Source of the DNA: Acidobacteriota bacterium
GTDB lineage: Bacteria > Acidobacteriota > Terriglobia > Bryobacterales > UBA6623
Direction of reading: 5' to 3'
Length of the DNA: 64,000 nucleotides
Assembly: GCA_016125275.1 (NCBI GenBank)
Contig: WGMB01000003.1
Span: 744,001 to 808,000, forward strand
Positions within the stretch are counted from its first letter, which is position 1. Each line of letters begins with the position of its first letter. The notes beneath the pieces were generated by a model. That model saw nothing but the letters and a program-made list of their open reading frames with translations, was not told where the DNA came from and ran no database searches. Below are positions 1 through 64,000 of this stretch, piece by piece. The translations under genes were made by a program, and so were the position numbers.

Positions 1-364
1 TGCCGATGCCGGCCAGCATCCCGTGGATGACCGACGGCGAGATGGCTCGGAACCACTGGCCCCACTTGAGCAGCCCGGCCGCCAACTGGATTGTCCCGGC
101 AATCAGCAGCACCACGCCCAGCATCTCGAGCCCGTGCTCTCGCACCAGGTCGTAGACCAGCACGGCCAACCCGGCCGCGGGCCCGCTGACTTGCAGCGGC
201 GAGCCGGCCAGCAGCCCAACCACCAAGCCGCCCACGATGCCGGTGAGCAAGCCCAAGGCGGGCGGAACACCCGAGGCGATCGCGATGCCCATGCACAGCG
301 GCAACGCGACGAGGAAGACGACCACCGAAGCCAACAAGTCCTTCGATAGATCAGGCGATGTCAT
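1..364 (-). CDS. SulP-family anion/bicarbonate transporter, N-terminal part (cut by window edge)
   Basis: The reading frame starts at an ATG and stays open to the left edge (121 codons). The protein opens with a short cytosolic stretch and then hydrophobic helices. Signature segments are LPLCMGIAIASGVPP, GIVGGLVVGLLAGSPLQVSG and SPSVIHGMLAGIG, the typical first transmembrane helices of SulP (COG0659) permeases, which carry sulfate, bicarbonate or other anions. Usual family length is about 500-700 residues, so roughly three quarters is missing. It lies 37 bp downstream of a beta-carbonic anhydrase on the same strand. That pairing is common among bacterial SulP proteins used for bicarbonate uptake, so bicarbonate is the favoured substrate; this is inference. 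Confidence 0.85.
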   Translation of the reverse strand, partial: MTSPDLSKDLLASVVVFLVALPLCMGIAIASGVPPALGLLTGIVGGLVVGLLAGSPLQVSGPAAGLAVLVYDLVREHGLEMLGVVLLIAGTIQLAAGLLKWGQWFRAISPSVIHGMLAGIG

Positions 365-401
365 AGGGGTGGCAGCAGTGCGTCTCGGCGCCTGCCGGCT
401 G

Positions 402-1079
402 TCAGATGGTCGGCAAGTTGCGCAGGTCCGACGTCGGGGTGGTCTCGCCGGTCTCGTCCGACCATTCGGCTCCGACCGGAAGGAAGGCTCGCTCGACTTC
501 GTCGTAGGCCAGGACCTGGCCGGACTCGATCCGGTAGACCCAGCCGTGAATTTCCAGCCGCCCCGCGGCCAAAGCGGCGGCAACGTAGGGGTGCGTGCGC
601 AGATGCGTCAACTGCATCAGCACGTTCTGCTCGATCAGGGCCTGCAGGCGCTTTTCTTCGCTGAGGTTCTGGGCCTCTTCCACGATGCGAACCGCGGCCA
701 GCGAATGCGTGAGCCAGTTCTTCACGTGGGGAAACCGCTCGAGCTTGCGCGGGTCCATGGCGGCCGTCATGGCTCCGCAATAGCTGTGCCCGCAGACGAT
801 TACGTGCCGCACGCCCAGAGCGCCCACGGCATACTCGATCGAAGCGGTGACGCCGCCGGTCTGCCCGGTGTGCGGCGGCACGATGTTGCCCGCATTGCGG
901 CAGATGAACAGCTCGCCGGGCTCGCTCTGCGTTATCAAGCTCGGATCAATGCGGGAGTCCGCGCAGGTAATGAACAGCGCCTCGGGCTGCTGTCCGTGGG
1001 AGAGTCGCTGAAAGAGCTCGCGCCGCTGCGGAAACACGCTCGACTGAAAGCGACGTACGCCGGCCAGGATCTTCTTCAT
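402..1079 (-). CDS. Beta-class carbonic anhydrase
   Basis: A 225-residue zinc enzyme interconverting CO2 and bicarbonate in the cytoplasm. The beta-class residues are all present: Cys39 and the Asp41/Arg43 dyad in CADSRIDP, then His98 and Cys101 in GHSYCGAM. Between them is the family segment ICRNAGNIVPP. The length is normal for the family. The start chosen is the ATG of MKKILAGVRRF. It overlaps the stop of the upstream ArsR gene by 4 bp (ATGA), which argues for translational coupling; an in-frame upstream extension to 1202 would run inside the ArsR gene and is unlikely. With the SulP gene downstream it forms a three-gene operon that probably concentrates or disposes of bicarbonate. Confidence 0.93.
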   Translation of the reverse strand: MKKILAGVRRFQSSVFPQRRELFQRLSHGQQPEALFITCADSRIDPSLITQSEPGELFICRNAGNIVPPHTGQTGGVTASIEYAVGALGVRHVIVCGHSYCGAMTAAMDPRKLERFPHVKNWLTHSLAAVRIVEEAQNLSEEKRLQALIEQNVLMQLTHLRTHPYVAAALAAGRLEIHGWVYRIESGQVLAYDEVERAFLPVGAEWSDETGETTPTSDLRNLPTI

Positions 1080-1471
1080 GCCTTGTGCCTCTTCTCGCTT
1101 TCCTCTTCCGTCTCGATCTCCGCGGCCCGAGGCTCTTCGAACTGAGACTGCCTCACGTTCGGAGCGGATTCGCCCAGGGCCACGCCGCCCAGCAGGAGCC
1201 AAGCGGCTAGCGCCGGCGTGGCCAGCCGATAGAGCACGTGGCGGCCTTCCTTGCGGTCTTCCACCACGTGGTTGGCGCGCAGCACCGCCAGGTGTTGGGA
1301 AATCCGGGCCTGACGCACGCCCAAGCTCTCGCAGAGCGTGTTGACGTCCTTCTCACTGTCGGAAAGCTCCTCTACCAAGCGTACCCGGTCCGGATGACCG
1401 AGAGCCTTGAAGAGCTCGGCCATGGCCTTGGTCGGCCTGTCGCCCCTCGCCGTAGAGCTGGACTCCCTCAT
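1076..1471 (-). CDS. ArsR/SmtB-family winged-helix repressor
   Basis: A 131-residue DNA-binding protein with the ArsR winged-helix pattern. The stretch ELFKALGHPDRVRLVEEL is followed by the recognition-helix region VRQARISQHLAVLRANHVV and the wing EGRHVLYRL. No obvious metal-binding ELCVCDL-type motif is present, so the ligand is unknown. A C-terminal hydrophobic patch (WLLLGGVALG) and charged tail are unusual for the family. The start is uncertain: the ATG at 1471 has no Shine-Dalgarno and overlaps a near-palindrome, while an in-frame ATG at 1423 (MAELFKAL) would leave that palindrome in the leader as an operator. It overlaps the carbonic anhydrase gene by 4 bp and probably autoregulates the operon. 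Confidence 0.85.
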   Translation of the reverse strand: MRESSSTARGDRPTKAMAELFKALGHPDRVRLVEELSDSEKDVNTLCESLGVRQARISQHLAVLRANHVVEDRKEGRHVLYRLATPALAAWLLLGGVALGESAPNVRQSQFEEPRAAEIETEEESEKRHKA

Positions 1472-1496
1472 ATTCACGATCGCGAATATAAGTATA
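1470..1496 (-). promoter_or_regulatory. Candidate ArsR operator and -10 box
   Basis: Positions 1470-1489 form a near-perfect 20-bp inverted repeat (ATATTCACGA / TCGCGAATAT, 9 of 10 pairs). It has the AT-rich TTCA...GAA character of ArsR-family operators. On the minus strand TATACT at 1491-1496 is a good -10 box, which would put the transcription start inside the palindrome. Repressor binding there would block the promoter. Assignment is by pattern only. Confidence 0.55.
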
Positions 1497-1618
1497 TCGT
1501 TCCACGCAGGCCTCGCGAGCCCTATGGTGCGATATCGAACGATCCCATCGAGGCTCCGCTCGGTCCGCCCACGTATGCAGGTGTTGGCGTACATGAAGCG
1601 CCGGACCGCGGCAACAAG

Positions 1619-1652
1619 AAGGTCCCCGGCGCAGCAGGCGGCGGGGACCTTT
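1619..1652 (-). terminator. Rho-independent-type hairpin after the TonB receptor gene
   Basis: A 10-bp perfect stem (AAGGTCCCCG paired with CGGGGACCTT on the minus strand) with a 13-nt loop lies about 30 bp past the receptor stop codon. The following bases are only moderately T-rich (CTTGTT). It separates this gene from the divergent ArsR promoter region; the rest of 1472-1681 shows no gene. Confidence 0.6.
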
Positions 1653-1681
1653 GGGTGGCACGGAGCGTCAATGCAGGCTGG

Positions 1682-4600
1682 TCAGAAGATGACTTTCATC
1701 CCGAACTGCATGTTGCGAGGCGTCCCCGCGCTCGTGATGCGGCCGAAGTTGGCCGTGCCGAAGGTGCCTCCGGCTTGTCCGAAGCGCGGCGTATTGGTGA
1801 AGTGGAACGACTCGAAGCGGAACTGCAGCCGCACCCTCTCGGTGATGTCGAACATCTTGAGAGCCGAGAAGTCCCAGTTGAAGGCCGACCGCTGCTGCAT
1901 CGTGTTGCGGCCCAAATTGCCGATCGTGTAGTCGGCTTGGCGGGAGAAGACGCTGGTATCGAAATCCTCCTCGATGGTCCGCTCGTCGCTACTGAGGATC
2001 GGGTTGCCGTTGACGTTGGGGCGGTTGACCACGCCGTGCGTGCCGGTGTTGGCAGGGTTCCCGCCGATAGTGACCGAGTACGGTCGGCCGCTCGCGTAGG
2101 TGACGATGCTGCCGACGCCCCATCCGCCAAAGACGAAGTCGAGCGCCTTGGGCATGTTCGACCCGAACTTCTGTCCGCGTCCGAAGGGCAGCTCATACAA
2201 GCCGCTGACGACAAACCGGTGCGGAACGTTCTGGTTGTCCAGGGCCTTCTCGATGCTCAGGTTGCGCAGATCCTGGAAGCCGCAACCGCTGGTGTTGCCG
2301 GCCGCGGCGTTGCCGCAGGTGTCCCCGATGTTCTTCGACCAAGTGTAGGAGCCCAGTACCGTGAAGCCCTGCGAGAAGCGCTTCTCGATCTTGGTGACCC
2401 AGGAGTGGTAGTTACTGTTGCCGTCCTGGTTGTAGTAGATCACCTGGCCCAGCGGCGACACCGGGCGGTCGATGCCGGGAATCGTAGCTGAGGCGTAGCG
2501 GCGCTTGTCATTGATGTTGCCCGGCCCCGGCGGCGAGAAGTTGCCGTCGTAGCGTCGCAACAGGTGCGTGCCGCGGGAGCCCGAATAGCCGGTCTCGAAC
2601 AGCCAATCCTTGGCCAACTCATGCTGGATGTTGAAGTTCCACTGCTGGGCGGAGCTCAGCGACGGATTGCGGTTGTAGGACGAGAAGGTCAGCCCGGTGG
2701 CGTTCTCGAGCTGCAGCGAGCCGGCTTGAGGACCGTTGCGCAGTAGCAAGGCCGGCGTGGTCGGGCTCGACGTCAATTGTACGCCGTACGCGTTGGGCGG
2801 ATTGCCGATCAGGTACTGCGCGTCGCCGAAGGGCTCCATGTAGGTGTAGTAGATGCCGTAGCCGCCGCGCACCACGGTCTTGCTTCCCACTTTATAGGCG
2901 AGGCCGAATCGCGGCATCACGTTGTTCTTGTCCGAGTGGTACATCGCCCGGCCGTAGCTGCCGTTGCCCTCCGTGCCGGCGTAAATCAGCTTCGGGTTGG
3001 CCGGATCGGTGGTGATGTCGAAGATGCCCATGCGGTCGTACTTGTCTTTCCAGGGCTGCAGAAACTCGTACCGCATGCCCAGGTTCAGGGTCAGATTCGG
3101 CGTGATCTTCCAGTCGTCTTGCACGTAGCCGGCCCACAGCGTCTGGCGCAACTGCACCTGAATGCGGGTCTGATAGGTGTAGGTGTTGACGTCGCCGAGC
3201 AAGAAGTCGGACATGCCGTCGCCGGTGAAGCGCCCGTTGTAGTTGTAGGTGCCGATCTCGTGGCGGATGTTGAAGATGTTGTTCTGCGAGCGAATCAGGT
3301 TGAAGCCGCCCTTGATGGAGTGCTTGCCCTTGGTCCAGCTCAAGTCGGTCACGAGCTGGCGGTTCTGGGAGTCCCGATCGACCGGATTGAAGCCGCCGAT
3401 GCCGACCTGACGGTAGCCGGTGATGCCCATGGCGGAGAAGCTGCCGGGTATCGAGTTGTTCCCGCCCATGATGCCGTACTGCTCGTTGAGCAGGGCGCCG
3501 CCCGTCTGCGCCGGGTTGTCGCGCTTGAACAGGCCGAAGTTCCAGGCGCCGCGGATGGACCATAGCAGGTTCGGCTTGAGCACCTTGTTCCAGCTCGCGC
3601 CGGTGTTGTAGCCCTGGATGATCGTGTCGAGACCGCCGCCATAGGCCGGCGGAGGCAGCGCGAGCACGGCGGGATTCACGGAGTTGTGGCGCGAAAGCCG
3701 CCACATGAACATGTCCTTGTTGGTGGGATTGAAGTCGATGCGGGCGTCGTACTTGTCGACGTCGTTCTTGGCCGGCGACTGGTTCAAGTAGTTGGCGGCT
3801 AGGCTGCTGTTCTGGGGATCGGGGTAGAGGTTGATCAGCGTCTGGGCGACCGGGTCCTGGCGGTTGGCCGGGATGACGTTGTTGGGGAAGGGGTTGCCCG
3901 TGCTGGGATCGGTGATGGTCTTGCTGAGCTCGCCGAAATCGCCGGTCCGCATCCGCAGCGTCGGGATCGTGGAGTTGATGGTCGAGCTCTCGCGGATCTT
4001 GGTGCCTTCGTAGTCTCCGAACCAGAAGATCTTGTTGCGAAAGTCGAGCTTTTCTCCCAGCCACAGCGGTCCTCCTACGGAGAACCCGTACTGGTTGCGC
4101 TTGAACGGCGGTTTGGGCTTGTCGACCGGATCGAAGAAGTTCTTCGCGTCGAGGTTCTCATTGCGCAGAAACTCGAACAGAGTGCCGTGCAGCCGGTTCG
4201 TGCCGCTCTTGGTCGTCACGTTCACCACGCCGCCCATGGCGCGACCGTACTCGGCGGCGTAGGAGTTGGTTTGGACCTTGAACTCCTGGATGGCGTCAAT
4301 CGAAGGCTGCACCATCTCCGACCGGCGCTGCGCGCCGGCGAGCTCGGAGCCGTTGTTGTCCACGCCGTCGAGGATGAAGTTGTTTTGGGTGGTGCGTTGT
4401 CCGCCCACCGAGAAGCCGCCGAATCGGCCGCCGACGGGCTGCACGGCCCCGGCGGAGAGCAGCGCGAGCTGGTTGTAGTTGCGGCCGTTGAGCGGCATGT
4501 TGACGATGCGGTTGTTCTCGATCACCTGCCCTCGGCTGGCGTCGACGGTGTTGAGCTGGACGGCGTCGGCCGTCACCTCGATCTGCTCGGAGATGGCCCC

Positions 4601-4936
4601 GATCTCGAGGGCGAAGTTGACCTCCGCGCGCTGATCCACCTCCAACGTGATCCCGGTGCGATTGACTGCATTGAATCCGTCGGCCGCCACCAGAATGCGG
4701 TATTGCCCCGGCGGTAGGAGGGTGACGGTGTAGTACCCGGAAGCATTCGTCGAGACATCGCGGGCGGCGGCGGTCGCCTCGTTCGTGACGGTGACCTTGG
4801 CCCCGGGAATGACGGCGTTCGTCTGGTCCGTGACTCGTCCGGTCAGCGTCCCGGTTTGCGCCAGGCCGATCATGGGAAAAGCAGCGAGCAGCGTCGCGAA
4901 CACGGCGACTCTCAATATCCTCGTAGCGTTCATCAT
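1682..4936 (-). CDS. Oar-like TonB-dependent receptor with carboxypeptidase-regulatory-like domain
   Basis: A 1084-residue outer-membrane protein. It has a signal peptide (hydrophobic segment ending near AQTGT), then a carboxypeptidase-regulatory-like beta-sandwich at about residues 28-105 (LTGRVTDQTNAVIPGAKVTV), a TonB plug from about residue 125, and a long barrel ending in the terminal phenylalanine (GMKVIF). No TonB box can be confidently picked. Such Oar-like receptors occur in dozens of copies in acidobacterial genomes and are thought to import large substrates or act in surface interactions; the substrate here is unknown. Two tandem ATG codons are possible starts. AAGAGG at 4941-4946 is 4 nt from the first (4936) and 7 nt from the second (4933), so the second may be used. 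It is transcribed alone, with a hairpin after the stop. Confidence 0.88.
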   Translation of the reverse strand: MMNATRILRVAVFATLLAAFPMIGLAQTGTLTGRVTDQTNAVIPGAKVTVTNEATAAARDVSTNASGYYTVTLLPPGQYRILVAADGFNAVNRTGITLEVDQRAEVNFALEIGAISEQIEVTADAVQLNTVDASRGQVIENNRIVNMPLNGRNYNQLALLSAGAVQPVGGRFGGFSVGGQRTTQNNFILDGVDNNGSELAGAQRRSEMVQPSIDAIQEFKVQTNSYAAEYGRAMGGVVNVTTKSGTNRLHGTLFEFLRNENLDAKNFFDPVDKPKPPFKRNQYGFSVGGPLWLGEKLDFRNKIFWFGDYEGTKIRESSTINSTIPTLRMRTGDFGELSKTITDPSTGNPFPNNVIPANRQDPVAQTLINLYPDPQNSSLAANYLNQSPAKNDVDKYDARIDFNPTNKDMFMWRLSRHNSVNPAVLALPPPAYGGGLDTIIQGYNTGASWNKVLKPNLLWSIRGAWNFGLFKRDNPAQTGGALLNEQYGIMGGNNSIPGSFSAMGITGYRQVGIGGFNPVDRDSQNRQLVTDLSWTKGKHSIKGGFNLIRSQNNIFNIRHEIGTYNYNGRFTGDGMSDFLLGDVNTYTYQTRIQVQLRQTLWAGYVQDDWKITPNLTLNLGMRYEFLQPWKDKYDRMGIFDITTDPANPKLIYAGTEGNGSYGRAMYHSDKNNVMPRFGLAYKVGSKTVVRGGYGIYYTYMEPFGDAQYLIGNPPNAYGVQLTSSPTTPALLLRNGPQAGSLQLENATGLTFSSYNRNPSLSSAQQWNFNIQHELAKDWLFETGYSGSRGTHLLRRYDGNFSPPGPGNINDKRRYASATIPGIDRPVSPLGQVIYYNQDGNSNYHSWVTKIEKRFSQGFTVLGSYTWSKNIGDTCGNAAAGNTSGCGFQDLRNLSIEKALDNQNVPHRFVVSGLYELPFGRGQKFGSNMPKALDFVFGGWGVGSIVTYASGRPYSVTIGGNPANTGTHGVVNRPNVNGNPILSSDERTIEEDFDTSVFSRQADYTIGNLGRNTMQQRSAFNWDFSALKMFDITERVRLQFRFESFHFTNTPRFGQAGGTFGTANFGRITSAGTPRNMQFGMKVIF

Positions 4937-5156
4937 CTAACCTCTTTTCTTTCTTTAGATTGACAGGAGTTAACGATGGATCACACCTGTGAATCAGTTG
5001 TCGATTTAATAGTGTAAACACACCGTACTGAATCCGCGAAAGAACAGGTATCCGATTTGCGCCAGACTTAGGGCCGCGGCGTCCGGACGCAATCACGGGA
5101 ATGCGGACCGCGATGCGAAGCGCGAGGCTCCAACTTGGTAGGATCGGGAGAAGCGT
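4937..5156. promoter_or_regulatory. Divergent intergenic region, receptor / sulfatase-fold gene
   Basis: A 220-bp gap between two divergent starts, visibly more A/T-rich (about 4947-5030) than its surroundings. It holds the receptor Shine-Dalgarno (AAGAGG, minus strand), a short inverted repeat TCACA-CC-TGTGA at 4981-4992 and, on the minus strand, a TTTACACTATTAAAT stretch near 5005-5020 that could contain promoter elements. No clean -35/-10 pair could be fixed and no gene was seen. Confidence 0.35.
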
Positions 5157-6008
5157 ATGAGCCAACCCCGCGGCAACAACTACATCCTGGTGATCTTCGA
5201 CTCGTGCCGCTACGACACGTTCATCGAAGCGGCCCCCAAGACGATCGCGAAGCTCGGGCCCATCGAGAAGCGGTGGTCATACGCCTCGTGGACGGCGCCG
5301 TCGCACTACAACCTGCTGATGGGACTGCTGCCGCACCAGAGCCCGCAGAACATCTACGCCTCGGAGTACTACAAGAAGGACTTCCTGCGGTTCAACGAGC
5401 GGTTGGGGCAGCAGGACATCGAGTTCAAGTCCTTCGTGCCGAAGCTCTACTTCCCGGCCTTCCTGCAGCAGAAGCTCAACTACCGCACCCACGCGATGGT
5501 TTCGCTGCCGGTGCTGAATCCGCGCACGATCCTGAACCAGAACTTCGACACGTTCCGGCTGATGGACAGCCACAACGACATGCGGGCGATGCTCAAGGAG
5601 ATGCGCTTCCCCGAGGATCGTCCGTCCTTCTACATCCTCAACGTCGGCGAAACGCACTATCCCTACGCCCTGCCGAACGAGGACCCCAAGGATTGGCCGC
5701 GGATCTCAGGCGTGCACGGCGTCTTCAAGCACCTCGACGATCACATCGTCGGCGGCAAGGTGGTCGAGTCGCACGAGAAGTTCTTCGACGCTCAGAAGAT
5801 GGCCGAGTTGCGCAACCGGCAGGTCAAGACCGTGCAGTATCTCGACGGCGTGGTCGAGGAGCTCTTCGACATGGTTCCGGAGAACACCTACATCACCATC
5901 ACGGCCGACCACGGCGAGCTCTTTGGCGAAGAGGGCTACTTCGGCCACGGCCCCATCATGCACGAGAAGGTCTTCGAGGTTCCGTTCGTCGAGGGCAAGC
6001 TGCGCTAG
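5157..6008 (+). CDS. Sulfatase-fold (alkaline phosphatase superfamily) hydrolase-like protein
   Basis: A 283-residue protein with the N-terminal metal-site pattern of the superfamily (LVIFDSCRYDTF) and the late ADHGELFGEEGYFGHG motif that supplies the second metal site. The nucleophile position is probably Thr or Ser in WTAPSHYNLLMG; the Cys-x-Pro-x-Arg motif matured to formylglycine in true sulfatases is absent. A phosphodiesterase, phosphatase or transferase role is therefore more likely than sulfatase. It is short for the family (usually over 400 residues), has no signal peptide and is therefore probably cytoplasmic. A GGGAG Shine-Dalgarno lies about 7-8 nt before the ATG. It is a single-gene unit, divergent from the receptor. 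The substrate cannot be inferred. Confidence 0.75.
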   Translation: MSQPRGNNYILVIFDSCRYDTFIEAAPKTIAKLGPIEKRWSYASWTAPSHYNLLMGLLPHQSPQNIYASEYYKKDFLRFNERLGQQDIEFKSFVPKLYFPAFLQQKLNYRTHAMVSLPVLNPRTILNQNFDTFRLMDSHNDMRAMLKEMRFPEDRPSFYILNVGETHYPYALPNEDPKDWPRISGVHGVFKHLDDHIVGGKVVESHEKFFDAQKMAELRNRQVKTVQYLDGVVEELFDMVPENTYITITADHGELFGEEGYFGHGPIMHEKVFEVPFVEGKLR

Positions 6009-6039
6009 TCAGTCGATCGGGGATCGGCGAATCCGGCCG

Positions 6040-7722
6040 TCAGCCGTCCGCCGCCAGCTTTTCGCAGCACCGCACGGCGTTGGCCATCATGGTCAGGGTC
6101 GGGTTGACGGTTCCCATGCTGGGATAGACGGCCCCGTCCATCAGCCACACGTTGGGAACCTCGTGCAGCCGGCCCCAGCGGTCCGCGACGCTCGTTTTGG
6201 GGTTGTCGCCCATGCGCGCGCCGCCCACCTCATGGATGCCGAAGCCGGGCAGCCGGGCGTCCGCCAGGTCGGCTTGGCGAATCTTCTTCGCGCCGGCGGC
6301 TTCCAGCATCTCCGCGCCCTGGCCCAGGGCGTCTTGGAACAGGGCCTTCTCGTTGTCGCGCCACTTCATGTGGATGCGCAGTGCGGGAATGCCCCAGGCG
6401 TCCACGCGCGACGGGTCGAGCTCGCAGTAGTTGTCGTAGTCGGGCAGGCACTCGACGAAGCCGTGGACGCCGACCGACCAGTCCGCCTCGTCATGGACGG
6501 CCTGCTTGAATCTCTTGCCGAAGCCGGAGGCGTGCATGGCGAAGCGCGGGACGCTGGCGCCCTGGTAGCTGTAGCCTCGGATCAGCCCGTTGGTGTGCGG
6601 CTTGTCCACGTTGCGGAAGCGCGGGATGAACAGGCCGTTGGGGCGCCGCGGCGCCCCGTGCCAGGGCTTGGCGGGCATGTCGTCGAATACGCCGCTGACC
6701 TGTCCGCCGTACATGTGGTCCATGATGTAGCGCCCGAGCACGCCGGAGCCGTTGCCCAGGCCGCCGGGAGCCGAGGTCAGCAGCAGCCGCACGGATTCGA
6801 GCGTGGAAGCGCACAGGACCACCCGCTTGGCGCGAATCTCTCGCGCCGTGCGCGAGAAACGCTCCAGGTAGGCCACGCCGTTGGCTCGGCCGGAAGCCTT
6901 GTCGAGCGTGATGTGGCTGGCGACGGCGTCCGGAATCAGTGTCAGGCGGCCGGTCTCCTCGGCGGCCCTTAGCGTGGTGAAGGGGCTGGAGTAGTAGGAG
7001 TAGGTGATGCAGCCGCGGTTGCAGGGTCCGCAATAGTGGCAGGCGGCCCGGCCGTTGTGTTCCTTGGTCAGAATGGCCGTGCGGCCGATGGTCACCAGCC
7101 GCCCAAAGCGCTTCTCCACGCGCGCTTTTAGCCGCTGATCGCCGCAGGTGTAGGCCATCGGCGGCAGAAAGTCGCTGTCGGGAAAGTGCGCCAGCCCTTC
7201 AGCCTGGCCGCTGACGCCGATGAACCGCTCGACCTGCGAGTAGTACGGCGCCATCTCGGCATAGTCAATGGGCCAATCCACGCCGTAGCCGTCGTGCGTG
7301 GCGGCCTTGAAGTCCAGGTCGCTCAAGCGGTAGCTCTGGCGACCCCAGGCCAGCGAGCGGCCGCCCACGGCCCGCACGCGAATCCAGCGGAACGGCATGT
7401 CGTCGGGCGTGGTGTAAGGGTTCTCGATGTCGTTGACGTACCAGCGCCAGTTGGTCTCCGAACAAGCGCCCTGGGTGGCCTGGATCGGCCGCAGCCGCGC
7501 GATCTCGGGAGACGCCACGCCCCCGGGGCTGGTGTCGCGGTACTTCATCTCGTACGGCGGCACGTGTTCGCCGAACTGGTCCGGCGTGGTGCGCGAGCCG
7601 GCTTCGAGCACGGCGACCTTCAGGCCGGCTTCGGCCAGTTGCTTGGCGGCCCAGCCGCCGGTGGCGCCGGAACCCACGATGACGGCGTCGTAGACTTCGT
7701 TGTCTCGCACTCGGGCCTGCAT
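6040..7722 (-). CDS. GMC-type FAD-dependent oxidoreductase
   Basis: A 560-residue flavoenzyme. The FAD-binding Rossmann motif is near the N terminus (VIVGSGATGGWAAKQLAEAG), followed by the second GMC region (GGRSLAWGRQSYRL) and the C-terminal catalytic/FAD part (EVGGARMGDNPKTSVAD and GTVNPTLTMMANA). A four-cysteine segment (CHYCGPCNRGC, around residue 225-240) is typical of the subgroup related to gluconate 2-dehydrogenase large subunits and choline dehydrogenase-like proteins. The usual small and cytochrome subunits are not next to it. The start chosen is the ATG of MQARVRDNEVYD; the longer in-frame extension to 7911 is arginine-rich and overlaps the next gene. No Shine-Dalgarno is seen, but TAGAAT lies 10 nt before the start. 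Likely oxidises a sugar or alcohol. Confidence 0.85.
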   Translation of the reverse strand: MQARVRDNEVYDAVIVGSGATGGWAAKQLAEAGLKVAVLEAGSRTTPDQFGEHVPPYEMKYRDTSPGGVASPEIARLRPIQATQGACSETNWRWYVNDIENPYTTPDDMPFRWIRVRAVGGRSLAWGRQSYRLSDLDFKAATHDGYGVDWPIDYAEMAPYYSQVERFIGVSGQAEGLAHFPDSDFLPPMAYTCGDQRLKARVEKRFGRLVTIGRTAILTKEHNGRAACHYCGPCNRGCITYSYYSSPFTTLRAAEETGRLTLIPDAVASHITLDKASGRANGVAYLERFSRTAREIRAKRVVLCASTLESVRLLLTSAPGGLGNGSGVLGRYIMDHMYGGQVSGVFDDMPAKPWHGAPRRPNGLFIPRFRNVDKPHTNGLIRGYSYQGASVPRFAMHASGFGKRFKQAVHDEADWSVGVHGFVECLPDYDNYCELDPSRVDAWGIPALRIHMKWRDNEKALFQDALGQGAEMLEAAGAKKIRQADLADARLPGFGIHEVGGARMGDNPKTSVADRWGRLHEVPNVWLMDGAVYPSMGTVNPTLTMMANAVRCCEKLAADG

Positions 7723-7795
7723 GATCAGGTTGATTCTAGCGTTCCGGGACGGCCTCCCAGGGGACCGCTTCCGCTCAGGCCGCGGGAACGTGAAA

Positions 7796-7822
7796 GAACC
7801 GCCGAGGCGCTCCCGGCGGTTC
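7796..7822 (-). terminator. Hairpin terminator of the CHRD-protein gene
   Basis: An 8-bp stem (GAACCGCC/GGCGGTTC) with an 11-nt loop lies about 30 bp past the CHRD-protein stop. On the minus strand it is followed by TTTC, and on the plus strand by GATCTTTT, so it may act in both directions. Confidence 0.55.
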
Positions 7823-7852
7823 GATCTTTTGGCGGGCTTTGGGAGGAGAGGT

Positions 7853-8710
7853 TTAGCGAGCCGAGCCCACGACCTCTTCCGAGTCCGTATTGAGTCCGAC
7901 GCGTCGCCCAATGGCGGCCACGTTGGAGTCGATGCGGTTGAACTGCATGACGCGAGCCTCGCTCGAGATGTCCTGCGTGAAGGAGATCAACTCGCTCAGG
8001 TCCGCCCGCAGCTCGCTCAACTGCCGGCTAAGCATGGTGATCTCCCCGCGAAGCTGCCGGTTCTGGTCGTCGGCCGAGCGCTGGAGCTGCCCGCGGATCT
8101 CGCCGGACTGGTTCTCGGAGGTGTGCAGGTTCAAATAGTACGCGCTGGGATTGCGCGCGATCTCTACAGCCGTGTCGACTTCCATCGAGGTGGTCAGCGT
8201 GACCGAGCGGCTGATGCGGGTGGAACCGGCCGCGGCGGCCATGTCCATCACGTTGAAGTTGACGACCACGTCGCCGTTCTCCGACGAGCCTCCCTTGTGG
8301 ATGTGGAAGCCGGTGATCGTCTGGTTGGCGGAACCGGTCGGTTTGTCAAAATCGCCGCGGACCGACACGGTCACCTTCTGGATGTCGTTTCGCTCGACCG
8401 TCAGGCCGCCCGGCATGGGGTCGTCCTCGTTGTCCGTGTCGTCTCCGGCCCCAACGAGGCCGAGAAAGCTGTCGAGTCCGCTCTGCACGGCCTCGCCGAT
8501 ATTTTCGAAAGTTCCGTCGTCTTCGGCGTCGATGTCGAAGACCATGCTGACGGTAAAGTTGCCGCTGTTGTCGGTTTCAACAGCCGGATTCTCGTTCGAT
8601 CCTTGCAGATCAGCGGTCAGGTTGACGGTCGCGGTCTGGGTCGTCGCCTGCGCCAGTCCTAGGCTGGGCAGCAACAAGGCTGCCGTGGAAAAGGCCAAAA
8701 CTCTGAACAT
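7853..8710 (-). CDS. Secreted CHRD-domain protein with C-terminal coiled coil
   Basis: A 285-residue protein with a clear signal peptide (VLAFSTAALLLPSLGLAQA). A CHRD (chordin-type) domain spans about residues 25-210. Its best marks are GFHIHKGGSSENGDVVVNF and the terminal YYLNLHTSENQSGEIRGQL. An acidic insert (GDDTDNEDD) interrupts the domain. Residues about 212-270 (RQLRGEITMLSRQLSELRADL) look like a coiled coil, suggesting oligomerisation. CHRD domains in bacteria have no established biochemical activity. The Shine-Dalgarno AGGA lies 5 nt before the ATG. It is a single gene bracketed by hairpins. Confidence 0.8.
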   Translation of the reverse strand: MFRVLAFSTAALLLPSLGLAQATTQTATVNLTADLQGSNENPAVETDNSGNFTVSMVFDIDAEDDGTFENIGEAVQSGLDSFLGLVGAGDDTDNEDDPMPGGLTVERNDIQKVTVSVRGDFDKPTGSANQTITGFHIHKGGSSENGDVVVNFNVMDMAAAAGSTRISRSVTLTTSMEVDTAVEIARNPSAYYLNLHTSENQSGEIRGQLQRSADDQNRQLRGEITMLSRQLSELRADLSELISFTQDISSEARVMQFNRIDSNVAAIGRRVGLNTDSEEVVGSAR

Positions 8711-8742
8711 AATTCCTGTGGTACTCCTTGGTTGATTTCAGA

Positions 8743-8771
8743 AACGGCTCCCTGATTTGTCGGGCGCCGTT
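8743..8771 (-). terminator. Hairpin after the propeller-like secreted protein gene
   Basis: The inverted repeat AACGGC-(C)-CCC/GGG-(A)-GCCGTT, read on the minus strand, lies about 50 bp past the stop at 8824 and is followed by TCTG. It has one internal mismatch and a 9-nt loop. Confidence 0.45.
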
Positions 8772-8823
8772 CTCAACGGGTGATGGGGAGTCCTACAGGA
8801 GTGTTACAGCGAAACCCTGACTT

Positions 8824-9786
8824 TCAAGGAGCTGAGCAGTCCAATCGGAACAGGACGGAGGGCTCGCCGTCCGGTTTGAATTCCTTGCCTTGCAGAAATC
8901 CCTTGCCGTCCGGCAACCACGCGATGGTCTCCTTCCCGAGCATCGGCTCGAGCTGGACGAGCTGATAATCGCGGCCTCGCTGGAGCTGTGCGGTCGGCGG
9001 CGGCGGCCCGTCCGCCAAGTCCCAAGCGATCTCCCAGGCGTGGTCATAGGTGAGAATCAACAGCCGCTTGCCGTCCGGGCTGATGTCCATAGATGTTGCG
9101 ACGTGGCTGAAAGTCGCCCCTTCCTTTGCGGCCAGCGCCGGCAGGTCGATCTCGCCGTAGGGTTCCCACGTCAGCCGATCCGTTCCGGCGCGGCGCCAAA
9201 CGTCGGCGGTGAGGCGGTAGAGGCGGGCCGAGCGCCCATGGCCCGGCAGCAGGGCGAACTCCTTGGCCAGCAGAAAGAGGTCTCCGGTGACCGGGTGTAC
9301 GGCCAGCGACTCGGCGTCGTGCGGACCGTCCGGGTAGCGCAGCCGCAGCCTCTTCCAAACCGCCGCTTCGGCCGGGAAGGTCCGTACTTCCGGTACGACC
9401 AGCACGCCGACTTCGGTCCGCCGGCGGTTGTTGTCCCCGGTGTCGGCGACGAAGACGCAATCCCGGCCGGTCCCGTCGCCGCAGGGGCCCAGCGCCAGAT
9501 CCTCGGAGTCCTTCATCGGCGGCAGCGCGGTTTGCCCGACGGCCGCCCCGGCGGCGTCCGTCAGGTACAGCACGGGGGCGTTGCCGCTGTCGTTGATGTG
9601 ATAGAGCCGGCCAGGGTAGCGCCGCGAAGCCGCTAGCCCGGAAGCCTCGGGAATCGTCGCGGCGTCGAGCGCGCCCACCGGGCGGGCAGGGCTCCATTGC
9701 GGGCACAACTGCCCGTCTGCGGCGCAAACGAGCGTGAACAGGCTCGTCGCCAAGGCAAGGGTGTGTTGCGTCACTCGCCGTAGCAT
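8824..9786 (-). CDS. Secreted propeller-like protein of unknown function
   Basis: A 320-residue protein with a signal peptide (TQHTLALATSLFTLVCAADG). The remainder has recurring short beta segments with Gly/Asp turns, such as RLYHINDSGNAPVLYL, DCVFVADTGDNNRRRT, AESLAVHPVTGDLFLLAKE and SMDISPDGKRLLILTYDH. This pattern is typical of beta-propellers (NHL/WD40-like). No catalytic motif is recognisable. The start is the ATG preceded by AAGGA at a 7-nt spacing. An exceptionally long open frame extends upstream to 12516, but that extension is antisense to the large plus-strand gene and is composition-driven. Divergent from that gene; otherwise alone. Confidence 0.75.
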   Translation of the reverse strand: MLRRVTQHTLALATSLFTLVCAADGQLCPQWSPARPVGALDAATIPEASGLAASRRYPGRLYHINDSGNAPVLYLTDAAGAAVGQTALPPMKDSEDLALGPCGDGTGRDCVFVADTGDNNRRRTEVGVLVVPEVRTFPAEAAVWKRLRLRYPDGPHDAESLAVHPVTGDLFLLAKEFALLPGHGRSARLYRLTADVWRRAGTDRLTWEPYGEIDLPALAAKEGATFSHVATSMDISPDGKRLLILTYDHAWEIAWDLADGPPPPTAQLQRGRDYQLVQLEPMLGKETIAWLPDGKGFLQGKEFKPDGEPSVLFRLDCSAP

Positions 9787-9957
9787 CGCAAGTCCTTCTT
9801 GATCATGACAGCGGGCGGCGTTTCCGGTTGCGTTCGCTCGCGGCGCTTCGGGACAATCCGGGGGAAGCGTCGCTGTTTCAGACGCGTCCCCCGTCCGGGC
9901 GTCCCTGGAAATGCTCCCGCCTTTGGGGATGCCTGCTTTGCTTCGCCGGAAAGCTTC

Positions 9958-12900
9958 ATGGATTACAAACGCTCGCTCGGGTTTGCGTCCGCGGAATCGT
10001 CGGAGGAATCCGAGCGCGGTCGCCGTCGCCTGCTCCGCTATATCAACCTTTCGTTGCTGGCGCACGGGCTGCCGGCCGCCCTGGACGAACGCGACTCGGA
10101 TTTTGCCGAGATCGCCTCCGGGCTGCTGGACAATTTTCAGGCCAAGGAGCGTCTGCTGGTCGACCACCGCTGCCCGGTGGACCGCCGCATCGAGGCGTTT
10201 CTGGCCGACCATGTGGGCGACGTCGTCGGCGGCGCGCCGCTGCGGCTTCCCGGACGGTCGATCACCCTGGACCGTCACGGCATGGCGCGCGAGCTGGCCC
10301 TGCCGGCCGACGGGCACCACTTCCGCTCCGAGCTGGTGGACTCCTACCGCGTCGCCAACGGCGTGCTCCACAACCCGGCCAAGGACCGTCGCACGACCGT
10401 CGGCACCTTCCATGTGGTCGAAGACGGTCTGCCGGTCGCCTTCGACAAGCGGGCGGTCCCCCGGGCGGTCTTCGCAGCGCTGTTCCGCAAGGCCGTCGAT
10501 CCGCCTCGGGAGCTGCTCGAGCTGCCGTTCACCAGCGAATGCGAGGAGAAGGCGCATAGCTGGGTGTCGCTGCTGCTGCGGCCCAAGGTCTGTCCCGCGG
10601 TCCCCGGAGTCACTCCCGAGAAGACCATGGAGGTGCGCTTCTTCGCGCCGGGATCGCTGGTCTCGAACCTCGATTTCGTGGAGTCCATCTTCGGCAACGC
10701 TGGCGACCCGGTACTGCCCGAGAACGACGCGGGCCTGGACCCCGAGCACTGGACCGGTCACACCGGCTGCGTCATTCTGGCCACCCACCTCGTCCGCCTG
10801 ACCAAAAAGGAGGTCGGCTTGCCCCGCTGGGCCGAGGCCACTGACCGCCAGCGTCGCGACGGCATGTGCTGGAAGGAAGAAGGAGAGCTCTACAACGACG
10901 GCGGCGCCTTCAAGGTCACCTGTCGCACCGAGGCCGGCGTGGTGGTGACGATCATCTCCGACAACTACTTCGGCTACTGCAAGAAAGAGGTCAAGACCCA
11001 GATCAGCTACTCCGCCAACCTCTACGGCGGCGCGGAGGAAGAGCACGCCGGCGGGGCCCTGGCCTTTGCCAGCTACAGCGTCGGCGACGAGTTCCAGGTC
11101 AACGCTCTGCGCCACAACGGCCGCACCTTCGAGCAGATCGCCAAGGACTACCCCACCGTGATCGAACGGATGCCGGAAGGCTACGGCCGAGACCGGAACC
11201 ACCCGCAAGTCGTCTACGTGCCCGCCGTGGCGAAGGCTTCGCTGCGGGAGCAGCGCATCCTGTGGGAAAAAGACGGCCGCGAGTGCTCCATACCCCTGTT
11301 GCCGCATGAGGTTTACATCGCCCCCTCCGGTTACAAGCTGCGCATGGAGAAACATCCGGCGGCGCCGAGCTGGCGGCTGATCGGCACGGTCGCCGAGGGC
11401 GTCTCCTGCCACAAGCCGTGTACGGTCTCCGGCGGCGGCAAGAGTGAGATCTCCAAGTCGCTGCGCGACTACATGATCTACGGCCCGATCTTCGTCAACG
11501 ACATTGAGCAGGACTTGGACCGCGTGGAGGAGATCTTCACCAAGGACTATGCGGTGCGCTGGCGCGAGGATTCGGCCGAACGAGCGGTCTACCAAAGCCG
11601 CCCCAGCCGCCCGATCCTCGGCGACGCCCGCTCGCTGGGCAGCGTCATCAAGTTGCTGACGCCCTCGGCCGAGTACAACGACGCCTTCAACTCCTGGCTG
11701 CGTTCCATCCCCAGCCACGTCTACGCGCTCGTGTTCGCCATCAAGCGCTTTTACTCGCCGGAGTGGGGCGACGACTGGCGCAGCTACTTCTCGGTGGACA
11801 TCATCAACGGCTCGGCCGGCCATGAGCTGAAGTTTCAAGAACGCAAGCTGGTGGGCACCTACCTGCGGGTCGGCCTGCTGGGCCAGCAGACCTGGCGGAC
11901 CTTCAAGGTGCGGCAGGACTTCGCCGCCGCGGCCAAGGTGCAGACCGAGGACGACATCACCGCCAGCGTGGTAGTGGCCGGCAAGCTGCTGCCGCAAGGC
12001 TTTGGCGTGGACGCCGAGCGCAGCTACAAGTTCGCCGAGAACTGCGAGTACCGCCTCTTCCAGCGACCCGACGACGCCGTGCATCGCGGCCTCGACAAGC
12101 AGGCCGAGGCGGACTTGGCCGAGCCGAACAACTTCGTCTCGAACTTCGAGCCGCTGGACCTGGCCCGCGTTCGTCAGCTCACAGAGCGCGCCATCGATCT
12201 CGACGCCTTCACCGCGCCCATGCAGGAACTGCTGCGCCAGTCGGTGGAGAAGGGCACGCCCTACACCGTCTGCTCGGCCATCCCGCGCATGGTCGACGGC
12301 AAGCCCACCAAGAACCCGCGCTACCTGCAGGCCCGGCCTGACATGGTGCGCCCGCTCGACAAATACGTGGCTGAGATGGGGCTGCGGCTGCACCGCGGCA
12401 TCCCCGAGGACAAGCCGCTGGCGATCCCCGTCAGCGCCGTTCTGTTCGGGCGCCGCAACAATCCGCCCGACCCCGCCCTGGGCATCAAGCAGCTCGCCGT
12501 CTACGGCCCCATCCACTACCAGGAGCCGCCCGAGCTGTTCATGGACTTCATCGCGTCGCTGACGGGCAAGAGCCCCTCGACGACGGGCTTCGGCAGCGAA
12601 GGCGCGCTCACCAAGGGGCCGTTCAACAACCTGCGCTTCGCCGCGGACCTGAACGCCGCGTTGCTGTCATACGTGCTCACCGGCCTGTCGGGCTTCTCCA
12701 CCGCCGCCGGTCACATCGGCCCCAACGTAGCCGTGGGACACGACGTGAGCCTGTTGATCCCGGAGATTTGGTGCCGGCTGGAGCCGTTCGAGCGCGAGCC
12801 GGAGTTCCTGCGGCGCGAGAATCTGCTCGAGCCGGTGGAGGACTTCGAGCACGAAGGCCGCCTGATTCCGGCTTCACGGCTGGGTTGGCGCATCAACTAC

Positions 12901-13416
12901 CGCTTCGTGCGGCGCTTTTTCGGGCGCGTCTTCGACAACCCCGACAAGGTCTTCGACGACGCCATCCTCAAGCCCGAAAGCCAGGACCGGGCGGCTTTCG
13001 CCGAAGGCGTCGAGTACATCGCCAACGCCCACAAGACCGTCGCCCAGCAGTACTTCCAAGACGGCACCGCGGAAGCCCTGTGCCCTCCTCTGCAGGCCCT
13101 GGCGACGATCATGGCCGAGGGTTCCTGGAACGGCAAGACCGAAAAGGACGCCGAGGTGCGCGGCCTATTCGAGCGGGAAGCGATCCTGGCCAGCGACTGG
13201 TACCGCGAACGGCTGACGCTGAAACAGCAGCGCGACGTAGCCCTGTGGCGCCGCCACGTGGAGGCTCTGGAGGCCTACGCCCGTGACAGCGGCGACCCCA
13301 GCGGCATCGGCGTGGCCGAACGGCTCGACCTGGCGCGGCGGGAGCTGGGACGCGTCAGCGTAGGCAGCTATTTGGAATCCCTCAAAGGCTCTCTCGGAGT
13401 CCAGCCGACGCCGTAG
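9958..13416 (+). CDS. Probable PPi-type phosphoenolpyruvate carboxykinase
   Basis: A 1152-residue soluble protein with no signal peptide. Segments such as GHTGCVILATHLVRL, MCWKEEGELYNDGG, YFGYCKKEVKTQISYSANL, EEEHAGGALAFASY and the glycine-rich CTVSGGGKSEISKSL resemble, from memory, the roughly 1150-residue PPi-dependent PEP carboxykinases found in Entamoeba and Propionibacterium. These interconvert PEP and oxaloacetate with PPi/Pi instead of a nucleotide. The length fits that family and is twice that of ATP- or GTP-type enzymes. GGGKSEISK (about residue 497) may be the phosphate-binding loop. The ATG was chosen because GGAAAG lies 7 nt upstream and the family-like sequence begins there; the in-frame extension to 9799 is not protein-like. 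Single gene with a strong terminator. The family call cannot be verified here. Confidence 0.6.
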   Translation: MDYKRSLGFASAESSEESERGRRRLLRYINLSLLAHGLPAALDERDSDFAEIASGLLDNFQAKERLLVDHRCPVDRRIEAFLADHVGDVVGGAPLRLPGRSITLDRHGMARELALPADGHHFRSELVDSYRVANGVLHNPAKDRRTTVGTFHVVEDGLPVAFDKRAVPRAVFAALFRKAVDPPRELLELPFTSECEEKAHSWVSLLLRPKVCPAVPGVTPEKTMEVRFFAPGSLVSNLDFVESIFGNAGDPVLPENDAGLDPEHWTGHTGCVILATHLVRLTKKEVGLPRWAEATDRQRRDGMCWKEEGELYNDGGAFKVTCRTEAGVVVTIISDNYFGYCKKEVKTQISYSANLYGGAEEEHAGGALAFASYSVGDEFQVNALRHNGRTFEQIAKDYPTVIERMPEGYGRDRNHPQVVYVPAVAKASLREQRILWEKDGRECSIPLLPHEVYIAPSGYKLRMEKHPAAPSWRLIGTVAEGVSCHKPCTVSGGGKSEISKSLRDYMIYGPIFVNDIEQDLDRVEEIFTKDYAVRWREDSAERAVYQSRPSRPILGDARSLGSVIKLLTPSAEYNDAFNSWLRSIPSHVYALVFAIKRFYSPEWGDDWRSYFSVDIINGSAGHELKFQERKLVGTYLRVGLLGQQTWRTFKVRQDFAAAAKVQTEDDITASVVVAGKLLPQGFGVDAERSYKFAENCEYRLFQRPDDAVHRGLDKQAEADLAEPNNFVSNFEPLDLARVRQLTERAIDLDAFTAPMQELLRQSVEKGTPYTVCSAIPRMVDGKPTKNPRYLQARPDMVRPLDKYVAEMGLRLHRGIPEDKPLAIPVSAVLFGRRNNPPDPALGIKQLAVYGPIHYQEPPELFMDFIASLTGKSPSTTGFGSEGALTKGPFNNLRFAADLNAALLSYVLTGLSGFSTAAGHIGPNVAVGHDVSLLIPEIWCRLEPFEREPEFLRRENLLEPVEDFEHEGRLIPASRLGWRINYRFVRRFFGRVFDNPDKVFDDAILKPESQDRAAFAEGVEYIANAHKTVAQQYFQDGTAEALCPPLQALATIMAEGSWNGKTEKDAEVRGLFEREAILASDWYRERLTLKQQRDVALWRRHVEALEAYARDSGDPSGIGVAERLDLARRELGRVSVGSYLESLKGSLGVQPTP

Positions 13417-13443
13417 GACGCTGCGGGGGGAGAGGAGCAAGCG

Positions 13444-13480
13444 AGCGCGAGCGCGGGACGCCGGCCTCGCGCTCGCGCTT
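13444..13480. terminator. Strong bidirectional hairpin between convergent genes
   Basis: A 12-bp perfect stem (AGCGCGAGCGCG paired with CGCGCTCGCGCT) plus two further pairs after a bulge, followed on the plus strand by TTGCGTTT and on the minus strand by TTGC. It sits in the 70-bp gap between the convergent carboxykinase-like gene and the leftward arm of the tubulin-system locus. Confidence 0.75.
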
Positions 13481-13486
13481 TGCGTT

Positions 13487-14977
13487 TCAGCGGGTCCGCC
13501 AGGTCAGGCGGAGGTGGTAGCGGTCCGCCGCGCCCTTCTCGTCGTAGACCCTTGCCTTGAACAGGTAGCCGTTCTCGGCGCTGGGCTTGGCCATGACCGC
13601 GATCTTGCCGCGACCGTCCATCTGCTGCACTTCGAATGAGCCGTCCACGATCCCTTGGCGCGGGATCGCTTGGGAGTATTCCGAGCCCGCGTTGCTGCTG
13701 GGAGCGCCGTCGAGGGCTTTACGCAGGATCAAGTCGCCGACGATGTAGATCTCCTCGACCTTGTCCACGTGGATGCGCAGGTCGAACCGTCCCGAGGCCG
13801 CGAACGGATCGTAGTCTTCGGCTTGGCGGGCCGGCATGCGCTGAAAGCCCTGGTTCTCCAGAGCCGCCGCCAGGATAGCTTGGCGCAGGGCGTCGTTGAG
13901 CTCCGGCTTGTTCAGCAGCGCCGCGTTCTCGTCGGAGACCGGGAAGCTCGCTCCGCGGCGCCCCAGCGTCTCGATCAACACCGCGTCCGAGGCCCCCAGC
14001 TCCCACAGGCCCAGCACCTCGTCCAGGCTCAGCGGCTCCGTCGAAGAGGCCAGCCAGCGGGCCACGATGCCGTCGAGCAGTTCCGGCGAGGCTCCGGCCG
14101 CCCGCAGGGCCCCTTGCGACTCCGCGGTGGGCGCAAACGCCACGCCCCAGGCCTGCACCGCCCGCGACAGGCGCGTCGGGGCGTAGCGCACGGTCAACGC
14201 AGCTTCCAGCAGTTCCAGCGACAGCGGGTCCTGGTTCGAGCTCAGCGCGATATCCACCAAGCCTTGCTCGAGCTCCGGCGAGCCGCCGGCCTTGCGCAGG
14301 TCCTCCAGGCTCGTCACGGTCACCGGAAAGCCCAGCGGATTGCGGCGCAGCTCGGCGAGCAGATCGTTGGCGTCCACGCGGGCCCGCACCAGGGCCTCCA
14401 GCGCCTCGAAATCCCCGCCGAAACCCGGGCTGCGCAGACTCAGCGCGGCCGAAGAGGTCAGCAGCCGAGGCCCGGCTCCGGCTGCGGTGAGGGCGCTGTG
14501 CGCCGCGGCGTCGTAGGGGAAGGCGACGCCCTGCGTCTCCACCCGCAGCGTCAGGTCCACCTGATCGGCGCCGGACCGCAGAGCCTGGACCAGACTCTCG
14601 AGCGCGATCGGGCCGGCGGGTAGCGCCGGGGCGGACGGCGGCGCGCTCTTCGGCTCCGGCTCCGGAGTCTTCGGCGGCGGGGTCTTGGGCGGAGTTCGAG
14701 GCGGCGGCGCGACCGGCGGCGGCGCAACGGCCCGAATCGTCTGCAGGATCGTATCGGTGGCTCCGGCGCTCCGTAGATCCCTCTCCAGCTCGGGCGTCAG
14801 GCGAAAGGCCGCGCCCTCGTCCCGCAGGGCCTTCACGATGTCCGCCTCGGTCAGGGTCCCTTCCGCCATCACCCGCAGAGCCCGCTGCAAGCGGTCCACG
14901 CTCACCGGGTCGGCCCAGCAGACGCTCGCCAGCCCCAACGCCAGCAGCCAGCCCCTTATTCCTCTCTTCCCCCGCAT
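13487..14977 (-). CDS. Secreted/periplasmic repeat protein, last gene of the pseudokinase arm
   Basis: A 496-residue protein with a signal peptide (GWLLALGLASVCWA). After a proline-rich linker (about residues 85-120) it carries several degenerate repeats of about 50-60 residues. Each has a helix-turn-helix look and a recurring L..AGA/G...LL..I core, for example RDLRSAGATDTILQTI, SALTAAGAGPRLLTSS, EDLRKAGGSPELEQGL and GALRAAGASPELLDGI. The C-terminal 130 residues are predicted beta-rich (FDLRIHVDKVEEIYIVGDL onward, ending YHLRLTWRTR). No enzyme motif is seen and the family is not recognised. It lies 16 bp downstream of the 509-residue pseudokinase gene, so it is probably co-expressed. A periplasmic scaffold role is inference. 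Confidence 0.72.
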   Translation of the reverse strand: MRGKRGIRGWLLALGLASVCWADPVSVDRLQRALRVMAEGTLTEADIVKALRDEGAAFRLTPELERDLRSAGATDTILQTIRAVAPPPVAPPPRTPPKTPPPKTPEPEPKSAPPSAPALPAGPIALESLVQALRSGADQVDLTLRVETQGVAFPYDAAAHSALTAAGAGPRLLTSSAALSLRSPGFGGDFEALEALVRARVDANDLLAELRRNPLGFPVTVTSLEDLRKAGGSPELEQGLVDIALSSNQDPLSLELLEAALTVRYAPTRLSRAVQAWGVAFAPTAESQGALRAAGASPELLDGIVARWLASSTEPLSLDEVLGLWELGASDAVLIETLGRRGASFPVSDENAALLNKPELNDALRQAILAAALENQGFQRMPARQAEDYDPFAASGRFDLRIHVDKVEEIYIVGDLILRKALDGAPSSNAGSEYSQAIPRQGIVDGSFEVQQMDGRGKIAVMAKPSAENGYLFKARVYDEKGAADRYHLRLTWRTR

Positions 14978-14993
14978 ACCAGCCTCCCTCCCC

Positions 14994-16523
14994 CTAGGGG
15001 TCCTTGCCGCCCAGCAGATCCTTCAGCGCCTCGTCGCGCTTCTTGTTGCGGAGCAGATCGAGCTCGCGCTGCCGCCGGCTCGGGTCCACCACCTCCACCA
15101 GCACGGTCTTCACAGCCTCGCCGCCCGGCCCACGGGCGGTCAACTGGTAGGTCGTGAGCCGGTCGGGCCGCATCTGCTTGGAGCCGCTGCGCGCCGCCAC
15201 TTCTCCGCCCGGCTCGAGCCGCAACGAGGTGATCTCGCCGCTGACGTTCCAATACAGGTCGACCGGCGCCCCGACGAGCACGCGCTCCGGCTCGGCGGTA
15301 AAGCTCCGGATCACCGGGGCCGCGGCCAATGGCGGGCTGTCATCCGACGCAGGCTCGTCCAGCGCCGTGGTCGGCGGCGGATCGTCGAACGAGGCCGGCT
15401 CTTCCGGGACCGTTTCCCCCAGCGCGGGCTCCGACGCGACCGGATCGGCGGGCTCGTTCTCGGCCGACGGCTCGCCCGGCTGCGGCCCGTCGGGCCACAG
15501 CCACCAGGCGCCGGCGCCGGCCACAACCAGTCCGGCCATGCCCAGTAGGGCAACCAACAGGCCCCGGCGGTCGCGGCCCGGCGCCGCGGCGGCCGCCGGC
15601 AGAGCCCCCTTGGCCAAGGCGTCCCGCAAGGCGCGCACCGAGGCGATCCGGTCGCTGGGACGGCTCTCCAGACTCTTCTCCAGCGCGAACCGGAAGTCCG
15701 AGGTGACCCCCATGGCGGTGGGCGCGGCGAAGGCCCGGGCCGGCGCCCGCCCGGTGGAAGCCTGGTAGACCAGCGCGGCCAACAGATAGACGTCAGTGGG
15801 CGCTCCGGCCGGGCGACCGGCGGCGATCTCCGGCGGCGCGGCGGCCGGCGCCAGAGCGGCCTTCACGCCCGCGGGAGCGCCGTCGGCCAGCGAGGCCGGT
15901 CCGAAATCCAAGATGCGCGGTCCGCTCGGCCCGAGAAAGACGTTGTCCGGCCCCAACAGCCCGTGCAGCCGTCCCGAGGCGTGCCGCCGCTCCATCGCCG
16001 CCATCACGGGCTCGAGCAGCGCAGTCGCTTCGGCCGGCTCGTAGGGCCGTCCCCGGCCGTCCAGCGTCTCCTGCAACGAAGCCATCGTCGCCAGAGCTTC
16101 GCCGTCCTCGTAGGAGAGCGTGAAGTAGCCCAACCCGTCCTCGGCCACAAAGTCCAACACAGGAGCAAAGACCGGATCGGCCGCGGGCGCGGCGGCGCCG
16201 GCGCGCGCGAACAGCGTCGCCAACTCGCGGGCGGCGTCCGCGTCCGCCGCGGCGCCTTCCAGCACCAGGCACTCGCTCAGCGCGCAACGCTGGTCGCGCA
16301 AGCCGTCCCAGGCGGCCAGGATCAGGCCGTAACCGGTGCGGCCCAGGGGCATGCCGACCTCATAGCGGCCTGCCACCCGGTGGCCGGGCGCAAAGGGAGC
16401 GCTCGGGTCCGAGGCCGCGTCGAGCCGCAACCCGCAGTGGCCGCAATGCAACGCCCCGAGCGTCCGCGGGCCCATGCAGCGCGGACAACGGCTGGGGGCG
16501 GCGTCTGCCTTGGCGTCGCGCAT
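14994..16523 (-). CDS. Membrane-anchored zinc-ribbon pseudokinase with C-terminal Ig-like domain
   Basis: Residues run in order: zinc ribbon (CPRCMGPRTLGALHCGHCG), Ser/Thr-kinase-like domain (about 40-310), transmembrane helix (LLVALLGMAGLVVAGAGAWWLW), acidic/Pro linker, Ig-like domain (SFTAEPERVLVGAPVDLYW to the end). The kinase fold is recognisable from RYEVGMPLGRTGYG and the DFG position (ILDFGPASL). However, the VAIK lysine is replaced (CALSE) and the HRD catalytic Asp is missing (GRLHGLLGPDNVF), so phosphotransfer is not expected. The start is ATG at 16523 or GTG at 16535; purine-rich GGGGGGA and GGAGGGG precede both. It follows the 879-residue pseudokinase gene by under 20 bp and is probably its partner in a cytoplasm-periplasm signalling or scaffold unit. 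Confidence 0.82.
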   Translation of the reverse strand: MRDAKADAAPSRCPRCMGPRTLGALHCGHCGLRLDAASDPSAPFAPGHRVAGRYEVGMPLGRTGYGLILAAWDGLRDQRCALSECLVLEGAAADADAARELATLFARAGAAAPAADPVFAPVLDFVAEDGLGYFTLSYEDGEALATMASLQETLDGRGRPYEPAEATALLEPVMAAMERRHASGRLHGLLGPDNVFLGPSGPRILDFGPASLADGAPAGVKAALAPAAAPPEIAAGRPAGAPTDVYLLAALVYQASTGRAPARAFAAPTAMGVTSDFRFALEKSLESRPSDRIASVRALRDALAKGALPAAAAAPGRDRRGLLVALLGMAGLVVAGAGAWWLWPDGPQPGEPSAENEPADPVASEPALGETVPEEPASFDDPPPTTALDEPASDDSPPLAAAPVIRSFTAEPERVLVGAPVDLYWNVSGEITSLRLEPGGEVAARSGSKQMRPDRLTTYQLTARGPGGEAVKTVLVEVVDPSRRQRELDLLRNKKRDEALKDLLGGKDP

Positions 16524-16542
16524 CCCCTCCAACACTCCCCCC

Positions 16543-19182
16543 TTAGCGAACCGTCCAACGGATCTGCGACTTCACCTCCCGCACACCCGACCGAGGACTG
16601 GTGAAATACGCCACCCACTCGCCGCCGCGCGCCGAAGGCGGCTGCAGCAGGTTGAGCGGATCCCCTTGCACCGTGATATCCACGGGCACGCACGGAAAGC
16701 CCGCCACCGCCAGCGAGACGCCGCTCTGCAGCTTCTCGTTGATGGAGATGACGCCCGTGCTGGGACCATCGTAGGCCACCCGCACCGTGGTTTCCTTGTA
16801 GGCCACCCCGCCCGGCCCCTTCGCCGTCAGCGTGTAGGTCCGCTCGCGGCCCGGCTTCACCCGCGCCGTTCCGCTGGTCGCCACCGCGCCGGGCTCGGGC
16901 TCGATGGAGACTTCGGTCGCGTCACGAACGTTCCAGCTCAACTGCGACGCTCCGGTGCAGGAGACCGTCGGCGGACGCGCCTCGAAGGTGATGGTGGGCG
17001 CCCCGGCCCGAATCGTCACCACGGTCGTGGCGGATGTCTTGCCGCCGGGCCCCGTCGCCGTCAGCTCGTAGGTCGTCGTGCGATCCGGCCGCACCTGCAA
17101 GGTCCCCGAAGCGCCCGAAACAGCCCCGCCGGGCTTGATCGCCAGCGAGCTGACGTCGCCCGAGACTTGCCAGCGCAGCGTCACCGGGGCCCCGGCCAGC
17201 ACGCTGTCCGGTTCGGCGCGAAACGCCGAGATGGAGGGCGCGCCGGGAGCCGTCACGCTGACGGTCAGGCGCTTCTCTTGGCGGGTTCCGTCGAGACCCA
17301 CGGCCGTCAGCACGAAGGAACGGTCGGCGCGCAGGCCGCTCACCCGGCGGCTGCCCTTGGCCGGTACGGCCGCGCCGTCCAGCTCCACCGATTTGGCGTT
17401 GACGGCCTCCCACTGTAGTTCCACCGCGCCGTCGTAGGGCGCACTGAGCGTGGACGGCACGAAGGACAGAACCATCGGCGGCTTGGGAGTCGGCTTGGTC
17501 CCGCTGCCCGGACCGGGCGACGGGCCCGGCCCAGGTCCCGGCGTCGGACCGGAGCCCGAGCCGGGACCGGGGATCGTTCCGGGGCCGGAGGGGCTCACCG
17601 AGCCCGGCAGCACCTGGATCGACACCGTCCGGCTCTCGCGCGTCCCATCGGCCGCCAGGGCTTCCAGGGTGTGCTCTTCGTTGGCGGTCAGCCCGCTGGC
17701 CAGGTACGAGCCGGAAGGGTCCACGGCCCGGCCGTCGAGCTTCACGCTGGCGGCGCCGCGCACCGTCCAGCTCAGCCGCGCCGAACCCTCGTAGGCCACG
17801 GGCTCGGTCGGCCCCTCGAACACGATCTCGATGGCGCCCGCCGCCGCGCCCACCTGCACCTCGAACGTGCGGTCCACGACCGAGCCGTCCGCCAGCGTCG
17901 CCTGCAAGGCGAACGTGCGGTTCTCCTGGATGGCCGGGATGACCGTCGTCCCCGACGGCGCCACCGGATTGCCATCCAAGGTGACCTGCGAGTCGGCCGG
18001 CGCATCCCAGCGCAGCTCTACGTCCGTCCCGGGCGCCACCGGCGGCTCCGGCCCTTGGAGCGACACCTTCGGTCCGCCCTGGATCAGCGCTTGCACCTGC
18101 GCCACCATCTCCGGGCCGTACTCGAGCCCCAGCCAGACGCCGCCCGCCACGATCAGCAGCACGGCCAGAACCGCCGCCGCCATGCGCGGCCACTGCGCCG
18201 TCGGAGGCGTCACGAACGACGACTCGAGCGCCCGCCAGAACGGCTCGACTGCCGAAAATCGACCGCTCGGCGAAGGCGACAGAGCCTGCCGCACCGCCTC
18301 GGCCATGGCGCTCGGCGCGCCGACCTGGCGGAGGTCCGTCAGCAAGTCCGCGGTGGAACGCCCTTCCGGCGCGCGCCCGGTCAGCACCCGGAACAGCGTC
18401 GCCGCCAATCCGTAGACGTCCGCCGTCACGCCCGCCGGCTTGCCGCCCAACAGCTCCGGCGGCGCATAGGGGCGGTCGAGCAGCGGCGCCACCCGACGCG
18501 ACTCGCCGTCGCGGGTCGGCTGCAGAGCCGGCAGATCGAGCAGAGCCGCCGGGGCCCCGGGCGCGATGGAAACCGATTGCGGCGAAACTCTACCGTGTAC
18601 CCGGCCCGCCTCGTGGAAGGCCTGCAGAGCCTGTGCGGCCGGCGCCAGCAGCGCCACGGCCTCGCGGGGCTCAGGCGGACGCTCACGGGCGTCGAGCGCA
18701 TCGAGCAGCGTCATGGCCCCCAGCAGGGCCCGGCCGGAGGGCTCGTCGAACACCAACGCCAGCCGCTCGTTCACCCACAGAACGTCGAGGGCCGTGGCCG
18801 CGCCCGCAGTGGGGGTCACCCGTGCGCCGGAGCGCGAAGCCAGCAGGCTGCGGGTCGCCTCGTCGGCCGTGGCCGGGTCCGCCAGCTCCGAGGCAAAGAC
18901 TTCCGGGCCGGCCGCCGCCAGCACCACGCGCTTGTCGCCGTCCACGCGGTCCCAGGCAATGAAGGCTCGGCCGTACGGCGTCTCGCCCAGCGCCAGCCCC
19001 AACTCGTAGCGCTCGGCTAGCAGCGCGCCCGGGTCCGGGTCGCCCGGGGCGGCGGCCTTGGCGTCGAACGCCGAGCCGCATACGCCGCAGAAGCGGGCGT
19101 CGCCGGCCACTTGGGTCATGCACTGCGGGCAGCGGCGTACGCCGCCGGCGGGCCGGGGTTCTGGAGGGCGCATGTCGCTCAT
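16543..19182 (-). CDS. Large zinc-ribbon pseudokinase with transmembrane helix and tandem Ig-like domains
   Basis: An 879-residue protein. The N-terminal zinc ribbon is CPQCMTQVAGDARFCGVCG. A kinase-like domain follows (about residues 55-330), then one transmembrane helix (MAAAVLAVLLIVAGGVWLGL) and about 500 extracytoplasmic residues. These form roughly five Ig-like modules split by a Gly/Pro-rich linker around residues 525-565. The kinase catalytic loop is GRVHGRVSPQSVSI (no Asp, no Asn) and DFG is DLP, so it is a pseudokinase. The module FRAEPDSVLAGAPVTLRW is clearly related to the Ig-like domain of the next gene. First gene of the leftward arm; AGGA lies 8 nt before the ATG. Divergent from the VWA operon across an 86-bp gap with a palindrome, implying shared control. 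Confidence 0.83.
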   Translation of the reverse strand: MSDMRPPEPRPAGGVRRCPQCMTQVAGDARFCGVCGSAFDAKAAAPGDPDPGALLAERYELGLALGETPYGRAFIAWDRVDGDKRVVLAAAGPEVFASELADPATADEATRSLLASRSGARVTPTAGAATALDVLWVNERLALVFDEPSGRALLGAMTLLDALDARERPPEPREAVALLAPAAQALQAFHEAGRVHGRVSPQSVSIAPGAPAALLDLPALQPTRDGESRRVAPLLDRPYAPPELLGGKPAGVTADVYGLAATLFRVLTGRAPEGRSTADLLTDLRQVGAPSAMAEAVRQALSPSPSGRFSAVEPFWRALESSFVTPPTAQWPRMAAAVLAVLLIVAGGVWLGLEYGPEMVAQVQALIQGGPKVSLQGPEPPVAPGTDVELRWDAPADSQVTLDGNPVAPSGTTVIPAIQENRTFALQATLADGSVVDRTFEVQVGAAAGAIEIVFEGPTEPVAYEGSARLSWTVRGAASVKLDGRAVDPSGSYLASGLTANEEHTLEALAADGTRESRTVSIQVLPGSVSPSGPGTIPGPGSGSGPTPGPGPGPSPGPGSGTKPTPKPPMVLSFVPSTLSAPYDGAVELQWEAVNAKSVELDGAAVPAKGSRRVSGLRADRSFVLTAVGLDGTRQEKRLTVSVTAPGAPSISAFRAEPDSVLAGAPVTLRWQVSGDVSSLAIKPGGAVSGASGTLQVRPDRTTTYELTATGPGGKTSATTVVTIRAGAPTITFEARPPTVSCTGASQLSWNVRDATEVSIEPEPGAVATSGTARVKPGRERTYTLTAKGPGGVAYKETTVRVAYDGPSTGVISINEKLQSGVSLAVAGFPCVPVDITVQGDPLNLLQPPSARGGEWVAYFTSPRSGVREVKSQIRWTVR

Positions 19183-19238
19183 AAGATTCCTGGACTTTCC
19201 TCGGGCTCGCAGGGTTCCGTCGTTGTCGGGCCGCTCCC

Positions 19239-19252
19239 GCCGGCGCGCCGGC
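19239..19252. promoter_or_regulatory. Perfect palindrome in the divergent control region
   Basis: GCCGGCGCGCCGGC is a perfect 14-bp palindrome in the middle of the 86-bp gap between the pseudokinase arm and the VWA/tubulin arm. TACTAT at 19259-19264 could be a -10 box for the rightward operon. A shared regulator site is plausible. A GC-only palindrome can also arise by chance in this composition. Confidence 0.35.
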
Positions 19253-19268
19253 TTAGGGTACTATCTTA

Positions 19269-21485
19269 GTGGCCGCGCCCATGATTTCTACGGCGTTTTC
19301 CCCAGGTCGTCGTCGCCCGGGCGTCCAGCCGGCGAACAGCCTGTGCGCGAGCGTCTTCCTCGGCGTCCTCTCATTGTTGTCGATTTGCGGCCCGGCCGCA
19401 GCCCAGGACTCCTTCAGCGCCGACGTGGTGCTGGTGGTCGACACCTCGCGCAGCATGCTCGAGCCGGGCATGGACCCCGAGCGCACTTCCCTGCTCGTCT
19501 CCAAGCTCTTCTCCGACATCGTTCCCGGCAAGCTGGCCGTGCTGCGGCTGATGTCGGCAGGGCAAGACAAGGACGCTGTCGGCATGGTGCAGACGGGCGA
19601 GTTCCAGCCCTGCCGCGAAGACCCCTCGCAGAACTGCTCCGGCTACACCCTGCCGCCGGAGAAGCAGCGGGAGCTGGCCGAGGGGCGCATCCGCGTAGGC
19701 GAGAAGCTGCGGCCCCAACGCGGCTCGGCCGCCTTCAAGAGCGAGCTCGACCAGCACCTCGAACCCGTCGCCAATTCCAGCTACTTCGGCTACTCGTTCG
19801 CCACCGCAGGCAGTATCTTCGAGCAGAACCGCGCCGAGGACCCCGACCGGCCGCAGGTGCTGATCTGGCTCTCTGACGGCCGCGCCGAGGACTGGGAGTC
19901 CGCCAAGCAGACCCTCAAGAAGCTGCAGAGCGAGGGCGTGGGCATCGAGGCGATCGTCTTCGGGCGCGGCAGCACCGACCAGGCCGCCGAAGCCGGCTTG
20001 CCGCGCCGCACCACCACCGGTCCGGCCGAGCTGATGTCGGCCTTTGCCGACGCCTTTCGTCGGGTGGTGCGAGCGCCCTTCCGGGCCGACAGCCGGGTCT
20101 CGGCCAAGCCTCGCTTCTCGATGAAGCCGGAGATCGAAGAAGCCTGGGTGGTGATCTTCGGCGATACGACGCTTTCGCGCGCCAGCGTGGTCGGCCCGTC
20201 CGGCGAGGTCCTCGCCAACTTCGCCGAGGATCAGCAACCCCGCGCCGGCGCCTACAAGGTGGCCTATCTGAGCAAGCCCACGCCGGGGGACTGGGAGGTG
20301 CGCGCCAGCGGCGGCGGCGCGGACGTCTCCTACGCAGTGATCGAGCGCTCCAGCTTGGCCCCGTTCCTGCTGGAGCCGCGCTCGGTGATCGCCGGGGTTC
20401 CGTCGACCCTCGTCGTGGCGCTGAGGAGCTCAGAGGGCGGCGCGGACATCCGTCCGGCGGACCTGGGCGAAGACGTGAAGATGGAGGCCCGCTTCGAGGG
20501 CCAGACCGTGGAGCTGCGCGACGACGGCGTGGCGCCGGACGCGACGGCCGGCGACGGACGCTTCGCCGCGACCATTACGCTCGCCCAGCCCGGCCAAACC
20601 ACCGTGCGGGTGCGCGCGTCGAACAGCTTCATCGACCGCTCCAACGAAGGCGTCATCGAGGTCTCCGGCATGTTCCGCTACACCGGCGGCCCGGTAGCGC
20701 TCGACTTCGGCTCCCTCAAGGCCGGCGAGCAGGCCTGCTTGCCGCTGGTCTTCAGCGCCGAGCACGTCGGCTCGGTCCCGCTCGAGTTGAAGGCCTTGGA
20801 GGCCTTGCCCAGCGGCCACGCGCTCGAGTTGCACGCCGTCGGCGGCGCCACCCGGCCCGGCGGAGAGGCCCTGCTGATCGGCCCGGCCGACGAGAAACAG
20901 CTCTGCCTGGTGACCGAGCGCCGCGCGCCGTCGTCCAGCAGCGACGGCCGGCGCTGGGCCGAGATACGGATGCGCGGGCGCGAGGACGCCGAGGCGGCCG
21001 TCCCCTTGGAGCTCACGTGGCAGGTGGAAGGCTTGTCGTTCTGGGAGCTCTACAAGTGGTGGATTCTGGGAATCCTGGGGTTCCTGGTCCTGGCCTTCAT
21101 CCTCTACGGCTTCATCAAGCCCCACAATTTTCCGCGCGAGCTGGCGCTGATCTACGTCCCGGAGCTGGCTGATCTGGAGGACAACCTGCCGCAGCCGATT
21201 CGGAGCTGGAAGGGCACCGGCAAGGGCTGGTACCGCAACGCCCAGGCTTACCTCACGCCGGATTTCCGCATCACCGGCTCGAAGAAGGGCGCGCTGGTGT
21301 CGCTCGAAGCCGTGGGAGCGCGCAGCGTGCTGGTCAAAGGCCTCGGCGGCGGACTGTACCGCGACGGCGGCGACGGCGACTGGGACGAGGTTCCCGAGCA
21401 GGGACGGCGCATCCGCGGCGGCGAGCTGTATCGCATCGGGGAGCGCGGCCCCTTCTTCCAGACCGCCACGAGGATGGGCCGATGA
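19269..21485 (+). CDS. VWA-domain type I membrane protein 1 (first gene of the tubulin-system operon)
   Basis: A 738-residue protein from a GTG start; the ATG at 19281 would give 734. Layout: signal peptide (SVFLGVLSLLSICGPAAAQ), VWA domain with MIDAS DTSRS at residues 58-62 and VLIWLSDGRAED, then beta-rich extracytoplasmic modules. One of these carries LRDDGVAPDATAGDGRF, a pattern repeated in VWA protein 3. A transmembrane helix (about 594-616, WWILGILGFLVLAFILYGFI) and a 120-residue cytoplasmic tail (WYRNAQAYLTPDFRITGSK) follow. VWA domains bind proteins through a MIDAS metal. Four such proteins are encoded in tandem, so a hetero-oligomeric surface or periplasmic assembly is likely. The stop overlaps the next start by 4 bp. 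Confidence 0.82.
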   Translation: MAAPMISTAFSPGRRRPGVQPANSLCASVFLGVLSLLSICGPAAAQDSFSADVVLVVDTSRSMLEPGMDPERTSLLVSKLFSDIVPGKLAVLRLMSAGQDKDAVGMVQTGEFQPCREDPSQNCSGYTLPPEKQRELAEGRIRVGEKLRPQRGSAAFKSELDQHLEPVANSSYFGYSFATAGSIFEQNRAEDPDRPQVLIWLSDGRAEDWESAKQTLKKLQSEGVGIEAIVFGRGSTDQAAEAGLPRRTTTGPAELMSAFADAFRRVVRAPFRADSRVSAKPRFSMKPEIEEAWVVIFGDTTLSRASVVGPSGEVLANFAEDQQPRAGAYKVAYLSKPTPGDWEVRASGGGADVSYAVIERSSLAPFLLEPRSVIAGVPSTLVVALRSSEGGADIRPADLGEDVKMEARFEGQTVELRDDGVAPDATAGDGRFAATITLAQPGQTTVRVRASNSFIDRSNEGVIEVSGMFRYTGGPVALDFGSLKAGEQACLPLVFSAEHVGSVPLELKALEALPSGHALELHAVGGATRPGGEALLIGPADEKQLCLVTERRAPSSSSDGRRWAEIRMRGREDAEAAVPLELTWQVEGLSFWELYKWWILGILGFLVLAFILYGFIKPHNFPRELALIYVPELADLEDNLPQPIRSWKGTGKGWYRNAQAYLTPDFRITGSKKGALVSLEAVGARSVLVKGLGGGLYRDGGDGDWDEVPEQGRRIRGGELYRIGERGPFFQTATRMGR

Positions 21486-23749
21486 GACTGCTCTGGCTGC
21501 TGTTGACCGCGCTGCTGCTGACGCCCGTCGCCGTCCAGGCCCAGGCGCGGCGCCACATCGTGGTGATCCTCGACACCTCCAAGTCGATGATCAAGAACGA
21601 TCAGAAGCGGCTGGCAACGCTCTCTACCGCCATGCTCTTCGACCTGGCGCGGCCCGACCTAGCCTCCGGCGACACCTTCGAGGTCATCCCGTTCCAGTCC
21701 GGCGGCCAGCAGTGGACCGATTCGAGCGAGCCCTGCGAGGATCGCGCCGGCGCGGTCATCCCGGCCATCCGCGGCTCCTCCAGCGCCGCCGCCGGGGCGG
21801 ACCTGGCCGACAAGCTCCGCCGCGCCCCTTACGACGCCAACTGGACCTACTTCTACCCTCCCCTGTGCACCGCCGTAAAGCGCCTGGAGGGCCGCGAGGG
21901 CCAGAAAGTGATCGTGGTGGTGACCGACGGCAAGAGCGACCGCAGCGACCTGGACCAGAGCCTGATCCGGCAAAAGCTCGTGCCCAAGATGCTCGACCAG
22001 AGCATTCAGCTCCAGGTGCTGGCCTTCGGCCGGGCCGAGGGAGCCGCGGCGTCGGCTTTCTTCCAGCCGATCGTCAACTCCGGCGGGGCCAGCCTGGGCC
22101 AGGTGTTCGAGGACCTCTCCGGCGACCTGTTGCTGGAGAACATGATCGAGATCTTCGGGCGTTGCTGCGCCTATACCTCCGAGATCGTGCGCGGCAACCG
22201 GCTCCAGCTTCGCGGCCGAGTGATCCCGGAGAACGCGGCCGTCGTGGCTTTTTGGAAGACCGCCGGGGCGAAGCCGGGCTTCGAGTTCCCGTCCGAGCCC
22301 AAGCCCGGCCTGGCGAACGAGCTGCGCACCGCCTCCGAGGCCGGCGCCAGCTACGCCGTACGCTGGCTGACCGCGCCCATCCCGGAGGCGCCGGTGGAGA
22401 TCCAGCTCGCCTCGCCCAACGCCATCGTGGCGATCCTGCGTCCTCCGGAGATCGAGCTCGAATGGACCGACCTGTCGCCCTTCGAGACCCTCGCCACACA
22501 GAACGATCTGTGCCGAGAGGTCGCCGTCAAGTTGCGCGGCGGCAGCGGCGAGGAGCCGCCCGACGACATCGCCGTCAGCTTCCGCGTCCACGGCCCGGAC
22601 CGCGACAGCGGACGCAACTACGTCAGCGACTGGGAGGCGGCCTCCGGCGGCGCTCTCAACGCCGACCGCGACGCCCGCATCTACCGCGTCTGCCCGGTCT
22701 TCAAGGACACCTTTCCGGAAGGCTCGGACTTCTACCTCGGCCGCCTGGAAGCGCGCGCCATGCGCGGCGAGGTCGTGCTCGAGACGCTGACCGGCGTGGA
22801 GGGCATGGCCGCCACCGTGCGGCCCCTGCTGCGCATTCGCTCGACCCCGTCCAAAGCCGGCGCGGACCGCCAGAGCCTGGGCCGCTCCGAGGTCGGCTGC
22901 GCCAACTTCTCGCTGGTGCTCGAGCCCTGGGAGCGCTTCGAAGCCCGCGCCGGGCGCGGCGAGCCGTTCCGCCTGACCGCCGCCCTCGATCCAAAGCTCG
23001 ATTTGGGCTCCGGGCCGCTGGCCGGCGCCTCGGTCCGCCTGGACGGCCGCCCGGTGCGCTTCAAGGAGCCCGGCCGCGCCCTGTGGGAAGCCCAGCTCGA
23101 CGCCGACCTGATCGCCCGCCTCAAGCGCGCCGCCAACGCCGACGCGCCGGAGTTTCCGCTGAAGGTGTGCGTGGAGACGGGCCGCCCCACCGAGGGCGGG
23201 ACCGCCGGCGTGGAGCTGCACTTCAGCCTCGCCGAGCCGCCGTACCGAGACATGCCGCTCGGCGCCCTGTCCGACCCCTTCACGATCGAGCTGGAGGTCG
23301 CCGCGCCGGACTTCTGGCAGCGCTACTGGTCGCTGCTGACGCTGTTGCTGCTGCTCCTGCTGCTGGCGCTGCTGGCCTGGTATACGCGCTACCGCCTGAC
23401 GTTGCCGCCGGACTTCCGGATGGCCCCGGCGGGCGCTCCCGGCGGCCCGTTTCTGCCGCAGCCGCTGGGAGAGGCGCCGCTGTTCCGTAAGCTGGCCGGG
23501 CTGGACTCCGAGCTGCCGTTCGAGACGCCCGGCAGCCCCGCTCCGCTGGGCTGGGTGCGGCCCCTGGGCCGGGATCTCTACGCCTTCCGCCCGCCGCAGG
23601 GCGCCCACGGGCTGCAGCAAGAGGACGGCGGCGGCTGGAAGGATGCGCCGACCGACGGAGAGACCTATACCATCGAGGCGCGCCGCAGCTATCGCTACCA
23701 AGGCCCCGGCGGTGAGATGCGCACCTTCCGCGCCGAATTCGAGCAATGA
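21482..23749 (+). CDS. VWA-domain type I membrane protein 2
   Basis: A 755-residue protein with a signal peptide (LLWLLLTALLLTPVAVQA). The VWA domain begins at once, with MIDAS DTSKS at residues 31-35 and the later VIVVVTDGKSDRSDLD. Long beta-rich modules follow up to a very Leu-rich transmembrane helix near residue 617 (LLTLLLLLLLLALLAWY). The cytoplasmic tail of about 130 residues is longer in its proximal part and less similar to the tails of the other three VWA proteins (GWVRPLGRDLYAFRPP, SYRYQGPGGEMRTF). It is the most divergent member of the set. It is coupled on both sides by 4-bp ATGA overlaps. Role inferred as part of the membrane-spanning VWA assembly. Confidence 0.82.
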   Translation: MRLLWLLLTALLLTPVAVQAQARRHIVVILDTSKSMIKNDQKRLATLSTAMLFDLARPDLASGDTFEVIPFQSGGQQWTDSSEPCEDRAGAVIPAIRGSSSAAAGADLADKLRRAPYDANWTYFYPPLCTAVKRLEGREGQKVIVVVTDGKSDRSDLDQSLIRQKLVPKMLDQSIQLQVLAFGRAEGAAASAFFQPIVNSGGASLGQVFEDLSGDLLLENMIEIFGRCCAYTSEIVRGNRLQLRGRVIPENAAVVAFWKTAGAKPGFEFPSEPKPGLANELRTASEAGASYAVRWLTAPIPEAPVEIQLASPNAIVAILRPPEIELEWTDLSPFETLATQNDLCREVAVKLRGGSGEEPPDDIAVSFRVHGPDRDSGRNYVSDWEAASGGALNADRDARIYRVCPVFKDTFPEGSDFYLGRLEARAMRGEVVLETLTGVEGMAATVRPLLRIRSTPSKAGADRQSLGRSEVGCANFSLVLEPWERFEARAGRGEPFRLTAALDPKLDLGSGPLAGASVRLDGRPVRFKEPGRALWEAQLDADLIARLKRAANADAPEFPLKVCVETGRPTEGGTAGVELHFSLAEPPYRDMPLGALSDPFTIELEVAAPDFWQRYWSLLTLLLLLLLLALLAWYTRYRLTLPPDFRMAPAGAPGGPFLPQPLGEAPLFRKLAGLDSELPFETPGSPAPLGWVRPLGRDLYAFRPPQGAHGLQQEDGGGWKDAPTDGETYTIEARRSYRYQGPGGEMRTFRAEFEQ

Positions 23750-26100
23750 CACCGTCGCGCCCGCTCGTCGCCGCCTTGCTGGGGCTCCTGTCGATCAGCC
23801 CGGCGGCGGCGGAGCGCCGCGTCTCCGTGCTCATTGACACCTCCGGCTCGATGCTCCGCAACGACGCGCCGCTCTACACCGTGCAGCTCGCCAAGATCCT
23901 GGGCGACCTCACCGAGCCCGGCGACCGCTACCAGGTCACCCGCCTGCCGCCCACGGACAGCGAGGTCGACATCTGCGACGCGCCTCCGACCGAGGCCCTG
24001 CGGCTGGCCATGCGCTCGGGCGACTACGCCGGCTTCAAGGCCGCCATTCAAGGCTTCATCGGGCGCTACAACGGCGGCAACAAGTTCGCCGGCTCCATCC
24101 ACACGGCGCTGCAACTGTTGACCTTGGACCCCGCCCAGCAGCGGCTGTTGCTGTTCATCGCCGACTCCGGCGGCCTCAGCGACGAGTGCGAAGGCTCGCT
24201 CACCCGCGAGCTGCAAGCCTTCCGCAACAGCGGCGGCATGGTGGCGGCGGTCAACATCGGCTCCTCCACGGGCGGCTTCGGCGGCAACCCCGCCTTCAAC
24301 TTCACCCGAGCGGCCAGCAACTCCTCGGAGCTCATCGAAGCCGTCGCGGAGGTCTATCAGCGCTTCCTCGGCTCGCGTGAGGCCAAGACGGGCCGGCTCT
24401 CCAGCGGCTCCGTGGAAGTGGAGGTCGGCCCCTACGTCAAGGAGGCATTCCTGGTGGTGGCCGTGGACGGCGAGATCGGCGCCATCCAGCCCGATCCGTC
24501 GAACCCCTCGGCCAAGAACGCCGACCTGAACCTGCGTGGCGGCGGACAAACCGTCGGGCTCGACGGCCGCACGCGCAGCTATCGCATCGTACGGCTCACC
24601 CATCCGCAGGGCGGCCGCTGGCGCTTTCAGGCCGGCTCGGCCTCCGGCGGCTGGATGCTGCTCGAAGAGTCCGCCATCGCCATCCGGCCCCTCGAATCCG
24701 TGACCGCCGGCCCGGAAGCCCTGCTCACCTTCGAGGTCTACGACGAGCGCACCGGTGAGCGCATCGTGGGCGGTTCGCATCCGCCCATTCAGGCCGAGGT
24801 GGAGGTCGACGGCCAACGCCTGGCCTTGCGCGACGATGGGAACGGAGGCGACAAGACCGCCGGAGACGGCGTGCTCACGGCCGTGGCCCGGCTGCCCCAA
24901 ACAGGCCGCCGCACCGTCAGCGCGATGCTCAAGGGAGGCGACCTGGAGCGCAGACTCTCGCTAAGCCTCGACGTGCGCGAGCCCGGCTGGAAGCTCGAGC
25001 CGCAGCTCCCGGCGCGCGCCGAGGTCGGCGACCCTTTGTTGCTGGAGGTGCGCGCCCGCTCCGAAGGCGGCGGCGCGGACAAGCCGGCCTACCTGGACGC
25101 GCGCGTTGCCGGCGGAGCCTCCGTGCAACTGCGCGACGACGGGACCGGCGGCGACCGTACCGCCGGCGACGGCGTGTACAGCGCCTCCTGGACGCCGCCG
25201 GCCGCCGGAGAGGTCGCCATCGTCGTGCAGCCGCCGCCGGGCGTCCGCGGCGAACCGGTCGAACGCAAGCTCGAAGCGCTGGGCAAGCTCAGCTTCAGCG
25301 GCGCTCCACCGGCGGTCAGGCTGGGTCCGGTGGGCAGCGGCGAAGAGGCCGCCGGCAAGATTGACCTCAGCGGCGCCGCGGTGCAAGGCGAAGTGACGCT
25401 CACCGTCGACACCGACCTCGACCTGTCGAACACTGAGCTGCTGATCGAGACCGACGCCGGCTGGACGAACCTGCACGACAACCCATCGGTCCGCCTGCGC
25501 TCCGATGGCCGCCGACAGATCGGGCTCCGCTTGGCCGTCGCCGCCTGCCCCACGGCCTGCGCGCCCGAGCAGGCCCACACGGTGACGCTGCGTGCGCCGC
25601 GCGCCGACGGCTCGGTGGTCGAGATCCGCGCACCGCTGGTGGTGGAAGTCGTCGGCGACCCGTTTCTGAAGTGCTATTGGCCGTGGATCGCCGCCGCCGT
25701 CTCCACGCTGCTCGGCGCCATCGTCGCCTACGGCTACATCTCGCCCTCCCGCTTCGGCGCTCGCGACGGGGTGCAGATCTCGCAGGAGGCGGACTTGAGC
25801 GAGGGCTTCTTCTACCCGTTTCGCGCCCAGCCGGGCTCGGGAGTGGGCTTGTACCGCGACGCACGTCTGTATCTGAGCTCCGACTATCGCCTCAGCGGAC
25901 GCCGCGTAAACGTGCTGGCGAAGCTGCGCGCCGACCGCGGCCGGGTGAAGATCGAGCCGGCGCCGGGACAGAGCCTCTGGCGCGAAACCATCGACGGCGA
26001 TTGGGAGGAATTGCCTCCCGAGGAAACGCAAGCGCGTACCGGCGTCGTCTACCGCAATCATGAGAAGACTCTGTACTTCGAGCTGAGGACCGGAGGATGA
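23746..26100 (+). CDS. VWA-domain type I membrane protein 3
   Basis: A 784-residue protein: signal peptide ending AAAE, VWA domain with DTSGS at residues 31-35 and LLLFIADSGGLSDECEGSL. Two beta-sandwich modules each carry a copy of the DDGxxGDxTAGDG motif (LRDDGNGGDKTAGDGVL and LRDDGTGGDRTAGDGVY). The Cys-flanked transmembrane helix (CYWPWIAAAVSTLLGAIVAY, about residue 643) leads to a cytoplasmic domain with RDARLYLSSDYRLSGRR and a final YFELRTGG. It is most similar to VWA protein 4, and the two probably arose by tandem duplication. The positions around NFTRAASNSSELIEAVAEVY are nearly repeated there. The next gene overlaps it by 4 bp. Confidence 0.83.
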   Translation: MTPSRPLVAALLGLLSISPAAAERRVSVLIDTSGSMLRNDAPLYTVQLAKILGDLTEPGDRYQVTRLPPTDSEVDICDAPPTEALRLAMRSGDYAGFKAAIQGFIGRYNGGNKFAGSIHTALQLLTLDPAQQRLLLFIADSGGLSDECEGSLTRELQAFRNSGGMVAAVNIGSSTGGFGGNPAFNFTRAASNSSELIEAVAEVYQRFLGSREAKTGRLSSGSVEVEVGPYVKEAFLVVAVDGEIGAIQPDPSNPSAKNADLNLRGGGQTVGLDGRTRSYRIVRLTHPQGGRWRFQAGSASGGWMLLEESAIAIRPLESVTAGPEALLTFEVYDERTGERIVGGSHPPIQAEVEVDGQRLALRDDGNGGDKTAGDGVLTAVARLPQTGRRTVSAMLKGGDLERRLSLSLDVREPGWKLEPQLPARAEVGDPLLLEVRARSEGGGADKPAYLDARVAGGASVQLRDDGTGGDRTAGDGVYSASWTPPAAGEVAIVVQPPPGVRGEPVERKLEALGKLSFSGAPPAVRLGPVGSGEEAAGKIDLSGAAVQGEVTLTVDTDLDLSNTELLIETDAGWTNLHDNPSVRLRSDGRRQIGLRLAVAACPTACAPEQAHTVTLRAPRADGSVVEIRAPLVVEVVGDPFLKCYWPWIAAAVSTLLGAIVAYGYISPSRFGARDGVQISQEADLSEGFFYPFRAQPGSGVGLYRDARLYLSSDYRLSGRRVNVLAKLRADRGRVKIEPAPGQSLWRETIDGDWEELPPEETQARTGVVYRNHEKTLYFELRTGG

Positions 26101-28424
26101 TGCGCGTTCGACAGCCCTGGATCGCTTCACTGGCGCTGCTGCTGGCCGCTCTGCCCGCGGCGGCGCAGCGCCGGATCGCCGTGGTGGTGGACACGTCGAT
26201 CTCCATGAAGGAGAACGATCCGCAGGACTACGCCGAACAGATCTCGAAGATCGTGGGAGACATCGCCGGGGACGGCGACCGCTACGCCGTCTTCCGCATG
26301 ATGAACGAGCAGCAGGCGGCCGAAGCGACCCGAGCGGCCGAGCAAGGCGCCATGGTCGAAGCGGCCCGGCGCATCGGGATTCGCATTCCCCTGCCCGGCG
26401 GCTATCGCCCCTTCAACGAAGACTGCTCGGCGCCGCCCGACCCGAGCGTCCAGCTCGAGCTGCGCGGCCCGCGCGAGAGCTTCAAGAGCCAGCTCTCCCG
26501 CTTTCTGATCTACAACAACTACACCCACTTCGCGCGGGCACTGCACACGGCGTTTCAGTTTCTGGGCAACTCCGGGCCGCGGCTGCTGCTGATCGTCGCC
26601 GACGCCGGCGGGCTGGGCGAGTGCGAGGTCCCGCTGATGCGCGGCCTCAACGATCTGCGCGCCAGCGGCGCGATGATCGCCGCCGTCAACCTCGGCGAGG
26701 ACATGGGCTCCTTCCGCGGCGACCCGCCGTTCAATTTCACGCGCGCCACCCGCAACGCTTTTGATCTGGCGACGGCCGTGGGCGAGGTCTACCAGCGCTT
26801 TCTGGGAGCCAAGAACGTCAAGAACGGCCCCCTGCGCGGCGACGTGGTGGTGGAGATCGACGACTTCGTCAAGGAAGCCTATCTGGTGGTGGCGGCCGAC
26901 GGCCCGCTGCCCGCTCTGCGCGAAGGCGGCGGCAATCCGGGCGCGGACGAGCTCGTCTTGGACTACCGTGGCGGCGGCAGCACCGTCGGGCTCGACGGCG
27001 TGAACCGCGGCTACCGCATCGTCAAGTTCACAAACCCTCGCGCCGGACGCTGGACCTTCCAGACGGGCTCGCGTACCGGCGGCGGCTGGATCCTCATCCA
27101 GGAGCGGGCGGTGGGCCTCCGCATGCTCACCACCACGGCTCCCAGCGGCGAGGAGACGATGCTGACGGTCGAGCCCTACGACGAGCGCACGGGCCTGGCG
27201 ATCAATGACCCCGGCCGACTCGCGGGTCTGTCGGTGGAGGCCAACGTCAACGGCCGCCCGGTCCGCTTCACGCCCGACGCTTCCGGGCGCTACTCGGCCC
27301 GCGTGAGCTTTCCCAGCGCCGGACGCCAGAACGTGGAGGCGCGGCTGCGCGGCGGCGACATCGACCGCACCGTCAACATGACCGTGGACGTGACGGACAC
27401 GCCCCCGCCGCCGCCCGCCCCGGAACCCGTCCCGGCGCCGGAGATCGTGCCGCCGACCGCGCCCGAACCGCTCCCGGAACCCGAGCCGTCCGCGCCGTCC
27501 GTCACGCCCTCATCGCCCGCGCCGTCCACGCCCAGCCCGGCGGCGCCTCCGAGCGAGCCGGCCACGCCGCCGCCTCCTCCTCCGCCCCCGCCCGGTGCGG
27601 CCCAGGAGGATTTCGATTTCGGCCCGCCGCCGAGCCCCATCAAGCTCGGCCCGATGACCAGCGAGAGCTCCGCCTCCGGCAGCCTCGACCTATCGGGCGT
27701 GCGGGTCTCCGCGCCGACCGACGTGGAGCTGACCGCCGACTTCGACCGCTCGCGCGCGCAGCTCGAAGTCGAGGTCAACGGCCAGTGGATGCCGCTGGGC
27801 GAGGACCCTGTGCGGCTGACGCTCCAACCGGGCGGCGCGCAGCGCTACCGTGTGCAGATCCTCACCGAGAAGTGCCCCGCCGCCTGCGCGCCGGACGAGC
27901 CCCATGAGGTCGCCATCCAGGCCCGCCGCGTGGACGGCTCGGTCCTTCGCACGTCGGCTCCTCTGTCGGTCAGCATCGAGCCCGACCCCTGGCTGGACTG
28001 CTACTGGCAGTGGCTGGCCGGCGCCGCCGGCATTCTGCTGGGCGGAATCATCGCCTACGGCTTCATCTCGCCGTCGCGCTTCCCGGCCCGCATCGGCGTG
28101 CAGTTCGCCGCCGAGGAAGACGTCAGCGAGGGCGTCTTCTACGAGATTCGGCGCGCCAGTGGGGCCCACGCCGGCTTCTACCGCGACGCCAGAGTTTACA
28201 TCCAGCCCGACTACCGCCTCACCGGCAAGAAGGCCGGCTCGCTGGCGCGGCTGCGGGCCGACTCCGGCCGCATCCAGATCAAGGAAGACATCCACGGCAG
28301 CCTGGAACGCCTGGCCGTCGACGGAACCTGGGAGCTGCTGCCCGACCGGGAGTTCCCCGTACCCACCGGCGTTCTGTTCCGGACCGTCGACCGCAGCCTG
28401 TATTTCGACCTCCGTACGGGATAA
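26097..28424 (+). CDS. VWA-domain type I membrane protein 4
   Basis: A 775-residue protein: signal peptide (SLALLLAALPAAAQ), VWA domain with DTSIS at residues 32-36 and LLLIVADAGGLGECEVPL. One beta module follows, then a proline-rich linker of about 75 residues (27400-27605, including a run of nine prolines). A Cys-flanked transmembrane helix (CYWQWLAGAAGILLGGIIAY, about residue 634) precedes the conserved cytoplasmic domain (RDARVYIQPDYRLTGKK to YFDLRTG). The linker replaces one of the two DDG-type modules found in VWA protein 3 and could span the periplasm. GGAGG lies before two consecutive ATG codons. This gene ends the overlapping VWA quartet; an 80-bp gap precedes the tubulin-like gene. 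Confidence 0.83.
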   Translation: MMRVRQPWIASLALLLAALPAAAQRRIAVVVDTSISMKENDPQDYAEQISKIVGDIAGDGDRYAVFRMMNEQQAAEATRAAEQGAMVEAARRIGIRIPLPGGYRPFNEDCSAPPDPSVQLELRGPRESFKSQLSRFLIYNNYTHFARALHTAFQFLGNSGPRLLLIVADAGGLGECEVPLMRGLNDLRASGAMIAAVNLGEDMGSFRGDPPFNFTRATRNAFDLATAVGEVYQRFLGAKNVKNGPLRGDVVVEIDDFVKEAYLVVAADGPLPALREGGGNPGADELVLDYRGGGSTVGLDGVNRGYRIVKFTNPRAGRWTFQTGSRTGGGWILIQERAVGLRMLTTTAPSGEETMLTVEPYDERTGLAINDPGRLAGLSVEANVNGRPVRFTPDASGRYSARVSFPSAGRQNVEARLRGGDIDRTVNMTVDVTDTPPPPPAPEPVPAPEIVPPTAPEPLPEPEPSAPSVTPSSPAPSTPSPAAPPSEPATPPPPPPPPPGAAQEDFDFGPPPSPIKLGPMTSESSASGSLDLSGVRVSAPTDVELTADFDRSRAQLEVEVNGQWMPLGEDPVRLTLQPGGAQRYRVQILTEKCPAACAPDEPHEVAIQARRVDGSVLRTSAPLSVSIEPDPWLDCYWQWLAGAAGILLGGIIAYGFISPSRFPARIGVQFAAEEDVSEGVFYEIRRASGAHAGFYRDARVYIQPDYRLTGKKAGSLARLRADSGRIQIKEDIHGSLERLAVDGTWELLPDREFPVPTGVLFRTVDRSLYFDLRTG

Positions 28425-28504
28425 GATAGGGGCGTTCCGAAGAAGGCAAGCCGGGCGCAGAGTACGCCTGGAGACTGTCGGATGCGGGTGTCGAGGAGGT
28501 AGCC

Positions 28505-31500
28505 ATGGCGGATGAGTCGAGTCTGAAGCTCCAAGGGAAAGTCCCGCCGCGAATGTTCGTGGGCCTCGGCGGAACCGGCTCCAAGATCGTCGACCGCATG
28601 GCTTCGCGGGCCAAGCAGCTCCCTTTTTGGGATGAAGCCTTACGCCCGCTGACGAGCTTTGTGTCGATCGACACCGACATCAACGACCAGAACCAGCTCG
28701 AGCACGTCCCGCGCGGCAACAAGATCACCATCGGCGCCTTCGACAAGGCGCAAGCCGTGGAGAACTACCGCAAGTCCGGCGACCAGCAGGCTCTGCAATG
28801 GCTGGACAAGGCCTACAAGCCGCGGCCGGGCGGGGGCTTCGGCGCCGGCCAGATCCGCGTCGAGTCCCGGCTGGGGTTCCACTACTCCAGCCCGCAGATC
28901 CGCGAGCGCTTCACGCAGCTGTTGCGCCACCTGCTGGAAGCCGACAACACGTTCCGGCTGTCCGACCCGCCCACGATCTACGTCTATCTGTACGCCACGC
29001 TAGCGGGCGGCACCGGCTCAGGCAGCTTTCTGGCGACCGCCTACCTGTTGCAGGACGTGATCCGCAGCCTGCACTGGCGGCCGCGCGTGATCGGTAATTT
29101 CCTGCTCTCCACCACGCTGCTCAACAAGGTCGCGCCGGACCTGCACCAGGACATCCACGCCAACACCTACGCCGCGCTCAAGGAGCTGGAGCACCTCACC
29201 AAGATCCAGTACCCGGACGTCCAGAAGGACATGCCCAACGGCGAGGTCTTCGTCTACTGGAACAACACCTCCACCTCGGAGCTGCCACGCGTCAAGCAGG
29301 CTCCGTTCTACTATTCGTCGATCTATGACCTGCCGCCGCAGATGGCCGTCAGCGACATCGTCTCGGTCGCCGCCGACGCCACTTTCTGGCAAGCTTTTAC
29401 GCCCATCATCGGCCGCATCCTCAGCGAGGCCGACAACTACGAGAAGCATCTGACCGAGCTGACGCGCTTTCCCGGCGAGCTCAAGAACGTCGGCCGCGGC
29501 TACTCGAAGAACTTCGGCGCCTTCGGACTGGCCACGCTGGTGCTGCCGGCGGAAGACCTGCTCGAATACTCCGCGCTGCGCTTCGCCGCCGAGGCCCTGC
29601 GCCGCCAGATCACCTTCGGCGTCAGCCCCGACGCCACCGACGACCGCGCCCGTGCGCTGGAGCGCCTGCAGGTCAACTACGAAGATCCAAAGTTCCGCAA
29701 CATGGCGGAAGAGGACCGCTACCGCGAGATCAACAAGGCCTTCGTGCTCTCCGTGCAGGCCATGGCGCAGCAGGACGAGCGCGACGAGCTGACCAACGGC
29801 TACTGGCAGCGTTTGGTGGAGGACGTCGACCTGGGCCGCAAGACCGGCGGCGTGGACGACAACGGCGAGCCCCGCCGCGCCGACACCTTGATCGTCAAGG
29901 TCCGCGAGGCGCTCGCCAAACAGCGCGAGCCCATCCTCAACCGCATCTCGATCAAGCAGCGCACGTTCGTCTTCCACCGCGAAGGCGTCAATCAGTACGT
30001 GCAGCAGGTCAGCGGCTTGGTGGAGGACGTGCGCAAGGCCTCGGTCCTGATCGACGAAGGCCTGGAAGCCGTCCGCAACTCGGCCGCCGAGGGCGACGTC
30101 GTCCGCGACCTCAAGCTCGACCCGATGCAGGAGCGCTACCTCGTGTTGCGCTTGCTGCATCTGCTCGAGACCGAGATCATGCCCGAGGTGAAGGAGCGCT
30201 ACGAGAAGACCGAGCGCGCCAGCCTCGAGAACGCCAAGGTCAAGGAGCGGCTGGAGACGGAGTTCCTCGAGAACCTGCGGCAGGCCGCCGACGCCAAGAA
30301 GTGGCTCTTCCGGCACGACGAAGAGACCTTCCTGCGCACTCGCGACGAGGCCCAGGACAACTTCCAGAAGATCGCCCAGGCGCAGAAGCGCTTCTTCGAC
30401 GCCAAGCTCGAGATGGCGCAGTACAAGGAGCTGCTCGAGTACCTGCACAAGCGCGCCCACTTGTTCGCGCGGCTCGCCACGCGGATGAACGACCTGGTGC
30501 AGGACCTCGAATCCGAGGCCGAGTCGCTGCGTCGCGGCGCCAACCCCATCATTCCGCGCATGGCTCTGACGGTCGAGATCTTCGAGACGCTCGACAAGCC
30601 CCGCCGCCGGCTGTGGCCTGAGGTCTACCGGGCGCTGTTCGTGGACGCCGGCCGCGACATGACGACCTACGACCGCAACGCTCTGTCGCAAGCGATCGCC
30701 GAAGAGCTCAAGCCGGTCAAGGACCCCGGCAGCGGCCGCTTCATGGAGAAGTCCGAACGGCAAGCCGTGGTCGACCTGCGTCAGGCTCTGGTGAAGCTCG
30801 GTCGCGACCGGCTGCGGCGGTCGATCTACGGCGACGAAGACGTCAAGGGCCTCACGATCGAGACCGGCCTGGAGCTCGAAGCGCGTCTGCTGACGCCGGG
30901 CCGCGCCGGCGAGCCGCCCACCAAGGCCGAGCTCGACCACTACGTCGACAAGAAGCTGGTGGCCTTCTCGCAGTTGGCCGGCGTGACGGCGCGGTTGCGC
31001 TCGGAAGAGCTGGATACGCTCGATGACGGCGTCAAGGTCGCTCAGACGCGTCACTACGTGCTCAAGGCCGGCTCGGTGTCTCCGGACTTCGACCAGCGCC
31101 TGCGCCGCATCCTGGAGCGCGGCGGCCGCGAGCCGCAGCACTCGGACTGGTCCAGCCCGCACCTGGCGATCGTGCACGACATGGAGTTGCCGATCCCGTT
31201 GTACTACTTCAGCGCCGTGGTGGGCGAGATCGAGGCGGCCTACGAGCGCGCCGCCGCCAACGAGCGCCGCTCCTACCACCTGCACACCGACTATCACTGG
31301 GAAGCGGCCCTGCCCAACCTAAACCCGCGCAAGAGCGAGCTGAGCGCCTCCTGGGCCTTGGACCGGCTGGTCGACGGCCTGCTCACTCAGGTCGTCTTCA
31401 AGACCGCCCAGGGACTGTTCTGGCGCAGAGGCTCCGGCGAGGACGAGCCGCTGGGCGAGAACCTCGCCGCTGCGCTCTACACGTTGGGGGAATACCACCT

Positions 31501-31831
31501 CGACAAGGATCTCGGCCCGCGCTTCGCCGCCATGATCGACGCCGCCAAGGAGTCCTTCGGCGCCGACGAGCTGCGCCGACGCGCCGAGATGCTCAGCGCT
31601 TGGGCGGGCAAGCTGCTCGAAGACATTGCGATGGCGGCTCGCCGGGGCGAAAACAGCCGCCAGGAAGAGCTCGATCAGCCGGTGCTGCGCGTCATCCAGT
31701 CGATGGTCAAGGGCCTGCTCGACGCCAAGCCGACCCGCCCGTTCACCAAGGGCTCGGCGGGGCCTGCGTCGCGCGTGCTGGCCAGCGAGCTGAGCTTCGA
31801 CGCGCCGGCCGACGACAACCCGGTGCAATAG
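28505..31831 (+). CDS. Tubulin/FtsZ-superfamily protein (Tubulin_2 / FtsZl-type)
   Basis: An 1108-residue cytoplasmic protein. Residues 18-31 (FVGLGGTGSKIVDR) form the N-terminal nucleotide-binding strand-loop. The tubulin signature GGTGSG lies at about residues 167-172 (ATLAGGTGSGSFLATAYLL). SFVSIDTDIN resembles the acidic loop that contacts the nucleotide. These mark the Tubulin_2/FtsZl branch, whose members sit beside VWA and GTPase genes and are predicted to remodel membranes. The remaining 700 residues are highly charged and helical, including ERLETEFLENLRQAADAKK, probably coiled-coil arms absent from FtsZ. GGAGG sits 6 nt before the ATG. Expected activity: GTP-dependent polymerisation; this is family inference and filament formation is unproven. 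Confidence 0.82.
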   Translation: MADESSLKLQGKVPPRMFVGLGGTGSKIVDRMASRAKQLPFWDEALRPLTSFVSIDTDINDQNQLEHVPRGNKITIGAFDKAQAVENYRKSGDQQALQWLDKAYKPRPGGGFGAGQIRVESRLGFHYSSPQIRERFTQLLRHLLEADNTFRLSDPPTIYVYLYATLAGGTGSGSFLATAYLLQDVIRSLHWRPRVIGNFLLSTTLLNKVAPDLHQDIHANTYAALKELEHLTKIQYPDVQKDMPNGEVFVYWNNTSTSELPRVKQAPFYYSSIYDLPPQMAVSDIVSVAADATFWQAFTPIIGRILSEADNYEKHLTELTRFPGELKNVGRGYSKNFGAFGLATLVLPAEDLLEYSALRFAAEALRRQITFGVSPDATDDRARALERLQVNYEDPKFRNMAEEDRYREINKAFVLSVQAMAQQDERDELTNGYWQRLVEDVDLGRKTGGVDDNGEPRRADTLIVKVREALAKQREPILNRISIKQRTFVFHREGVNQYVQQVSGLVEDVRKASVLIDEGLEAVRNSAAEGDVVRDLKLDPMQERYLVLRLLHLLETEIMPEVKERYEKTERASLENAKVKERLETEFLENLRQAADAKKWLFRHDEETFLRTRDEAQDNFQKIAQAQKRFFDAKLEMAQYKELLEYLHKRAHLFARLATRMNDLVQDLESEAESLRRGANPIIPRMALTVEIFETLDKPRRRLWPEVYRALFVDAGRDMTTYDRNALSQAIAEELKPVKDPGSGRFMEKSERQAVVDLRQALVKLGRDRLRRSIYGDEDVKGLTIETGLELEARLLTPGRAGEPPTKAELDHYVDKKLVAFSQLAGVTARLRSEELDTLDDGVKVAQTRHYVLKAGSVSPDFDQRLRRILERGGREPQHSDWSSPHLAIVHDMELPIPLYYFSAVVGEIEAAYERAAANERRSYHLHTDYHWEAALPNLNPRKSELSASWALDRLVDGLLTQVVFKTAQGLFWRRGSGEDEPLGENLAAALYTLGEYHLDKDLGPRFAAMIDAAKESFGADELRRRAEMLSAWAGKLLEDIAMAARRGENSRQEELDQPVLRVIQSMVKGLLDAKPTRPFTKGSAGPASRVLASELSFDAPADDNPVQ

Positions 31832-31850
31832 CCGCGAGGATCGCCCGGCG

Positions 31851-34247
31851 ATGAAGCGGCATCCCACCATCCTCGTCGGCTACGGGGCCTACGGACGCAC
31901 CGTGCTGGAACGGTTGCTCCGTGGGGCCGCCGCGCGCGGCGTGCTCGCCTGGGAAGAGCGCGACGACCCCTCGTCGCTGCAACGCCGGCGGCTGCAATCG
32001 CTGGCCCTGCTGTGGGCGCCCGACCCGCTCGAAGGCGGCGCCACCGACGAAGCTCCCCCTGAGGTGATGCTCGACCTCTATCGCCAAATCGAGGAGATCG
32101 ACATCCCCGACGGCGACGCCGGACGCGCCCTGGCCCACGCCGCCGCGGCCGCCAAGCGCCGGCTGCACGCCGCCGACGCCGCGAACGCCGCCGAGCGCAG
32201 CCACGGCCTCGACGTCATCGTGGTCGCCCACGCCAGCCGCGCCGAGTCCGTGGGCCGCTTGCAGGAGATGCTCGAGCCCATGCTGCACGAGCTCTCGCAA
32301 GGCCGCTCGATGACGCGCGTCAAGGAAGGCGAGGACTACCTCAACTTCCTGCAAATCCTCGATTTCGAGGAGTACTGGCGCAAGGCTCCCGAGAACAACC
32401 GCCTACGCGAAGCCCTCGCCCACGCCTTCCAGCGCAACGAGCAGGCGGCGCAGCGCCACGAGCCCGCCTTCGGCCGCATCTACCTATTCGACAGCGAGAC
32501 CCAGGGCGGCCATCGCAACCGCGACGCCCGCATCGACGAGGCCTCGCTGTTCCTGGAGTTCCTGCTGTTCGAGGGGCAGCGCCACGGAGCCGGCGAGCGG
32601 CTGTATCAGCGCGAGTCCGACGGCGTGCCGCCGGCCGCCACCGTCGGCATCCGCAGCATCCAGCTCAGCTTCGGGCTGGTGGCTCGGCTGAGCGCCGCCA
32701 CCTATTCGCGGCTGTTCCTGGACTACCTCATCAAGCGCGGCGAGAGCCCGCGACGCGACGCATTGCGCGAGCACTTCGCCGACTACCTGCCCGAGCGCAT
32801 CGAGCAGACCCTGGGGCTGACGCGCATCGACGCCATGCGGCAGAAGGGTCTCGACGAGATCGAGGGCAAGCTCTTGCAGCTCGACCCGACCGACCCGGAT
32901 TGGCCCGAGCAGGTGCGCCGCGGCTGGCAGCAGGCGATTTGGGGCTTGAAGGATCAGATCTCGCAAGAAGCAGGCCACGAGTCCCGCGACATCGCCGACC
33001 AGCGCCTCGGCAAGCTGCGGCAGGACCTCGAAGCGGCCGTGCTGCGCGAGCTCGACGCCGTGCGCGACCCGCTCACCGTCGGCCAACTGCTCGACCAGAT
33101 CGAACGCCTCGAGCCCTTGCTGCGCTACGAGCCGGCCGCGAGCGCCGAAGCGCCTCCGGAGCAGCAGGACCCCTTCGTGGGCATCGCCGCACGCCACCAG
33201 GACTACCTGCGCTTTCAGGCCGGACGCGTCAAGACCGAGCAGCTCGCCGACAAGTGGTGGCCGCTGCTGGCCGTGGTCTTCGCGCTGGCCGCCGCGCCGT
33301 TCGCCCTGGACGCCCTCGCGGAGTTCTTCGTCCTGGAAGGCGCGGCCGCGCAGGTCCTGCCGTTCGTGGTGACGGCGGCGTTCTGGCTGCTGGGCTGGCA
33401 GCTCGGCCGGCAAGTCTTCCAGCGCTCGATCGAGCAGCGCTCCCAGCGCGCCGACGAGTTCTACCGTCACGCCCAGCGCGGCCGTCTGACTGACTGCGTG
33501 CGCGCCGCCACCCGCTCTTCGGCCTTGCAGCAGGAGTTGCGCGCCCACTGCGACAACGTGGCCGCCTCGCTGCGGATGCGCGTGCTGGGCGACGTGCTCG
33601 GCGAGCTGCTGCGCATCAAGGACCTGCTGAGCCGGCGCGCCCGCGAGATGCACTGGCTGACCGATCAGCTCGGCAAGTTCCTCGACATGAACGGCGTGGA
33701 CCCGCGCCTGCCGCGCCCGCAGTTCTATGACCGCCAAGGGCCCAACACCGCCCTGAGCCAGCTCGAACGCAACGAAGACCTGGCGGCGGTCTTCCGCCAG
33801 CGCACCGCCGAGCCGACGCATTTCGGCGAACGGCAGACCAAGCTCAATCTCTTCAAGGACTGGGCTTCGCGCTACTGCGAAGAGTTCCTGCGGCCTTTGG
33901 CGTTTCTCGACAAGCTCAGTGCGGACTACCGCGACCCGATCCACTCCGGCAACGGCGAAGGGCCTTCGGTGCCCGAGCAGGAGCGGGCCCGCTCGCTGGG
34001 CGAGGCTGTCCGCCGGAACTCCAAGCTGCCCCTGGCCTTCCAGCTCCTCAAGGCCGATCAGCTCCCCGATTCGACCCGCCTGAGCGTCTTTCCGGACGCC
34101 TGGTGGCGCCTGCCGGCGATCTCCAACGAGCTCAGCGAGGCCGGCTACGCAGACCCCGTGAAGGCCGTCGGCGCCGAGCGCGCCTACTTCCTCGAGATGC
34201 AGCTCGGCGTGCCCACCCGCCTGCTCGAGCTGGAGGAGGGCCGATGA
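31851..34247 (+). CDS. Membrane-associated protein with degenerate tubulin-like N terminus
   Basis: A 798-residue protein not matched to a named family. Its start (HPTILVGYGAYGRTVLERLL) parallels the preceding gene (PRMFVGLGGTGSKIVDRMAS), and a later strand-loop (LDVIVVAHASRAESVGRLQEM) sits where that protein has its GGTGSG signature. It may thus be a paralogue that lost GTP binding. Residues about 465-520 contain two hydrophobic segments (WWPLLAVVFALAAAPFALDA; VLPFVVTAAFWLLGWQLG), which anchor it to the inner membrane as a hairpin. Charged helices flank them. It lies 19 bp after the tubulin-like gene and overlaps the next gene by 4 bp. Inferred role: membrane tether for the tubulin-like protein. 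Confidence 0.7.
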   Translation: MKRHPTILVGYGAYGRTVLERLLRGAAARGVLAWEERDDPSSLQRRRLQSLALLWAPDPLEGGATDEAPPEVMLDLYRQIEEIDIPDGDAGRALAHAAAAAKRRLHAADAANAAERSHGLDVIVVAHASRAESVGRLQEMLEPMLHELSQGRSMTRVKEGEDYLNFLQILDFEEYWRKAPENNRLREALAHAFQRNEQAAQRHEPAFGRIYLFDSETQGGHRNRDARIDEASLFLEFLLFEGQRHGAGERLYQRESDGVPPAATVGIRSIQLSFGLVARLSAATYSRLFLDYLIKRGESPRRDALREHFADYLPERIEQTLGLTRIDAMRQKGLDEIEGKLLQLDPTDPDWPEQVRRGWQQAIWGLKDQISQEAGHESRDIADQRLGKLRQDLEAAVLRELDAVRDPLTVGQLLDQIERLEPLLRYEPAASAEAPPEQQDPFVGIAARHQDYLRFQAGRVKTEQLADKWWPLLAVVFALAAAPFALDALAEFFVLEGAAAQVLPFVVTAAFWLLGWQLGRQVFQRSIEQRSQRADEFYRHAQRGRLTDCVRAATRSSALQQELRAHCDNVAASLRMRVLGDVLGELLRIKDLLSRRAREMHWLTDQLGKFLDMNGVDPRLPRPQFYDRQGPNTALSQLERNEDLAAVFRQRTAEPTHFGERQTKLNLFKDWASRYCEEFLRPLAFLDKLSADYRDPIHSGNGEGPSVPEQERARSLGEAVRRNSKLPLAFQLLKADQLPDSTRLSVFPDAWWRLPAISNELSEAGYADPVKAVGAERAYFLEMQLGVPTRLLELEEGR

Positions 34248-37171
34248 GCTTCGAGATCAACAGCCTGCTGCCGGCCATCGTCCTGATCCTGGGACTCGTC
34301 GCGGCGCTCGTCGCCGAGCTGGCCGCCCGTGCCAAGGCCGACGGCGGAGACACGGGAACCTACTGGAGCCGCATCGCCGCCCGCACCTGCGTGGCGATCG
34401 CCGCGCCGTTGCTGGCGCTGTACCTCATCGTCACGGCTTTCCCGGACGCGCGTGCTTCCATCCCGGGCGTCGACCGCCAGGAGTACTGGCTCTTCGCGCC
34501 GCTGCTGCCCTGGAGCTTGCTGCTGGTTCTGGGACTGTTCCAGGCCGCGCCGGCCGCCGCCGGCCGTTGGCTGGCGGGCTCCATCGGCTACCAGATCGAC
34601 CGGCGGGGCTGGGCGGCCCTGTGCGCGCTGCCGCTGGCGGGACTGCTGGCGATGGGCTGGAGCCGTCTCGGCAACGCCCCCTCGTCGTACCCGGCCGCCA
34701 ACTGGACGACGGCCGCCCTGCTCTCGATCACGCTGCTGGCCGTCGCCCGCAGCAAGCCGGCAGCGGCCGCGGCGGCCGCCGCCGAGGCGCCCGCCGAGCA
34801 GGCCAAGCCCGGGCCCTCTCTGCCGGACTGGCCCGAGGCCATGCGCGCCGGAGGCGTCGCGCTGGCGGATCTGTTCTCGCGGCCGGCGTCGCTGCTCAAG
34901 CCGCGCCCGACGGCCTCCGACCGGCTCATCGCGGAGTGGCGCGAACGCATCGCCGCCAAGGGCTCGCTGGGCGTCTCCGACACGTTGCTCGAAGCCGTCC
35001 ACGAGCTGACGCGTCCGCAGGCCGTGGCTCCCGGCGCGGAGCGCAATCGGCTGATCCTGGCCCCGGACAACTGCGGCCAGCATGAGGTAGTGGGGCTGGC
35101 CGCCGCCGACCTCTCGCGCAAGCTGGGCGAGGCGACGCTCATCATTACGCCCTGGCCGCGGCCGGACCTCACCGAGCGCATCAAGCGCTGGGCCGCCCCT
35201 CCGGAGGGCTCCACGGAGCTGCCCGCGCGCGTCGCCGCGCCCCGCTCCTGGAAGGACTTGCAGGAAGCCGGCGACGCCGACGTCTGGATCGTGGACGCCG
35301 AGACTCTCTCGGACCGCCTGCTGCCGCGGCTGCGCTACGAGGCCAACAAGCCGAACCTGCAACAGCGCAACCTGGTGTCGCGCATCGGCATGGTCGTGTG
35401 GTGGGACGTGCACGCCTACACCGGCGCGCTGGCGGCGAACATCTGGGCGATCTCGCGGCGGCTGCACCGCATCATCCGCGCCCACGGCCGCCCCGGCGTC
35501 CGCGCTCTGGCGCTGGCGCGCGGAGCGGCCTACGGCAACGCCGAGCTCTCGCCCTTCCTGCAACGTGTGCTGCCCTACCGCTTCACCCGCGACCAGGAGA
35601 CGCGCATCGAAACCGCCTACGTGCGCCCCTTGCGGGCCTACCGCATCGAGCACGACCGCGAGCTGATGCGCACGCGCGCCGCCGACGTGCTGCCCGAGCG
35701 CGCCAAGCGCCTGCCGCTGACCGCCGCCCTGGTCTCCACGCAGTCGGGCTGGACCACCCGGCTCGACGCCCCGCCGCACATCACCGCCATCGAGCGCGAG
35801 AGCCTGGAGAAGGCCCACCTGGGCGACGACGCCATCGTCGCCGACCGGCTGACCACCGAACGCCCCGAAGCCGGCGCCAGCATCCTGCCGATCACCGAGG
35901 CCTCCGCGCTGTCCCTGCCGGAGATGCTTTGCCAGGGTGCGCGCTCCACCCCGGCCGGCCCGCCGCACTGTGTCGGCATCCTGCCGCCGGACAACCCCTA
36001 CCTGGAATACCTGCTGCAAGCCTTTGACCGCGACGACTCCCCGTGGCGGTCCTCGCGGCTGCTGATTCGCGCCGAGGGCAACCCGAACATCGTCCGCCGC
36101 CACCTGCTGCATGCCCTCTATGAGGTGGAGGAGACCCGCCGCGGCCTGGAGACCTCCCTGGGCTGGAACCGGGACATCCTGCTGGCGACGCTCCGCGAGC
36201 TCGCCGGAACCGGTCAGCTCATCCGCCGCGAGGTGCTTTTCCTGGACGACGAGGGCCTGCTGCAAGCCGACTGGCTGTGCCGCAACGACCAGCCGCCCGA
36301 CTCCCGGCCGCGCCCCCTACGCACCGTCAGCTCGGAGCTGATCGAAGTCCGTAACCTCGCCGCCGGCGACGTCGAGGAGGCCGTACCGCTGGAGGTCGAC
36401 CCGGACCGCGCCGGCATCGAGGCCTACCCCGGCAAGGTCTTCGTCACCGACGGCCGCCGCTACCGCATCGACGAGTGGCAGTCCCACCAGACCGTCAAGG
36501 ACCGCCGCCAGATCGCCTGCGAGCAGACCGACCAGTACCTGGTCACCTGGCGCCAGCGCTACCCGCAGATCCAGCGGCTGCAGAAGGTCGGCGACGAGAT
36601 CACGCTCGAAGGGTTGGGCGTGATCACGCACCGCTTCGTGGCCGACGCCGTCTACCGCGAGCATCTCGACGGCTGGCTCGAACGCGACGGGTCGGGACGG
36701 CTCGACCTGCGCAAGCTCGAACGCCCGGTGCGAACGTCGTTCACCACCCGGACTCTCACGCTGAGCTTCGACCCCGCCCCGGACGAGAAGGCCCTGGACG
36801 CCATGGCCGCCGCTTTCCGCCTGATGCTGCCCGTGCACCTCGGCGCCGACGACGACAGCCTGGAGGTGGTGGCCATCCACGGCCTGCGCGCCGGGCGCGA
36901 CTACGTGCACGGCGTCGCCATCGTGGATCTCTACCCCGGCGGCATCGGCTTGGTGGAAGCCATTGAAGCCGACAACGCGCTGCTGCAAAATATCTTCAAG
37001 TGGACCCACCAGTGGCTGCGCGAGGTGGCGCGCGAGGGCTTGGCCGGCGCCGATCGCCTGTCGGCCTCGCCGCTGGTGCGCGCCGCCGAGGGCGACGCGA
37101 CCCTCGATTTCGCCGCCGCCGAGGAGCTGCTGGCCCGGCTGAGTAACGCCGCCCACGCCGCAAGACGATGA
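34244..37171 (+). CDS. Multi-pass membrane protein fused to a degenerate MrfA/Hrq1-like (DUF1998) helicase
   Basis: A 975-residue protein. About five hydrophobic helices occupy the first 175 residues. The rest parallels MrfA/YprA-type superfamily 2 helicases in order: LILAPDNCGQHEV (about 270) where Walker A should be, VWIVDAETLSDRLLPRLR for the motif Ib region, VVWWDVHAYTGALAANI plus SRRLHRI (about 385) for the DEVHTYRG-type motif II, YPGKVFVTDGRRYRI (about 727), and LYPGGIGLVEAI (about 896) for DUF1998. The Walker lysine, the DE pair and the four C-terminal cysteines are all lost, so ATPase or helicase activity is not expected. The ATG at 34244 overlaps the previous gene by 4 bp; an in-frame ATG at 34103 lies inside that gene. 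Role unknown, probably a scaffold. Confidence 0.72.
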   Translation: MSFEINSLLPAIVLILGLVAALVAELAARAKADGGDTGTYWSRIAARTCVAIAAPLLALYLIVTAFPDARASIPGVDRQEYWLFAPLLPWSLLLVLGLFQAAPAAAGRWLAGSIGYQIDRRGWAALCALPLAGLLAMGWSRLGNAPSSYPAANWTTAALLSITLLAVARSKPAAAAAAAAEAPAEQAKPGPSLPDWPEAMRAGGVALADLFSRPASLLKPRPTASDRLIAEWRERIAAKGSLGVSDTLLEAVHELTRPQAVAPGAERNRLILAPDNCGQHEVVGLAAADLSRKLGEATLIITPWPRPDLTERIKRWAAPPEGSTELPARVAAPRSWKDLQEAGDADVWIVDAETLSDRLLPRLRYEANKPNLQQRNLVSRIGMVVWWDVHAYTGALAANIWAISRRLHRIIRAHGRPGVRALALARGAAYGNAELSPFLQRVLPYRFTRDQETRIETAYVRPLRAYRIEHDRELMRTRAADVLPERAKRLPLTAALVSTQSGWTTRLDAPPHITAIERESLEKAHLGDDAIVADRLTTERPEAGASILPITEASALSLPEMLCQGARSTPAGPPHCVGILPPDNPYLEYLLQAFDRDDSPWRSSRLLIRAEGNPNIVRRHLLHALYEVEETRRGLETSLGWNRDILLATLRELAGTGQLIRREVLFLDDEGLLQADWLCRNDQPPDSRPRPLRTVSSELIEVRNLAAGDVEEAVPLEVDPDRAGIEAYPGKVFVTDGRRYRIDEWQSHQTVKDRRQIACEQTDQYLVTWRQRYPQIQRLQKVGDEITLEGLGVITHRFVADAVYREHLDGWLERDGSGRLDLRKLERPVRTSFTTRTLTLSFDPAPDEKALDAMAAAFRLMLPVHLGADDDSLEVVAIHGLRAGRDYVHGVAIVDLYPGGIGLVEAIEADNALLQNIFKWTHQWLREVAREGLAGADRLSASPLVRAAEGDATLDFAAAEELLARLSNAAHAARR

Positions 37172-39618
37172 GCGACCTGAGCACACGCGACCGTTTGGAG
37201 GAAGCCGCCCGCCGGCTCGACGAGTGGCAGTCTAAGCTCCCGGGGTCCTTCGGGCCCTTCCACGCCCAGCGGCAAGCCGCCCTGGACCGCCTGCGCGAGC
37301 TCTCCGGTTCGAGCTTCAAGCTGATGTTCGCCAACAAGGCCTCGGTGGACGAGCTGCTGTTGCAGGCCACCACCGTGGATCAGCTCGGCGCGGGACTCGA
37401 CGAGGTCTGCCGGCGCGCCTCGCAGCTCCAGTCCGAAATCAGCGCGCTGGAAGCGTTGTTGCGTTCGCAGGACAGTGGCCCCTTCGCGGCATCGGTGGAG
37501 CAGCGCCACCGGGAATGGCTGGCCGAGCTCGAGCCCTTGGGCCGCGATGTGGCGCGCACGGCCGAGCTCAAGGGCCCCCGCCAGACCTTGCAGGACTTCC
37601 AGCGGCGCATCCCGCGCGACCAGATTGCGCTTTCCCTGCTGGCCGAAACGGTAGAGCTGTTGCGCGACCTCGACAAGCTGGGCCGCATCGGCTTGGAGGG
37701 CGACCTCAAGCGCTGGCGCGAGGAGTTTCTGCGCGACGGCCCCTCGCATCACTGGACCGACCAGGTCCGCAACAAGCTCGAGACCTACCGCAAGAACCGC
37801 GACGAGCACGTCCGCAAGATCGAGAACCTGCCGGGGAAGCAGGAACTCGGCGACCTGAAGAAGAAAGCCATTCCGCAAGCCTCGGACTGGGCCCAGACGC
37901 TGGCCGACTTCCGCACGGCGGCGCCGCCGGTGGATGGCGAACCGGCGCCGTCGGACGCCCTGGAGCGCATCCGCGACATCGACAACCGCATCCAGCTCGC
38001 GCGGCGCTCCCCCGACCTCACCGCCGAGGCGGCCGACGCCATCCGGGTGGAGGTCGAGGAGCTGTTGCAGGCCTTGGCCGCCACGGCCCGCCTGCGCACT
38101 CGCGCGAGCCTGCTGCAACTGCGCAAGCGCATGGAGCTGTTCTGCGACGCCTGCCGCACCGGCGCCGCCCGCGACGAGCGTATCGCCAGGATCGAGCAGC
38201 GCATCGCCGCCCTCGACGACGCACCGCTGGCGGAGCCCGTCGACCTGCAAGACTTCGCCACCGAGCTCAGTGAGGCCAAGACGGAGTTCGAGGGCCTGGC
38301 CGCCAACCAGCGCGGAACCCTGGCGGCCGCCGCGGGCGAGGCCATCCAGACCCTGAACGACGCGGTGACGCGGTTGCTGGACCTGTCGCACCCGCAGGAG
38401 GTCTCCCAAGGCGTCCACCGCAACCGCGCCCAGATCCCCGACGCTCCCGGCGGCGAGCCGCAAGCGCAGCAGTCGCTGGCGCTGCTGGAGATCTGCGACC
38501 GCATCAGCGTCGACTTGGCTCGGCTGGAGGAGCTCTCCGCCGCCGCCCGGCAGCGCTTCGCCAAACGCCGCGAGAGCGCCTTGGCGCGCCGCTCGGAGAT
38601 CGCCGGCGTGTGGGAGGCCCTCGGCCGGCCCGCCCCGGACGCCTTCGAGGCCACGACCGTGCGGCTCGACGCGCTCGCCCGGCCCTCCGCCGGGGCGGCC
38701 CTAGAGCACTATGAGGGGCAGCTCGACGCCATTGACAAGACGCTCGCCGAGAGCTTGACCGAGGCCGTCGGTCTGGCCTCGCAGGAACTGGAGCAGCGCC
38801 GCGCCCTGTGCGCCGAGAGCGCCCGGGCCCTCGAAGCCGTGCAGCGCCTCGCGCCGCCGGCGCCGGACTGGCCCGACGCCCTGGACGGCTTGACCGCTCC
38901 GGCCGTGCAAGAACTGCTGGGGCGTTCCCAAGCCCTGGAAGCCGTCTACCGCCGCGAGCTGGCCGAAGCCGCCGTGGCCGTCCGCGAGCAGACTCAGGCC
39001 GCGGCCGAAGGATTGCGCGCCTTCGTGCAGGGCGTGGCCCAGAGCGGCGACTCCAAGCGCATCTGGGCCGAGCACCTGCTGGCGGACTTCGACGACATCC
39101 AACGGCTCGGCGACGTGGACGAAGCGGTGCAGGTGCTCGAATCGGCGCGCTGGCTCGCCGGCCACCGCACCTTCCAAGAAGAGCTGCGCCGCAGCGAGAC
39201 GCGCGCCCGCGAGCTGCGAGAGCAGGTTCGCGCGATGCAGCTCGAGATCCAGAAGGACAGCCGCCACCGCTACGCCTTCACGCTGTTCGAGCGCGCCCGC
39301 CGGTTGCTCGAAGGCGTTCCCGAAGAGCCCGCCGACTGGGAACAGGCGGTGATGCAGCTCAACGAGGCCGAGCGCACTCTGGCGCTGGCGGACCGCGAGG
39401 CTAAGCGGCGGATCGCGCTCGAGCTGCGCGAGACCGCCCGCAACCTCAAGGGCGTGGTGCAGAGGGAGTCTCGGCCGGAGGCCCGCCGCGAAGTCGAGTC
39501 CAAGCTCGACAAGCTGGCCCGCCAGCCGGCTGCGGCGACGCCGCCCAACGATATCCGCCGCGAGCTGCTCTACCAAGCGCTGCAGCTCGGCGTCTCTCCC
39601 TCCCGCCTGCGCCGCTGA
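37168..39618 (+). CDS. Large coiled-coil/helical-repeat protein of the tubulin operon
   Basis: An 816-residue protein, highly charged and almost entirely helical by eye. It has many heptad-like stretches (RDRLEEAARRLDEWQSKL, RARELREQVRAMQLEIQKD, RRIALELRETARNLKGV) and recurring Leu/Arg/Glu/Ala repeats of about 100 residues reminiscent of spectrin-like bundles. There is no signal peptide, transmembrane helix or nucleotide-binding motif, so it is probably cytoplasmic. It overlaps the pseudohelicase-like gene by 4 bp and precedes the GTPase gene by 14 bp. Within a membrane-remodelling machine such a protein could be a rod, spacer or adaptor between the tubulin-like and GTPase components; that is inference. 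No family name can be given. Confidence 0.72.
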   Translation: MSDLSTRDRLEEAARRLDEWQSKLPGSFGPFHAQRQAALDRLRELSGSSFKLMFANKASVDELLLQATTVDQLGAGLDEVCRRASQLQSEISALEALLRSQDSGPFAASVEQRHREWLAELEPLGRDVARTAELKGPRQTLQDFQRRIPRDQIALSLLAETVELLRDLDKLGRIGLEGDLKRWREEFLRDGPSHHWTDQVRNKLETYRKNRDEHVRKIENLPGKQELGDLKKKAIPQASDWAQTLADFRTAAPPVDGEPAPSDALERIRDIDNRIQLARRSPDLTAEAADAIRVEVEELLQALAATARLRTRASLLQLRKRMELFCDACRTGAARDERIARIEQRIAALDDAPLAEPVDLQDFATELSEAKTEFEGLAANQRGTLAAAAGEAIQTLNDAVTRLLDLSHPQEVSQGVHRNRAQIPDAPGGEPQAQQSLALLEICDRISVDLARLEELSAAARQRFAKRRESALARRSEIAGVWEALGRPAPDAFEATTVRLDALARPSAGAALEHYEGQLDAIDKTLAESLTEAVGLASQELEQRRALCAESARALEAVQRLAPPAPDWPDALDGLTAPAVQELLGRSQALEAVYRRELAEAAVAVREQTQAAAEGLRAFVQGVAQSGDSKRIWAEHLLADFDDIQRLGDVDEAVQVLESARWLAGHRTFQEELRRSETRARELREQVRAMQLEIQKDSRHRYAFTLFERARRLLEGVPEEPADWEQAVMQLNEAERTLALADREAKRRIALELRETARNLKGVVQRESRPEARREVESKLDKLARQPAAATPPNDIRRELLYQALQLGVSPSRLRR

Positions 39619-39632
39619 AGGACCCTCGACCC

Positions 39633-40478
39633 ATGGAAGAAGCCCCCCAGCAGGATATGGAGCAGCAAGAGCCCTCGGTCGCGCCCCCGGCCGAAGCCGA
39701 GGAGGACGGCCGCGTCGCCCTGTGGGGTCCGTCGGCCTCCGGCAAGACGGCCTTCCTGGCGCTGCTCTACCTGCGCTCCACCGAGTTCAAGAAAGCCGGC
39801 TGGACGGTCTACCTCGGCGATCAGCAGACCAAGGAGTGGTTGCAGGACATGCGGCAGACGATCGACGTCCGCAACCGCTTCCCCAAAGCCACCTCCGCCG
39901 CCATCGACCGCATTCGGCTCTCCTACGTGTTCGTCAGCCAGCGGAGCGGCCACCGCTTCGTGCTCGACACCGACGACCGCCCGGGCCTGCGCTACGAGGA
40001 GATGGACGCCGACGTGCTCCAGTCCCTGCTGCGCGCCAAAGGCCGGCTGTTCTTCTTCGATCACACCGGCGAACCCAAGCGCCGCCGGGACCAGATCCTG
40101 CGCGCCTTCGAGGATCTGCACAGCGCCGGCCGGCCCTACCGCGAGACCGATCTCGACCCCAACCCCATCGCCATCTGCCTGACCAAGGCGGACATGCTGA
40201 TTCACTCGCCCGAGGACCTGCGCCGCGCCCGCGAGGAGCCGCAGGAGTTCGTGCTCGAACGCATGGAGCCGGAGCTGCTGAGCTGGGCCGAGAACTACTT
40301 CACCAAGATCCGCCTCTTCCCCGTCTCGTCGGTCGGCGTGGAACTGCTGCACGGCGTGGTGCGGCCGGCCATCTTCTTCGACGAGCGGCTGGAGGCCCGC
40401 TGGGCGAGGGTCTGCCAGCCGCTCAATCTGTTCGAACCTTTCGAGTGGATCTTCCGCTCCATGGACAACGATGCCTGA
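39633..40478 (+). CDS. Small P-loop GTPase of the tubulin/VWA system
   Basis: A 281-residue protein. An acidic, Gln/Pro-rich N-terminal tail of about 25 residues is followed by Walker A GPSASGKT (residues 32-39), a DxxG-like switch in LDTDDRPGLRYEE (about 112-118) and a G4-type base-specificity motif TKAD (ICLTKADML, about residue 187). The last 60 residues (WAENYFTKIRLFPVSSVGVELL) fit the late strand-helix of Ras-like GTPases, with PVSS resembling the G5 SAK loop. It corresponds to the distinct GTPase reported near FtsZl genes. No membrane helix is seen. It overlaps the next gene by 8 bp, so the two products probably interact. GTP preference rests on TKAD and is likely. Confidence 0.82.
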   Translation: MEEAPQQDMEQQEPSVAPPAEAEEDGRVALWGPSASGKTAFLALLYLRSTEFKKAGWTVYLGDQQTKEWLQDMRQTIDVRNRFPKATSAAIDRIRLSYVFVSQRSGHRFVLDTDDRPGLRYEEMDADVLQSLLRAKGRLFFFDHTGEPKRRRDQILRAFEDLHSAGRPYRETDLDPNPIAICLTKADMLIHSPEDLRRAREEPQEFVLERMEPELLSWAENYFTKIRLFPVSSVGVELLHGVVRPAIFFDERLEARWARVCQPLNLFEPFEWIFRSMDNDA

Positions 40479-42024
40479 GCTTCCGCCCTGGCCGGCCTTC
40501 GGCCCTCGTCCGCAGGCTCCCGACGAGCCGCTCACGGTCCACCGGGCCGTGCTGGGCAAGGTGCACCAAGCCGCCTCGGACTTCCGCTGGATCACCCACA
40601 GCGAGGCGATCCAGCCGCGCAAGCTCGGCCTCGATCGGCTGCTCAGCCTCGGCCCCGAAGACGCTCCCATACGCACCTACGCCTGGCGGTCGCTGGTCGG
40701 CGCGGCCGTGGCCGTGGTCGGCTACCGCAGCCGGGCGGTCGATCGCAGCGGCCGGTCGGGCGGTCTCGAAAAGCAGATCCTCTACTGGCCGCAGCCCGAG
40801 CAAAACCAGCGCATCGCCGGCGCCTTCGCACTGCTGGGCGCCCTGGCGGACGCCTCCGAAGCCGTCTGGTGGGACCACTGGGACAGCTACCGCTGGGACG
40901 AGCCGGACTTTTACCTGCGGCGCAAGGAGGACGAAGTCGCCTGCGACGGGCTGGAGGCGGCCATCTCGCGCGGCCTGGCGGAGCTGCGCGAAGCCGTCGA
41001 AGACGAGGCGCTGCTGGCGCGCTTCTACGCCGAGCTGCTCAGCGGCCCGGGCTCGCGCCCGGCGCTGCTCGACGGGCTCGCCGAGCCGCTCCCGCCGCTG
41101 GCTCTGGCGGCCTTGCTGCTGCCCCTGCCGGTCCAGGCGGCCTTCCGGGTCTCACTGGCCGGCTCTCTGCCCAACAGCCGCCACCTGCCCGAGAGCCTCT
41201 CCAACTGGGAGGGAGCGGTTCGCACCGCCGGCCAGCCGCCCGTTTCGGGCGAAGCCGCGGCCATCTCGGCGGAGGTTCAAGACCGGGCCGCGGAGATGGC
41301 CCGGGCCGCCTGGACGGGCGACGCCTCGCGGCTGGGGGCCGCGCCCCGGCCCACGGTCACAGCCCCGGAGCCTTCACCGGCGCCGGCTCCCACGCCGCGG
41401 CCCGCGCCGGTTCGCGCCGCGCCGGTTCGCGCCGCGCCCATTCCCGCGCCGGTCCAGCCCGAGCCGGAGCCGTCTCCCCAAGCCCCTGAGCCGCCCGAAA
41501 CGGTCCGCCCCGCGGAGCCCGTCAGCCGGCCGCCCGCCCTCTCCGAACCCGCCGCCCGCTTCGAGCGCTTTCTGCGGGCCGGAGCCGCCGAGCGCTTCCT
41601 GCAATCGGCGCCGGGCGACGCCCAACCGCTTTCCGACGCCGAGGGGCTTTACCTGCTGGCGCTGGCCGAGCAAGCCCTGTCCGACCTCGAACCCGAGGCC
41701 CGTGGAGACGATCCGCGCGCCCGCCAGCTCCGCATCAAGTGCGAGCTCATCCGCGCCTGGTCCACCGCCTACTATCCGCGGCCGGAGGTGTTCACGCGCC
41801 TGCTGCCTTTGAAGAACGGCAAGATCCCGCCGCTGCTGTTCGCCGCCGAGCTCGACCCTGCCGCCTGGGCCCGGCAGTCGCGCTATAGCGACGAGCAGTT
41901 TCGAGACTTGTTGGAGATCAGCGCGCTGCGGCCCGCGCTGTGGACCGACGCCCAGCATCGGGCGATGTCGACCTGGGCCAACACCCCTGCCATCGAGGCC
42001 TTGCGGAAGAAGACCCGACATTGA
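40471..42024 (+). CDS. GTPase-partner-like protein, last gene of the operon
   Basis: A 517-residue protein. The N-terminal 230 residues form a mixed alpha/beta domain with KVHQAASDFRWITHSEAIQP and a Trp-rich segment (AVWWDHWDSYRWDEPDFYL). It resembles, from memory, the N-terminal domains of GTPase-associated proteins encoded next to such GTPases in predicted conflict systems; this match is weak. A Pro/Ala-rich linker (about residues 290-360) contains a 15-bp tandem duplication. The C-terminal 150 residues are helical (LSDAEGLYLLALAEQALSDL). The 8-bp overlap with the GTPase gene supports a functional pair, possibly a regulator or effector. No signal peptide or enzymatic motif is seen. A hairpin follows the stop. 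Confidence 0.65.
   Translation: MPELPPWPAFGPRPQAPDEPLTVHRAVLGKVHQAASDFRWITHSEAIQPRKLGLDRLLSLGPEDAPIRTYAWRSLVGAAVAVVGYRSRAVDRSGRSGGLEKQILYWPQPEQNQRIAGAFALLGALADASEAVWWDHWDSYRWDEPDFYLRRKEDEVACDGLEAAISRGLAELREAVEDEALLARFYAELLSGPGSRPALLDGLAEPLPPLALAALLLPLPVQAAFRVSLAGSLPNSRHLPESLSNWEGAVRTAGQPPVSGEAAAISAEVQDRAAEMARAAWTGDASRLGAAPRPTVTAPEPSPAPAPTPRPAPVRAAPVRAAPIPAPVQPEPEPSPQAPEPPETVRPAEPVSRPPALSEPAARFERFLRAGAAERFLQSAPGDAQPLSDAEGLYLLALAEQALSDLEPEARGDDPRARQLRIKCELIRAWSTAYYPRPEVFTRLLPLKNGKIPPLLFAAELDPAAWARQSRYSDEQFRDLLEISALRPALWTDAQHRAMSTWANTPAIEALRKKTRH
41404..41433 (+). repeat. 15-bp tandem duplication within the linker of the GTPase-partner gene
   Basis: The unit GCGCCGGTTCGCGCC occurs twice head to tail, encoding the peptide repeat APVRA-APVRA in a low-complexity linker. 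It keeps the frame and probably only lengthens a flexible region. Confidence 0.8.
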
Positions 42025-42046
42025 GGGGGCCGGCGCCCTCCGTTTT
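42023..42046 (+). terminator. Terminator at the end of the tubulin-system operon
   Basis: GAGGG.GC/GC.CCCTC pairs around a short loop and is followed by CGTTTT, overlapping the last stop codon by one base. It lies in the 32-bp gap between the operon and the convergent TPR gene. Confidence 0.6.
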
Positions 42047-42056
42047 GCAAGGCGAC

Positions 42057-43289
42057 CTAGTTGGCGACCTCGGCGGACGGGCCGGCTTCGGCGCGCAGCT
42101 CGTCGAGCGTATTGCGGGCCCAACGCCGCACCTGCGCCTTGCCGTCGCGCTCTAGATACTCCTCGAGCGTCCGGATCGCCTTGTCCGTCTCGCCCAGCGC
42201 CCGGTAGGCCTTCGCCAGCACGTAGCCGCTCTCGGGGTAGAGCGCGCCGTCGTCGGTGGTGAACACCCGCTCGGCCAAATCGCGCGCCAACTCGTACTGC
42301 TCGAGCTGCAGCGCGGCGACCGAACGCTGGTACTTCAGCTCGGCGTCATAGGGGTTCAGCGCAACCGCTTTCTCGGTCAGCGCCATCACCCGCTGCCAGT
42401 CCTTGTCCGTGGCCACCAGGCGCACCAGCGGCTGGTAGGGCGAGACGTAGTCGGGGTCCGACTCCACCGCGCGCTCATACGCGGCGCGCGCTCCGGCATG
42501 GTCGTCCAGCCGCACCAGCGTGTGCCCCAGCACGGTCCAGGCCGAGGCATAAGTCGGGTGCAGCGCCACAGCCTCCTGCAGGTACTGCTTGGCGTCCTCC
42601 AGCTTGCCGTCGGCCAGCTTCTTCACGCCCTTCTCATAGGCCTTGCGGGCCTCCTTCGAGGCCGTGTAGGAGGTCGCGCTGACGGTCGAGACGTCCTCGT
42701 ACGGCTCCATCCGGATCTTGCCCAGCGACGAAACCGCATAGAAGCTGTTGTAGGGGTCGAGCATCAGCGGCAGCGTCATCGCGCGGTACCCCGGCGCGTA
42801 CAGGCTCAAGCTGCAGCCCGAGCGGAACATCCACGGCTGCAACGGCAGCCCGAACGGCCCGCCCATCATGAATTGGAAGCTCGAGCCGAACCGCAGGTAG
42901 CCCAGGTCGAACATGCGGTTGCCGCAGTTGCAGGTCGCCCGCACCGGATCGATGGGCGTCGGACCATTCACGGCCGTCGTCACGCGGCCGGTGAAGGTCG
43001 GGTACTCGGGCCGGGGGAACACCGAGTTGCGCGTACCGCCCCAGGTCCCCATGGAATTCACGCCGCTGTAGCCACCCCGCGAGCCGCCGTAGGAGGGGCC
43101 GCCGATCGATCCCGACCGCGAGCCCATCGGCGCAGAAAACGTCGGCGAATGCGACGGCACCGCGGCCGGAGCGGCGGCGGCCGGAGCCGATGCCGAGCGC
43201 GAGTGCGAGGGAATCTGCGCCGAGGCGGCCACGGCCAGCAGCCCCAGTACGAACGGACTCAGCAGCGTTGTGATCGAGCGTTTGTCCAT
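42057..43289 (-). CDS. Secreted TPR-repeat protein
   Basis: A 410-residue protein with a signal peptide (LLSPFVLGLLAVAASAQ). A Ser/Gly/Pro-rich low-complexity stretch covers about residues 30-100. A short cysteine-containing globular part follows (RATCNCGNRMFDLGYL, WMFRSGCSLSLYAPGY). Residues 215-390 hold four to five TPR units, such as ALHPTYASAWTVLGHTLVRL and ALNPYDAELKYQRSVAALQL. TPRs mediate protein contacts, and the protein is probably periplasmic or surface-bound. GGGGGAACC precedes the ATG. It converges on the tubulin-system operon, and membership of that system is possible but not shown. The next gene upstream on the same strand ends 72 bp away. Confidence 0.78.
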   Translation of the reverse strand: MDKRSITTLLSPFVLGLLAVAASAQIPSHSRSASAPAAAAPAAVPSHSPTFSAPMGSRSGSIGGPSYGGSRGGYSGVNSMGTWGGTRNSVFPRPEYPTFTGRVTTAVNGPTPIDPVRATCNCGNRMFDLGYLRFGSSFQFMMGGPFGLPLQPWMFRSGCSLSLYAPGYRAMTLPLMLDPYNSFYAVSSLGKIRMEPYEDVSTVSATSYTASKEARKAYEKGVKKLADGKLEDAKQYLQEAVALHPTYASAWTVLGHTLVRLDDHAGARAAYERAVESDPDYVSPYQPLVRLVATDKDWQRVMALTEKAVALNPYDAELKYQRSVAALQLEQYELARDLAERVFTTDDGALYPESGYVLAKAYRALGETDKAIRTLEEYLERDGKAQVRRWARNTLDELRAEAGPSAEVAN

Positions 43290-43361
43290 GGTTCCCCCGT
43301 TTGATCCTTCCCCGATCGCTTCTTTCCCCGTGGCTTCGACGCGCTCGGGCGGGCTTGGGTT

Positions 43362-44555
43362 TCACTCGCCGAAAATTCGCCCCAGCGAATCCACCGGCCC
43401 GGCGGCGATCCCCAACAGCCATTGCGCAGCCGCCCCAGCGGCCTCTTCGCTCACGGCCCGCACCGCCTCCACGTGGCTCATCTTCTCACGAGCCTGCGCG
43501 TACTCCCGCACAAAATTGTCGGGAACGTCACCGGCCACGGAGCCGAGCAGGGCTTCGCGCAGCTCGCGCCGCCGCTCGATCAGGCGGCGGTGCTCGTTCT
43601 CATACGCATTGGATTTGGCCAGCGAACGGTCCAACTTGTCGATGATCTTTTCCAGCCGCTTCACGCGCTCGCGAATGTGCCGCCGCGGCTGCTCCTCGGC
43701 GGCCTCGTAGAGAGACTTCTGGTAGTCGTCGGCGTAGGGCAACCGCACCGCCCGGTACCAGGCGGCCAGCGCCCAGAGGTTGCCGATCAGCCGCGCGGTG
43801 GAGAGAAACTTGCGCCGCAACCCCTGGTAGACCTCTCGATCGAAGCCCTTCACGGTCTGAGCCTTGGCGGCGTCGAAGTGGACGCAGTCAGCCGGCACGT
43901 CGCGGCGAATGATCGACCCGGCCGCCACCACCGCGCCGAAGTCGATGTGCGCCGGCCCCACGATCCCCGACTGCCCGCCCACGAACACCGGCGCGGAGCG
44001 CAGCAGCACGCCGCGCACGTCGCCCATCAGGCTGCCCCACTTGTCCCCGCGCGGGTCGAAGTTGAAGTGGATGACGCCGGAGCCGACCTCGGAATGGTCC
44101 TCGCGCGAGGTCCCGCCGCTCATGAACAGGTCGCAGTAGTTGAGCAGCGAACCGGTCACGCAGGTCGCCGTCAGGATGGTGTTCTTGAAGGCGACGGAGT
44201 GCGCCGCCTCGACTTGCTCTTCCAGCAGCGTCCCGGGCCGCACCTCGGCGTAGCCCCGGATCGAGACCTTGTCGAGAAACGTGGCGCCGTCATAGGTCCC
44301 CGCGCCGACGGTGCAGTGGCGCCCGATCTGGCAATCGTGGACACGCGCCGGGCCCGACTCGCCGATGCGGCTGCCCCGGCCGATGCGCGTCGCCGCGCCG
44401 GTCAGCATCGACTGGACCAGAACCGCGCCGGGCTCGATCTGGTCGAGCGGCACGTCCGGGGCGATGTAGTTGCGGTCGGCCCCCCAAACCTGCACGCCGC
44501 GATTAGTGAGCGCGGCGATGCGCCCCTGGTTGCCGCCCTCGTCGTAGGCTTGCAT
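43362..44555 (-). CDS. Left-handed beta-helix (hexapeptide) protein, GlmU-like without a nucleotidyltransferase domain
   Basis: A 397-residue protein. Residues 20-230 are hexapeptide repeats forming a left-handed beta-helix, such as RIGRGSRIGESGPARVHDCQ and GQSGIVGPAHIDFGAVVAAG. The pattern with HFNFDPRGDKWGS and AAGSIIRRDVP resembles UDP-N-acetylglucosamine pyrophosphorylase-related proteins. The N-terminal GlmU nucleotidyltransferase part (GxGTRMxSxxPKVLH) is absent. The C-terminal 160 residues are charged and helical (RERVKRLEKIIDKLDRSLAK). It may be an acyltransferase, or a sugar-nucleotide enzyme acting with another subunit; the reaction cannot be assigned. It lies downstream of alaS on the same strand, with a hairpin between them, so it is likely expressed separately. 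Confidence 0.72.
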   Translation of the reverse strand: MQAYDEGGNQGRIAALTNRGVQVWGADRNYIAPDVPLDQIEPGAVLVQSMLTGAATRIGRGSRIGESGPARVHDCQIGRHCTVGAGTYDGATFLDKVSIRGYAEVRPGTLLEEQVEAAHSVAFKNTILTATCVTGSLLNYCDLFMSGGTSREDHSEVGSGVIHFNFDPRGDKWGSLMGDVRGVLLRSAPVFVGGQSGIVGPAHIDFGAVVAAGSIIRRDVPADCVHFDAAKAQTVKGFDREVYQGLRRKFLSTARLIGNLWALAAWYRAVRLPYADDYQKSLYEAAEEQPRRHIRERVKRLEKIIDKLDRSLAKSNAYENEHRRLIERRRELREALLGSVAGDVPDNFVREYAQAREKMSHVEAVRAVSEEAAGAAAQWLLGIAAGPVDSLGRIFGE

Positions 44556-44686
44556 GAGCTACCAGGATGCCACGTCGCCGCGGGCTGGCGTAGCGAATGG
44601 GCGCCCGGGTTTACCTGGGTGCGATCAGCTTGTCCCGCAACGAAATCACGAATTGTGGCGCCACCGGTGGGATCGCCACGGATGGA

Positions 44687-44706
44687 CCGCCGGGAAATCC
44701 CGGCGG
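44687..44706 (-). terminator. Hairpin immediately after alaS
   Basis: A perfect 9-bp stem CCGCCGGGA/TCCCGGCGG with a 2-nt loop lies directly after the alaS stop. It lacks a T tract (TCCATCC follows on the minus strand), so it may be a 3'-end stabilising stem rather than a full intrinsic terminator. The remaining 130 bp up to the beta-helix gene show no gene. Confidence 0.5.
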
Positions 44707-44707
44707 C

Positions 44708-47335
44708 TCACTCCAGCATTCCAAACACCGACTCGATCGCCCCCGCCAGCGCCGCAACATCCTTCCCCCCGGCCTCGGCCAGGTCCGGCCGGCCACCGCC
44801 GCGTCCGCCAACCTTCTCCGCCACCGCACCCACGATCTTGCCCGCGTGCACCCGCTTGCCGGCCAAATCCTTCGTCACTCCGCAGATCAGAGAGACCTTG
44901 CCGTCGTCGCCCGAGCCCAGCAGCACCACGCCCGAGCCGATCTTCTGCCGCAACGTGTCCACCAGCGAGCGCATCTGGCCCCGGTCGAGCCCGTCGACCT
45001 TGGCCGCCACCACCTTCACGCCGTTGACGTCGCGCGCTCCGGCCAGCAGCTCGCCCGCGCTCTGCTGCGCCAACTTCGCCTTCAGTCGCTCGATCTCCTT
45101 TTCCTGCTCGCGCCGGTCGGCCAGAGCCTTCTCCACCGCGTCGACCACGTCCGGGTCCGAAGCCTTCAGCAGCGAGCCGATCTGGCGCACCTTCTCCAGC
45201 GCGTCGCGGTAGAGGTCATAGGCGCCCTCGCCGGTCACGGCTTCCAGCCGCCGCACGCCGGCCGACACGCTGCCCTCCCCGGTGATCTTGAACACCCCGA
45301 TGTCGCCCGTACGGCTCACATGCGTGCCGCCGCAGAGCTCTTTCGAGAAATCCCCGACCTGCACGACGCGCACCTTGTCGCCGTACTTTTCGCCGAACAG
45401 CGCCATCGCGCCCGTCTCGACGGCCTGGTTCAGGTCCATCACGTCGGTCACTACCGGCTCGTTCACCAGGATCTCGCGGTTCACGATCCGCTCGACCTCT
45501 TCCAGCTCGCTCGGCGTCACCGCCGCGTAGTGCGTCACGTCGAACCGCAGCCGCTCCGGGTCGACCACCGACCCGGCCTGCTTCACGTGCTTGCCCAGCA
45601 CCTGCCGCAGGGCGGCGTGCATCAAGTGCGTGGCGGTGTGATTGCGGCGCGTGGCGTCGCGCAGCCGCGGATAGACGCGGCAGCCCACCTTTTCGCCCAC
45701 CGTCAGCGTCGCCAGCGCGCGGGCCTTGTGCACCGTCAGCCCCTTCAGCGGCGCCTGGGTGTCGTCCACCGAGGCCACCTCGTCCGAACCCACCAGCAAG
45801 AAGCCCTTGTCGCCCACCTGACCGCCGGACTCGGCATAGAACGGTGTCTCGTCGAGCACGATCTCACAGCGCGCTCCGGCTTCCACGCGCTCCACGCGCT
45901 CGCCGTTCTGGAGCAGGGCCACGATCGTCGAGCTGTTCGACGCGGTCGTCTCATAGCCCAGAAACTTCGTGCGATGGGCGTCCAGCAGCTCCTGGTATAC
46001 CGGCCCCACCGTGGCGTGGTCGGCGCCCTTCCAGCTCGCCCGGGCGCGCTCCCGCTGCCGAGCCATCTCAGCCTGGTAGCCGTCCAGGTCCAGCCGCAAG
46101 CCGCGCTCGTCGGCCATCTCCTGCTGCTCGTCGAGCGACAGCCCGAACGTGTCGTACAGCTTGAACACCGTCGGCCCGGGAAGCACGCCGTCGGTCAAGG
46201 TCTCCAGCGCCGCCTCGAACTCCTTTTCCGCCGTGGCGAAGCTGCGCTGGTAGCGCACTTCCTCGTCGCGCACGATCTTCTGCACACGGACGATCGAGTC
46301 CTGCAGCTCCGGGTAGCCCGGCCGCATCAGGTCCGCCACAAACTTCGTCAGCTCGAACAGGAACGGCTCTTCCCGCCCGGCAAGGCGCGCGTGCCGCAGC
46401 GCCCGGCGCATGATCTTGCGCAGCACGTAGCCGCGCCCCTCGTTGGCCGGAACCACGCCGTCGTGGATCAGGAACGTCGCCGCCCGGGCGTGGTCCGCGA
46501 TGATGCGCAGCGTCGTGTCGATCTTCGGGTCATCGCCGTACCGGAATCCCAACGTACGGCCGGCTTCGTCGATGATCGGGCGGATCAGGTCGCACTCGAA
46601 GTTGCTGATCTTGCCCTGCAGCACGGCCGCCACGCGCTCCAGACCCATGCCGGTGTCAATGGAGGGCTTGGGCAGCGGCGTAAGGTTGCCGGCCAGGTCG
46701 CGGTCGAACTGCATGAAGACCAGGTTCCAGATCTCCACGTAACGCGACACGTCGGCCGGAAACGGCGCGTCCTCTTCGCCCGGCTCCAGCCCGATCGGGC
46801 CGAAGTCATAGAAGATTTCCGAGCAGGGGCCGCACGGACCGGTGTCGCCCATCTGCCAAAAGTTGTCCTTGGCGCCGCAGCGGAAGATGCGGTCGCGGCC
46901 CACATCGGTCTCGTTCGCCCACAGCTCCTCGGCTTCGTCATCGTCCTCGAAGACGGTCACGTAGAGCCGCTCCTTGGGCAGGCCGTACACCTCGGTCACC
47001 AGCTCCCAGGCGTAGCGGATGGCGTCCTTTTTGAAGTAGTCGCCGAAGGAGAAGTTCCCCAGCATCTCGAAGAACGTGTGGTGGCGGCGGGTGCGGCCCA
47101 CGTTCTCGAGGTCGTTGTGCTTGCCGCCCGCGCGCACGCACTTCTGCGAGGTGGTCGCCCGCGAGTAGTCGCGCTTCTCCGCGCCGAGGAAGACGTCCTT
47201 GAACTGGTTCATCCCCGCGTTGGCGAAGAGCAGCGTCGGGTCATTCGCCGGAACGAGCGAGGAGCTCGAAACGATGCGATGTCCCTTGGACTCGAAATAA
47301 CGGAGAAACTTCTCCCGGATCTCGTTGCCTGTCAA
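44708..47335 (-). CDS. alaS: Alanyl-tRNA synthetase
   Basis: An 875-residue class II synthetase that charges tRNA-Ala. The N-terminal catalytic domain begins NEIREKFLRYFESKGH and carries class II motif 1-3 regions (RRHHTFFEMLGNFSFGDYF; MGLERVAAVLQG). The editing domain has both zinc-site halves, HTATHLMHAALR and CGGTHVSRTGDIG. A C-terminal oligomerisation/C-Ala domain (residues 740-875) completes the normal length. The start is TTG (TTG-ACA-GGC), fixed by alignment with the family N terminus; no ATG occurs nearby. recX ends 30 bp upstream on the same strand, giving a recX-alaS arrangement also known in other phyla, here without recA in the window. Confidence 0.97.
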   Translation of the reverse strand: MTGNEIREKFLRYFESKGHRIVSSSSLVPANDPTLLFANAGMNQFKDVFLGAEKRDYSRATTSQKCVRAGGKHNDLENVGRTRRHHTFFEMLGNFSFGDYFKKDAIRYAWELVTEVYGLPKERLYVTVFEDDDEAEELWANETDVGRDRIFRCGAKDNFWQMGDTGPCGPCSEIFYDFGPIGLEPGEEDAPFPADVSRYVEIWNLVFMQFDRDLAGNLTPLPKPSIDTGMGLERVAAVLQGKISNFECDLIRPIIDEAGRTLGFRYGDDPKIDTTLRIIADHARAATFLIHDGVVPANEGRGYVLRKIMRRALRHARLAGREEPFLFELTKFVADLMRPGYPELQDSIVRVQKIVRDEEVRYQRSFATAEKEFEAALETLTDGVLPGPTVFKLYDTFGLSLDEQQEMADERGLRLDLDGYQAEMARQRERARASWKGADHATVGPVYQELLDAHRTKFLGYETTASNSSTIVALLQNGERVERVEAGARCEIVLDETPFYAESGGQVGDKGFLLVGSDEVASVDDTQAPLKGLTVHKARALATLTVGEKVGCRVYPRLRDATRRNHTATHLMHAALRQVLGKHVKQAGSVVDPERLRFDVTHYAAVTPSELEEVERIVNREILVNEPVVTDVMDLNQAVETGAMALFGEKYGDKVRVVQVGDFSKELCGGTHVSRTGDIGVFKITGEGSVSAGVRRLEAVTGEGAYDLYRDALEKVRQIGSLLKASDPDVVDAVEKALADRREQEKEIERLKAKLAQQSAGELLAGARDVNGVKVVAAKVDGLDRGQMRSLVDTLRQKIGSGVVLLGSGDDGKVSLICGVTKDLAGKRVHAGKIVGAVAEKVGGRGGGRPDLAEAGGKDVAALAGAIESVFGMLE

Positions 47336-47365
47336 AAGAAGGAGCCTCGGGCTAGCGGATTGGGT

Positions 47366-47917
47366 CTAGAGGTCGTCTGCATCCAGCGGCGGCTCCGGCT
47401 CTTCGAGCCCGTCGAGCCAGCCGGGGTCGGCGGCGACCCTTTGCAGCGCTTCCACGATTCTACCAGAGGAAAAACCGGCCCTTTGCAGCGTGCGCGTCAG
47501 CCGGGCGACCTCTTTGGGGTCGTCGATCGGGCGGTCGAGCCGGCGGGCCAACTTGCGCTCGAGATAGCGCCGAATCTGCTCGGCCTCGTCGACCTCCTCA
47601 TAGGCCTCCGAAACGGTGCGGGCGGCCGTCTCGGCGTCCACGCCGCGCCGCCGCAGCTCGCTGAACACCCTGCGCCGCCCGAGCGCCTCGAACTCCTTGC
47701 GGTAGTTCGCATGCGACTCGGCCACGCGAGCGTCGTCGAGGTAACCCAGCGAGCGAACGCGTTCCAGCGCATCATCGATATCGGCCGGCTTGGACGCCTT
47801 GCGCTGGAGTTTCAGCCGCAGCTCGCGCTCGGTCAGCGCCCGCCGCCCGAGCGCGCCAACGGCATACTCATACAGCGCCTCCGGCCCCAGCTTCTTCGCG
47901 CGATCGCCCAGCCCCAT
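47366..47917 (-). CDS. recX: Regulatory protein RecX
   Basis: A 183-residue helical protein of the RecX family, which binds and modulates RecA filaments. Family marks are the start of the three-helix repeats, ALYEYAVGALGRRALTERELRLKL, followed by RVRSLGYLDDARVAESHAN, GRRRVFSELRRRGVDAE and the later RLTRTLQRAGFSSGRIVEAL. Longer in-frame starts at 47959 and 47989 exist, but 47917 (MGLGDRAKK) fits the family. TACAAT lies exactly 7 nt before it with no Shine-Dalgarno, suggesting a leaderless transcript. It is followed by alaS. Some longer starts would overlap the palindrome at 47951-47970. Confidence 0.85.
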   Translation of the reverse strand: MGLGDRAKKLGPEALYEYAVGALGRRALTERELRLKLQRKASKPADIDDALERVRSLGYLDDARVAESHANYRKEFEALGRRRVFSELRRRGVDAETAARTVSEAYEEVDEAEQIRRYLERKLARRLDRPIDDPKEVARLTRTLQRAGFSSGRIVEALQRVAADPGWLDGLEEPEPPLDADDL

Positions 47918-47924
47918 CGGGTTG

Positions 47925-47930
47925 ATTGTA
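47925..47930 (-). promoter_or_regulatory. Candidate -10 box of recX (leaderless)
   Basis: TACAAT on the minus strand is separated by 7 nt from the recX ATG, which would place the transcription start at or next to the A of the start codon. No clear -35 box was found. Confidence 0.45.
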
Positions 47931-47950
47931 GCCAGGGACCTCTTGGTGGA

Positions 47951-47970
47951 GACGGACATTCTTGTCCGTC
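47951..47970. repeat. Short perfect hairpin palindrome upstream of recX
   Basis: GACGGACA-TTCT-TGTCCGTC has 8-bp perfect arms with a 4-nt loop, in the 104-bp gap between divergent recX and the DUF2442 gene. It could be a dispersed REP-like hairpin or a regulator site. No second copy was seen in this window. Confidence 0.5.
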
Positions 47971-48008
47971 GATCTCTCGAAACCCGCATGGCGAGGCTCG
48001 CGACGTCC

Positions 48009-48014
48009 TACCCT
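48009..48014 (+). promoter_or_regulatory. Candidate -10 box of the DUF2442 gene (leaderless)
   Basis: TACCCT followed by GAAAGTC and the GTG start. The same arrangement, TATCCT-GAAAGCC-GTG, precedes the sulfotransferase gene at 49835. Confidence 0.4.
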
Positions 48015-48021
48015 GAAAGTC

Positions 48022-48306
48022 GTGACCGCAGTGGCACTTCGCATCGACTCGGAAGCCCTTACCGTCCATCTCTCCGACGGCCGCACGATCTCAGCCCCCG
48101 TCGCGTGGTTTCCGCGGCTCGCGCACGCGACGCAGGAAGAGCGCGCCGACTGGAGGCTCATCGGCCAAGGCGAAGGCATCCACTGGCCGGCGCCCGACGA
48201 GGACATCAGCGTCGAAGGACTGCTCGCCGGCCGCCGCTCGGGCGAAACGCAGGAATCCCTACGCCGCTGGTTGACCGCACGGAAAGCCCAACCCTCGGCC
48301 TTCTAA
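48022..48306 (+). CDS. DUF2442-domain protein
   Basis: A 94-residue protein. ISAPVAWFPRLAHATQEERA, followed by DWRLIGQGEGIHWPAPDEDIS and VEGLLAGRRSG, is a clean match to the DUF2442 pattern. These small proteins are often encoded beside DUF4160 proteins in predicted toxin-antitoxin-like pairs. No DUF4160 partner is visible here, so it is an orphan. The start chosen is GTG (MTAVALRID), because the conserved domain begins right after it; an upstream ATG at 47962 overlaps the palindrome. Its stop codon overlaps the stop of the convergent K+ channel gene (TAA and TAG share bases). Function unknown. Confidence 0.8.
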   Translation: MTAVALRIDSEALTVHLSDGRTISAPVAWFPRLAHATQEERADWRLIGQGEGIHWPAPDEDISVEGLLAGRRSGETQESLRRWLTARKAQPSAF

Positions 48307-49094
48307 TCTCCCGCCGCCGCGCCGCGCGAGCGCTCCTCCAGCACCCGATCCAGCTTCTCCTCCAACCGCGCCAGCCGCTCCCGCAGCTCTTCGAACTCCG
48401 CGTGCTCATCGCTGCCCACGAACACCGCGCTGATGCTGGCCGCCAGGGTTGACAGCAGCCCCAGCCCGCACAGCATCAGCAGCACCGCCAGAATCCGCCC
48501 GCCGGCCGTCTGCGGCGCGATGTCGCCGTAGCCCACCGTCGTCACCGTCACGATCGCCCACCACAGCCCGCCCCAAAAGCCGTTGTGGACGTTGTCCGGC
48601 TCGAGCAGCGCCAGCAGAGCTCCGCCGGAGACCGTCATCAGGGCCGTCAGAATCGCGATATAGAACAAGCCGCGCCCACCCGAGCTGCGGCGCATCGCCT
48701 CCATGCCGCGCGCCGTCACCGCCAGCAGCCGCAGCACGCGCAGGGCTCGAATCAGCCGCGCCACCCGCACCAGACGCACGGCGGAGAGCAGCGCCGGCAG
48801 CGCCGGGAACGACAAGGCCACCACGGTCAGGCTCATCCAGCTGCGCAGCAGGTAAGCCCGCCGGTCCGCGGCGCACAGTCCCATCACCATGTACTCGACC
48901 AGGAAGACGACCCACACCGCCCAGTCGCCGGCCATTACCCACCACGCCGAGTCGCCTCTTTCCAGCGCCACCAGAATCGGGATGGTCGCCACCGCCGCCA
49001 GCGTCACGGCCCAGTGCAGGGGCTCCTCGATCCGGCGCTGCAACGCTTCATAGCCGGGTCGGGTTTGGCGCGGCGAAGGAGCTATGCGTGGCAT
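48303..49094 (-). CDS. Voltage-gated-type potassium channel protein
   Basis: A 263-residue six-helix channel subunit of the inner membrane. S1-S4 begin at LHWAVTLAAVATIPILVAL. The S4 voltage sensor has regularly spaced arginines (RLVRVARLIRALRVLRLL). The pore loop carries the K+ selectivity filter TVGYGD, followed by S6 (LAVLLMLCGLGLLSTLAAS) and a C-terminal coiled coil (FEELRERLARLEEKLDRVL) that would aid tetramer formation. It matches the Kv/KvAP-like family (Pfam ion transport) in length. The ATG of MPRIAPSPRQ is preferred over the in-frame 49148, which overlaps the next gene. No Shine-Dalgarno is apparent. Confidence 0.9.
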   Translation of the reverse strand: MPRIAPSPRQTRPGYEALQRRIEEPLHWAVTLAAVATIPILVALERGDSAWWVMAGDWAVWVVFLVEYMVMGLCAADRRAYLLRSWMSLTVVALSFPALPALLSAVRLVRVARLIRALRVLRLLAVTARGMEAMRRSSGGRGLFYIAILTALMTVSGGALLALLEPDNVHNGFWGGLWWAIVTVTTVGYGDIAPQTAGGRILAVLLMLCGLGLLSTLAASISAVFVGSDEHAEFEELRERLARLEEKLDRVLEERSRGAAAGD

Positions 49095-49120
49095 CGAGAG
49101 ACTATTTTGCAGCAGACGCC

Positions 49121-49777
49121 TCAGCTCGCCGCGAACAGCGCCACGCAACCCTCGCGCGAAATCTCCACCCGCTCGAAGCGACGCCGCAGCTCCAGCTCCA
49201 GAGCCTGCTGCGAATCCTCGCGGTTCGAGAAGATCCCCTTGCGGTTGTAGAACCCCATCAGCGCGCGGGCGACCGCGTTGGCGTCTTCGTCATCGTCCAG
49301 AATCGTGGCGCCGAACAGCGTGCCGCCGTCGGCGAGCAGGGGCTTCAGGCGATCGAAGATCACGGCCTTGGAGGCCATGGTTCCCGGCAGGCAGTGCAGC
49401 ACGTAGAGCAGGCCGATGGAGCCGAACCGGCCGAGCTCCGGCAGCGGCGCCAGGGCGTCCGCCGCCACCTTGCTCGGCTGGTACCGCGCGATGCGGCGCG
49501 CCGCCGAATCCAAGCAGTGCCGGTTCGGGTCCAGCAGCGTCACGCGCGGCTCGGGCACCGGAAACCGCGCCTTGTCCAAGAAGAAGCCCGTGCCCACGCC
49601 GACGTCCAGGTGCGGGTCGGCCAGATGCTGCTCATAGTGGTCGATCATCAGGTCCGTCGGGCAGCGCCAAGCGAAGCGATTGGAGACCTTGTGCACCAGC
49701 AGGTCGTAGAACGACAACACCCACGGCGTGTAGGCGGCGTAGCCGGCCTCATGCTCCGCGCCGCGATCGACGGTCAT
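49121..49777 (-). CDS. Class I SAM-dependent methyltransferase
   Basis: A 218-residue protein with SAM-binding motif I LDVGVGTGFFLDKA, the acidic strand-2 end VTLLDPNRHCLDSA, and motif IV/post-IV SIGLLYVLHCLPG with LKPLLADGGTLFGATILDDD. The N terminus (YTPWVLSFYDLLVHKVSNRFAW) and overall layout resemble small-molecule methyltransferases of the ubiquinone/lipid type, but the substrate cannot be assigned. The cell location is cytoplasmic. It is transcribed toward the K+ channel gene, starting 26 bp upstream of that coding region, and is divergent from the sulfotransferase gene across 57 bp. Confidence 0.85.
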   Translation of the reverse strand: MTVDRGAEHEAGYAAYTPWVLSFYDLLVHKVSNRFAWRCPTDLMIDHYEQHLADPHLDVGVGTGFFLDKARFPVPEPRVTLLDPNRHCLDSAARRIARYQPSKVAADALAPLPELGRFGSIGLLYVLHCLPGTMASKAVIFDRLKPLLADGGTLFGATILDDDEDANAVARALMGFYNRKGIFSNREDSQQALELELRRRFERVEISREGCVALFAAS

Positions 49778-49821
49778 CGTGCCCTACAAGCTAGCAGGTC
49801 GCGGTCCGGTCCGCGCGAGGC

Positions 49822-49827
49822 TATCCT
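49822..49827 (+). promoter_or_regulatory. Candidate -10 box of the sulfotransferase gene (leaderless)
   Basis: TATCCT, a 7-nt spacer GAAAGCC, then the GTG start. No Shine-Dalgarno. Confidence 0.4.
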
Positions 49828-49834
49828 GAAAGCC

Positions 49835-50623
49835 GTGTTCGGCCGCCTCTTCGCTCCCCCGCTGCGCCTCCGGGTCTTCGGCGTCGGGTTGCCCAAAACC
49901 GGCACCACCAGCCTGGCCGCCATGTTCGCCGGACACTACCGGGCCTCGCATGAGAGCGGCCTCCAGATCCTGCCGGCCGTCTCGGCGCACTTGGAGGGCG
50001 AGCTGTCGCGCGAGCAGGTCTTTCCGCTGCTGGACGATCGCATCGAGCAGCTTCGGCTCGAGGTCGATGTGGCTTCGTACCTGGGGCATTTCGTCGAGCC
50101 GCTGGCCGAGCGCTACCCCGAGGCGCGCTTCGTGGTCACCGTCCGGCGCTGCCTGCCCTGGGTCGTCTCCCTGGCCAACCACATGGTCGGACGCCCTCTC
50201 AAGCCGGGCAGCCTCTGGAAGCGCTACCGCGACGCCCGTTTCGGGCGCTACGACGAGCCCTTCGCGCCCGAGGAGGAGCCTCTGCGGGAGCTCGGCCTGT
50301 TCCCCCTGCGCTCGCTGTTCCACTACTGGCGCGACGAGACCGAGCGCATGCTCGCCGAGGCGCCGCCGGACCGCACCCTCGTCATCAAGACCGCCGAGCT
50401 GCGCGCCTCCGGGCCTCGCCTCAGCGAGTTCCTCGCCATTCCGCCGGAGACCTTGCAGCCCGTCCACGCCAACCGCCAGCGGGGTGACGCCTCCGCGCTG
50501 ACCCTCATCCCGGACGACTTCGTCCTGGAACGCGCCGAGCCGATCTGCGGCCCCCTGATGGCTCGTCTCTACGGCCCGGACTGGGTCAGCCAGACGCCGC
50601 CGAGGCTGTTTCGGCCGAGCTGA
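49835..50623 (+). CDS. Sulfotransferase-family protein
   Basis: A 262-residue protein with the PAPS 5'-phosphosulfate-binding loop near the N terminus (GVGLPKTGTTSLAAMF, loop at residues 20-26) and a later RFVVTVRRCLPWVVSLANHM that matches the 3'-phosphate-binding strand and helix. It resembles the P-loop sulfotransferases (Pfam Sulfotransfer_4-like) of bacteria that sulfate lipids, glycans or small molecules. The acceptor is unknown. There is no signal peptide. The GTG start follows a TATCCT box by 7 nt. The gene is alone, divergent from the methyltransferase; a joint role with it is possible but unsupported. A much longer upstream open frame to 48449 is antisense to other genes. Confidence 0.83.
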   Translation: MFGRLFAPPLRLRVFGVGLPKTGTTSLAAMFAGHYRASHESGLQILPAVSAHLEGELSREQVFPLLDDRIEQLRLEVDVASYLGHFVEPLAERYPEARFVVTVRRCLPWVVSLANHMVGRPLKPGSLWKRYRDARFGRYDEPFAPEEEPLRELGLFPLRSLFHYWRDETERMLAEAPPDRTLVIKTAELRASGPRLSEFLAIPPETLQPVHANRQRGDASALTLIPDDFVLERAEPICGPLMARLYGPDWVSQTPPRLFRPS

Positions 50624-50646
50624 TCGCCGGAACAGCGGGCGCGTGC

Positions 50647-50652
50647 TACATT
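50647..50652 (+). promoter_or_regulatory. Candidate -10 box of the gamma-glutamyltransferase gene (leaderless)
   Basis: TACATT, a 6-nt spacer CGGCCC, then ATG. No Shine-Dalgarno. Confidence 0.4.
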
Positions 50653-50658
50653 CGGCCC

Positions 50659-52320
50659 ATGCCGATTCTCTGGGTTGTACTCGCCCTGGCGTTCAGCCTG
50701 CTCCCGGCGCACGCCGCCGACCGCTCCCACGCCCGCTCGATGGTCGTCAGCCGTGACGGGATCGTAGCCACCAGTCACACGCTCGCGTCGCAAGCCGGCG
50801 CGGAGATCCTCGCTCGCGGCGGCTCCGCCGTGGACGCCGCCATCGCAGCCAACGCCGTACTGGGCCTCGTCGAACCCATGATGTGCGGCATCGGCGGCGA
50901 TGTCTTCGTGCTCTACTGGGACGCCAAGACGCAGAAGCTCTACGGCCTCAACGGCAGCGGCTGGTCCCCCCAGGGGTTGACCCAGGAGTTCCTCGCCGGC
51001 CAGGACATCAAGGACAAGATGCCGCAGCACGGCATCCACTCGACCACCGTGCCCGGCGCCGTGCGGGGCTGGGAGGCGGCGCACAAACGCTTCGGCAAGC
51101 TGCCCTGGAAGGACCTGTTCGGCGCGACCATCCACCACGCCGAGCAAGGCTTTCCCGTCACTGAGATCATCGCCGGGGCCTGGAACAGCAGGGTTCCGAG
51201 GCTGGAGCCCGGCAGCGAGAAGCTCTTCTTCCCCGGCGGCAAGGCGCCCACCGAAGGCGAGATTTTTCGCAACCCCGACCTGGGCCGCGCCATGCGCCTG
51301 ATCGCCGAGCAGGGCGCCGGCGTCTTCTATGAAGGCGAGATCGCCCAGGCCATCCTGAAAACCTCCCACGATCGCGGCGGGACGTTCGCCGCCGCCGACT
51401 TGGCGGAATGGCAACCGGAATGGGTGGAGCCGCTCAGCACCACTTACCGCGGCTGGACCGTCTCGGAGCTGCCGCCCAACGGCCAAGGCATCGCCGCGCT
51501 GGTCATGCTCAACCTGATGGAGCAGACCAAGGCCTCGCCGGCCGGCCCGTTCTCGACGCCGGAAGTCCACAAGAAGATCGAGGCCATGAAGCTGGCCTAC
51601 GCCGACCTCTATGCCTACGTCGCCGACCCGAAGTTCCAAGACGTTCCCGTGGCCGGCATGCTCTCCAAGCAGTACGCCGCCGAACGCGCCAAGGGCATCG
51701 ACCCCAAGAAAGCCAACTGCGAGGTCAAGGCCGGGGCGCCGGAATGGAAGGATACGACCTACCTGGCGGTGGTCGACGGCGAGGGGAACATCGCCTCCTG
51801 GATCGAGTCGGTCTCCGGAAGCTGGGGCTCGGGCGTTCTGGTGGACGGCATGGGCTTCCACCTGCATAACCGCGGCGGCGGCTTCACCCTCGACGACAAG
51901 CACCCCAGCCGCCTGGAGCCCCGCAAGCGGCCGTTCCACACGATCATCCCGGGCTTCATGACCAAAGGGGACCAGCACATCGGCTTCGGCATCATGAGCG
52001 GCCCGAACCAGCCGCAAGCGCACGCCCAGTTCGCTGCCAACATCGCCGACTACGGCATGAACCTGCAAGAAGCCCTGGAAGCGCCGCGCTTTCGCGTGAC
52101 GTCCGTTCCGGGCTGCAAAGTCTCCATCGAATCGCGCTATGACAAGGACGTGCTCGTCCGGCTCAACGCGATGGGCCACGAGCTCAACCTGCGCGGCGAC
52201 CACTCGACGGTCATGGGCCGCGGCAACGCGGTCATGCACAACTCCAAGACCAAGGTGAACTCCGGAGCGTCGGACTCGCGCGCCGACGGCTTCGCCATCC
52301 CGGAACCGCTACGGCCATAG
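50659..52320 (+). CDS. Gamma-glutamyltransferase (glutathione hydrolase family)
   Basis: A 553-residue N-terminal-nucleophile hydrolase, exported by a signal peptide (ILWVVLALAFSLLPAHA). Family marks are SQAGAEILARGGSAVDAAIA, GLVEPMMCGIGGDVFVL and the autocleavage site KDTTYLAVVDGEGN. There Thr366 would become the new N terminus of the small subunit after self-processing. Later GSGVLVDGMGFHLHN and the C-terminal GRGNAVMHNSKT are also family features. It normally cleaves gamma-glutamyl bonds of glutathione or related peptides in the periplasm. The length is normal and the key residues are present. No Shine-Dalgarno; a TACATT box precedes the ATG. Confidence 0.93.
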   Translation: MPILWVVLALAFSLLPAHAADRSHARSMVVSRDGIVATSHTLASQAGAEILARGGSAVDAAIAANAVLGLVEPMMCGIGGDVFVLYWDAKTQKLYGLNGSGWSPQGLTQEFLAGQDIKDKMPQHGIHSTTVPGAVRGWEAAHKRFGKLPWKDLFGATIHHAEQGFPVTEIIAGAWNSRVPRLEPGSEKLFFPGGKAPTEGEIFRNPDLGRAMRLIAEQGAGVFYEGEIAQAILKTSHDRGGTFAAADLAEWQPEWVEPLSTTYRGWTVSELPPNGQGIAALVMLNLMEQTKASPAGPFSTPEVHKKIEAMKLAYADLYAYVADPKFQDVPVAGMLSKQYAAERAKGIDPKKANCEVKAGAPEWKDTTYLAVVDGEGNIASWIESVSGSWGSGVLVDGMGFHLHNRGGGFTLDDKHPSRLEPRKRPFHTIIPGFMTKGDQHIGFGIMSGPNQPQAHAQFAANIADYGMNLQEALEAPRFRVTSVPGCKVSIESRYDKDVLVRLNAMGHELNLRGDHSTVMGRGNAVMHNSKTKVNSGASDSRADGFAIPEPLRP

Positions 52321-52401
52321 GAGGCGGTAAGGAGCGCCGCGATCGCCGTCCCAGCTCTACTCATCTTGGGAGGCGCGGACATTCGGGAGCAGAATCGAAC
52401 C

Positions 52402-52526
52402 ATGACCTACGCCGTCTTCGTCGAGGAGGCAGCTAGTAGCTGGGCGCCTGGGCGTCGGACTTGCCGGGCTGCGTGAAGACTCCGAGGCTGGCTGTGGCTA
52501 AGATCAGCACCTGGGAGGCGACTTAG
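52402..52526 (+). pseudogene. HicB-like antitoxin relic (frameshifted)
   Basis: The ATG opens MTYAVFVEEAASS, the typical beginning of HicB-family antitoxins. After about 13 codons the frame must shift to continue with GAWASDLPGCVKT, which matches the next HicB segment (GAYVPDLPGC), and it ends at TAG soon after. The unshifted frame stops at once. No HicA toxin is visible nearby. This is interpreted as the decayed end of a toxin-antitoxin locus, in a 267-bp stretch that holds no other gene. Confidence 0.55.
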
Positions 52527-52587
52527 TTCCGGACTTTGACCTCGCAGCTCAACTACGCCATGCGAAGTCCGCTAGACCGGGTGCTCG

Positions 52588-52890
52588 ATGAACAGCAACA
52601 TGATTGATCATTCCGAGGTAGAAATCGCAGGCCGGTGGATAGAGGCGGACGGCAAAATACGCCCGGATGAGGCCTGCCATCGAATCGAGCAATTGACCGA
52701 AAAGCACTTAACTCAAATCGTCAACAGCCCAATTGGAGGCGACTGGGAGATTCTATACCGGGATCCGAGCGATGGCCGCTACTGGGAGAAGACTTATCCG
52801 CAGGGGGAAATGCAGGGTGGCGGCCCGCCATGCCTGAGGGCGATAGATATCGCTGAAGCGCGGTCGAAATATGATGTCGCAGGTTCTTAA
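52588..52890 (+). CDS. Imm27-like immunity protein (orphan)
   Basis: A 100-residue soluble protein. The segments GGDWEILYRDPSDGRYWEKT and YPQGEMQGGGPPCLRAI, preceded by IEQLTEKHLTQIV, match the immunity protein 27 family, which protects cells against polymorphic toxins. No toxin gene is visible. Its base composition is clearly more A/T-rich than the neighbours, pointing to recent horizontal acquisition. The ATG at 52588 has only a weak upstream purine tract, and an alternative ATG lies 12 nt downstream. It ends 8 bp from the stop of the convergent amidohydrolase gene. An orphan immunity gene could defend against toxins of neighbouring strains. Confidence 0.75.
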   Translation: MNSNMIDHSEVEIAGRWIEADGKIRPDEACHRIEQLTEKHLTQIVNSPIGGDWEILYRDPSDGRYWEKTYPQGEMQGGGPPCLRAIDIAEARSKYDVAGS

Positions 52891-52898
52891 TGGCGGAT

Positions 52899-54722
52899 CT
52901 ACTTCCGCAGCTCGATGTTGTCGAGCTCCAGCCAGGCTTCCTCGCCCGGCCCGCGGGCGATGCGAAAGTACAGCGCCGTCGCATCCGTGATCCGCCCAAT
53001 CGGCATCTCCACCGTCCGCCACTTGGCCTCGGCCGTGAACGGGCGCGGGGTATAGCGGCCGTCGCGCACGCGGCGCTGTGCGATCTGCAGCTCGTACTCG
53101 CCGTCTCCGCGCACGTCGAAGCGCAGGCTGCGGTAGTCGCTCAGGTCCGCCGGCGCGACCTGCCCGGGGGTCAGCGGCAGCACCGCCGCCGCCCAACTGC
53201 CCTGCTCCGAGCCCATCCGGGCCAGAATCGTCAGGCAGCGGTCCCCACGCGAGCGCCAGGTATCTTGAAAGCGCAGCTCGGCGCTCTCCAAGCCGGAGTC
53301 GGTCGCGTTCACCCAATGCGTCCCCATCGACGCCTTGCGGCCCGGCTCGGAAAAGTCATCGAGCAACGCCGGCGGGGTGTCCGCCGGCAGGGACGTCAGG
53401 CCCGGCCGCTGCATCAGTCCGGCCAAGGCGTGCCGGTCGATCTCCCGGCCGCCCAGAAAGACCCTCTCGATGCGCTCGATCTCCTCGATGCGTTCGTGCG
53501 GCGCCCCGTCGACCAGCAGCACGTCCGCCAGCTTGCCGGCCTCGAGCGTGCCGCGCTCGCCGTCCACGTGCAGGGCCCGCGCGCTTGCGCCGGTCGCCGC
53601 GACCAGAGCGTCCAGCGGCGAGAGACCCCCGTGGACAAGCAGTTGCAGCTCGCGCAGCAACGACCAGCCGTGCCAGGCGTTGAGCACGCCGGCGTCCGTC
53701 CCGGTCCCGAAGCGCACCCCGGCGGCGTGCAGCTTGCGGTTGTTCGCCATCAGATTGCGCCAGCGGCGGGCTCGCGGCGCGTCCGGGTCGGAGTACTCCC
53801 CCACCAGCGGAGCGTCCGGCGCCGGCGGCCGCAGCGGGGGCCGTACGAGCTCGCGGGAGTCCAGCGGCAGGATCGCGTCCAGCGTCTGGTCGAGAATGTC
53901 GCGGCCCTTGGGGTGGTAGACCGCCAGGGTCGGCGCATAAGTCACCTGGTTGTCGAGCAGCAGGCGGATCAGCTCGTCGTCGGCCTCTCGGTCGCCGAGG
54001 CCGTGGTCGATCACGTCCACGCCGGCCGCGGCGGCGTCCTTGGCGCCGTCCACCGTCACCGTGTGCGTCAGAGTCTCCAAGTCGTGTTTGCGAGCCTCTG
54101 TGACCAGGGCCGCGATGGTGTCGCGGCGCATGCCGGCCATGGGCTCGTCGTAGCCGTAGCGCCAGCCGTCCGTAAAGAGCTTCAAGGCGTCGGGCCGAAA
54201 CTCCAGCAGCTTCGCCACCACCAGCGGAGCGTCGGCCGGCGAGAAGACCTCGTAGGAGAAGTAGTCGCCGCGCCCGCCCTCCATGCCGTGCCCGTAGGGC
54301 GGCGCCACCCGCGCCGCAAAGTGGATGCGCGGACCGGTCACCGTCCCCTCGCGCAACAGCTTGCGCATCGGCTCGAACTGTTCCGGGTAGGCCCCAAAGT
54401 CCGCCACGGAGGTCACGCCGCAGTAGAGGTAGGCCGCCAAGTTCTTGGGCCAGTCGCCCGACAAGCGGCTGACGGCCGAGTAGCTCAAATGCGTGTGCAG
54501 GTCGAACAGGCCCGGCAACACCGTCTTGCCCGCCGCCTGAATCACCCGCGCGCCGCTGGGCGGGGCCGCTTCCGGTCCAACCGCCGCAATCCGTTCGCCG
54601 TCCAGCACCACGTTGCCGCGATAGGCGGGGCGGCCCGTGCCGTCGACGATCCAGGCGTCCACAAAGGCGATTGGCTGGGCGAGGAGCGATGCGGCGGTGA
54701 GCGAGAGCAGGCTGCGGAGCAA
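52899..54722 (-). CDS. Secreted amidohydrolase with C-terminal beta-sandwich domain
   Basis: About 607 residues. A signal peptide (LLRSLLSLTAASLLAQP) leads into an amidohydrolase-superfamily barrel: the metal motif HTHLS follows VLPGLFDL, then LKLFTDGW, a second metal site HTVTVDGAKDA with DVIDHGL, and the catalytic Asp in FGTGTDAGVLN. KLADVLLVDGAP closes the catalytic part. Residues from about 455 form a carbohydrate-binding-like beta-sandwich (CIA30-type look: DLSDYRSLRFDVRGDGEYELQ). The substrate is unknown; imidazolonepropionase/prolidase-like relatives hydrolyse C-N bonds. The TTG at 54722 was chosen because AAGAGG lies 10 nt upstream; the in-frame TTG at 54755 has no such site. It follows the exopolysaccharide genes. 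Confidence 0.82.
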   Translation of the reverse strand: MLRSLLSLTAASLLAQPIAFVDAWIVDGTGRPAYRGNVVLDGERIAAVGPEAAPPSGARVIQAAGKTVLPGLFDLHTHLSYSAVSRLSGDWPKNLAAYLYCGVTSVADFGAYPEQFEPMRKLLREGTVTGPRIHFAARVAPPYGHGMEGGRGDYFSYEVFSPADAPLVVAKLLEFRPDALKLFTDGWRYGYDEPMAGMRRDTIAALVTEARKHDLETLTHTVTVDGAKDAAAAGVDVIDHGLGDREADDELIRLLLDNQVTYAPTLAVYHPKGRDILDQTLDAILPLDSRELVRPPLRPPAPDAPLVGEYSDPDAPRARRWRNLMANNRKLHAAGVRFGTGTDAGVLNAWHGWSLLRELQLLVHGGLSPLDALVAATGASARALHVDGERGTLEAGKLADVLLVDGAPHERIEEIERIERVFLGGREIDRHALAGLMQRPGLTSLPADTPPALLDDFSEPGRKASMGTHWVNATDSGLESAELRFQDTWRSRGDRCLTILARMGSEQGSWAAAVLPLTPGQVAPADLSDYRSLRFDVRGDGEYELQIAQRRVRDGRYTPRPFTAEAKWRTVEMPIGRITDATALYFRIARGPGEEAWLELDNIELRK

Positions 54723-54732
54723 GCGGCGGGAA

Positions 54733-54738
54733 CCTCTT
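54733..54738 (-). promoter_or_regulatory. Ribosome-binding site deciding the amidohydrolase start
   Basis: AAGAGG on the minus strand lies 10 nt before the TTG at 54722 and inside the longer reading frame that would begin at 54755. It favours the shorter protein, whose first residues form a clean signal peptide. Confidence 0.5.
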
Positions 54739-54768
54739 GGCCCAAAGTCTACCAAGCCGCCGCTGGGT

Positions 54769-55509
54769 TCAAGCCGCCAACTGACGCCGTCGCAGGGCTC
54801 GCACGGCGTCGCGCACCGTCGGCAGCACGATCAGCCGCGCGCCGCCCATCCGAGCCATCTCAGCGGCGCGCTCCAAGCGATCGGCGGGTAACCCCGGAAT
54901 CGCCGTGAACACGGTCCGCACGCCGTGCAGCTCGGTCAGGAACGGCAAAGCCTCGATGGGTCCCAGAACCGGCTCGCCGCCCAGCACCGCGTCGGCCTTG
55001 GCGGGGTCGTCGTCGATCCAGCCGATGGGGTCGAAGCCGCTGTCAGGCCGCCGAAGCTCGGCCAGCAGGAGCCTGCCCTGCCCGCCCGCTCCGTAGATCA
55101 GCGCCGGGGCCTTGCGCTCGCCGCCGCCGTCGCCGCGCCGCGGCCAGCGCTCGCCCACCAGCGACCCCAATTGCAGAAAGAGAAGCCCCTCCACGATCGC
55201 CACGTTGAGCGGCAGCAGCAGCCCCAGGGCGCCGGCCGTCAGAAAGCCCACCACCGAGCCGCACAGCGCCGCCGCCGTCCAGATCAGCCGATCGTCCTGG
55301 TTCCAGTTGCGCCAGCGCATGCGCTCCAGCCGAAACAGCCCGGAGCAAACCAAGCGGCCCGCCACCAGCGCCGCCACCCCGTCCCAATGGATCGCGCCCC
55401 AGTGGATCGCACCCCCGTCAGCTACGCCGGGGCCTGCGAGCCGCCAAGCGCAGGCGGCCGAGAGCAAGGCCGCCCCGCCCAGCAAAGCCTGTGGCAGCAG
55501 CCGGCGCAC
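54769..55509 (-). CDS. Truncated CapD/FlaA1-like membrane protein
   Basis: A 246-residue protein with about four hydrophobic helices (LLGGAALLSAACAWRLAG, VAALVAGRLVCSGLFRL, IWTAAALCGSVVGFLTAGAL and following). A CoA-binding-like Rossmann domain follows (ALIYGAGGQGRLLLAEL; FDPIGWIDDDPAKADAVLGG). This is the N-terminal half of polysaccharide biosynthesis proteins such as CapD/WbpM or WbaP-type initiating transferases. The catalytic epimerase or phosphoglycosyltransferase half is missing. The GTG start is one base after the stop of the Wzc-like gene. It may be regulatory, a binding partner, or a decayed enzyme. Last gene of the export module. Confidence 0.7.
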   Translation of the reverse strand: MRRLLPQALLGGAALLSAACAWRLAGPGVADGGAIHWGAIHWDGVAALVAGRLVCSGLFRLERMRWRNWNQDDRLIWTAAALCGSVVGFLTAGALGLLLPLNVAIVEGLLFLQLGSLVGERWPRRGDGGGERKAPALIYGAGGQGRLLLAELRRPDSGFDPIGWIDDDPAKADAVLGGEPVLGPIEALPFLTELHGVRTVFTAIPGLPADRLERAAEMARMGGARLIVLPTVRDAVRALRRRQLAA

Positions 55510-55510
55510 C

Positions 55511-57820
55511 TCAGGCGGCTCTCTCCTTGCGCCGGTCCACGCCGCCCTTACCGCCGCTCGACGACGACTCGTAGTAGCCGTAAGTGCGGTAGTAGCCGTA
55601 CTCGGGCCGCCCGAGGTCCACGCGGTTCATCACGAAGCCCAGGAAGCGCACCCCGGCGTCGTCGAAGCTCTGCTTGGTCCGCGCCAGCGACGCCCTCTCG
55701 GTGCGGTCGGAGACCACCAGCACCAGCCCCTCCACGTAGCGCGCGATCGTTCGCGAGTCCGGCAGCGTCAGCGAAGGCGGCGAGTCGATCACCACGTGGT
55801 CGAACCGTTCGGCGGCTTCGTCGAGCAGCCGCGGCAGCCGCGCCGAGTGCAACAGGTCGGCAGCGTCGTTGGTGGCCTTGCCGGCCGGCAACAGCGAGAG
55901 TCCGGCGATCGTCGAAGGCCGAATCGTCTCGTCGAGCTCGGCTTCGCCCCGCAGGTAGGCGTGCAGCCCCGGCAAGGGATCGAGCTCGAGCTGACGGTGG
56001 CAGTCCGGCCGGCGCATGTCCGCGTCGATCAGCAGCACCTTGCGGCCCAACTGCGCCAGCGAACAGGCCAGGTTCAGGCTGACCGTCGTCTTGCCCTCCT
56101 GCGGCTGCGAGCTGGTGAGCAGGATGCGCCGCATGGACTCGTCCCAACCGATCAGCACCGAGCTGCGTAGGGTGCGGTAGGCTTCCGAGAGGTTCTGCTC
56201 GGGGTCCCAGCGCACCATCGCCGTCTCCGGCCCGTCTGCGTCGTCGAACGGCTTGGTCAGCAGCTTGCGCGTCGCCGGCCGCCGCGTGCGCGGCACCACC
56301 GCCAGCAGCGGCAGTCGCGTCAGCCGCTCCACCTCTTCCGGCGTGCGGACCACGGTGTTGAGCTGATCCTTCACAAAGGCCAGCGCCACGCCCAGCAGCA
56401 GCCCGCCGGCCAGTCCGCCCAAGCAGTTCAGCGCCTTGTTGGGCCGAGCCGGCAGCAACGGGCGCTCGGCCGGGTCCAGCAGGGCGATGTTCGACGCCCG
56501 CAGCCCCGACGCCACCCCGGCTTCCTTCATTCGTTGCAGTAGCCCTTCGTAGAGCTGCCGGTTCGTCTCGGCGTCGCGCTTGAGCAGGTTGTACTCGATG
56601 AAGTCGTCGCTGATGTGGTTCACGCGGCTGCGCTGGTCCACCGAGGCCGCCCGCAGCAGCTCCTCGCGCTTTTGCGCCACCGCAAAGTCCTCGCGCACGG
56701 CGCTGAGCAGACGCTGGGTTTCGGCCTCCACGGCCCTCTCGATCTCGGTGATCTCGCTGCGCACCCGCTGCACGGCCGGGTAGCCGTCCGAGAAGGTCAC
56801 CTGCAGCCGCGAGAGCTCGCGGCGTCTCTCCGAGAGTTGCGCCTGCAGCTCGCGGTAGGCTTCGCTGCCCAGGCTGCCCGGCAGGTCGCCGCCGCTCTGC
56901 ACCACTTCCTCCACCAGCATCGCCAGCGACTGCTTGTTCACCCGCTCGCCCTCGGCCTTGGTCAGCTCCGCCTCGATCTGGGCCAGCTTCTCGGTCGTGA
57001 TGTCCTTGCGCTCTTCCACGAACAGGATCGAGTGCGCGGTAGCGTACTGCTGCAAGGCCGACTCGCTCTTTTGCAGCTTGTCCTCCAGGCTCTTGAGCTC
57101 CCGCTCCAGCCATTCGCCGGCCTTCTTCGTCGCCGTCCAGCGCGCCTCCAGGTTGCGGTCAATGAACAGCGCCGCCAGCCGGTTGACCACCTGCGGCGCC
57201 AGCTCCGGGTCGATCGAATCGTAGGAGACGTTCACCAGCCGGGTGCCCTTGGACGGCCGCACGCTGAGCCTTTCCAGAAAGCGGTCCAGGGCCTTCGGGT
57301 GCACCTGCCCCGGCGCCACCGCCGCCAACTCCTCGGGCGGGGTTTCCCCCGTCAGTTCCGCCAAGCGGTTCAGGTGCAGCTCGAGCATCACCCGGCGCGC
57401 CAGCGAACGGCTTTGCAGCACCCGGTACTGGGTCTCCAAATAGTCCGGATTCTCCGGAAACTGCGGCGTCGTCGCCTCGCTGATGTTGGCGTAGGAGGGC
57501 TGCTCGCGGTCGATCTGCAACGTCGCCGTGGCGCGGTACACCGGCGGCGTCACGAAGTTGTAGACCAGTGCGCCGGCCAGTCCCAAAACCATCGCAAACA
57601 GCACCGTGCGGCGATGGCCCAACAGGATCTTCCAGATCTCGTGCAGCGAGACGGCGGATTCGAGCTGCGTCTCCTCCACCGACTGCAGCAGCGCCGGCGG
57701 ACCGCTCTCGAAGCGCCCCTGCCCAAAGCGGGGCCCGGCCGCCTGCGGCCCCAGGCCGTGCGGGGGGTACGGAGACGGCGCCAGCGTCTCGCTCAACCGT
57801 TGCAGCTTGTCGTTCCTCAT
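55511..57820 (-). CDS. Wzc-like exopolysaccharide chain-length/tyrosine kinase
   Basis: A 769-residue inner-membrane protein. The N-terminal Wzz domain has the first helix after LHEIWKILLGHRRTV (VLFAMVLGLAGALVYNFVT). A long periplasmic coiled-coil region, a second helix (NCLGGLAGGLLLGVALAFV) and a BY-kinase domain follow. The kinase has Walker A (SSQPQEGKTTVSLNLA), A' (LLIDADMRRPD) and B (HVVIDSPPS), plus a C-terminal tyrosine cluster (YGYYRTYGYYE), the usual autophosphorylation site. The protein controls polymerisation and export of extracellular polysaccharide with the Wza-like protein encoded 16 bp upstream. GGAGG sits about 10 nt before the ATG. Length and residues are complete. Confidence 0.92.
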   Translation of the reverse strand: MRNDKLQRLSETLAPSPYPPHGLGPQAAGPRFGQGRFESGPPALLQSVEETQLESAVSLHEIWKILLGHRRTVLFAMVLGLAGALVYNFVTPPVYRATATLQIDREQPSYANISEATTPQFPENPDYLETQYRVLQSRSLARRVMLELHLNRLAELTGETPPEELAAVAPGQVHPKALDRFLERLSVRPSKGTRLVNVSYDSIDPELAPQVVNRLAALFIDRNLEARWTATKKAGEWLERELKSLEDKLQKSESALQQYATAHSILFVEERKDITTEKLAQIEAELTKAEGERVNKQSLAMLVEEVVQSGGDLPGSLGSEAYRELQAQLSERRRELSRLQVTFSDGYPAVQRVRSEITEIERAVEAETQRLLSAVREDFAVAQKREELLRAASVDQRSRVNHISDDFIEYNLLKRDAETNRQLYEGLLQRMKEAGVASGLRASNIALLDPAERPLLPARPNKALNCLGGLAGGLLLGVALAFVKDQLNTVVRTPEEVERLTRLPLLAVVPRTRRPATRKLLTKPFDDADGPETAMVRWDPEQNLSEAYRTLRSSVLIGWDESMRRILLTSSQPQEGKTTVSLNLACSLAQLGRKVLLIDADMRRPDCHRQLELDPLPGLHAYLRGEAELDETIRPSTIAGLSLLPAGKATNDAADLLHSARLPRLLDEAAERFDHVVIDSPPSLTLPDSRTIARYVEGLVLVVSDRTERASLARTKQSFDDAGVRFLGFVMNRVDLGRPEYGYYRTYGYYESSSSGGKGGVDRRKERAA

Positions 57821-57836
57821 CGGCTGGTTCCTCCCT

Positions 57837-58751
57837 CTAGCGACGCCAGATCACCACGCCGGTGGCCATCTGAATGACCGCTTCCGAACCGCGGTTGAGC
57901 GACTTCTTGAGCTTCGAGTCCGGCAAGTACACGATGTCGTTGGCTTCGAGCGTCGGGTCGGGGTCCTTGCCCTCCAGAATCCGGTCCAGCCGGATCGGCA
58001 TCTCGCTCTCCTGGCCGTCCCGCCGCCGGATCACCCGCGCCCGCTTGCGGGCCGCCACGCCTTCGTCGCCCTCGGCCAGCGAGATCGCCCGCAGCACCGT
58101 CATGGGCTCCTGGTCCTTGATCGGGAAGCCCCCGGGCCGGCCCACCGCGCCCAGCACGTAGACGATGCCCGCCTTGCCCACCTGGATCGAGTCGTGCGGC
58201 TCGATGTAGGGGTCGTTCTGCGGCGTCGTCTCGCCCGACAGCAACGCGCCGACGGAGACCTGGAGCTCGCCCGCCCCTTCGCCGTCTCCGCCGCGCCCGA
58301 TGCGGATCGTGTCGCCGACCTCTTCGCTCAGCCCTCCGGCCAGCGCCAACACGTCGCTGAGCCGGCGCCGGCCCAGCAACTGGTAGACGCCCGGCTCGCG
58401 CACCGCCCCTAGCACGCTCACCGGTTGGCTGCGAAAGTCAACCACGGCGACCGACACCTGCGGGTCGCGCAGGTAGCCGTCGGCATAGCCTGCGCTGATC
58501 TTGGTCTCGATCTCCGGCGGCGTCAGCCCCTGCACTTCGACCGGACCGATCAGCGGCAGCCGGATACGGCCGTCGGCGGCGACCGCGGCCGAGCGGCTCA
58601 GCTCCTCGACCTCGAAGACGGCGATCTCCAGCACGTCTCCGGGACCGACCCGGTACGCCGCATCGCGGCCTCCCGGTTGCAAAGGGGATTCAGTACGCTC
58701 GGCCGCCGACACGGCGGCCAGCGCAAGCGCGCACAGCAGGACTTTCTTCAT
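57837..58751 (-). CDS. Wza-like polysaccharide export protein
   Basis: A 304-residue exported protein with a signal peptide (KKVLLCALALAAVSAA). The poly-export domain starts at YRVGPGDVLEIAVFE with the following GRIRLPLIGPVEVQGLTP and DPQVSVAVVDFRSQPVSVLG. Two SLBB-type modules follow (EPGVYQLLGRRRLSDVLALAG; GKAGIVYVLGAVGRPGGFP). No lipobox Cys is seen. Related proteins form the outer-membrane channel of Wzy-type capsule or exopolysaccharide export. The ATG of MKKVLLC was chosen, since it gives a proper signal peptide; the longer frame to 58790 does not. It heads the export operon; the 146 bp upstream contain no gene. Confidence 0.88.
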   Translation of the reverse strand: MKKVLLCALALAAVSAAERTESPLQPGGRDAAYRVGPGDVLEIAVFEVEELSRSAAVAADGRIRLPLIGPVEVQGLTPPEIETKISAGYADGYLRDPQVSVAVVDFRSQPVSVLGAVREPGVYQLLGRRRLSDVLALAGGLSEEVGDTIRIGRGGDGEGAGELQVSVGALLSGETTPQNDPYIEPHDSIQVGKAGIVYVLGAVGRPGGFPIKDQEPMTVLRAISLAEGDEGVAARKRARVIRRRDGQESEMPIRLDRILEGKDPDPTLEANDIVYLPDSKLKKSLNRGSEAVIQMATGVVIWRR

Positions 58752-58897
58752 GACGGATGGCCGGCGAACCCGGCGGACCTGCATGGGCAAGCCCGCGGAG
58801 GGTTCGACTGGAAAGATAGATCGGCCGCCCGCCGGTCGGCTTTAGCGCCGCGGAGAATAAACCTCCCAGGGCGAGAGGAAGGGGTGCGCGCTGCGGT

Positions 58898-60088
58898 CTA
58901 GATCTTGCCCCACAGGCGGCCGCGGTTGAGCAGCCCCTGCGGATCGAGCTCGGCCTTGAGGCGCCGCATGGCCTCCAGAGCGGGACCGCCGGCCACCCAG
59001 CGCTCCAGCGAAGCCTCCGGAGGGGCGCTCTCCACCAGCGTCTTGTGGCCGGCCTTGCGCAACCGCTCCAGCGTCCGGGCGCCGCTCTCCCAGGAATCCA
59101 GCGAGCACCAGATCACTGTGTTCGCCGCGCGCGACAGCACCCAGGCGTCCGGCGCCAAGCCCGCCAGCAACGCCAGCGCCTCGCCCAACTGCGTAGCCGT
59201 GGTGGAGATCCGCAGCAGCAGTCCCTTCGGGTGCGCCTCCAGGCTCGCCGGGTGGAAGTCCCGGATCGCCCGCCACAGCCGCTGCGCCGCCGTCTCCTCG
59301 AGCGCCAGAAACTCCACGCCGGTCTCCCGCGCCAACGTCTCGAACGTCGCCCGCGACCGCTTGACCACGGCCTCGGAGCCGGTCGCCTCGGCCAGCAGCA
59401 CGAAGTCCGCGCCGAAGTCGATCTCCAGCCCGCGCCCGCAGGCGGCATTGAGCAGGTCCAGCGCCGTCGGCTGCGCCACGCCTTGCAGCATCCGGCCGCG
59501 CAGCTTCGCCAGCTTGTCGGTCGAATCGCTCAGGAACGCGCACGTGCCGGAGGTCTCGGGCCGCGGGGAGACCTTGAAGTTCGCCGTGGCGATCGCGCCC
59601 AACGTCCCCATCGAGCCGATCATGAGCTTGCCCATGTCGAGCCCGGTGACGTTCTTCACCACCATGCCCCCGGATTCGACGACCTTGCCGTCGACGGCGG
59701 CGAAGCGCATGCCGATCACCACGTCGCGGGCCGTACCGTAGCGCCGCCGCCGCGGGCCGCTCAGGTCCGCCGCCAACACGCCGCCCACGGTCGCTCCGGG
59801 AAAGGGCGGATCGAGCGGCAGAATCTGTCCGTTGTCGGCGAGCAGTTGCGTCAGCGAAGCCCAAGGCATACCGGCGCCGACGCTGATCGTCAGGTCCGCC
59901 GGCTCATAGGCCAGCGTCTGGTCCAGCGCGCTGGTCGAGATCGTCCGCGCGGCGGCCGTGGCCGAGCCCCCCAGCCTGCGCTTGGTGAACGCCCCGCCGA
60001 TCTCCATCGCTTGTCCGGCCGCGGCGCCCGCCGCCAACTCCGCCGCCAACTCTTCGACCGTCGTAGGCCGCCGTATCTGTTCGGACAT
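58898..60088 (-). CDS. glcE: Glycolate oxidase subunit GlcE-like FAD-binding protein
   Basis: A 396-residue FAD-binding subunit. FAD_binding_4 features are LTISVGAGMPWASLTQLL, GATVGGVLAADLSGPRRRR and YGTARDVVIGMRF, with the later GMVVKNVTGLDMGKLMIGS. The C-terminal ends RLKAELDPQGLLNRGRLW. The length matches GlcE, which works with GlcD and the iron-sulfur GlcF to oxidise glycolate to glyoxylate. Neither partner is in this window, so they must lie elsewhere or be absent. The ATG at 60088 lies just after GGGGGAG; an ATG three codons upstream (60097) is also possible. Last gene of the galU operon, 18-27 bp after the Nudix gene. Confidence 0.85.
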   Translation of the reverse strand: MSEQIRRPTTVEELAAELAAGAAAGQAMEIGGAFTKRRLGGSATAAARTISTSALDQTLAYEPADLTISVGAGMPWASLTQLLADNGQILPLDPPFPGATVGGVLAADLSGPRRRRYGTARDVVIGMRFAAVDGKVVESGGMVVKNVTGLDMGKLMIGSMGTLGAIATANFKVSPRPETSGTCAFLSDSTDKLAKLRGRMLQGVAQPTALDLLNAACGRGLEIDFGADFVLLAEATGSEAVVKRSRATFETLARETGVEFLALEETAAQRLWRAIRDFHPASLEAHPKGLLLRISTTATQLGEALALLAGLAPDAWVLSRAANTVIWCSLDSWESGARTLERLRKAGHKTLVESAPPEASLERWVAGGPALEAMRRLKAELDPQGLLNRGRLWGKI

Positions 60089-60115
60089 CTCCCCCATCGT
60101 ACGCGCCCCAGAGCC

Positions 60116-60655
60116 TCAAGCGGCGGGGGCCAGCGCCCGTTCCAGGAAATAGAGTCCGGTGTAGACCTTGGGATCCACCAACCGCCCGGCCGCGCGCTGC
60201 GCCGCCAGCCAATCCGCGAGCTGCGCCAGCGGAACCAGCCGCACCACGATCCGCTCGTGGCCCACGCCGCCGCCCTCGCCCACCTTCTCCAGTCCTCGCG
60301 CCACCAGAAAGTGGTCGATCTCCTCGGAGAGCCCCACGCAGGGCGGACCAGCGGTCACGATCTCCAGGTCGGCGGCGCGATATCCCGTCTCTTCCTCGAG
60401 CTCCCGCGCGGCCGCCTCGGTCAACGACTCGTCCTCGGCTCCGGCCTCGTCACCGACCAGCCCGGCCGGCCACTCGATCACCCAGCTCCGCACGGACTCT
60501 CGGTACTGCTCCACCAGCACCGCCTCGCCCGCCACGGTCGCCGCCGCCACGATCACCACGGCCGAGGCGTTCGGACGCTGGACGAACTCCCAGGTCTTGC
60601 GGCTCACCAGCCGCAGAAAGCGGCCTTCGCCCAATACTTCCACGTCGTCGCTCAA
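60116..60655 (-). CDS. Nudix hydrolase, ADP-ribose pyrophosphatase-like
   Basis: A 179-residue enzyme with a canonical Nudix box (AGAEDESLTEAAARELEEETG: Gly, Glu, then REL-EE-TG). The preceding EWPAGLVGDE and the strand VLVEQYRESVRSWVIE are typical of ADP-sugar pyrophosphatases. It likely splits ADP-ribose or a related nucleoside diphosphate sugar. Its start overlaps the nicotinamidase stop by 4 bp, consistent with a joint NAD-turnover role. Key residues look complete, and the length is normal. Confidence 0.88.
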   Translation of the reverse strand: MSDDVEVLGEGRFLRLVSRKTWEFVQRPNASAVVIVAAATVAGEAVLVEQYRESVRSWVIEWPAGLVGDEAGAEDESLTEAAARELEEETGYRAADLEIVTAGPPCVGLSEEIDHFLVARGLEKVGEGGGVGHERIVVRLVPLAQLADWLAAQRAAGRLVDPKVYTGLYFLERALAPAA

Positions 60656-61266
60656 CCCAGAATCTCCTTGCTGCGGATGACCCGCCCGGCGATGCGCATC
60701 TTCTCCCAGGCCGCCTCCACGTCGCCGGGCGTCAGGTCGATCCCGCGGCAGCCGTCGGCCACCACCACGGTCTTGAAGCCCAGCTCGGCCGCGTCCAGCA
60801 CGCTGTAGAGAACGCAGTAGTCGGTCGCCAAGCCCATCACGTAGAGCTCGTCAACCTCTTGCTCCCGCAGGGCCTCGCCCAAGCCCGTCGACCGCCGGCG
60901 GGCGTTGTCATAGAAGGCGCTGTAGCTGTCCACCAGCCGGTCCTGGCCTTTGCGGAAGATCCGGTCGATCTCGCCGATCCGCAGGTCGTCGTGCAGCTCC
61001 GCGCCGCGCGTCCCTTGCACACAGTGGTCCGGCCAGAGTGTCTGCGGCAGCCCGTCCAGCTCGATGCGGTCGCCTGGCTTGGCCCCGGGATGCCGGCTGG
61101 CGAAGCTGCCGTGGTCGGCCGGATGCCAGTCCTGCGAGGCCGTCACCAGGTCGAACTTGTCCATCAGCCGGTTGGCCAGAGGCACGACTGCATCGCCTTC
61201 CGGAACCGCCAAGGCTCCGCCGGGCATGAAGTCATACTGTAGGTCGACCAACAGCAGCGCCCGCAT
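60652..61266 (-). CDS. pncA: Nicotinamidase/pyrazinamidase
   Basis: A 204-residue cysteine hydrolase converting nicotinamide to nicotinate in NAD salvage. The catalytic triad is Asp8 (LLLVDLQYDFMPGG), Lys106 (IFRKGQD) and Cys151 (GLATDYCVLYS). Metal-ligand candidates are Asp46, His48 and His81 (SQDWHPADH; WPDHCVQGT). The family length is matched. It lies 6 bp after the galU stop and overlaps the Nudix gene by 4 bp, so it is co-transcribed. Confidence 0.93.
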   Translation of the reverse strand: MRALLLVDLQYDFMPGGALAVPEGDAVVPLANRLMDKFDLVTASQDWHPADHGSFASRHPGAKPGDRIELDGLPQTLWPDHCVQGTRGAELHDDLRIGEIDRIFRKGQDRLVDSYSAFYDNARRRSTGLGEALREQEVDELYVMGLATDYCVLYSVLDAAELGFKTVVVADGCRGIDLTPGDVEAAWEKMRIAGRVIRSKEILG

Positions 61267-61272
61267 CGCGTT

Positions 61273-62151
61273 CTACTCCGCCAGCATCTTCTTGAGGCGT
61301 TCGCGGAACTCCGCCCCGTACTGCGGGTCCGCCAGCGCAAACTCCGCGAAGGTCTCGTAGTAGCTCGCGAAGTTGCCGATGTCGTAGCGTTTTTCTCTCT
61401 TGCTCAGCTTCACGCCCACCACCCGGCGTCCGGTCGCGCAGAGCATACGGATCGCGTCGGTGAGCTGGATCTCGCCCTTCTTGTCCGGCTGCACCCTCCG
61501 CAACATGTCGAAAATCAGCGGCGCGAACACGTAGCGGCCGGCGATCGCCAAGTTGCTCGGCGCGTCCTTGGGGTTCGGTTTCTCCACCAGATCGCTGATG
61601 GCGAACACGTCGCCGTCGCCGTCCGGCTGCACCACGCCGTAGTGGCGGGTCTGCTCGATCTCCACTTCCTCCACGGCGATCACCGCCGCCGCCTGCCGCT
61701 CGGAATACGCCTGCGACATGCGGCGGACGATGTCGGACTCGCCGTTCATGCCGATGATCGAATCCCCCAGCGCCACCAGAAACGGGTCGTGCCCCACGAA
61801 CGGCTCGCCATACAGAATCGCGTCGCCCAGCCCGTTCTGCTGGGCTTGGCGGGTGTACATGAAGCTCAGGCCGATGCCTTCGAAGGCCAGCTCGTCGAGC
61901 AGGTCCTGCTTCTTGGCCCGCTCGAGCGACGCCCGCAACTCCGGGTCCCGGTCGAAATGGTTCTCGATCGAGTGCTTGCCGCGGCCGGTGACGAACAGCA
62001 GCCGGTCGATGTCATTGCGGGCCAGCTCCTCCACCACGTACTGCACGATCGGCTTCTTTGCGACCGGCAACATCTCCTTCGGCTGCGACTTGGTCGCGGG
62101 CAGCAGACGCGTTCCCAAACCGGCGACCGGAACAACGGCGTTGCGAATCAA
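61273..62151 (-). CDS. galU: UTP-glucose-1-phosphate uridylyltransferase
   Basis: A 292-residue nucleotidyltransferase that makes UDP-glucose for glycan synthesis. It has the signature GLGTRLLPATKSQPKEMLP and the conserved QYVVEELARNDIDRLLFVTGR, NGLGDAILYGEPFVGHDPF and LVEKPNPKDAPSNLAIAGRY. The GDxI metal site appears as LVALGDSII. The length is normal. The start is a TTG (IRNAVVPVAG follows); GGAGG is 11 nt upstream. It heads the operon galU-pncA-nudix-glcE, close to the exopolysaccharide export genes, for which it would supply UDP-sugar. Confidence 0.95.
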   Translation of the reverse strand: MIRNAVVPVAGLGTRLLPATKSQPKEMLPVAKKPIVQYVVEELARNDIDRLLFVTGRGKHSIENHFDRDPELRASLERAKKQDLLDELAFEGIGLSFMYTRQAQQNGLGDAILYGEPFVGHDPFLVALGDSIIGMNGESDIVRRMSQAYSERQAAAVIAVEEVEIEQTRHYGVVQPDGDGDVFAISDLVEKPNPKDAPSNLAIAGRYVFAPLIFDMLRRVQPDKKGEIQLTDAIRMLCATGRRVVGVKLSKREKRYDIGNFASYYETFAEFALADPQYGAEFRERLKKMLAE

Positions 62152-62210
62152 TGGCGCTCGAACCTCCGTACGGGATTGAACAAGTACCCAGGGTACCAGC
62201 CCGACGTTGC

Positions 62211-62216
62211 GACAAT
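62211..62216 (+). promoter_or_regulatory. Candidate -10 box of the HAD phosphatase gene (leaderless)
   Basis: GACAAT (one change from TACAAT), a 7-nt spacer CAGTGCA, then the GTG start. No Shine-Dalgarno. Confidence 0.35.
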
Positions 62217-62223
62217 CAGTGCA

Positions 62224-62997
62224 GTGAAAGCCCGAGCCGTGTTGTTCGATTTCGACTACACCGTCGCCGACTCCTCCGAGGGCATCGTCGACTGCTTCAA
62301 CTATGCTCTCGGCCACATCGGCCTGCTGCCAGCGCCGGCCGAGCTGATCCGGCGCACCATCGGCCTGCCGCTCGAGGATTCCCTGGTGGCCGTAGCCGGC
62401 GAGCCCTGGCGGCGCCACGCCCCGGCGTTCCGCAGCCACTGGCGGCGCCGCTCCGACCAAGTCATGGTCGCCGGCACCCGCCTGCTCGACCAAGCCGCCG
62501 CCTCCATCGAGGCGCTCCACGACGCCGGCGTGCTCCTCGGCATCGTCTCCACCAAGTACCGCTGCCGCATCGAGGACGTGCTGCTGCGCGAGAATCTCCA
62601 TCACCGCTTCGACGTGCTGCTGGGCGGCGACGACGTACGCGTCCCCAAGCCCGACCCGGAAGGGCTGCGTCTGGCGCTCGATCGCCTGCGCCTGGCGCCT
62701 TCCGAGGCGATCTATGTGGGCGACAGCGTGGTGGACGGCGAGGCCGCCCACGCCGCCGGCGTGCCCTTCATCGGCGTGCTCACCGGCGTCACCACCGCCG
62801 CCGAGCTCGCCCGCTGGAAGCCTCGGCGCATCCTGCCCTCGCTCGCCGCCCTGCCGACGCTGCTGGCCGCCGCCGCCGCCCGCCCCGAATCGAGAGCGAA
62901 TGGGGCGGATGTACTCGACCGTCCCAACCCTCCAATTCAGCAGGGTTACAGCGGGAACCGTCGGGAAAGGGGCCGCGTCTTGCGCATTGACGAGTGA
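62224..62997 (+). CDS. HAD-superfamily phosphatase, phosphoglycolate phosphatase-like
   Basis: A 257-residue hydrolase. HAD motif I is VLFDFDYTVADSS (Asp9 nucleophile, Asp11 acid/base). Motif II lies in LLGIVSTKYRCR, motif III is the lysine in VPKPDPEGL, and motif IV is IYVGDSVVDGEAA. The small helical cap between motifs I and II fits the beta-phosphoglucomutase/phosphoglycolate phosphatase group; the substrate is uncertain. An extra C-terminal tail of about 40 residues (RPESRANGADVLDRP onward) is not part of the fold. The start is GTG with no Shine-Dalgarno. It is divergent from galU by 72 bp; the next gene starts within 2 bp of its stop. Confidence 0.85.
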   Translation: MKARAVLFDFDYTVADSSEGIVDCFNYALGHIGLLPAPAELIRRTIGLPLEDSLVAVAGEPWRRHAPAFRSHWRRRSDQVMVAGTRLLDQAAASIEALHDAGVLLGIVSTKYRCRIEDVLLRENLHHRFDVLLGGDDVRVPKPDPEGLRLALDRLRLAPSEAIYVGDSVVDGEAAHAAGVPFIGVLTGVTTAAELARWKPRRILPSLAALPTLLAAAAARPESRANGADVLDRPNPPIQQGYSGNRRERGRVLRIDE

Positions 62998-62998
62998 A

Positions 62999-64000
62999 GT
63001 GAGATCGTCAACCACGCCTACCCCTGCCCGACACTGTTCCCTTCAAACTGACGTCGCCGTGATCGGCGGCGGGGCTTCCGGTTGCGCCGCCGCCGTTCGG
63101 CTGCGGCAGAGGGGGTTGCGCGTGGTCGTACTCGACCGCGAGCGCGGCTCGCCGTCTCGTTTCTGCGGCGAATTCCTCTCCGGCGAAGCCCGCGGCTCGC
63201 TCGACGCGCTGCGGGTGCGCCAGGCAATCGAAGCCGTTCAGCCCATCGCCGTCCGCCGCCTGGCGATGCACTCGCCCCGGGGACGCACCTTTCAGATGCC
63301 TCTGGACGGCGGCGGCTACGGCCTGTCCCGCCGGGAGCTCGACGCCGCCCTGCGCCGCGCCGTGGAAGCCGGCGGCGCCGACTACCGCGAAGGCGCGGGC
63401 GTCACGGCCGTCGAGGGTTCCCCCGCCGAAGGCTTCCACATCTCGGTCGGCTCTGAGCGCATCCGCGCCCGCGCCGTCGTGGGCGCTTGGGGCAAACGCA
63501 GCGCCCTCGACCGCACGCTCGACCGGCCCTTTCTGCGCCGCGCGAGCCCCTATGTGGGCGTCAAGATGCAGTACCGCCGGCCTGCCGTCGACGATGTCGT
63601 GCGGCTCTTCCTGTTTCCGGGGGGCTATTGCGGCTTCATCAACCTCGACGGAGACCGCGGCGCGGTGGCCGTGCTGGCGCACGCCGAGGTCCTGCGCGCC
63701 GCCGGCGGCAAGCCCGAGAGCCTGATCGCCTGGATTCGCAGCGTCAACCCGGCCCTCGACCGCCGCATCGGCGACGCCGAGCCCATCCCGGACAGCGTCC
63801 GAGCCATCGCGCAAACCCCTCTCACCCCCAAGGAGTCCGTCTCCGGAGGCGTCTTCCTTACCGGCGACGGCGCGGGCATGATCGCCCCCTTCCTGGGCCT
63901 GGGCGTGACCAACGCGTTGGCCTCCGGCATCGACGCCGCTGACGCCATCGCCTCCTGGCTCGACGGCGAACGGGAGTTTCAGAGCGCCGCCCGCCACTAC
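62999..64000 (+). CDS. FAD-dependent oxidoreductase, geranylgeranyl-reductase-like (cut by right edge)
   Basis: The frame runs open for 334 codons to the window edge. The N-terminal FAD-binding motif is DVAVIGGGASGCAAAVRLRQ, with GLRVVVLDRERGS as its next strand. A middle segment GDGAGMIAPFLGLGVTNAL matches the FAD-contacting GD motif of geranylgeranyl reductase-type flavoproteins and halogenases; no halogenase WxWxIP motif is seen. SRFCGEFLSGEARG near residue 60 is typical of the geranylgeranyl reductase-like group. The start is the GTG one base after the HAD stop, so the two genes are probably coupled; there is no closer ATG. The C terminus lies outside the window. Confidence 0.8.
   Translation, partial: MRSSTTPTPARHCSLQTDVAVIGGGASGCAAAVRLRQRGLRVVVLDRERGSPSRFCGEFLSGEARGSLDALRVRQAIEAVQPIAVRRLAMHSPRGRTFQMPLDGGGYGLSRRELDAALRRAVEAGGADYREGAGVTAVEGSPAEGFHISVGSERIRARAVVGAWGKRSALDRTLDRPFLRRASPYVGVKMQYRRPAVDDVVRLFLFPGGYCGFINLDGDRGAVAVLAHAEVLRAAGGKPESLIAWIRSVNPALDRRIGDAEPIPDSVRAIAQTPLTPKESVSGGVFLTGDGAGMIAPFLGLGVTNALASGIDAADAIASWLDGEREFQSAARHY

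Follow-up and report, generated by a model that had tools for sequence, protein, structure and literature searches.

The gene at positions 28505 to 31831 of the window, which is the whole analysed stretch of 64,000 nucleotides from an Acidobacteriota bacterium, encodes a member of the little-studied FtsZl1 family for which a complete tubulin fold, made up of GTPase core and C-terminal domain, is predicted. The next gene encodes a second, divergent tubulin-fold paralogue, here termed pseudo-tubulin, which is predicted to be membrane-anchored. On balance, we lean towards a two-component tubulin scaffold on the cytoplasmic side of the inner membrane, with FtsZl1 as the component that binds GTP. 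Both genes are part of an operon on the plus strand (19269-42024) with about 10 genes that overlap or nearly touch, in the order vWA1-4, FtsZl1, 798 aa, 975 aa, 816 aa, GTPase and 517 aa:

19269..21485, plus strand: vWA protein 1, 738 aa; MIDAS DTSRS; PF00092 at 1e-5
21482..23749, plus strand: vWA protein 2, 755 aa; MIDAS DTSKS; PF13519 at 6e-4, below cut-off
23746..26100, plus strand: vWA protein 3, 784 aa; MIDAS DTSGS; TM-like segment at ~647-666
26097..28424, plus strand: vWA protein 4, 775 aa; MIDAS DTSIS; PF13519 at 4e-4, below cut-off
28505..31831, plus strand: FtsZl1 / Tubulin_2 protein, 1108 aa; PF13809 at 1.8e-41
31851..34247, plus strand: pseudo-tubulin, divergent FtsZl1 paralogue, 798 aa; T1-like loop kept, T4 lost
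34244..37171, plus strand: putatively membrane-anchored, degenerate relative of MrfA/DECH-type SF2 helicases, 975 aa from the ATG at 34244
37168..39618, plus strand: operon member, 816 aa; 4-bp overlap with the gene before
39633..40478, plus strand: DO-GTPase2-like GTPase, 281 aa; P-loop GPSASGKT and TKAD intact
40471..42024, plus strand: conserved operon member, 517 aa; one TM-like segment; adjoins the GTPase gene in 7 other loci

The FtsZl1 open reading frame contains no internal stops and its boundaries are exact. A preliminary description of this DNA had placed both nucleotide loops of the 1108-aa protein in its first 175 residues, and they are found there: a T1-like loop GLGGTG at residues 20-25 and the T4 loop AGGTGSG at 167-173. 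In an alignment of 49 family members, G20, G22, G23, G25 and the run G168-G169-T170-G171-S172-G173 are invariant. The proposed membership in the tubulin superfamily is borne out by the match to PF13809 (Tubulin_2), which covers residues 18-365 with E=1.8e-41 and 143 bits against a curated cut-off of 27, as well as by the CetZ/FtsZ fold of the structural model. The canonical FtsZ/tubulin family PF00091 misses its cut-off (15.8 bits compared to 33). The canonical FtsZ T7 sequence NxDxxD was not seen in FtsZl1. D310-N311 is invariant among the 49 aligned relatives and may be the best candidate for a T7 counterpart, which may or may not replace NxDxxD. A separate canonical FtsZ is present elsewhere in the same genome, leaving FtsZl1 free for another job.

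The FtsZl1 family was defined by Makarova and Koonin in 2010 (PMC2875224) as proteins of about 1050 aa with an FtsZ-like N-terminus carrying the G-box GGGTG(S/T)G, a long coiled coil and a helical C-terminus, and it has been equated with PF13809 Tubulin_2 (PMC9871819). Among 74 proteins that we compared, family members measure 900-1580 aa with a median of 1084. The protein from the window is thus a normal-sized family member and known in kind. It is unusually large, as had been claimed, when held against FtsZ and TubZ, but not within its own family. The characterization of its remainder as mostly helical and charged agrees with our data, since D, E, K and R make up 33% of residues 376-1108 compared to 21% of residues 1-375, and the model consists mainly of helix beyond residue ~375.

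To examine the fold, an AlphaFold (AF2) model of FtsZl1 was built with the 49-member alignment. The model reached a pLDDT of 86.9 and a pTM of 0.77, and its best Foldseek matches were CetZ, FtsZ and TubZ. The GTPase domain, whose absence from a predicted structure had been named as counting against a tubulin, is present in the model. Aligned with VIA-align, the model matched CetZ (3zid) with a Z of 24.1 over 324 of 342 residues and Bacillus subtilis FtsZ with a Z of 20.6 over 273 of 306 residues, with a model range of 13-898. The FtsZ alignments (Z ~20) thereby span the model from residue 13 to ~900, corresponding to FtsZ residues 11-316. With FtsZ covered as far as residue 316 and the model matched up to ~898, the last strands of the C-terminal domain follow the long helices in the model. 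These helices were found at 496-528, 540-572, 577-596 and 604-676, with a further one at 987-1073. The resulting layout comprises a tubulin GTPase core (~12-372), a helical/coiled-coil insertion (~373-842), the end of the tubulin C-terminal domain (~845-900) and an extra C-terminal helical part to ~1076. Following our own assignment from the secondary structure listing, S7 (337-346) and H9 (349-370) would precede the insertion, and S8 (846-852), H10 (860-871), S9 (876-880) and S10 (887-897) would come after it. The helical part of ~470 aa (about 373-842) therefore appears to be an insertion inside the tubulin fold and not a C-terminal arm, so that the long charged C-terminal arms of the preliminary description are moved by the model to within the fold. 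Searches against solved structures gave no match with phmmer, and the alignment profile returned just weak helical-bundle matches and CetZ at an E of 0.63; for this reason the fold assignment is based on the model.

The 798-aa product of the next gene gave no match of note in Pfam. We assembled its family from 33 sequences, namely genes that directly follow FtsZl1 in other loci and have a similar N-terminal start; as this set was selected on the T1-like pattern, conservation of T1 within it is no evidence. Comparison of the 33-member family with FtsZl1 in hhalign resulted in a probability of 93.5, an E of 2.4e-7 (for one comparison) and a score of 76 over 276 columns. The aligned columns span the whole tubulin domain, and a global alignment of both families is colinear over their length. 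With the first 40 residues left out, T1 included, the score was still 53 (E 8e-5), while the controls (reversed, 20 column-shuffled and two unrelated families) scored 9-20. An earlier comparison with a 12-member family had been merely suggestive (E 0.007), whereas the 33-member comparison is clear. Additionally, the family HMM matches FtsZl1 proteins directly at 7.8e-5, 9.5e-5 and 6e-4. In an AF2 model of the pseudo-tubulin (pLDDT 82.3), strands and helices succeed one another as in FtsZl1, and here too the last strands are preceded by a helical insertion. With VIA, the best 50 matches to this model were all tubulins, with a top Z of 18.7; Foldseek alone reached an E of only 0.008. Profile comparison and model agree that the 798-aa protein is a second, divergent tubulin-fold paralogue.

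None of the 33 pseudo-tubulins carries T4, and unrelated residues are found at that place. Judged from hydropathy, on which all TM calls of this study are based, internal TM-like segments are present in 31 of the 33, and in the copy from the window they sit inside the helical insertion (~470-515). By our count, 19 of the 31 TM-bearing members have two such segments about 25-50 residues apart. Two membrane passes would bring the chain back to the cytoplasm, as completion of the tubulin fold needs. By hydropathy, FtsZl1 has no TM-like segment, and it is the pseudo-tubulin that offers the best-supported link to the membrane.

Of 49 close loci that extend more than 1.2 kb downstream, 40 have the pseudo-tubulin gene next to FtsZl1; an automatic rule identified 38 of them, and L056 and L094 were recognised by eye. 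As the loci had been collected through their similarity to three sequences, this fraction is no unbiased census. Adjacency is also found for members outside model building, for example L056, L060, L069, L075 and L082, and the two genes remain neighbours in three phyla. No recognisable pseudo-tubulin lies next door in the other nine eligible close loci, and the same holds for 13 of 13 eligible distant loci (L105-L122). The pair is therefore not needed in every FtsZl1 system. Loci without a recognisable neighbour of this kind, such as L047, L048 and L051, can be read in favour of an FtsZl1 that remodels membranes or forms vesicles on its own, a role proposed from gene context in 2010 (PMC2875224), with a downstream gene that is no working partner. 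On the other hand, the tight adjacency in several phyla and the shared plan of both tubulins suggest joint work, and FtsZl1 lacks the membrane-like segment. We consider action of FtsZl1 alone unlikely.

The third gene after the vWA genes shares with MrfA and DECH (TIGR03817) helicases the MZB domain and a stretch matching the region of motif II. The C-terminal MZB domain was detected in all 12 homologues (best 5.2e-11; the copy from the window only 0.047) and TIGR03817 in 8 of the 12 (best 1.4e-9). The gene differs from these helicases in three respects: the Walker A lysine (GK[ST]) is missing in all 12 homologues, motif II of the window copy reads WDVH where the family has DExH, and a putative membrane anchor has been added, with N-terminal TM-like segments within residues 1-106 of the 975-aa protein. 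A helicase-like gene follows the pseudo-tubulin in Myxococcota too. For the 816-aa protein encoded downstream, no Pfam or NCBIfam match worth naming was obtained.

The MIDAS motif (DxSxS) is intact in each of the four vWA proteins, which also carry one hydrophobic segment apiece near residue 600-660; two of the four have an N-terminal hydrophobic segment in addition. Protein 1 has TM-like segments on its N- and C-side, and protein 2 an N-terminal signal-like segment and a TM-like segment at ~613-637. Protein 3 contains choice-of-anchor X repeats (NF041940, 2e-21), and protein 4, with a TM-like segment at ~639-659, is its paralogue. From these segments, a topology with a periplasmic vWA part and a short cytoplasmic tail is likely. 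Two divergent genes upstream match kinases (PF00069) at 8.3e-7 and 4e-4, short of the cut-off; as they are not kept beside FtsZl1 in close relatives, they were not counted among the operon genes. No OmpA match was found among the genes scanned. Kinase and OmpA-family genes are described as frequent, not universal, in FtsZl1 operons (PMC2875224).

Using tblastn, the genes for FtsZl1, the 798-aa and 975-aa proteins, the GTPase and the 517-aa protein were found together with vWA genes in the same order elsewhere, in records from Methylococcaceae, Chromatiaceae, Bryobacterales and Thermoanaerobaculia; in one locus (L053) the GTPase and the 517-aa gene are placed differently. The operon is thus kept in Acidobacteriota and Gammaproteobacteria. 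In 8 other loci, the GTPase gene lies 7.4-8.0 kb after FtsZl1. The closest full-length relatives of FtsZl1, with about 46-53% identity, come from Acidobacteriota, Chromatiaceae and Methylococcaceae, and the proteins of these groups branch together in a quick tree with a support of 99. Transfer of FtsZl1 between phyla is likely, which a quick tree does not prove. In a scan of genome contigs, a single FtsZl1 protein as query retrieved no relative, and a three-sequence alignment did retrieve relatives. The close form is patchy: of 61 near genomes, two have any match, and one of these is the genome of the window itself; Tubulin_2 matches were found in 19 of 297 genomes of the phylum. Cultured carriers include Archangium violaceum and Lamprocystis purpurea, and the latter has two copies.

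This patchiness, together with the gene content, would also fit a regulated system for conflict, serving defence or suicide, of the kind that Kaur et al. proposed in 2020 for the GTPase-centric GAP1-N2 systems (PMC7159879); its parts would be a DO-GTPase switch, a tubulin-like assembly and the vWA proteins. The operon has in common with those systems a DO-GTPase2, here matching PF19993 at 3.9e-6 with 27.1 bits, just above the cut-off of 27, a tubulin with a helical C-terminal part and vWA membrane proteins; two tubulin genes also occur in their Firmicutes version. However, the tubulin theme is limited to Firmicutes and Actinobacteria in that work, and the second tubulin of our operon has no GTP loop and carries TM-like segments. 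The GTPase does not have the cysteine-rich N-terminus. GAP1 is the constant partner in those systems, and the 517-aa protein encoded behind the GTPase was examined as a candidate but not recognised as GAP1: no match was obtained at E<=0.5 with this protein and three homologues, nor at 0.1 with the window protein. Also, PADLOC gave no match in the operon or in the scanned flanking genes. A conflict system of this kind is in our view improbable.

Cyanobacterial relatives bring up a further function. In Synechocystis, phototaxis is impaired when the Tubulin_2 gene sll0445 is interrupted, and its product Sll0445 is associated with proteins of the pilus (PMC9880817); the operon could likewise encode a motility or pilus-related machine in which a tubulin scaffold positions or powers surface structures. 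These relatives are only ~24% identical to FtsZl1 over the N-terminal domain, no vWA/pseudo-tubulin operon was detected by similarity beside them, and scanning of part of the window revealed no pilus gene. A motility function thus seems unlikely.

For the two-component scaffold that we favour, fold, loops, second tubulin, TM-like segments and gene order were computed, and from these we infer co-assembly, anchoring and the scaffold role. In its most specific form, a GTP-binding FtsZl1 and a membrane-anchored pseudo-tubulin that lacks the GTP loop would co-assemble, both with folds split by long helical arms, and the filament would carry its own anchor as a subunit; we give this nearly even chances. 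FtsZl1 and pseudo-tubulin might pair or alternate head to tail, as other tubulin pairs do, with FtsZl1 supplying the only nucleotide site and the pseudo-tubulin serving as a built-in membrane anchor. The long helical arms could serve to bundle filaments or to keep them at a distance from the membrane. The scaffold would also organise or gate the vWA proteins, which would face the periplasm and each have a short cytoplasmic tail. Regulatory or scaffold subunits may be provided by the DO-GTPase2-like GTPase and by the dead helicase with its putative membrane anchor.

Compared to CetZ, FtsZ and TubZ, FtsZl1 shares the fold (Z 20-24) and the T1 and T4 loops, but differs by the insertion of ~470 aa, the extra C-terminal domain, an identity of ~13% and the missing NxDxxD. 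With the FtsZl1 family as described in 2010, the protein has in common its length, the FtsZ-like N-terminal domain with GGTGSG and the long coiled-coil/helical region, and the operon shares vWA proteins and a P-loop GTPase with those reported for the family (PMC2875224). Plesiocystis pacifica, a species of the 2010 alignment, was recovered here as well (L078). The accessible literature, the supplementary tables of 2010 aside, holds no prior description of the split C-terminal domain, the pseudo-tubulin partner or the dead helicase. New here, as far as this literature shows, are a helical arm predicted inside a complete tubulin fold and the recognition of the neighbour as a tubulin-like protein. 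A full tubulin fold and filaments have been in question for FtsZl1 since 2010, when no counterpart of the FtsZ C-terminal domain was found and filament formation was doubted (PMC2875224); our model offers a full fold in which this domain is present and split by the insertion, and the prediction bears on both doubts. A reviewer objection printed with that paper concerned the cooperation of an FtsZ-like protein in the cytoplasm with vWA proteins in the periplasm, for which the pseudo-tubulin is a candidate membrane link. Whereas a paralogous tubulin partner is not named in the main text of 2010, the next gene in our operon encodes a tubulin fold without T4, and if the proposed pairing is true, cytoskeletal systems would gain a new design, a tubulin pair in which one partner is nucleotide-dead and bound to the membrane.

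Two members of the operon of FtsZl1, the Tubulin_2 homologue, and three genes outside it have the following positions:

1682-4936, minus strand, large outer-membrane beta-barrel protein (PF25183, 7.9e-241)
14994-16535, minus strand, kinase-like gene (Pfam match under the cut-off)
16543-19182, minus strand, second kinase-like gene (Pfam match under the cut-off)
34244-37171, plus strand, membrane-anchored MrfA/DECH helicase relative without the Walker A lysine
37168-39618, plus strand, 816-aa operon protein without any family match

The C-terminal four-cysteine motif of the MrfA/DECH-like protein is kept in some relatives (e.g. CPCRSELGCERC in locus L046) and is gone from the window protein. At the place of the 816-aa protein, the relatives' loci have space for a similarly sized gene, and no sequence similarity to the window's 816-aa protein was detectable there.

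Both kinase-like genes are divergent from the operon and carry one TM-like segment each, the second also having a zinc-ribbon-like N-terminus. The pair is not kept beside the operon in close relatives. The N-terminal domain of the beta-barrel protein is carboxypeptidase-like. Positions 55511-63015, with a chain-length protein (Wzz/tyrosine-kinase-like) and a nucleotidyl transferase, look like a polysaccharide export region.

The Lamprocystis purpurea genome has two FtsZl1 copies, one inside the full operon (L049) and one with no recognisable partners nearby (L051). In an Anaerolineae locus (L105), the gene following FtsZl1, downstream of 6504, carries a further tubulin-like T1 nucleotide loop (ALIVGIGDTGIAVLSRL), which suggests that two tubulin genes form a pair there.

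Follow-up and report, generated by a model that had tools for sequence, protein, structure and literature searches.

FtsZl1-class tubulins of bacteria have been on record since 2010, and in the literature that we considered the roles of their operons are only predicted. Makarova and Koonin (2010, PMC2875224) proposed a role in membrane remodelling for operons that join FtsZl1 (Tubulin_2), vWA proteins and a GTPase, and in which kinases are common. For operons with GAP1-N2, DO-GTPase, tubulin and vWA components, Kaur et al. (2020, PMC7159879) predicted that they are conflict systems. In the YprA helicase family, the four-cysteine zinc cluster is missing from the Dpd members (PMC12458937); in DrmAB, DUF1998 acts as a relay and the canopy works in trans for the partner (PMC9142583). 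The word "helicase" occurs 0 times in the main text of PMC2875224 (supplements excluded), the sections of PMC7159879 bearing on tubulin/vWA operons contain no membrane-bound YprA derivative, and neither "tubulin" nor "transmembrane" appears in the main text of the YprA survey of 2025 (PMC12458937). More widely, the open-licence literature searched holds no report of such a helicase in tubulin operons (supplements excluded).

Here we analyse a stretch of 64,000 nucleotides (hereafter the window), which corresponds to positions 744001-808000 of a 7.55-Mb acidobacterial genome (G000). It carries an FtsZl1-type operon that includes a membrane-anchored derivative of the YprA/MrfA helicases without motor motifs, which we call the pseudohelicase.

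Results

The operon and the pseudohelicase gene

The operon consists of tightly packed genes on the plus strand, from 19269 to 42024. Three homologues of the pseudohelicase, sharing 31-36% identity with it, were found in the genomes G294, G635 and G807; together with the window protein they form the four close members of the family. The genes of the operon are the following.

19269-21485, 21482-23749, 23746-26100 and 26097-28424, plus strand: four successive vWA proteins (VWA matches; conserved in G294 and G807)
28505-31831, plus strand: FtsZl1-type tubulin of 1108 aa (Pfam Tubulin_2, E=1.8e-41)
31851-34247, plus strand: 798-aa membrane-hairpin protein, which all four genomes have next to the pseudohelicase
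34244-37171, plus strand: membrane-anchored pseudohelicase derived from YprA/MrfA, 975 aa (intact ORF; E=2e-10 against MrfA by hhalign; three other genomes have homologues)
37168-39618, plus strand: 816-aa protein, overlapping the pseudohelicase by 4 bases
39633-40478, plus strand: DO-GTPase, double-GTPase type 2 (PF19993, E=3.9e-6, 27.1 bits at a cut-off of 27; homologues in the G294 and G807 operons)
40471-42024, plus strand: 517-aa GTPase partner of no assigned family, adjoining the GTPase in G294 and G807 too

The pseudohelicase ORF starts with ATG at 34244 and its stop codon ends at 37171, without interruption; 4-base overlaps join it to both neighbours, upstream (31851-34247) and downstream (37168-39618). 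Since the genome also encodes a canonical MrfA at another locus, the pseudohelicase is best regarded as an extra, specialised copy. Within the protein we distinguish the following segments, all on the plus strand.

34265-34747, plus strand: five predicted transmembrane helices, N-out/C-in (hydropathy and positive-inside counts)
34982-35539, plus strand: RecA1-like lobe, residues 247-432, catalytically degenerate (hhalign piece score; Foldseek and VIA matches to SF2 RecA1 lobes)
35057-35086, plus strand: remnant of motif I (Walker A), LAPDNCGQHE, the lysine being Q in all four homologues
35393-35470, plus strand: remnant of motif II, VVWWDVHAYTG, and the conserved post-motif helix ending RRLHR
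35930-35947, plus strand: motif VI region, CQGARS, which replaces QRxGRAGRR, with a single Arg (R567) common to all four
36806-36970, plus strand: DUF1998/MZB-like segment with the DLYPGGIGLVEA signature (MZB E=0.047 in the window, 6.3e-9 in G635; MrfA 6znp E=0.0014)
37025-37060, plus strand: position of the four-cysteine zinc cluster, which the window protein has lost (VAREGLAGADRL; homologue comparison)

The membrane segments of the window protein lie at residues 8-24, 50-66, 83-99, 122-138 and 152-168, and the identical five-helix layout is seen in the three homologues, hence in 4/4 close family members. Both the helix count and the topology rest on hydropathy. The N-out/C-in orientation is favoured by the positive charges in most rows of the four-protein set, and the body of the pseudohelicase is therefore predicted to face the cytoplasm.

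Descent from YprA/MrfA

Taken individually, the window sequence gives only weak matches: Pfam MZB (MrfA Zn-binding) at residues 855-909 (E=0.047) and the NCBIfam DECH helicase model at residues 377-428 (E=0.0075). Alignment of profiles is far more decisive. The four homologues compared by hhalign with 12 canonical MrfA proteins, drawn from the same order as the window, give E=2e-10 and a score of 92.7 over 356 columns running through the canopy, with an additional, separate collinear match at motif II; on the window protein the MrfA alignment spans residues 541-945, covering the OB-CON-DUF1998 canopy after RecA2. From residue 690 onward alone, E is 2e-11, and the RecA1 piece alone scores 36 versus at most 25 for shuffles, while the RecA2 piece alone reaches no significance against MrfA. 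These hhalign E-values refer to one comparison.

Several other searches point to the same family. A two-sequence profile run against the PDB finds MrfA/YprA (6znp) at the top (E=0.0014); the two aligned parts, motif II and the YPGGIGL region, are collinear. The G635 homologue clears the Pfam MZB cut-off (36.9 vs 24.2 bits, E=6.3e-9). When a five-row profile was run against 396 whole genomes, the family members came first, followed by weaker matches in 31 more genomes; 16 of these 31 genomes' matches were fetched, and 16/16 score 400-1000 bits against a canonical YprA profile, which indicates that the nearest family is YprA and not SF2 helicases at large. The pseudohelicase thus descends from a YprA/MrfA-type SF2 helicase.

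A sceptical reading would be that the resemblance is due to chance, or that the gene is a decaying, functionless relic, and the weakness of the single-sequence matches could be quoted in its favour. Chance similarity to MrfA is ruled out by the controls, which stay far below the observed 92.7 (60 column shuffles, at most 24.9; reversed alignment, 15.3). Against a relic stand four intact ORFs, found in distant families of the phylum, and the conserved gene order. We consider this explanation all but excluded, and its chance part already refuted.

The predicted structure adds consistency rather than proof. An AlphaFold model from the window protein and one homologue had a mean pLDDT of 33 and was discarded. 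A second input, which included four viral YprA sequences and left out the G635 and G807 homologues, brought the RecA1 lobe and some C-terminal parts to pLDDT 60-80, RecA2 remaining mostly below 40; in the profile comparison RecA2 aligns collinearly with MrfA in part only. As this input contained true YprA sequences, the model is biased towards MrfA and is usable for the RecA1 lobe and the DUF1998 parts only. Foldseek ranks four MrfA chains first (E=2e-14 to 1e-8), the next match being at 4e-5; VIA aligns 333 residues to MrfA (Z=17.7, rmsd 10.2 A), whereas some 190 residues within the RecA1 lobe fit many SF2 helicases with comparable Z. When this lobe is taken by itself, VIA places Brr2 chains level with MrfA, and so does not separate SF2 families. 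These modelled matches agree with descent from MrfA and are not independent evidence of it; at the level of prediction they support the RecA1 lobe, and a RecA-type folding of the second lobe is not shown.

A first reading of this DNA (the earlier note) had proposed, from sequence alone, an ORF at 34244-37171 with an MrfA-like body and about five N-terminal membrane helices. All of this held: every landmark that it quoted is present, the same five helices appear by hydropathy here and in the three homologues, and the nearest family is specifically YprA/MrfA (E=2e-10). The absence of any DUF1998 or SF2 match in profile searches would have refuted it; these searches were run and did match, so that the claim stands. 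Its expectation of an MrfA-like structure with two lobes was half met, since the RecA1 lobe and an MrfA-like C-terminus were recovered and RecA2 stayed below a pLDDT of about 40.

Loss of the motor and zinc motifs

Motif I, canonically TPTASGKS, is replaced by APDNCGQH, AAPGLGQE, APDDCGQI and GVDDCGQR in the four homologues. The SGKS core has become a CGQx pattern, GK[ST] reading GQ[HEIR] in 4/4, so that the P-loop Ser/Thr is missing as well as the lysine in every member. Motif II undergoes a comparable change, from IDELH to WWDVH, WWDIH, WFDVH and WWDLH: DELH is turned into [WF]D[VIL]H in 4/4, the Walker-B Asp being replaced by W or F. An Asp stands where the catalytic Glu would be (WD.H) in all four, and the His is invariant. 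Motifs Ia, Ib, III (SAT), V and VI (QRxGRxGR) are not recognisable in the four homologues compared; the losses in 4/4 include the nucleic-acid motifs Ia (PTKAL) and Ib (TNPDMLH). Judged by these motifs, we infer that the four close homologues are uniformly inactive as ATPases.

Some residues of the RecA1 lobe are nevertheless conserved. Those invariant in 4/4 include G278, H390, Y392, G394 and the RR..R of the post-motif-II helix; it is packing or an interface, rather than catalysis, that seems to be under selection. The four ORFs, all without stops, show regional identities of 26-40%, with peaks in the DUF1998 segment and the helical region. Only five family members are known, these four and a distant one described below, which limits any inference on constraint.

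The zinc cluster followed a different course. At its site the window protein has VAREGLAGADRL, versus CACEAGCPSC in the MrfA of the same genome; the cysteines are gone in the window and in G294, and retained in G635 (CKCQLSCANC) and G807 (CPCRSELGCERC). Being intact in 2/4 close homologues, they were presumably lost as a later event on the branch of the window.

The fifth member, in G693, is a 1250-aa relative found in the same gene order (vWA, tubulin, 31851-like, helicase-like). It has six N-terminal membrane segments, an intact P-loop (APEGSGKTT) with VVDD at Walker B, and no zinc cysteines. It clears Pfam DEAD (34.8 vs 26 bits) and aligns with the four homologues over 582 columns (E=2.6e-10). 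Nucleotide binding is thus not foreign to the wider membrane-anchored family. In a tree that also contains YprA proteins, one branch (support 90/97, 88% of bootstrap trees) sets the five membrane proteins apart. The window protein groups with that of G294 (93/90), which means that the zinc loss in this pair can be a single event after the loss of the motor. The G693 branch is very long and its placement unsure, so that this relative may be a partial intermediate, without our being able to affirm it.

Could the close members still be ATPases with an unusual active site, in which Gln and Asp replace the canonical residues, or in which ATP binding survives as in the G693 relative? The APEGSGKTT and VVDD of that relative, together with the Asp at the position of the catalytic Glu and the invariant His in the four, would speak for it. 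However, all four lack the Walker-B Asp and both P-loop residues, Lys and Ser/Thr, and motifs III and VI are lost; this possibility appears very unlikely.

For the claims of the earlier note on these motifs, the balance is uneven. The loss of the Walker lysine and the change of DEVH to WDVH held, the lysine and the Walker-B Asp being lost in all four close homologues. The loss of the zinc cysteines holds for the window and fails as a trait of the family, since G635 and G807 keep them. Uniform inactivity of homologues in the same context held, as judged by motifs, for the four close ones; the distant G693 keeps Walker A. The role of membrane scaffold remains an inference without direct evidence.

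Distribution and partner genes

The G294 homologue of the pseudohelicase (35% identity) lies in the same operon, on contig JAEUQF010000272.1 of a Bryobacterales MAG, and was the sole match in a scan of genome contigs for the family. A phylum-wide profile search added G635 (E=2.8e-164) and G807 (E=1.3e-133). As the patterns of the contig scan do not match these two, rarity is not proved by that scan. In G635 the tubulin runs into a contig end and the pseudohelicase lies on another short contig, which fits one split operon. No member was found in the viral contigs and plasmids searched.

The tubulin of about 50% identity was found in G000, G294, G635 and G807 only, the genomes with the pseudohelicase. 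No family member accompanies about 19 further Tubulin_2 loci of this phylum, a few of which lie on short contigs. The pseudohelicase is thus in fixed partnership with one tubulin subtype; this is shown as co-occurrence, and there is no evidence of contact. An active YprA in the same slot of other tubulin operons was also considered, and rejected across the loci checked, except G693.

Each vWA protein carries a membrane segment at its C-terminus, and most have a hydrophobic one at the N-terminus too. There are four tandem paralogues in the window (19269-28424) versus three in the G807 stretch; the similarity of their C-terminal parts suggests duplication of these genes. The N-terminus of the 31851-34247 protein weakly matches the tubulin (E=0.025), and this hairpin protein might be a second tubulin that has degenerated. 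We also observe that it starts with HPTILVGYGAYGRTVLERLL, resembling the PRMFVGLGGTGSKIVDRM of the tubulin, and that a membrane-hairpin protein in the same slot of G735 (L108:12874-15642) matches Tubulin_2 at E=1.6e-4. The 37168-39618 protein gave no match in the family scans. In G294 (L014:13405-19826) the GTPase and the 40471-like partner occur twice, fitting a "double GTPase" arrangement. Divergent from the operon, the minus-strand region 14994-19182 of the window contains two weak protein-kinase matches, one of them carrying a zinc ribbon and a CarboxypepD_reg domain.

The complete operons contain a DO-GTPase and a tubulin, and the pseudohelicase could be imagined as a regulatory pseudo-subunit exerting allosteric control on one of these NTPases, as DrmB does with the helicase DrmA. 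A canopy acting in trans has a precedent in DrmAB (PMC9142583). Against this, there is no direct evidence of contact, and DrmB is a canopy only, whereas the window protein keeps a RecA1 lobe too. We hold this hypothesis to be unlikely.

No known defence system was detected by PADLOC in the operon, nor any cognate partner set that would make it a member of DISARM or Druantia (2023 library; ARMADA membership is likewise unmatched, that system not being covered). No Pfam GAP1 match was found among the operon proteins scanned; the 40471-42024 protein could be a divergent GAP1. Separately, a YprA-like match in G227 was rejected as a family member, being a DISARM drmA helicase (L017:3-1592) within about 6 kb of another Tubulin_2 gene; tubulin loci can thus sit in defence neighbourhoods.

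In the main rival to a scaffolding role, which remains possible, the protein is a membrane nucleic-acid receptor. The dead body would bind DNA or RNA without ATP, by means of the lobe cleft and the OB-CON-DUF1998 canopy; on sensing nucleic acid that is incoming or damaged, it would set off tubulin/GTPase assembly from the inner membrane as a defence. In favour of it, YprA helicases bind DNA and are central components of DISARM, Dpd and Druantia (PMC12458937), DO-GTPase/tubulin/vWA operons are predicted conflict systems (PMC7159879), drmA stands beside the G227 tubulin locus, and two homologues keep the zinc cysteines. On the other side, motifs Ia and Ib are lost in the four homologues, which counts against the receptor without excluding it, the zinc cluster is missing from the window protein, and neither a known defence system (PADLOC on the operon) nor a viral relative (viral contigs) was found.

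Discussion

We favour, with moderate confidence, the view that the pseudohelicase is a non-motor, membrane-anchored YprA derivative acting as a scaffold or a sensor, a function which is inferred. What supports this reading is established: the homology, the predicted helices, the loss of motor motifs in four intact ORFs and the conserved operon. Scaffolding, sensing, membrane localisation and contact with tubulin are themselves inferences, for which there is no direct evidence.

In such a scheme the cytoplasm-facing body would work without ATP as a docking platform or sensor. Two parts would serve for docking or sensing, the OB-CON-DUF1998 canopy and the post-motif-II helix that the RecA1 lobe has kept. 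The pseudohelicase would keep the tubulin and the GTPase machinery tethered to the inner membrane, the vWA proteins facing outward. By analogy with MrfA and DrmB, whose OB-CON-DUF1998 module shifts on ligand binding, the canopy may pass on a signal rather than power translocation.

A bolder reading is conceivable: a helicase-derived, ATP-independent sensor of nucleic acid or protein in the inner membrane, triggering tubulin assembly via the DO-GTPase, would be a new kind of prokaryotic receptor. The family would then preserve the steps of the conversion, from a P-loop membrane form (G693) through motorless proteins with zinc (G635, G807) to proteins with neither (window, G294).

Returning to the scaffold or sensor, a few Acidobacteria have seemingly converted a DNA motor into a membrane component of a cytoskeletal or defence system that is so far unstudied. 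This motor-less YprA derivative links FtsZl1 operons to a helicase family of DNA repair and phage defence. It is a concrete, testable protein that could tie the tubulin to membrane or nucleic acid, and the family offers a rare series of related proteins for tracing the passage from a helicase to a non-motor part.

Relation to described systems

Like MrfA/YprA of Bacillus subtilis (PDB 6znp, 6znq, 6zns), the family has, in collinear order, the RecA1 motif-II region and the helical, OB, CON and DUF1998 segments; it shares the PGGIG signature and, in two homologues, the CxC..C..C zinc cluster. Unlike MrfA, it has five N-terminal membrane helices, stands in a tubulin operon, and is devoid of the Walker A/B, SAT and arginine-finger motifs, the zinc cluster being lost in the window as well. 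DrmB of DISARM (PMC9142583) is also a non-motor protein with OB, CON and DUF1998, and serves its partner as a relay; it differs in having no RecA lobes, in being paired with an active helicase and in being a soluble complex subunit. Another parallel is Utp25, a validated eukaryotic pseudohelicase in which the SF2 fold is kept and the motor motifs are dispensable (PMC9539457), although it belongs to the DEAD-box lineage and is a ribosome assembly factor.

At the level of the operon, the DO-GTPase, tubulin and membrane vWA proteins recall the systems of Kaur et al. 2020; by contrast, no GAP1 domain was detected by Pfam in the proteins scanned here, and their tubulin theme is stated as confined to Firmicutes and Actinobacteria (PMC7159879). 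The resemblance to the operons of PMC2875224 comprises the FtsZl1 tubulin, the vWA proteins, the GTPase, the nearby kinases and the lineage-specific membrane proteins: Tubulin_2 and vWA in one operon, a criterion for FtsZl1 systems, are present in the window.
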